Source: a virus
DNA: 21,455 bases
IMG/VR virus record: IMGVR_UViG_3300034108_001200
Coordinates: 1-21,455 of that record
Reading direction: 5' to 3' (one strand)
Shown: positions 1 through 21,455 of the stretch, one piece after another
Position numbering within the stretch: position 1 is the first letter of the stretch
Layout of the letters: each line of letters opens with the position of its first letter
Notes under the pieces: model-generated
Databases searched by the model: none
Seen by the model: only the letters and a program-made list of their open reading frames with translations
Told to the model about the DNA's origin: nothing
Program-made: the position numbers and the translations under genes

Positions 1-1133
1 CAATTAAGATTATTTTAGACACCTTAAAAAAGGTTAAGGATGTACCAATTGAGGGGTCTCTCTTTGTTCAAGAAAAGGCAATGAAATTTTGTAAACAACA
101 AGAATTACAGAAAGCGATATCTAAAGCACAAAAAGTAATTGATGGTGGTGAGTTTGAAAATTATGACCAGCTAGAAGAATTAGTTCGTGAAGCTTTACAG
201 ATTGGAACTAGGGAAGATGGAATGTTAGACGTATTCTCCAATTTGGATGACGTATTGAATGAGGATTTTAGACACCCAATACCTATGGGAATTCCTGGTA
301 TTGATAGATTATTAAAGGGCGGATTGGCAAAAGGTGAGATAGGTGTTATATTAGCACCAACAGGTGTTGGTAAATCAACATTTTTAACTAAAATAGCTAA
401 TCATTCTTTTAATTTAGGATATAATGTTTTACAAATATTTTTTGAGGATAACCCAAAAATTATTCAAAGAAAACATATAACCTGTTGGACAAGAATACAT
501 CCTGATGATATGTCCAATAAAAAGGAAGAAGTTTTGGTTAAAGTTAGAGAAATTGAAGAGAAAATGGATAATAGATTAATATTGGAAAAATTACCTTCAG
601 ATACTATGACCATGAGTCAAATCAAAAATTTAATTAGAAAGAAAATGGCGGATGGTATTAGGGTTGATATGGTTCTTTTGGATTATATTGATTGTGTTGT
701 ACCTGAAAAAAATTTGGGTGATGAATGGAAGTCAGAAGGGTCTGTTATGAGAGGATTTGAAGCTATGTGTCACGAAATGAATTTGGTTGGATGGACGGCA
801 ACACAAGGTAATAGAAGTTCGATTTCAGCTGAAGTTGTAACTACTGACCAAATGGGTGGTTCTATTAAGAAAGCACAAGTTGGTCACGTTATTATATCTG
901 TTGCAAAATCATTACAACAAAAAGAAATGAAACTTGCAACAATAGCGATTACTAAATCCCGTATTGGTGATGATGGTGTTGTATTTGAGAATTGTAAATT
1001 CGACAATGGTATGTTAGATATCGATGTTGAAAGTTCTATGACATTCTTAGGACTTGAAGATAAAAAAGAAGAAGCAAACAAACAAAGAATAAAAGATTTG
1101 TTGCAAAAAAGAAAAGAAAGAGAATCAAATTAA
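1..1133 (+). CDS. Replicative DNA helicase, T4 gp41 / DnaB family (5' end outside window)
   Basis: This is the ring helicase that unwinds DNA at the phage replication fork; in T4 it works with the gp61 primase. The frame is open from base 3 with no stop, so the ATG at 81 is internal and the gene starts upstream; 376 residues are visible. Seen: a linker region ([12 protein letters not shown]), then a RecA-like core with Walker [10 protein letters not shown] (about bases 354-380), the acidic FFEDN segment, a Walker B-type MVLLDYID (about 667-690), and a later [11 protein letters not shown] segment of the kind that contacts nucleotide in SF4 helicases. The C-terminus is a lysine/arginine/glutamate-rich tail. 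The length fits the C-terminal three quarters of a gp41-like protein (T4 gp41 is about 475 residues). The stop lies 2 bases before nrdB. Family assignment is secure; exact gp41 orthology is inferred from the neighbours. Confidence 0.88.
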
Positions 1134-1135
1134 TT

Positions 1136-2083
1136 ATGGAAAAAATTTTAATAGAAAATCCTTCGAGATTTGTCATATTCCCTATTCAGTATGATGACAT
1201 ATGGGAGTTTTATAAGATGCACCAAGCAGCTTTTTGGACAGCGGAGGAGGTTGACTTAACAAATGATATAAGAGATTGGGAAAACCTATCAGATAATGAA
1301 AAATACTTTGTGAAAAATGTTTTATCATTTTTTGCGGCATCTGATGGTATTGTGAATGAAAATTTGGCGGAAAACTTCTACAGAGAAGTACAATATCCTG
1401 AAGCTAAGTTCTTTTATGGATTTCAACTTATGATGGAAAATATTCACTCTTTAATGTATTCATTATTGATTGATACATATGTTTCTAATCCAAAAGAAAA
1501 AGATGATTGTTTCAACGCTATTGATAGATTGCCAGCAATTCAAAAGAAAGCTAATTGGGCTTTAGATTGGATTAAAAAAGCGTCTTTTCAAGAGAGATTA
1601 GTGGCATTTGTTGCGGTTGAAGGTATTTTCTTTTCAGGTTCTTTCTGTTCAATATTTTGGTTAAAATCAAGAGGGATAATGCAGGGTTTATGTAATGCTA
1701 ATTCGTTAATTTTCAAAGACGAAAACTTACATTGTGATTTTGCAATTCATTTGTTAAATAACCACGTTGAAAATAAACCTAGTGAAAAGAAAATAAAAGA
1801 AATTTTATTGTCTGCACTTGAAATAGAAAAAGAATTCATTACAGAATCATTACCAGTATCGTTAATAGGTATGAATCAGAATTTAATGAAACAATATTTA
1901 GAATTTGTTGTAGATGGTTTATTGATTAAATTAGGATGTTCAAAACATTTTAATGTAGAACAACCATTTAAATTTATGGAACAGATTGCGGTTGAAACAA
2001 AAGGTAACTTTTTTGAATCAAGAACTATGGAGTATCAAAAAGCCAAACTAAACGAAAAATTGTCATTTACGGATGAATTTTAA
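1136..2083 (+). CDS. nrdB: Class I ribonucleotide reductase, small (R2, radical-generating) subunit
   Basis: NrdB houses the dinuclear metal site and tyrosyl radical that NrdA uses to turn ribonucleotides into deoxyribonucleotides. The 315 residues are full length for the shorter R2 proteins. Metal ligands are all visible by family position: D40 (AEEVD), E101 and H104 (ENIH), E162 ([10 protein letters not shown]), E196 and H199 (DENLH). The radical tyrosine is Y108 (ENIHSLMY), four residues after H104 as in eukaryotic-type R2. The C-terminus SFTDEF resembles the short tail that docks R2 on R1. The sequence style ([26 protein letters not shown]) is the eukaryote-like class Ia type common in large phages. 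The ATG starts 2 bases after the helicase stop and there is no clear Shine-Dalgarno. All catalytic residues are present, so it should be active. Confidence 0.95.
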
Positions 2084-2094
2084 TATATAAGAAT

Positions 2095-4512
2095 ATGTCA
2101 CTAAAAATAAAAAAAAGAAGTGGGGATGAGGTATCATTTAACCCACAAAAAATATACCAAAGAATAAAAAGGTCTTGTAAAGGTCTTAATGTTAATTCAG
2201 ATGAAATTTTCATTAAAGTAATAACTTCAGTACCTGTTGAGGGTGAAATTACTACAAAAGAATTAGATAAATTAATTTATGAGATTTCGGCGGCATACAC
2301 TGGTAGTCACCATGATTATTCAAGATTGGCATCAAGTGTTGCAATATCATCATATCACAAAGAAACTAATCCAAGTTTCTCTGAAACAATCATATTGTTA
2401 CATTCTGAAGGTGTTATAAATGATGAATTGGTTAATATTATCAAATCATATGGTGAGAAAAATATAGATGATGTTATAAATCATGATAATGATTATAATT
2501 TTGATTATTTTGCTTGGCGTTCTTTAGTTGAGATGTACCTTTTAAAACTACCTAATGGTAGAGTAATTGAAAGACCTCAACATATGTACATGAGAGTTGC
2601 CTTATGGGTAACAAAATCATTTGATGAAGCGGTTGAATATTATAATTCATTGTCAAATCAATTAATATCTCCTGCAACACCAATTATGATAAATGCGGGT
2701 ACTAAGGTACCACAATTAGCTTCTTGTGTTTTACATTATAATGATTCGGATTCAAGAAATGGGTTACTAAATACTTTAAATGATATATCAACATATTCTT
2801 CTGATGCTGCGGGTATTGGTTTATGTATGTCAAATATTAGAAGTAAGGAAAGTAGAATTAAAACATCGGGAGGATTTGCCGGTGGTCTTTTAAGATATTT
2901 GAAGATTGTTAATGAATCGTTAAGATTTTTTAATCAACAAGGAAGAAGACCTGGAAGTGCGGCAATTTACATTGAACCTTGGCATAAAGATATTATTGAC
3001 CTGTTAGAAATTAAAAAGAATACTGGTGCAGAAGAACTAAGAGCACGTGATTTATTTACTGCGTTATGGATACCTGATAATTTCATGAATGCTGTTAGGA
3101 ATAATGATGATTGGTATCTTTTTTGTCCAAATGATATTATTAAATCTGGTATAAAACCATTACAAGAATGTTATGGTGAAGAATATGAAAAAAATTACAA
3201 TAAAGCGATTGAATTAGGTATTGGTAAAAAAGTTAAAGCTCAAGACATTTGGAGTAAAATTATTGAATCTCAAATTGAGACAGGTGTTCCATATTTGGCA
3301 GCTAAAGACCATGCTAATAGAAAAACAAATCACCAAAATATCGGTGTTATAAAACAATCTAATCTTTGTATTGAAATCTTTCAATATACAGATGAAACAA
3401 CAACTGCGATATGTACATTATCCTCAATGGTATTGAAGAATTTTATTCAAAATGGTGTATTTAATCACGAGTTATTATATAAAGAGGTTAGAAAAGTTGT
3501 TAGAGGTTTAAATAAAGTAATCGATATCAATAGTTATTCAACTGAGAAAGGTAGAAAAGGTGGGTTGGAACAAAGAGCAATTGCTATTGGAACTCAGGGT
3601 CTTGCAGATGTATTTTATTTGTTGGATTTAGTTTTCACATCTGATGAAGCTAAAAAATTAAATAAAGAAATTTTTGAAACCATCTATTTCGCAGCGATTT
3701 CTGAAAGTTGTTCACTTTGTAAATCTGAAGAATACAAACCATATAAATTCTTCAATGACTCACCTATGTCGGAAGGTGTATTTCAATTTGACATGTGGGG
3801 ACTTAAAGAGGAAGATTTATCAAGTATATGGGATTGGAAGTCTTTAAAAGAAGAAGTTAAGGATTATGGTGTTTGTAATTCTTTATTCACCGCACAAATG
3901 CCTGTTGCAAGTTCTGCTAAGATTACAGGGTCTTATGAAATGACAGAACCTGCTCATTCGGCGATTTTCAATAGAAGAGTTGTTGGAGGTGAGATTATGA
4001 TTGTAAATAAGTACTTAATTAACGATTTTGAAAAGATTGGTATTTGGTGTGAAGATTTGAAAAATGAAATTATTTTAAATGAAGGTTCTATTCAAAATAT
4101 AAATTTTAACAATTACTTAGATATTGAAGATAAACAATACAATAAAAAAGTTAAACGGACAGAACATTTAATTGAAAAATATAAGACCATTTGGGAGATA
4201 TCACAAAAAGAATTGATTAACATGGCGGCTGATAGAGCACCATTTATTGACCAATCACAATCAATGAACATTTATATGGGTAATCCAACTCTATCTAAGA
4301 TATCTTCAGCTCATTTTCACGGATGGGAAAAAGGTTTAAAAACATTGAGTTATTATGTGAGGACTAAAGCGATATCTACAGGTGCTAAACATTTGGCGGT
4401 TGATATTTCAAAAATAGAAAAACCAAAACCAACTCCTGAACCATCAAAACCAGATATTGTATTATCAAAACCAACCGATTCACCATTTGAATGTTTTGGT
4501 TGTTCATCATAA
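2095..4512 (+). CDS. nrdA: Class I ribonucleotide reductase, large (R1, catalytic) subunit
   Basis: NrdA binds ribonucleotide substrate and allosteric effectors and performs the reduction with NrdB. The 805 residues are complete. An N-terminal ATP-cone (about residues 3-90, starting KIKKRSGDEVSF) suggests dATP activity control. The catalytic barrel shows C211 (LASCVLH) and C440 (AICTLSS), the active-site redox pair; N423, C425 and E427 (SNLCIE), with C425 as the thiyl radical; and Y753-Y754 (LSYYVRT) of the radical-transfer path. The C-terminal tail, after a proline-rich linker (about 775-798), ends ECFGCSS; C800 and C803 form the shuttle pair that re-reduces the active site. It follows nrdB by 11 bases, the reverse of the usual A-then-B order. 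The reductant (thioredoxin or glutaredoxin) is not in the window. A strong terminator follows. Confidence 0.96.
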   Translation: MSLKIKKRSGDEVSFNPQKIYQRIKRSCKGLNVNSDEIFIKVITSVPVEGEITTKELDKLIYEISAAYTGSHHDYSRLASSVAISSYHKETNPSFSETIILLHSEGVINDELVNIIKSYGEKNIDDVINHDNDYNFDYFAWRSLVEMYLLKLPNGRVIERPQHMYMRVALWVTKSFDEAVEYYNSLSNQLISPATPIMINAGTKVPQLASCVLHYNDSDSRNGLLNTLNDISTYSSDAAGIGLCMSNIRSKESRIKTSGGFAGGLLRYLKIVNESLRFFNQQGRRPGSAAIYIEPWHKDIIDLLEIKKNTGAEELRARDLFTALWIPDNFMNAVRNNDDWYLFCPNDIIKSGIKPLQECYGEEYEKNYNKAIELGIGKKVKAQDIWSKIIESQIETGVPYLAAKDHANRKTNHQNIGVIKQSNLCIEIFQYTDETTTAICTLSSMVLKNFIQNGVFNHELLYKEVRKVVRGLNKVIDINSYSTEKGRKGGLEQRAIAIGTQGLADVFYLLDLVFTSDEAKKLNKEIFETIYFAAISESCSLCKSEEYKPYKFFNDSPMSEGVFQFDMWGLKEEDLSSIWDWKSLKEEVKDYGVCNSLFTAQMPVASSAKITGSYEMTEPAHSAIFNRRVVGGEIMIVNKYLINDFEKIGIWCEDLKNEIILNEGSIQNINFNNYLDIEDKQYNKKVKRTEHLIEKYKTIWEISQKELINMAADRAPFIDQSQSMNIYMGNPTLSKISSAHFHGWEKGLKTLSYYVRTKAISTGAKHLAVDISKIEKPKPTPEPSKPDIVLSKPTDSPFECFGCSS

Positions 4513-4522
4513 TCATAACATT

Positions 4523-4551
4523 AATCACGACAAATGTCGTGATTTTTTTTT
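4523..4551 (+). terminator. Intrinsic (Rho-independent) terminator after nrdA
   Basis: A perfect 9-bp stem, AATCACGAC (4523-4531) pairing with GTCGTGATT (4536-4544), with a 4-base AAAT loop, is followed by a run of T ending at 4551. It lies 10 bases after the nrdA stop and separates the replication/nucleotide genes from the accessory and baseplate genes. It is the cleanest terminator in the window. Confidence 0.9.
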
Positions 4552-4556
4552 ATCGA

Positions 4557-4563
4557 TATTTAT
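4557..4563 (+). promoter_or_regulatory. Candidate phage promoter element TATTTAT, upstream of the flavoprotein gene
   Basis: TATTTAT sits between the nrdA terminator and the next ATG, with exactly 5 bases between motif and ATG. The same heptamer is found in each of the other three sizeable gaps of the window (5946, 8313, 17388). A promoter is expected directly after a terminator. If this acts as a -10 type element, transcription would start at or next to the ATG, giving a leaderless or nearly leaderless mRNA. No matching -35 element is evident. AT-richness makes chance a real alternative for any single copy. Confidence 0.45.
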
Positions 4564-4568
4564 AATAT

Positions 4569-4625
4569 ATGAGTAACATAATACAAGAAGAAATACAAAG
4601 AATTCGTCAGATGATGTTATCTGAA
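4569..4625 (+). other. Possible capsid-targeting / prohead-protease-cleaved N-terminal peptide
   Basis: Codons 1-19 of the flavoprotein encode an amphipathic charged helix ending in L17-S18-E19. T4-type prohead proteases (gp21) cut after (L or I)-x-E; both I5-Q6-E7 and L17-S18-E19 fit, and cutting after E19 would release the peptide just ahead of the enzyme domain. In T4, short N-terminal peptides of this kind direct internal proteins into the prohead. The match is by pattern only; the protease gene is not in the window. Confidence 0.4.
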
Positions 4626-5351
4626 GAAATGGTTCAGACAGGTGCTTGGAAGAATCTTAAAGAAACATTAGACATTCTCAAACAAAAAGAAAATGTTTTG
4701 TTATTAAGTTGTTCCAATAGATATAATTGGGATGAAGAAAATATTGATACACCAAAGTCAAAGATTCTTGCAGTTTATTTGAAAGAAGAATTGGGGGATA
4801 AAGCTAAATTTATTGATGTTACAGAGTTAACAATACATCCTTGCGAAGGAAATGTGTCTAGAAAAGAAGGTAATAGTTGTGGAATTAAGAAAGCGTTATT
4901 AAAAGACGATAAAAAGAATCCATCAGGATATCATAGATGTTGGTGTAGTTTAAACAATAAAAATGATGAATTGTGGAAAATATCTAAGGAATTATTTGAA
5001 TCTGATGCTGTTGTGTTTTTCTCTTCTGTTAGATGGGGACAATCAAACATGTATTATCAAAATTTAATTGAGAGATTAACTTGGATTGAAAATAGACATA
5101 CAACTTTAGGTGAGAGTAATATTGTTGAAGGTATTGAAACTGGGTTTATTTGTGTAGGTCAGAATTGGAATGGTGAGAATGTGACCGAAACACAAAAAAA
5201 AGTACATAAATTTTTTGGTTTTAAACCAAATGATAAATTATATTGGAATTGGCAATACACAAAAAACGCTAATGACGAATCTAAAGAATCTTACAAAAAA
5301 GCGTTTCCGAAGTTTATAAAAGATACGAGATTAGACGAATACGAAGAATGA
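4569..5351 (+). CDS. Flavodoxin-fold flavoprotein, NAD(P)H-dependent FMN reductase-like, with possible capsid-targeting N-terminus
   Basis: The 260 residues have two parts. Residues 1-20 form a short charged helix (IIQEEIQRIRQMM) followed by LSEE, unlike the rest and resembling a phage capsid-targeting peptide. Residues about 41-240 look like a flavodoxin-like NAD(P)H:FMN oxidoreductase: a first strand and phosphate-binding loop VLLLSCSNR (43-51), then a SSVRWGQSNMYYQNLIERL segment (152-170) matching the flavin-contacting loop and helix of FMN reductase or iron-sulfur flavoprotein families. Cysteines C92, C104, C124 and C126 lie between these and could bind a metal cluster or form disulfides, but the spacing is not a classic ferredoxin motif. 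It is the first gene after the terminator and overlaps the next gene by ATGA. Substrate unknown; a redox role in the cell or in the injected contents is inference. Confidence 0.7.
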   Translation: MSNIIQEEIQRIRQMMLSEEMVQTGAWKNLKETLDILKQKENVLLLSCSNRYNWDEENIDTPKSKILAVYLKEELGDKAKFIDVTELTIHPCEGNVSRKEGNSCGIKKALLKDDKKNPSGYHRCWCSLNNKNDELWKISKELFESDAVVFFSSVRWGQSNMYYQNLIERLTWIENRHTTLGESNIVEGIETGFICVGQNWNGENVTETQKKVHKFFGFKPNDKLYWNWQYTKNANDESKESYKKAFPKFIKDTRLDEYEE

Positions 5352-5926
5352 TATTACAAACAGACTTAATACCACATGAAGAATTTCACAAAGGAATTTG
5401 GTTATCAAATGAACAAGTTCCTTGGTATTTTTTTGTGAAAAAAGAAAGGGATTTCGAATTACCAAATAATGAAGAATTCTATGAAACATTAGATGAAAAT
5501 TTACATCCTATTGTTAAAATGTTACATGAAAATGACATTATAACAACACCATCTTGTGCAGGACATTTCGAAAAAAAAAGTTATTATTCTGGTGTATATG
5601 ATTTATTAAATGATTTTAAAAAATCAATTAAAAATGAAGTTATTTTACATAATGATGAGAATGGTAAAAAATATAAATACAGGAATAAAAATTACGAATT
5701 ACCTTGGACTCGAAATGAGTTTTTAGATAGAATAATTGAATACCAAAAAAAAGGAGTTTTAGGAATCCAAGACAATGAAAAAAAAATATTTAATAATTTA
5801 AGACTAAATAATTTCAATAAAAAACATAATAACGGGGTAACTTTATTACTTATTAATTCAGAAACCCCTAAAGATTGTCATAATAATTGGAAATCAATAC
5901 ATAGACAATTAAATCGTATTGTTTAA
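5348..5926 (+). CDS. Unrecognised 192-residue protein with an SCAGH motif
   Basis: I do not recognise the function. The 192 residues are soluble and rich in Lys, Asn and Glu. The most distinctive part is LHPIVKMLHENDIITTPSCAG, ending TPSCAGHF (about residues 67-74). A Ser-Cys-x-Gly-His sequence after a helix with a strand-like ITT resembles a motif seen in assorted small phage proteins and, more distantly, the SCSGR of TYW3-type tRNA-modifying enzymes; this does not prove relation. The C-terminal half ends with a predicted strand GVTLLLINS and CHNNWKSIHRQL. No signal peptide or membrane segment is visible. Its ATG overlaps the stop of the flavoprotein gene (ATGA), implying coupled translation and perhaps a shared task. 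Confidence 0.75.
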   Translation: MILQTDLIPHEEFHKGIWLSNEQVPWYFFVKKERDFELPNNEEFYETLDENLHPIVKMLHENDIITTPSCAGHFEKKSYYSGVYDLLNDFKKSIKNEVILHNDENGKKYKYRNKNYELPWTRNEFLDRIIEYQKKGVLGIQDNEKKIFNNLRLNNFNKKHNNGVTLLLINSETPKDCHNNWKSIHRQLNRIV

Positions 5927-5945
5927 AAATAATTTCAGGTAAGTA

Positions 5946-5952
5946 TATTTAT
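5946..5952 (+). promoter_or_regulatory. Candidate phage promoter element TATTTAT, upstream of the gp25-like gene
   Basis: TATTTAT lies in the 31-base gap before the baseplate genes, again with exactly 5 bases between motif and ATG (ATG at 5958), the same spacing as at 4557-4563. The motif abuts an in-frame TTG (5952), which is therefore probably promoter sequence rather than the start codon. Confidence 0.42.
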
Positions 5953-5957
5953 TGAAT

Positions 5958-6416
5958 ATGGGACAAGGTACTACATATGGAATTAATTTTCCTTTTAGAG
6001 ATTCATATAATGGAAATTATTTTGATTTATCTGAGAATAATGATGACGAAGTAAGAAGTGCTTTAATTCATTTATTATTAACCAGAAAAGGTACAAGATA
6101 TTATTTACCTGATTTTGGAACAAGACTTTATGAATATATTTTTGAACCTATGGATGGTCCTACGTTTTCTGAGATTGAATCGGAAATAAGGGATTCTGTA
6201 AGTGAATACCTACCAAATTTAACAATAACTAGTATTTCAGTGACAGACGCATCAATGGGGGAGGAAGATAAAGGAACATATATCACTGAAAATGATGATA
6301 GAGTTTTTAGAGTACCAAATATTTCTGAAAAAGAACATACAGCAAAAGTAAGAATTGATTATATTATTACCGATAATACATTCAATGAGAGTGATTTTGT
6401 AATTATTAATATTTAA
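5958..6416 (+). CDS. 25: Baseplate wedge protein, GPW/gp25 family
   Basis: Gp25 (gpW in P2, TssE in type VI secretion) sits next to the baseplate hub and helps nucleate the sheath. The 152-residue product is close to the family length (T4 gp25 is 132). Seen: an N-terminal GINFPFR segment; a helix EVRSALIHLLLTRKGTR (31-47) followed by the signature YYLPDFGTRLYEYIFEP (48-64), matching the family pattern of a Gly-x-Arg then Pro-x-Phe-Gly; and a C-terminal strand AKVRIDYII. An in-frame TTG at 5952 would add two residues, but ATG 5958 (MGQGTTYG) is preferred. The gene ends TAATAG (tandem stops) and the gp6-like gene begins 5 bases later, the W-then-J order typical of contractile tails. Confidence 0.9.
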   Translation: MGQGTTYGINFPFRDSYNGNYFDLSENNDDEVRSALIHLLLTRKGTRYYLPDFGTRLYEYIFEPMDGPTFSEIESEIRDSVSEYLPNLTITSISVTDASMGEEDKGTYITENDDRVFRVPNISEKEHTAKVRIDYIITDNTFNESDFVIINI

Positions 6417-6421
6417 TAGTA

Positions 6422-8260
6422 ATGGCGAATAAAAAAATATCATATACAACCCGAGATTTCCAACAAATTAGGACTGAGTTAATTAATTTTACTCGAACAT
6501 ACTATCCTGATTTAGTTCAAAACTTTAATGACGCATCCGTATTCTCAGCATTAATTGATTTAAATGCTGCGGTTACTGATAATTTACAATTCAATATAGA
6601 TAGAAGTATTCAGGAAACTGTACTACAATATGCACAACAAAGGTCTTCAATTTATAACATAGCAAGAACCTATGGATTAAAAGTGCCGGGACAGAGACCA
6701 TCAGTATCTTTGGTTGATTTTTCTATTACAGTACCAGCTTTTGGAGATAAAGAAGATTTAAGATATTGTGGTATTTTAAGAAGAGGTTCACAAGTTAATG
6801 GTGCTGGTCAAGTTTTTGAAACTGTTTATGATATTGATTTTGCTTCAGCAATAAACGCTGAGGGTTTTCCGAACAGATTAAAAATACCTAACTTCGATGC
6901 AAATAATAATTTATTAAATTATACAATTGTTAAAAGAGAAACAGTTGTAAATGGTATTACAAAGGTTTTTAAGAAGGTTATAACCGCAAATGATGTTAGA
7001 CCCTTCTATGAATTATTCTTACCTGAAAAGAATGTTTTAGGGGTAACCAGTGTGTTATTGAAAGATGGTACACAATACGCAAACATACCATCGGTACAAG
7101 AATTTTTGGGGCCTGATAACAGATGGTATGAGGTAAAGGCGTTAATTGACGATAGAGTTTTTGTTGAAGACCCAACAAAGGTTTCTGACCAACCTGGTAT
7201 TAAAGTTGGAAAATATCTATTAGTTAATACTAAATTCATAACGGAATATACACCTGAAGGTTTCCTAAAAATGACTTTTGGAGGTGGGACACAATCTGCT
7301 GACGAACAATTAAGGGAGTTTGCGAGAAATGGATTTAAATTAGATTTATACAAATATTCAAATAATTTAGCGTTAGGTAGCACATTGAAAGCGAATACTA
7401 CTTTATTTGTTCAATATAGAATTGGTGGTGGTACATCAAGTAACTTGGGTGTAGGTGTTATAACACAGATTGGTACGGTATCATTTACAGTTAACGGACC
7501 TTCTGACACTACAAATACAAGTGTGGTTAATTCATTGAGATGTAACAACGTAACAGCGGCAATTGGAGGTGCAAATAATCCAACAACGGAAGAAGTTAGG
7601 AGTTTTGTATCATTTAACTTTGCGGCACAAAATAGAGCGGTGACGGTTAGTGATTATGAATCAATAATTAGAACAATGCCATCACAGTATGGTGCACCTG
7701 CTAAAGTGTCTATTTTAGAAGAGAATAACAAAATAAAAATAAAGATGTTAGCTTATGATGATACTGGTAGTTTAACAGAAATCGTTTCTAACACTTTGAA
7801 AAATAATGTTGCGAATTATCTATCAAATTATCGAATGATTAATGACTATATCTCGATTGAAAGTGCTAACGTTATTGATTTAGGTTTCAATATTGATGTT
7901 GTTTTGGATAATTCACAAAACCAAGGTGCGGTAATTTCACAAATAATTGATATAACATCAGATTTTATGGACCCTGCGAATAGAGAAATGGGTGAAAATG
8001 TTAATATATCTGAGTTAAGAAGATTAATCCAAAGTGAAAATGGTGTAGTGTCATTATCTGATATTCAAGTGTTTAACAAAGTTGGAGGACAATACTCTTC
8101 TTCACAAACTTCTCAAAGATATTTGGATTCAACAACAAAACAAATCGAATTAATTGATGATACAATTTTTGCGGAGCCAAGTCAAACATATCAAGTAAGA
8201 TTTCCAAGTAAGGATATCAATGTCCGAGTTAAAAATATCAAGACAGTTAATTTCTCTTGA
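6422..8260 (+). CDS. 6: Baseplate wedge protein, T4 gp6 / P2 gpJ-like
   Basis: Gp6 forms the inner baseplate ring with gp7 and gp25. The 612 residues are near T4 gp6 (660). Seen: an N-terminal region typical of the family, YTTRDFQQIRTELINFTRTY then a helical stretch DLNAAVTDNLQFNIDRSIQE followed by RSSIYNIARTYGLKVPGQRPS; a beta-rich middle; and a C-terminal baseplate-J-like portion with FAAQNRAVTVSDYESIIRT (about 402-420), a repeated strand-helix unit, and NISELRRLIQSENGVVSLSDIQVF near the end. The position immediately after gp25 supports the call. It is followed by a 75-base gap with a possible hairpin, so it may end a unit. Confidence 0.88.
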   Translation: MANKKISYTTRDFQQIRTELINFTRTYYPDLVQNFNDASVFSALIDLNAAVTDNLQFNIDRSIQETVLQYAQQRSSIYNIARTYGLKVPGQRPSVSLVDFSITVPAFGDKEDLRYCGILRRGSQVNGAGQVFETVYDIDFASAINAEGFPNRLKIPNFDANNNLLNYTIVKRETVVNGITKVFKKVITANDVRPFYELFLPEKNVLGVTSVLLKDGTQYANIPSVQEFLGPDNRWYEVKALIDDRVFVEDPTKVSDQPGIKVGKYLLVNTKFITEYTPEGFLKMTFGGGTQSADEQLREFARNGFKLDLYKYSNNLALGSTLKANTTLFVQYRIGGGTSSNLGVGVITQIGTVSFTVNGPSDTTNTSVVNSLRCNNVTAAIGGANNPTTEEVRSFVSFNFAAQNRAVTVSDYESIIRTMPSQYGAPAKVSILEENNKIKIKMLAYDDTGSLTEIVSNTLKNNVANYLSNYRMINDYISIESANVIDLGFNIDVVLDNSQNQGAVISQIIDITSDFMDPANREMGENVNISELRRLIQSENGVVSLSDIQVFNKVGGQYSSSQTSQRYLDSTTKQIELIDDTIFAEPSQTYQVRFPSKDINVRVKNIKTVNFS

Positions 8261-8276
8261 TAATTTATTTTATCAA
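8257..8276 (+). terminator. Weak inverted repeat after the gp6-like gene, possible terminator
   Basis: TTGATAA (8257-8263) pairs perfectly with TTATCAA (8270-8276) across a 6-base loop, starting in the last codons of the gp6-like gene. The stem is 7 bp with only one G-C pair and is not followed immediately by T on the + strand; a T-run occurs about 13 bases later (8289-8295). On the - strand the stem is followed by a T-run, but no - strand gene ends here. It may act as a weak terminator or processing site, or be chance in AT-rich sequence. Confidence 0.25.
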
Positions 8277-8312
8277 AAAATGTTATATCTTTTTTGAAAA
8301 TAGACAATAAAC

Positions 8313-8319
8313 TATTTAT
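8313..8319 (+). promoter_or_regulatory. Candidate phage promoter element TATTTAT, upstream of the 1733-residue gene
   Basis: TATTTAT in the 75-base gap before the largest gene of the window, 16 bases before its ATG, leaving room for a short leader with an AAAAGG ribosome-binding site. Same heptamer as in the three other sizeable gaps. Confidence 0.42.
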
Positions 8320-8322
8320 CTT

Positions 8323-8328
8323 AAAAGG
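8323..8328 (+). promoter_or_regulatory. Shine-Dalgarno-like site AAAAGG for the 1733-residue gene
   Basis: AAAAGG ends 7 bases before the ATG at 8336. It is the only good Shine-Dalgarno-like sequence I see ahead of any start in this window, so this gene may have its own strong translation initiation, which supports the ATG at 8336 as the start. Confidence 0.4.
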
Positions 8329-8335
8329 TTAATTA

Positions 8336-11300
8336 ATGTCCAAATCATATAGAATAAGAACCCAAGTTGGTGTCGATAAGTCAATAAAAGTACAATTAGA
8401 CCAAGATTTTGAGTTTCTCGAGATATTATCTTTAAAAATACTACAGAGTCAAATATACACAAGACCATGTTCAGATTATGGTGTTGTAATAGGTAGAGTT
8501 TCTGTAAATGATGGATTTGGTTTACCAAACTGTAAGGTATCTATTTTTATACCATTAACAGATGAGGATGCGGTAAATCCAATTTTAAGTGATTTATATC
8601 CATATAGAACTTTATCAGATTTTAACGAGGATGGTTATCGATATAATTTATTACCGTATAGACCATCATATAGTGCGCACATACCTACAGGTACGTTCTT
8701 CACTCGTAAAGACGTATTAACGGATACTACTTTAATTCAAGTTTTTGACAAGTATTACAAATATAATGCGGTAACTAACTCAAGTGGTGATTTTATGATT
8801 TTTGGTGTACCTGTTGGTACACAAACAATCCACTTAGATGTTGATTTATCAGACATTGGTGATTTTTCATTATCTCCACAAGATTTAATTAGAATGGGTA
8901 GAGCAACCGAATCCCAAGTTGCTGGTGTTAATTTTAAATCTTCACCAAATTTAGCAAATCTTCCTCAAATTGTGACTATAAATAAAACAATAGAGGTTGA
9001 ACCATTATGGGGTCAACCTGAAGTTTGTAATTTAGGAATCACTAGAACGGACTTTGATTTGTCTTCAGAGGCGGATATTTTAATTGAGCCAACATCTATT
9101 TTTATGGGGTCAATTATATCGGCAAATGATACACAATTTATAAAAAAAGGATGTAAACCAAAATTAAAACAAGGTCATTTATGTGATTTGGTTGCAGGTC
9201 CTGGAGAAATATTAGCAATTAGACAAACAATTTTTCAAGATGAGTATGGTAGACCTGTTTTAGAACAAGTTGATTTAGACCAAGGAGGGCAAGTTATTGA
9301 CGATAATGGAGCTTGGTTATTAGACCTACCAATGAATTTAGATTATTTAATAACAAATGAATTTGGCGAACAAGTTTTATCAGATGACCCAAAAAAAGGA
9401 ATTCCAACCAAAGCAAAATATCGTTTTAAAATAAAATGGAATCAATCACCAAGTTTATCTGAAACTGTTAGAAGAGGTTATTTCTTAGTTCCTAATATTA
9501 AGGAGCATGGACATAATCCATTAGAATCGATACAAAATAATTTAAGTAATATTCATGCTTCATATGCTTTTAGTTTAGATTGGAATGATTATGGAAATAC
9601 TGGTACAACAGAAGGTCTACAAATGATTCAAGATGGTATAGATTGTGTAGACACTTTTTATCCTATGATTTATAATAAAGTGTATACTGTATCACAAATG
9701 CTCGACAAATTTAGAAAAGGTGTTGCAGCGAGAAGAATGACAGGTATAAAACACATTTTGGATAGTGAATGTCAAAGTGAAAATAATAGATTCCCAACTA
9801 ATGACGCATTTTATAGATGGGATTTTATATATCTTTTATTCCTTATTGCGATGTTTATTTTTAAACCTGTAATATATGCTTTATTAGTTGTTTCACACGT
9901 TGTCGCATTTTTACTTAGATATATTTTAGGACCTATTTTAGGGGTAATTGCGGGTATCATATTAGTAATTGTTTATGCTGTTTGTTGGATTGTTAGAGTT
10001 TTATCTTTTGGTGCTGTTAGTTGTGATTCTGTTGGAGAATCGTTTAAATATGTGAAAAAAATATTTGATTTATGGAAAAACTTTGCATTTATCAAAGTAC
10101 CTAATTTACCATACCCTGATTGTGAGATGTGTTCCTGCAAAGATGGTGAAACATTAGATTGGGGGGGAGAATCAAACCCTGCGAATGCTATTACTGACGA
10201 AGCGGTTGCTGATTCTGGAATTTATTCAATTTTGACACCTTATTACAATGTTAATAATTATATTTTACCTGATGAACCACTATCAATACCTTTGAGTACT
10301 AATTTCGCGGGACAATCAATTGCAACACCACCAAATCCACAATCATCAACAGGTATGGCTCCTCAGATGAAAAGATATACAACATCAGGTGGTAATGATA
10401 GAAAAATTTTTACAACAAGTTTAACTGAACAAGAAAGATTAAATTTATTTAATGTTAAGGCGAAATATTTTGATACACCCACAACTCCAACAAATCCGGG
10501 AGGTGGTGTAAATAGAATAAAAGTTAGATTTGGTTCAGATTTAAATGCTAGTAGTTTACCATTAACATCTTTAATGCCAGGTACAAATTGTCACTTGGAT
10601 AATGTTTTAGTATTATCTTTACAACCTGACCAATTATCTGAATTTACTCCGGGTAAATTGGTTTGTTTTCAAGATTTTGAACAGTCAAAAGATATAAATT
10701 TAACAGGTGTTATAAATTATAATCAATTTTTTACAAAGAGTATAACGGGCACTTCTGTTTATAATGGAGTTTCAACTTTACAAATTACTTACGCAAATCC
10801 TAATAACCCAAACATTGGTGTACCAGTGAATTATTTTATTTCAGGTGAAAGTACAAATGAATTATACCATAAATTTCCTATGGATATTGAGTATTTTCAG
10901 GTTATTACTGCGATGACTTATAATGTATTTTCAGGTACATGTGTATCAAATCCTTATTCACTTAGAGATAGATTTTTGGGTAATGATATGAGATTTTATC
11001 AATTAAGATTAGAATCTACTTGGACTGATACATATTTGAGAAATCCAATTGATTTAACAGAAGAAGGTTCAAATCAAGTTATTGTATTTTTGGTTAGAGG
11101 TGTTGACCCAAATTCAGTAAGAAATAAATGTGAATATGACCTTAGTATGTTATTCGGTCATTCATCTCCAAATGGTAGTGTTGTTGTTAGTGGAGATTAT
11201 AAACTAAATCACCCAATAAAACCCGGATTACAAAGTATTGGGCATGAAGTTTCTGCCGGCTCTTTTCAGTACGATACTCCAACATATCCTGGAGGTTCTC

Positions 11301-13537
11301 AACCAATATATTATAATTCCTTTCATTTTCAACCAACTATTGGTGGAAATGCTGGGTTTTCTGCTTTTACATCTGATTTACCAAAATATTATTCAAGATT
11401 GGATAGTACTACTTCAGGTTTAACTTTTCAACCTGAATCCCAATTTTATTGCCCTACAGTACAAACTTTTTGTCTTAGTTCTCCACTTAGATTAAAAACC
11501 GCAATTCCATCAGTTTTTGCGGGAACATATCCCCCACTTAATCAAATGAATGGATTTCAATATGAGTGGCAGTTTGCACTAAATGCTTGTGGTGGTAGAG
11601 ATGTATATAGTTCTAATAGTGTTAGTTCACTAGGAACTGCGGGTAAATTTAGAGGTTATTTAGATAATGAGAATGTAGAAGGTGGTTCAGTCATGTATTA
11701 TTATTATGACGAAATTTATCCTAATACTCCGGGATGTCCTGATGTTGATGCTAAAGGTATTGGTTCTTATTATGCGCCATCTTATTATAATACATCATAT
11801 TCATTAAATTACAATTTAACCGCCGGTGTGAATTCAAGAAAAATAGTTATGAGGTCTGATAGATTACCTACCTCATCAACTGTTAGTTTGAATTTATCGA
11901 ATAGTTTTCCATTACATACGAATAAAAAATTCTCAATATTCTTACTAACTGATGATGGTGTACCATTACCAACAGAAGGTATTGCTAACAATGTTCCTTC
12001 AAGTGGTAATGCTACTTTGCTTGATGTATCAGGTGAAACACAAAACTACACTCAAAGATTGTTTGAAACATTCGATTGTGCGGGTATGGTACCACTTGGA
12101 TGTTATTATACAAATCCTGCACCAAATAATACTGAAATACAAGTATATACTATTGACCAAAATAATGATTGTAGTACGGCGCCAAGTGGAACAAAGTACA
12201 TGCAAAATGGTTGTTATGTTTGGGTTACCAATCCATTAGTTAGTTTACCTAAAGACTTATTATTACTGACTGAATGGATATCAAGATTACAAATTACATT
12301 TGGTGCGTGTCGTGATGTATGGTCACATATGTTTGCGAATAATTGGATTAATGGTACATTATATATGTTCCCATTTAAACAAGAGAGATATTTTACAAGT
12401 CCTTTTGCTGACCCACCAGTCCCTCCTAATAGTCCTTACTCTGTTTATTGTACTGATGTTATGTATTTACATTATACAACAAATAGTTTTTATTATCGTA
12501 GTACGCCATATAACTTTGCGAATGATTCTTTTATTGGGTTAACGGCTCCCGTTTCATTAATCAATACACCATTTGGTGGAAATAAGAGAAACTTATTATT
12601 TCCAACCACAATAATGGATTTAGGACCTAGAACATATTATTTACAAGAGATAGTAATGTCCGATGATTATGATGGATATGTGGTAAACAAACTTAATCCA
12701 ACAACATATAGTGATGTTGAGGAAGTTTTAAATTTGTTTATTATAAGTCGATTGGTTAATGAAAGTTTCTTAAAACAATTTTTTGAACCCGGTGGAACAA
12801 GTATATACGCTTATTTTAGTAGAGGTGAAGCAATACCGGGAATCAATTTTATTAGAATGGTTGATGCTGATTATGCTCAATCAATATCAGTAGCTTCAGA
12901 GTTGGGTGTTGCACCATTTGAAGCGGAAAATTACCCAAGTTATCCAAATCAAGACCCAATATTTTATAATGGAGCTGATGCTAGTGATGGTGTTATTGGT
13001 ATATTTTGGTCGTCTAATACTCAAATAAGAGATTTTATTACACCTAAAAGGACAATTATTGACCCAACAGGAAATCCTTTAGACATTTGTACATTTAACT
13101 ATTTTAAAAATTTCTCGCAACGAGTACCATTTTATCAATGGGATATAAAAAACAATTCTAGCGGTGATTCAATATTTGGTTCACAAAAAAATGATTGGGT
13201 AAGTGAAGATGACGTTGTAGGAGGTACATCATTTTTTAGTAGAGAATATCAAAATATGGATAGAGTTAACCAATCATCAAGATATTTTAGAACTAACAAC
13301 ATAAATCAATCTTTATTTTTTAAAGGATATATATTTTCAGTAACACCCGGAACGGCTACAACTGAAACTGACCTATCGGCTCAAGTTTCAACATGGAGTT
13401 TAAATCCGGCGCCTTATGATAGAGCGGTTACAGTTGGTGCTCCTTTTCATTTTTATTTTGGATTGAAAAGAGGAAAAAGTGCTTGGGATAGATTTGCTAG
13501 AAAATGGATTGGTTTTGAAAATATAACAGAAGATTAA
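8336..13537 (+). CDS. Very large baseplate/tail structural protein with internal membrane-type helices (unassigned family)
   Basis: At 1733 residues this is the largest gene of the window, in the baseplate cluster after the gp6-like gene; I cannot assign a T4 number. Seen: an N-terminal region with Ig-like or carboxypeptidase-regulatory-like character (GVVIGRVSVNDGFGLPNCKVSIFIP, about 47-72; SSGDFMIFGVPVGTQTI, about 148-164); a second similar segment around 290-380; then W495 followed by an almost uninterrupted hydrophobic block 497-561 long enough for two or three transmembrane helices; then a Cys cluster C596-x2-C599-x-C601; a Pro/Thr/Gly linker near 712-724 (TPTTPTNPGGG); and about 1000 residues of beta-rich, Tyr- and Asn-rich sequence typical of fibres or wedges. 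It ends HFYFGLKRGKSAWDRF near residue 1720. The frame is intact. A structural role is strongly supported by context; a membrane-contact role is inference. Confidence 0.75.
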   Translation: MSKSYRIRTQVGVDKSIKVQLDQDFEFLEILSLKILQSQIYTRPCSDYGVVIGRVSVNDGFGLPNCKVSIFIPLTDEDAVNPILSDLYPYRTLSDFNEDGYRYNLLPYRPSYSAHIPTGTFFTRKDVLTDTTLIQVFDKYYKYNAVTNSSGDFMIFGVPVGTQTIHLDVDLSDIGDFSLSPQDLIRMGRATESQVAGVNFKSSPNLANLPQIVTINKTIEVEPLWGQPEVCNLGITRTDFDLSSEADILIEPTSIFMGSIISANDTQFIKKGCKPKLKQGHLCDLVAGPGEILAIRQTIFQDEYGRPVLEQVDLDQGGQVIDDNGAWLLDLPMNLDYLITNEFGEQVLSDDPKKGIPTKAKYRFKIKWNQSPSLSETVRRGYFLVPNIKEHGHNPLESIQNNLSNIHASYAFSLDWNDYGNTGTTEGLQMIQDGIDCVDTFYPMIYNKVYTVSQMLDKFRKGVAARRMTGIKHILDSECQSENNRFPTNDAFYRWDFIYLLFLIAMFIFKPVIYALLVVSHVVAFLLRYILGPILGVIAGIILVIVYAVCWIVRVLSFGAVSCDSVGESFKYVKKIFDLWKNFAFIKVPNLPYPDCEMCSCKDGETLDWGGESNPANAITDEAVADSGIYSILTPYYNVNNYILPDEPLSIPLSTNFAGQSIATPPNPQSSTGMAPQMKRYTTSGGNDRKIFTTSLTEQERLNLFNVKAKYFDTPTTPTNPGGGVNRIKVRFGSDLNASSLPLTSLMPGTNCHLDNVLVLSLQPDQLSEFTPGKLVCFQDFEQSKDINLTGVINYNQFFTKSITGTSVYNGVSTLQITYANPNNPNIGVPVNYFISGESTNELYHKFPMDIEYFQVITAMTYNVFSGTCVSNPYSLRDRFLGNDMRFYQLRLESTWTDTYLRNPIDLTEEGSNQVIVFLVRGVDPNSVRNKCEYDLSMLFGHSSPNGSVVVSGDYKLNHPIKPGLQSIGHEVSAGSFQYDTPTYPGGSQPIYYNSFHFQPTIGGNAGFSAFTSDLPKYYSRLDSTTSGLTFQPESQFYCPTVQTFCLSSPLRLKTAIPSVFAGTYPPLNQMNGFQYEWQFALNACGGRDVYSSNSVSSLGTAGKFRGYLDNENVEGGSVMYYYYDEIYPNTPGCPDVDAKGIGSYYAPSYYNTSYSLNYNLTAGVNSRKIVMRSDRLPTSSTVSLNLSNSFPLHTNKKFSIFLLTDDGVPLPTEGIANNVPSSGNATLLDVSGETQNYTQRLFETFDCAGMVPLGCYYTNPAPNNTEIQVYTIDQNNDCSTAPSGTKYMQNGCYVWVTNPLVSLPKDLLLLTEWISRLQITFGACRDVWSHMFANNWINGTLYMFPFKQERYFTSPFADPPVPPNSPYSVYCTDVMYLHYTTNSFYYRSTPYNFANDSFIGLTAPVSLINTPFGGNKRNLLFPTTIMDLGPRTYYLQEIVMSDDYDGYVVNKLNPTTYSDVEEVLNLFIISRLVNESFLKQFFEPGGTSIYAYFSRGEAIPGINFIRMVDADYAQSISVASELGVAPFEAENYPSYPNQDPIFYNGADASDGVIGIFWSSNTQIRDFITPKRTIIDPTGNPLDICTFNYFKNFSQRVPFYQWDIKNNSSGDSIFGSQKNDWVSEDDVVGGTSFFSREYQNMDRVNQSSRYFRTNNINQSLFFKGYIFSVTPGTATTETDLSAQVSTWSLNPAPYDRAVTVGAPFHFYFGLKRGKSAWDRFARKWIGFENITED
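9824..10018 (+). other. Hydrophobic membrane-type block inside the 1733-residue protein (residues 497-561)
   Basis: The encoded segment begins FIYLLFLIAMFIF, passes K510-P511, continues VIYALLVVSHVVAFLLRYIL, passes G532-P533 and ends with ILGVIAGIILVIVYAVCWIV and VLSFG. Only K510, H521, R528 and R554 are charged or ionisable. The pattern fits two or three helices with short turns at Lys-Pro and Gly-Pro. Flanking sequence is soluble, and a Cys cluster follows 35 residues later. Confidence 0.75.
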
Positions 13538-13538
13538 T

Positions 13539-15332
13539 ATGAGTTACGATTATAATATAAGAGTTGTTTTAGGTTCATTAAGGTACAAATCGGCACCTGA
13601 CACTAATCTCATGTTTGAAGTACCATTAATTCAAACATCAAAAGAAATAATTGAATTTGAGAGAAGTATTGATGTTGGATTAGAACAAGTGTATGATGAT
13701 GAAAGACAAAGGTCTGATATTTTCAGACCGACAGGTAAATTTATGGTCTTGTTTGAAAATGGATTAGCGGGTCATAGTCCTTATGTTCCTTTTGAAAATA
13801 ATCTTTATTATGTTAATCCTGAACTCGCAGCCGATTTAGAGTGTGGAACTAATGCGTCACCTGTTGAGTGGACGGGGTTACCTCAATATAACGAATTTGA
13901 TTTTATTAGAAGTGATTATAGTGTTACAGGTTATACTCAACCACCTAATGAACATATATTATTTTCACCGCAAAGTGCTTCGACATATAATTGGAATTTT
14001 TTTATAAGTTATGCTTATGAAAATGATTATAATAAACCGATGCAAATTTTCTTTAAAGAAGACCCCAATAATCCTTTAAATTTTACTAGCGGTGATGGTA
14101 TTCCTTATATAATTGAAAACACAACACAAAATGGTAATTCTACAATATCTTTAAAGTGTAGTGTAAAACATGGTGTAAATCTTGGTGAATTTGTTATTTT
14201 AAAAGATTCTGCGGGTAATACTGTAACATACAGAGACCAATCACTATTCCAAGTTTATTCACTAGGTCTTGAAACTTATGAAAGTAACGAATATGTTATA
14301 AATTTATTCAATATCGGATACACAGGAACGACATTCAACAACTTGAACAAAGGTACACTTAAAAGAGTTATTTTAGATTCTAACTCGGCAGATACTATAT
14401 CAAAATATTATGTTAAAAAAAATAAAATTATAACAGATGTTAATGACGCTATATTAGTAAATGCAGGATTTGAACAGAACATCTTTGGGATAAAGAAAAA
14501 ATATGAAAGTAGTGGATTTACACCAAATAAAATCGCTAGAGTTTCACTAAAAGAAGGTGCTCAATCATATACATTATCTTTTAATACTGATATTTTAATT
14601 AACTCTCTTAGAGATAATCAAATGAGACCTATAACAGAGTTATTTTTTACTGTTATATGGAAAGGATATTTTGGTTGGACTGATGGGGTTTTGAAACAAG
14701 GTTGGGAATTCAATTTACCATTAAATCCGACAAATAATTTACCGACAGCGTGGTGGAATTCTATTTCAAATCCAAATTGTAAAACAAATTTTCCTTTTGC
14801 GACATATTGTACAACACAAGGTGGGGTAACAAATTTTAGATATGTTCAAACTTTACCTAAAGACTCAATTATTGATGGTGATTTTTGTGAGTGGAATGAT
14901 TATGAGCAAAGAGAAAGAGTTATTTCGGATTTATATCATAAATTTAATTTCAATTTACAATGGTTTACAGTCTTGGTTCCAACAGAATTACCACCATTTT
15001 ATCCGTATTATCAAAATCCGTATGGGTATTATTACAAACCACACCATCCTATAACATTAAGAGTTTATTCGGACTATATAGAAAACGGAACACCTGGAGA
15101 AATAGAAGGTATTCCTGATTATTCATATTATTCACAAACTAATAATCAATTTATATGGAGAGACATTTATTCTTATGGTTTTGTGGATGGTAGAAATTTA
15201 GGGGTAAATTATCCTTTTTTGAATGGTACTCATTACCCGTTTAAAAACATAATTTTTAGAATTATTCCTGAAGGAACTAATTATATAGAACAAACAATAA
15301 TCCCAGACCCGTTAATTGATTTTTGTGAATAA
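13539..15332 (+). CDS. Baseplate/tail structural protein, 597 residues (unassigned)
   Basis: Begins 1 base after the stop of the 1733-residue gene, so it is probably co-translated with it. The sequence is beta-rich, with many Tyr, Asn and Pro and no membrane segment or signal peptide. Notable: an N-terminal strand NIRVVLGSLRYKS; a charged stretch YDDERQRSDIFRPTG; a segment IYGF-free but Trp-rich in the middle (FFTVIWKGYFGWTDG, about 372-386); and a strikingly aromatic PPFYPYYQNPYGYYYKPHH (485-503). Position after gp6 would allow a T4 gp8 equivalent, but T4 gp8 is only 334 residues and I see no convincing shared motif. A structural role is inferred from neighbours and composition. It ends TAATAA; the next gene starts inside its final codons. 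Confidence 0.7.
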   Translation: MSYDYNIRVVLGSLRYKSAPDTNLMFEVPLIQTSKEIIEFERSIDVGLEQVYDDERQRSDIFRPTGKFMVLFENGLAGHSPYVPFENNLYYVNPELAADLECGTNASPVEWTGLPQYNEFDFIRSDYSVTGYTQPPNEHILFSPQSASTYNWNFFISYAYENDYNKPMQIFFKEDPNNPLNFTSGDGIPYIIENTTQNGNSTISLKCSVKHGVNLGEFVILKDSAGNTVTYRDQSLFQVYSLGLETYESNEYVINLFNIGYTGTTFNNLNKGTLKRVILDSNSADTISKYYVKKNKIITDVNDAILVNAGFEQNIFGIKKKYESSGFTPNKIARVSLKEGAQSYTLSFNTDILINSLRDNQMRPITELFFTVIWKGYFGWTDGVLKQGWEFNLPLNPTNNLPTAWWNSISNPNCKTNFPFATYCTTQGGVTNFRYVQTLPKDSIIDGDFCEWNDYEQRERVISDLYHKFNFNLQWFTVLVPTELPPFYPYYQNPYGYYYKPHHPITLRVYSDYIENGTPGEIEGIPDYSYYSQTNNQFIWRDIYSYGFVDGRNLGVNYPFLNGTHYPFKNIIFRIIPEGTNYIEQTIIPDPLIDFCE

Positions 15333-16209
15333 TAAATTTAGACTTTTAATACCGCAGAATGATGAATACATCAACATTCCTATCGAAATCAAATGGGATT
15401 TTGAAGGGAGAGATGAGAGTATTGATTTATATGAAGAAGATGTTTTAAGAGAGGTTATCGGTATTGCAAAAGATTTTGAAATTGCGAGATTCTCACACGT
15501 ACCTTATCAATACAATAACACAATAGATTGTAATTTTCAACAACAACCATATTATGCAACAAGATTACAATATCAATTCTTTTTCTTTAGTGGTGACCCG
15601 ATATCAGTAACCACATCAACATCTGCAAATTGGGTGTCTAGTTATATGGATATGCCAAATTCTAATCCTTGGTCAGGTTTTTCTGCAACTCAATTGTATT
15701 ATTTTGATAACCCTTTTACAAAGTCATTTTTTAAATTAGACTTTTACGATAGTAATACCGCAACAACACAAACGAATTATTTTACGGTAATATTACCTGT
15801 TCAACAAGGTCTAACAGAAACTGCGGTAATATCGAGTTTAAGACCACCTGTCCAAGTAAAAATTCCAACTATGAATTTAGATTTTGTTGGTGACAAGGAA
15901 GGATTTTTCCTATATTGGTTGAGAAAAAAAGATTTTTTAGATATTGATACTTTTTATATGTCTGCAAAGTTTTTTGATGGTAGAAAAGGTGAATTTATAA
16001 GAATGCTAACCAGACCACAGTCATCATTTCCAAGTAAGTTTCAATTTGACCCGTCAATATATTTTTATTATAAAGTTGAATTGGATTACGATTCTCACAC
16101 ATATAAAATATTTGATATATTAACAAATGAACCTCGAGGGGAATACGTACCATTTCCAACGAATCAATATAAACCCGTATCTTGGTATGAATTTATAAAC
16201 CCTGAATAA
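15325..16209 (+). CDS. Baseplate/tail structural protein, about 294 residues (unassigned; non-ATG start)
   Basis: No ATG is available near the 5' end. Two candidates exist: GTG at 15325 (M-NNKFRLLIPQ, 8-base overlap with the previous gene) and TTG at 15316 (3 residues longer). I prefer GTG because it gives the shorter overlap; neither has a Shine-Dalgarno. The product has a strand-rich N-terminus (FRLLIPQNDEYINIPIEIKW), an aromatic segment YATRLQYQFFFFSGD, a loop containing SVTTSTSANWVSSY, and a C-terminal domain with EGFFLYWLRKKDFLDIDTFY and YFYYKVELDYDSHTYKIF. No known enzyme motif or membrane span. The last base of its stop is the first base of the next ATG (TAATG). Structural role inferred from location between other tail genes. 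Confidence 0.68.
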   Translation: MNNKFRLLIPQNDEYINIPIEIKWDFEGRDESIDLYEEDVLREVIGIAKDFEIARFSHVPYQYNNTIDCNFQQQPYYATRLQYQFFFFSGDPISVTTSTSANWVSSYMDMPNSNPWSGFSATQLYYFDNPFTKSFFKLDFYDSNTATTQTNYFTVILPVQQGLTETAVISSLRPPVQVKIPTMNLDFVGDKEGFFLYWLRKKDFLDIDTFYMSAKFFDGRKGEFIRMLTRPQSSFPSKFQFDPSIYFYYKVELDYDSHTYKIFDILTNEPRGEYVPFPTNQYKPVSWYEFINPE

Positions 16210-17381
16210 TGGAACAAAGATGGTATCATATTAGAATATCACCTGAGAATGTTAATACAGTATTCAGGGTAAACTATGATTTGGGTACAAATACACCCAT
16301 TCCAATAGATGACCCTTGCTGTGATATTACTACAACTACAACAACTGGTAGGATAACAGGATTTACTTATGTATATTCATCAATGTCAGAAGTGGTTAGT
16401 GGTGGTACAAATGGAATATCTTTATTAACAGGATTAACAGTACCTATTTTATTGACTGAAAATACTGTAGATATTGGATATTACTCAGTTTTTGATGGTT
16501 ATATCTTACAGAAAGATACTATGATGAATTTTATCTTTTCAGGTTTTGGTAATTCAATTAATTTTACCAATACATCTGATAAAGAATTTAAAAAATATTT
16601 GGAGTTTTCTGATTATAAAATAGATTGGGGTGATGGAGTCATACAATATGTTAATAATACAACTCCTAATTTTTATTCGCACACTTACGCATACTCAAAT
16701 CCAACGGTATATACCATAACAATGTCAGGTATGAGTCCTTGGGGTTGGAATGTGTTAAAAAAAGATGTATATATTCCGATTACTGGTACAACAATAGATA
16801 ATCCAAATGGAAATGTTGTTTTCCATCCTATGGGTGGTAATTGGTCGGCAACACCAATATCTTATGATTATATTTTTTCAGGTGATTCTGAATGTATTTT
16901 ACCTGACCCATATTTTGATGATTTTGGACCAATACCATTTTATATAACAGGATATACTCAATCAACAATAAATGATTTGGAGGTTTATGGTCCTAAAAGT
17001 ACTTTGTTGGCGGGTAAGTATTTAATAGGTGTTCCTGTTACTGGTACATCAGGTGTTGTTGGTATAGTTTATGGTCCTTCACTTGATAATACTTATACAG
17101 CATATACAATAAATGATATTAATTATTATGATTTAAGTGATGGAAGAACTTTATTTGTTGTTGAAACTTCAGGATTAACTATAGATGATTTAGTATGTTC
17201 TGCAATTACAAAAAATGAAGTTTTATTAAATGTTATTGACGAACCACAAGTTCAGTCCAATGTTTACATAGAACGTGGAAAAAACTCAGCTTTAGAATCA
17301 GTTCAAAGACTAGGTGAAATTGATAATATTGGAGACTTGGAAAAATATGGTTACAAATTTTTTGTCATCATAAAAACATAA
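16209..17381 (+). CDS. Tail/baseplate protein with a PKD-like (Ig-fold) domain, 390 residues
   Basis: Linked to the previous gene by a TAATG overlap. N-terminal strands (RWYHIRISPENVNTVFRVNY) are followed by a CCD and a run of six Thr (about 41-46), probably a flexible linker. Residues about 100-185 look like a PKD domain: DWGDG at 139-143 and HTY at 158-160 followed by YTITMSG, the family's spaced signature (W-G-D-G, then H-x-Y, then a Y-T-(I/V)-T strand). PKD domains are Ig-fold modules common in surface-exposed and sugar-binding proteins, especially in Bacteroidota and their phages. The C-terminal half is Gly/Thr-rich, with VPVTGTSGVVGIVYG and an end VYIERGKNSALESVQRLGEI followed by YGYKFFVIIKT. 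Likely a peripheral baseplate or receptor-contacting component; the partner is unknown. Confidence 0.72.
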   Translation: MEQRWYHIRISPENVNTVFRVNYDLGTNTPIPIDDPCCDITTTTTTGRITGFTYVYSSMSEVVSGGTNGISLLTGLTVPILLTENTVDIGYYSVFDGYILQKDTMMNFIFSGFGNSINFTNTSDKEFKKYLEFSDYKIDWGDGVIQYVNNTTPNFYSHTYAYSNPTVYTITMSGMSPWGWNVLKKDVYIPITGTTIDNPNGNVVFHPMGGNWSATPISYDYIFSGDSECILPDPYFDDFGPIPFYITGYTQSTINDLEVYGPKSTLLAGKYLIGVPVTGTSGVVGIVYGPSLDNTYTAYTINDINYYDLSDGRTLFVVETSGLTIDDLVCSAITKNEVLLNVIDEPQVQSNVYIERGKNSALESVQRLGEIDNIGDLEKYGYKFFVIIKT

Positions 17382-17387
17382 AAATGA

Positions 17388-17394
17388 TATTTAT
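17388..17394 (+). promoter_or_regulatory. Candidate phage promoter element TATTTAT, upstream of the 301-residue gene
   Basis: TATTTAT within GATATTTATAGATA in the 38-base gap after the PKD protein, 25 bases before the ATG at 17420. The flanking GATATTTATA decamer is identical to that at 4555-4564, the longest match among the four copies. Confidence 0.45.
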
Positions 17395-17419
17395 AGATAA
17401 ACAGACAAAAAATTAAATA

Positions 17420-18325
17420 ATGGCAACAGCTAGTTACGGAACAATAAGACCGGCGGACGTGAGTCCTGAAGATATTGAGATAATTTTAAATTTCACCCCA
17501 TCAAGGGATGAAACTGATAATTTTGTGTTAACAAAATTAGATTCTCTCGCATTAATAAAACCATATTTTAATAATACATCAACAGGTGTTAATAGTGTTG
17601 AAATATTAGGGGGGTTATATAATTTAAGATTACCTGCTGACCAATTTAATAAAATAGGTATATACACATTATTTATAAGACCCGCTCAAATTAGATGTAC
17701 TATTTTGGATTGTGGTGTTTTATCTGCATTACCAAACGTTAGAGGATTAGTAATTGATTTAAATTCAGTCCCATCTCAATACAGAAATAAATTTGTTAAT
17801 CAAGGTTTGGTTGGTTTTAGAATTGAATATTTAAATACTGATGGTACTAAGATACCTAATTTTTTCAGAATTATAACATCATCGTTTTTCTGTGAACCTG
17901 TTGTTCAAAATTTAACAAACACTTCACAAAAAGCGATAAGGTATAGATATACTGATAATAATACTAATTTAATTTTCTGTACATTAACTCCTTCATCTGC
18001 ACCTACGAATAAACCAAATGCTATACCCTATATTGGTCAACCGAATCAAAATATAATAGTAACAAATACGTTTTTTAATCCAATAACATTGGATATTGAA
18101 ATTGCGGAACATGATTTCTCAACATTGGCAATTGCTCTTTATGGTAACCAAACTAAATCTATGGATGATGGTATTTACACAATTTACGATACCGCGAATA
18201 ACATCTACAGACAGTACAACTTGTATGAAATTAGAGACCAATTCAATAAGTTGTTATTTGAGGTTAGAGAAGATAGAGATAATAATATTGATTTCAGTAA
18301 AAGCTTTTCAAATATAACCCAATAA
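17420..18325 (+). CDS. Tail/baseplate structural protein, 301 residues (unassigned)
   Basis: First gene after a 38-base gap carrying a candidate promoter. The product starts ATASYGTIRPADVSPEDIEI and contains FTPSRDETDNFVLTKLD, a strand-rich centre (LGGLYNLRLPADQFNKIGIYTLFIRP, then TILDCGVLSALPNVRGLVIDL), and a hydrophilic C-terminus (QYNLYEIRDQFNKLLFEVREDRDNN). It has no membrane segment, signal peptide or enzyme motif that I can see. It overlaps the next gene by TAATG, which ties it to the gpI/gp7-like protein and suggests it may be a direct partner, such as a wedge accessory or a fibre connector. Family not recognised. Confidence 0.7.
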   Translation: MATASYGTIRPADVSPEDIEIILNFTPSRDETDNFVLTKLDSLALIKPYFNNTSTGVNSVEILGGLYNLRLPADQFNKIGIYTLFIRPAQIRCTILDCGVLSALPNVRGLVIDLNSVPSQYRNKFVNQGLVGFRIEYLNTDGTKIPNFFRIITSSFFCEPVVQNLTNTSQKAIRYRYTDNNTNLIFCTLTPSSAPTNKPNAIPYIGQPNQNIIVTNTFFNPITLDIEIAEHDFSTLAIALYGNQTKSMDDGIYTIYDTANNIYRQYNLYEIRDQFNKLLFEVREDRDNNIDFSKSFSNITQ

Positions 18326-21300
18326 TGGCGATTAAAAAATTTACTTGTCCACCACAAACTGCATCAGGAGCAGGAACTTTTTCCGATAACTTAGTTGGAT
18401 TACAACTTGTTGCGGGTGGTGGTTTAACGCAAGGAAATTTCGAGTTTACTGAAGGAGTAACTGAAAAAATTAATAGAAAATTCTCAACAGGTGTGTTCTC
18501 AGACCCAATAAATTTAGAGAATTTAGGTTTAGAAAGTGTTGAACAAGCAAGATTAATACTTGAAAACAACTTTAAAGTTTATCCTAATTTTGATTTAACT
18601 CAGGTATCTAATTTTACATTGTTTGGTTCAATGGTAAAAAGAATGGAAAATTCCGTTCAGAATATTATCAGTTATTTTCCTGGTGCAATTGAATCTTCAT
18701 TTATTGGTTTGAATTATGTAACGGGAGCAACTGCGTTTAATATTGTTTATGATGAAACAACAAATCAGACTAATTTAGAACTTGACATTGCGAGAATAAG
18801 AAATCCATTCGAAATTGACTTTACTGAAAACGCTACAAGAAATTTATCATTAAGAGAATTACCAGTTTCACCATTAAGGAATTTAACTGTTGAGTTTTTA
18901 AAATATTCATTATATCTAAATGGTGAAGGGTATGGTGTAAAAAAAGTTATACCAACACAATCATTAACAAATGGTACTTTGAAATTATCAGTTGAAGGTA
19001 ATCCATTTTCAGGAGAATCTTTAACATATATTAATTTAGTTATCAGACCAAATGATTATGAGGTAAATAAAGTTTTTAATGAAGACTTAGATGAAGTTGA
19101 AAACTTTCTTTTAAATAGAAACGTAAATCCAAAATATACTGCAACATTTCAACAACCAATAGAGGCGGATGATGGAACTTATTATATTTCAAATACAAAA
19201 TTAACATTTCCGTTATACGGAATATGGAACTTAGATATTTTAACAAATAACTTTACAAATTATTTAACTAACTTAAATGAAATATCTGAATCATTTGATT
19301 TGTATAAAACAAATTTAGTTTCAAGATTTTTAACAACAGGTGCTTTCAAGGACTTTGACACGATAGGTCAAAAAATGGAAAAAGTACTACAAATTTATGG
19401 TAGAAGTTTTGATGATACTCGAAAATTCATAAATGCTCTTGCATTTATGAATTCGGTAAATTACAATACGGGAAATGATATACCTTCTAAATTGTTAAAA
19501 AACTTGGCGGAGACTTTAGGTTGGAAAACAAATATATCTCCCATAACCAACGATGATTTTTTAAGTTCAGTTTTTGGTACTAAAAACGAGGAAAAATCTG
19601 TATATTCTGGTGTTAATATACCAAGCACCCCTGATGAATTAAATACACAATTTTATAAAAATTTAGTGTTAAATGCGGCATTTCTATTCAAATCAAAAGG
19701 TACAAGAAAATCTATTGAGACTTTAATGAGATTGATAGGTGCTCCGGAAGCGTTAATTGAATTTAATGAATTTATATATCTGACAGAACAGAGAATAAAT
19801 ATGAGTCAATTTTATACTCAATACGCACAGATATCAGGAGGAACATATGTAACAAATACGCCATCATTAGACCTAACAGATGTGTATACAATTTTTGGTC
19901 AACAATATACTGGTTTTACAACAACATCTACATTTACTGATGTTAACATATCAAGAGAAGAATATCCTGTGGATGAGGATGGGTTTCCTAGCACACCTGA
20001 AAATACAGAAATTTATTATTTCCAAATAGGTAGTGGTTGGTTTGAACAAACACCACAACACAGAGGACCTGAAGAAGTTGATTTAACAAACAGTGTATTT
20101 ACTGGGTCAAATCCAAATTACCAAACAAGTTTAGTGCCATATAGTTATGGTCAAATTTATTTGGAAAGATTTAGAAGTTTTCCTTATATGACTGTTGGAT
20201 TTGGTTTAAGACCTGTTATTGATAACAATAAAAGTTGGGTTGAAACTGAAATAGGGTTTAGGTCAAACTTAGATGGTAATTTTAACGCATTATATTTTGC
20301 GGACGATGATAGATATGTTATCAATGTTAAAAATATTGATTTATTTATGAACCCGGCTCAAGGGTTATCATATGATGTATGGTTTATGTCAAGGGAAACA
20401 AATTATCCAATACCAAATTATGGTTTATCATATGTTCCACCGACATACTGTGACCCAAATCCATATATTGAATATCCACACAGAGGAGGTGTGGATTGGA
20501 CTGTTATTAATCCACAACCAAAAAGAAAGACATTTTTTGAATTTGCACAATCATTTTGGAAGAATATGATTAACGTTAGAAACAGACAATTTTCAACTAA
20601 CGGTAAATCTGGTGGTTATCCTACATTAGAATCAATTTATTGGAGATATATTGAATCACAAAATTTAACGGGAATACCGAACAATAACTTCAACTATACA
20701 AATATGATTGAATATGTTCAAGGTATGGGTGATTATTGGATTAGATTAGTTGAACAAATGATTCCAGCTACTACAATTTGGAATACGGGTGTTAAATTTG
20801 AAAATTCTATATTTCATAGACAAAAATTTGTTTGGAGAAGACAAGAAGGTTGCCAAATTGTACCAGTTCCTTGTAAACCATGTATTACAAATGATGATTT
20901 ATTTCCAACAGGTTGTAATATACAAACAATTGAATGTGATACATATCCTTGGTTAAATTCAGATGCTGGTACTTTATCAAATGTTTTATCAAGTGTACTT
21001 AATTCTTATTTAACTAATAATGGTTATTCGTTGTTTAATTGTTTCTTAAATGGTTTAACAACAGAATGGTATATCCAAATTAAAATTGATGGTGTTCCTA
21101 TTTATCAAGAAACATTTTTTAATGGTGTTGGTTACAATATTTTTAATAGTGTCCCAACTAATAATGAATGGTTAAATGGGTTGACAAATGCTTTGGATAG
21201 TTTAACTATTTATGGATATGATTATTATTACACAAGTGATGACACTTATGTTGTTTATAATTCAATATGTACCGAATCGAGCGAGGGGATTAATTTTGAA

Positions 21301-21339
21301 CTCAATTTGGGAATAAACTTTAATATATACTGCTTTTAA
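18325..21339 (+). CDS. Large baseplate protein with P2 gpI / T4 gp7-like region
   Basis: The 1004 residues are close in size to T4 gp7 (1032). A helical region (about 333-475) has the pattern of phage tail protein I: LTTGAFKDFDTIGQKMEKVL, then LLKNLAETLGW, then FYKNLVLNAAFLFKSKGTRK (with KGT at 458-460) and RLIGAPEALI. In the tail-I family, a helix, a 'leaves LA-x-x-LGW' step and a 'kGT' helix recur in this order. P2 gpI and T4 gp7 are equivalent wedge components that pair with gpJ/gp6. Nearer the C-terminus is YWIRLVEQMIPATTIW then FHRQKFVWR, followed by a Cys cluster (C843, C850, C853, C864, C871) and a further 130-residue Tyr/Asn-rich domain. Linked by TAATG to both neighbours. Structural assignment is firm; gpI/gp7 identity is moderate. 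Confidence 0.7.
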   Translation: MAIKKFTCPPQTASGAGTFSDNLVGLQLVAGGGLTQGNFEFTEGVTEKINRKFSTGVFSDPINLENLGLESVEQARLILENNFKVYPNFDLTQVSNFTLFGSMVKRMENSVQNIISYFPGAIESSFIGLNYVTGATAFNIVYDETTNQTNLELDIARIRNPFEIDFTENATRNLSLRELPVSPLRNLTVEFLKYSLYLNGEGYGVKKVIPTQSLTNGTLKLSVEGNPFSGESLTYINLVIRPNDYEVNKVFNEDLDEVENFLLNRNVNPKYTATFQQPIEADDGTYYISNTKLTFPLYGIWNLDILTNNFTNYLTNLNEISESFDLYKTNLVSRFLTTGAFKDFDTIGQKMEKVLQIYGRSFDDTRKFINALAFMNSVNYNTGNDIPSKLLKNLAETLGWKTNISPITNDDFLSSVFGTKNEEKSVYSGVNIPSTPDELNTQFYKNLVLNAAFLFKSKGTRKSIETLMRLIGAPEALIEFNEFIYLTEQRINMSQFYTQYAQISGGTYVTNTPSLDLTDVYTIFGQQYTGFTTTSTFTDVNISREEYPVDEDGFPSTPENTEIYYFQIGSGWFEQTPQHRGPEEVDLTNSVFTGSNPNYQTSLVPYSYGQIYLERFRSFPYMTVGFGLRPVIDNNKSWVETEIGFRSNLDGNFNALYFADDDRYVINVKNIDLFMNPAQGLSYDVWFMSRETNYPIPNYGLSYVPPTYCDPNPYIEYPHRGGVDWTVINPQPKRKTFFEFAQSFWKNMINVRNRQFSTNGKSGGYPTLESIYWRYIESQNLTGIPNNNFNYTNMIEYVQGMGDYWIRLVEQMIPATTIWNTGVKFENSIFHRQKFVWRRQEGCQIVPVPCKPCITNDDLFPTGCNIQTIECDTYPWLNSDAGTLSNVLSSVLNSYLTNNGYSLFNCFLNGLTTEWYIQIKIDGVPIYQETFFNGVGYNIFNSVPTNNEWLNGLTNALDSLTIYGYDYYYTSDDTYVVYNSICTESSEGINFELNLGINFNIYCF

Positions 21340-21455
21340 TGTCTTGTCTTTTAACATATACTTTATCAATAACTGGTGATTGTAGTAATAATTCACAAGG
21401 TGCGGTAACATTTAATATAATTGGAAGTGCTCCAACATATACTATCGTATCACCT
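21339..21455 (+). CDS. Start of a probable SprB-like adhesin or tail fibre (3' end outside window)
   Basis: The ATG at 21339 overlaps the preceding stop (TAATG) and the frame stays open to the last base (39 codons). The visible product begins SCLLTYTLSITGDCSNN and continues SQGAVTFNIIGSAPTYTIV. The pattern of a Cys and Gly/Asn turn, then GxVTFNIxGSAPTYT, resembles SprB/PKD-like repeats (Cys...G-x-(I/V)-x-(I/V)-x-G-(G/S)-x-P-Y-T-Y), a module typical of Bacteroidota surface adhesins and tail fibres of their phages. The position right after the gpI/gp7-like gene is where P2-type tails encode the fibre (gpH). Only the first module is seen, so the call is tentative; the coding status is supported by the overlapping start and the open frame. 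Confidence 0.6.
   Translation, partial: MSCLLTYTLSITGDCSNNSQGAVTFNIIGSAPTYTIVSP

Follow-up and report, generated by a model that had tools for sequence, protein, structure and literature searches.

A conserved membrane-type hydrophobic block within a giant protein of a phage baseplate gene cluster

Why would a giant protein encoded among the baseplate genes of a phage carry a membrane-type hydrophobic block, and at which stage could such a block enter a membrane? To our knowledge, how the DNA of contractile-tailed phages passes the inner membrane, once the tube is through the outer envelope, is poorly resolved, and a baseplate-cluster protein with a conserved membrane module offers a concrete and testable part for this question. 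The window analysed here is the complete 21,455-base IMG/VR record IMGVR_UViG_3300034108_001200, whose products are a DnaB/RadA-like helicase, ribonucleotide reductase subunits, a gp25-like and a gp6-like protein, a giant protein of 1733 aa, four unknowns and a 1004-aa protein (Table 1).

Table 1. Coordinates of the baseplate gene cluster and of the features of the giant protein in the window
Feature	Position	Strand	Remarks
gp25-like baseplate wedge protein	5952..6416	+	PF04965
gp6 / baseplate J-like wedge protein	6422..8260	+	family matches
Giant protein, 1733 aa, baseplate gene cluster	8336..13537	+	no Pfam/PHROG/PDB family
N-terminal part, residues 1-480	8336..9775	+	best conserved of family; predicted beta-sandwich (pilin / transthyretin-like) domains
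Cys437, before block	9644..9646	+	154/155
Cys479, just before block	9770..9772	+	155/155
FPTND motif, residues 486-490, just upstream of block	9791..9805	+	P487 155/155
Hydrophobic membrane-type block, residues 497-561	9824..10018	+	hydropathy; kept in 158 distinct homologues
His521, inside block	9896..9898	+	148/155 homologues
CxxCxC motif, Cys596, 599, 601, just after block	10121..10138	+	each 155/155 (set selected on C..[CY].C)
C-terminal part, residues 771-1733	10646..13534	+	beta-rich, no structural match
597-aa protein, no known family	13539..15332	+	syntenic in relatives
Three proteins (297, 390, 301 aa), no known family	15316..18325	+	syntenic in relatives
gp7 / gpI-like wedge candidate, 1004 aa	18325..21339	+	KxKGT motif also in the large candidate wedge proteins of phages immuto, Mel-JY01 and LR756508

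Translation of positions 9824-10018 (+ strand) gives FIYLLFLIAMFIFKPVIYALLVVSHVVAFLLRYILGPILGVIAGIILVIVYAVCWIVRVLSFGAV, in frame within the single open reading frame 8336-13537. The residues D, E, N and Q are absent from the stretch, which has a single K, a single H and two R. Its Kyte-Doolittle (KD) mean over 65 residues reaches 2.23, the highest value among 5000 shuffled versions of the giant protein being 1.61, a result that confirms the nearly all-hydrophobic run first noticed by the sequence-only reading. The 19-mer KD maximum of the block (2.87) lies below the shuffle maximum (3.16), so that the 19-mer value alone is not decisive. On the Eisenberg scale (mean over 21 residues) the block scores 0.93, and the highest-scoring segment in the rest of the giant protein 0.43. 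Among the other window products, 19-residue KD maxima were at most 1.38 for the tail genes and 1.89 for NrdB, and in the tail module of a 109-kb relative (G002, locus L033) no other called ORF with a 19-mer KD of at least 1.8 was found, the ORF at 38144 being seen in part. The giant protein therefore appears to be the sole membrane-type product of the module.

Conservation of the block was assessed on homologues from viral contigs, where a search with the window protein gave seven loci; in each of three alignment-yielding scans at least 560 relatives were confirmed and 80 loci listed. The loci listed represent 162 distinct proteins, and 158 of them were long enough to assess. The search peptides lie outside the block; sampling favours sequences keeping those peptides and therefore should not favour presence of the block. 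All 158 assessable IMG/VR homologues among the matches listed carry the block, and the check for homologues lacking it, proposed along with the original observation, found none. For 157 of these 158 a 19-mer with KD of at least 2.0 lies within residues 400-760, the exception (L052) being a frame-broken gene in which the block sits in a fragment at a shifted place. Across the same 158 homologues the 19-mer KD of the block has a median of 2.68 at a median position of residue 517, compared with a median of 1.33 for the best 19-mer elsewhere, and any 19-mer of at least 1.6 outside the block was seen in 21.

The block is kept where homologue identity drops to about 36-45%, and it is held by purifying selection while being less conserved than its flanks (dN/dS of 0.18 and 0.14 respectively). 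Its length varies about three-fold, hydrophobic-window coverage ranging from 28 to 125 residues (median about 74). Of 708 amino-acid differences inside it, 470 replace one hydrophobic residue by another. In the hydrophobic core, D+E account for 0.9% and K+R for 2.2% of residues, and the helices are hydrophobic all round, without a consistent polar face. With conserved hydrophobic segments of bilayer-spanning length and no polar face, the block has the general sequence features of an integral membrane module.

In some contigs the giant gene is broken or incomplete. In L052 (2378-7491) it occupies two open frames of 284 and 1452 aa, by sequencing error or genuine frameshift. A 99% identical contig (L002, 5998-7584) ends inside the block and already differs there (FIYILFTIAMF vs FIYLLFLIAMF), and the near-identical contigs L003 and L007 likewise end within the giant gene.

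In every case an FPxND...FD motif precedes the block and a YPDCxxCxC motif follows it. Residue counts were taken from a profile alignment of 155 proteins chosen for the motif C..[CY].C, which is present in 155 of the 158; besides the positions given in Table 1, D496 (145/155) and P589 (150/155) are kept. The Lys-Pro and Gly-Pro turns described by the sequence-only reading are present in the window protein as K510-P511 and G532-P533, but they are not general, P511 occurring in 76 of 155 proteins and K510 being usually replaced. In the shortest forms (L006, L036 and L144) about 40 hydrophobic residues are followed nearly directly by LPxxxYPxCxxCxC, and longer forms have one to three extra hydrophobic helices on the C-terminal side of the conserved His. 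From the alignment, the invariant cysteines that flank the block suggest that its two ends may be fastened to each other, on the same side of the structure it enters.

Structure prediction with AlphaFold2 gave a mean pLDDT of 64.5 for residues 1-800 (58 homologues) and of 68.3 for the beta-rich residues 771-1733. The block itself was modelled, at a pLDDT of about 75-86, as one continuous helix (497-556) followed by shorter helices, in a monomer prediction that does not distinguish between a hairpin and a long helix within an oligomer. The proposed two-helix hairpin was thus not reproduced, the continuous helix being predicted with moderate confidence and covariation being weakly suggestive: at Neff of about 80 the top pairs between the two halves, for example 502-519 and 503-518, are compatible with a turn around residue 511, but the antidiagonal band is not prominent overall. 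A crude segment count of the block gave 1 to 6 segments, mostly 2-4, shifting with parameter choice. The conserved core of about 35-40 residues is probably a short helical hairpin.

The family to which the giant protein belongs has no Pfam, PHROG or PDB match. No match was obtained by tblastn of the whole protein and of the L004 N-terminal part against 50,697 phage records, no homologue was found in two genome-contig scans resting on few peptide patterns, and family profiles run against all of RM378 and about 35 kb each of immuto, Mel-JY01 and the LR756508 huge phage detected no giant-protein homologue. Searching the PDB by sequence and by fold yielded no convincing relative; the N-terminal part matched pilins, PA1324 and dioxygenases, which points to no more than beta-sandwich domains, and fold matches to pneumolysin and other toxins were low-score beta matches and were disregarded. 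In a viral structure library the sole family member is an uncharacterised 'Myoviridae sp. ctPuP5' protein (40% identity over 456 columns). The family marks this very common uncultivated phage group, throughout which the module occurs while being absent from the cultured relatives examined.

By gene position the giant protein follows the gp25 and gp6-like genes, as gp7 of T4 and gpI of P2 would, and precedes the gp7-like wedge gene. The earlier assignment to T4-type wedge proteins was not borne out, no similarity to known wedge proteins being detectable, and an identity with T4-type gp7 was rejected, the gp7-like features falling in the gene at 18325-21339. Family profiles of the giant protein found no match in the large candidate wedge proteins of immuto, Mel-JY01 and LR756508. 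It is the 1004-aa protein that these resemble, with significant phmmer hits for two of the three (E 4e-7 and 1e-4). The 1004-aa protein was missed by Pfam and PHROGs despite its KxKGT motif and is, on these sequence matches, likely the gp7/gpI-like wedge protein of the group. From its gene position we would guess the giant protein to be a baseplate or baseplate-associated protein, and from the same position we infer that it is present in the virion.

The relative G002 encodes a tail sheath (phrog_23, E 5e-53) and a tail tube (phrog_4542), and the group therefore consists of contractile-tailed phages. Among the best matches that gp6 and the helicase have in cultured phages are Flavobacterium phage immuto and Microcystis phage Mel-JY01, with 25-29% identity. 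The GC content of the window is 30% and a Shine-Dalgarno-like motif is absent at 9 of 10 gene starts examined; a Bacteroidota host is plausible. The gp23 and gp20 genes, by which a relation to the Far-T4 phages would be judged, both lie outside the window, and the only cultured Far-T4 member we know of is RM378.

Hydrophobic regions predicted to be membrane-associated are already known in tape measure proteins and in contractile-system components, and no universally conserved membrane-type block in a giant baseplate-cluster phage protein was found in the open-licence literature searched. In the tape measure protein of TP901-1, regions 390-460 and 591-679 have been proposed as chaperone binders, one of them being dispensable for infection (PMC5099701). 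Like the giant protein, it is a tail protein with one or two hydrophobic blocks, of 70-90 residues, predicted to span the membrane, but tape measures are long, coiled and built of repeats, whereas the giant protein is beta-rich, lies between gp6 and gp7 homologues and has one block bracketed by invariant cysteines. A tape measure identity was rejected, since long helical or coiled repeats are absent and the sole long helix of the beta-rich AlphaFold2 models is the block. The prePAAR effectors of type VI secretion systems (T6SS) are likewise parts of a contractile machine with short, poorly conserved transmembrane helices, which sit at the spike tip and are shielded before delivery by Eag chaperones (PMC7773334). 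Their helices are N-terminal to a toxin, unlike the block internal to 1733 aa, and a prePAAR/Eag assignment was discarded, neither the giant protein nor nine neighbouring proteins giving a Pfam match to PAAR or Eag (PF08786). Cis13, a tail-fibre-like protein of a thylakoid-anchored contractile system, holds the membrane via a transmembrane helix whose deletion frees the system (PMC8894136); it too is a tail-module protein with a transmembrane segment, but this is a single C-terminal helix in a trimeric fibre of a cell-resident machine, in contrast with the internal block, of 30-110 residues, of a phage protein. T4 gp7 and P2 gpI resemble the giant protein as large proteins of the wedge cluster after gp6, and differ from it in showing no sequence similarity and in that the KGT motif is found in the separate gene 18325-21339.

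Could the block have arisen or be kept for reasons that have nothing to do with a membrane? Shuffling can produce a 19-mer this hydrophobic, but the 65-residue run beyond all 5000 shuffles, the in-frame presence in 158 homologues and the dN/dS value make a chance run, a frameshift or a fused neighbouring gene next to inconceivable; the last had already been doubted by the sequence-only reading, in agreement with the one open frame and the conserved sequence on both sides in homologues. It would also be distinctly unlikely that the block merely recruits a chaperone or partner during assembly and ends packed in protein without ever entering a membrane. The TP901-1 precedent favours such a site (PMC5099701), but a fixed binding surface should keep its sequence and length, while the block drifts more than its flanks, varies about three-fold in length and shows no consistent polar face. 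Still less probable is a buried oligomer core, in which a helix bundle would serve as a plug or structural pin in the baseplate or tail lumen: the long predicted helix 497-556 would suit a bundle, and the sequence drift, the large variation in length (probably in helix number) and the all-round hydrophobicity speak against it. Since a drift in sequence and length during which hydrophobicity is kept is easier to reconcile with lipid-facing helices than with a fixed protein interface, insertion of the block into a membrane at some stage is favoured, and we hold it to be probable. Our reading of the sequences is accordingly that the block represents a genuine membrane-type module of a clade-specific giant protein in a baseplate gene cluster, supported by its presence in every assessable homologue among the matches listed, purifying selection, drift, the invariant cysteines and the wedge-gene context.

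The stage of insertion is less clear-cut. The signal recognition particle would be expected to bind a stretch so hydrophobic, and the nascent giant protein could enter the inner membrane of the infected cell from the cytoplasm, baseplates being built there and freed at lysis. This assembly anchor would be the default behaviour of a nascent chain with such segments; both flanks are rich in K+R (0.127 per residue N-terminally and 0.180 C-terminally, the latter a 2.4-fold enrichment, against 0.076 overall), as the positive-inside rule predicts for cytoplasmic flanks, and Cis13 provides a precedent (PMC8894136). The net charge of the N-terminal flank, on the other hand, is negative in 66 homologues and positive in 4, a free virion would have to extract many transmembrane helices at lysis, and the Cis13 machine stays in its own cell; we rate assembly anchoring as rather unlikely. 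The use that we tentatively prefer, while giving it somewhat less than an even chance, is entry of the block into the host inner membrane on contraction; insertion at infection would account for the retention of the module in a tail protein, and the prePAAR effectors provide a precedent for it (PMC7773334). The core hairpin, extended by further helices in many relatives, would have its two ends probably clamped together by Cys437 and 479 and Cys596, 599 and 601, through a metal or disulphides, and in the virion the module would most likely be shielded by oligomerisation or partner proteins. Upon tail contraction it would enter the host inner membrane and there anchor the tail or help to open a path for the DNA. 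In a more elaborate form of this proposal, possible but somewhat doubtful, several shielded transmembrane hairpins or four-helix units would insert on contraction and form a docking ring or part of a DNA channel. Against the preferred contraction-linked insertion stand the single continuous helix predicted by AlphaFold2 in place of a hairpin, the varying count of membrane segments, the positive C-terminal flank, which also fits insertion from the cytoplasmic side during assembly, and the TP901-1 tape measure, whose hydrophobic regions seem to serve chaperone binding or assembly instead of entering a membrane (PMC5099701), a precedent that speaks against the assembly anchor as well. The module may be how the viruses of this group breach or dock to the bacterial membrane.

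Further observations were made on the neighbouring genes of the window and of its relatives. The tail sheath protein of G002 is 1193 aa long (L096:2242-5820; G002 21242-24820), the T4 sheath protein being much shorter, and its C-terminal part alone matches known sheath families; directly after the G002 tail tube gene lies a 526-aa homing endonuclease (phrog_3339, E 1e-113; L096:7393-8970; G002 26393-27970). In the window, two genes at 4569-5926, one of 260 aa with a weak match to NADPH-dependent FMN reductase and one of 192 aa without a family, lie between nrdA and gp25, and locus L004 is without them at that place. In L006 (IMGVR_UViG_3300016472_000493, 3-3538) the NrdA gene is fractured: its N-terminal part closes with the N-terminal half of an intein, the ORF that follows separately starts GIY-YIG-like and has a domain of the I-HmuI NUMOD-like type, and the next ORF opens with the intein C-terminal half and continues NrdA. 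As judged from these ORFs, the arrangement looks like a split intein whose halves are separated by a homing endonuclease.
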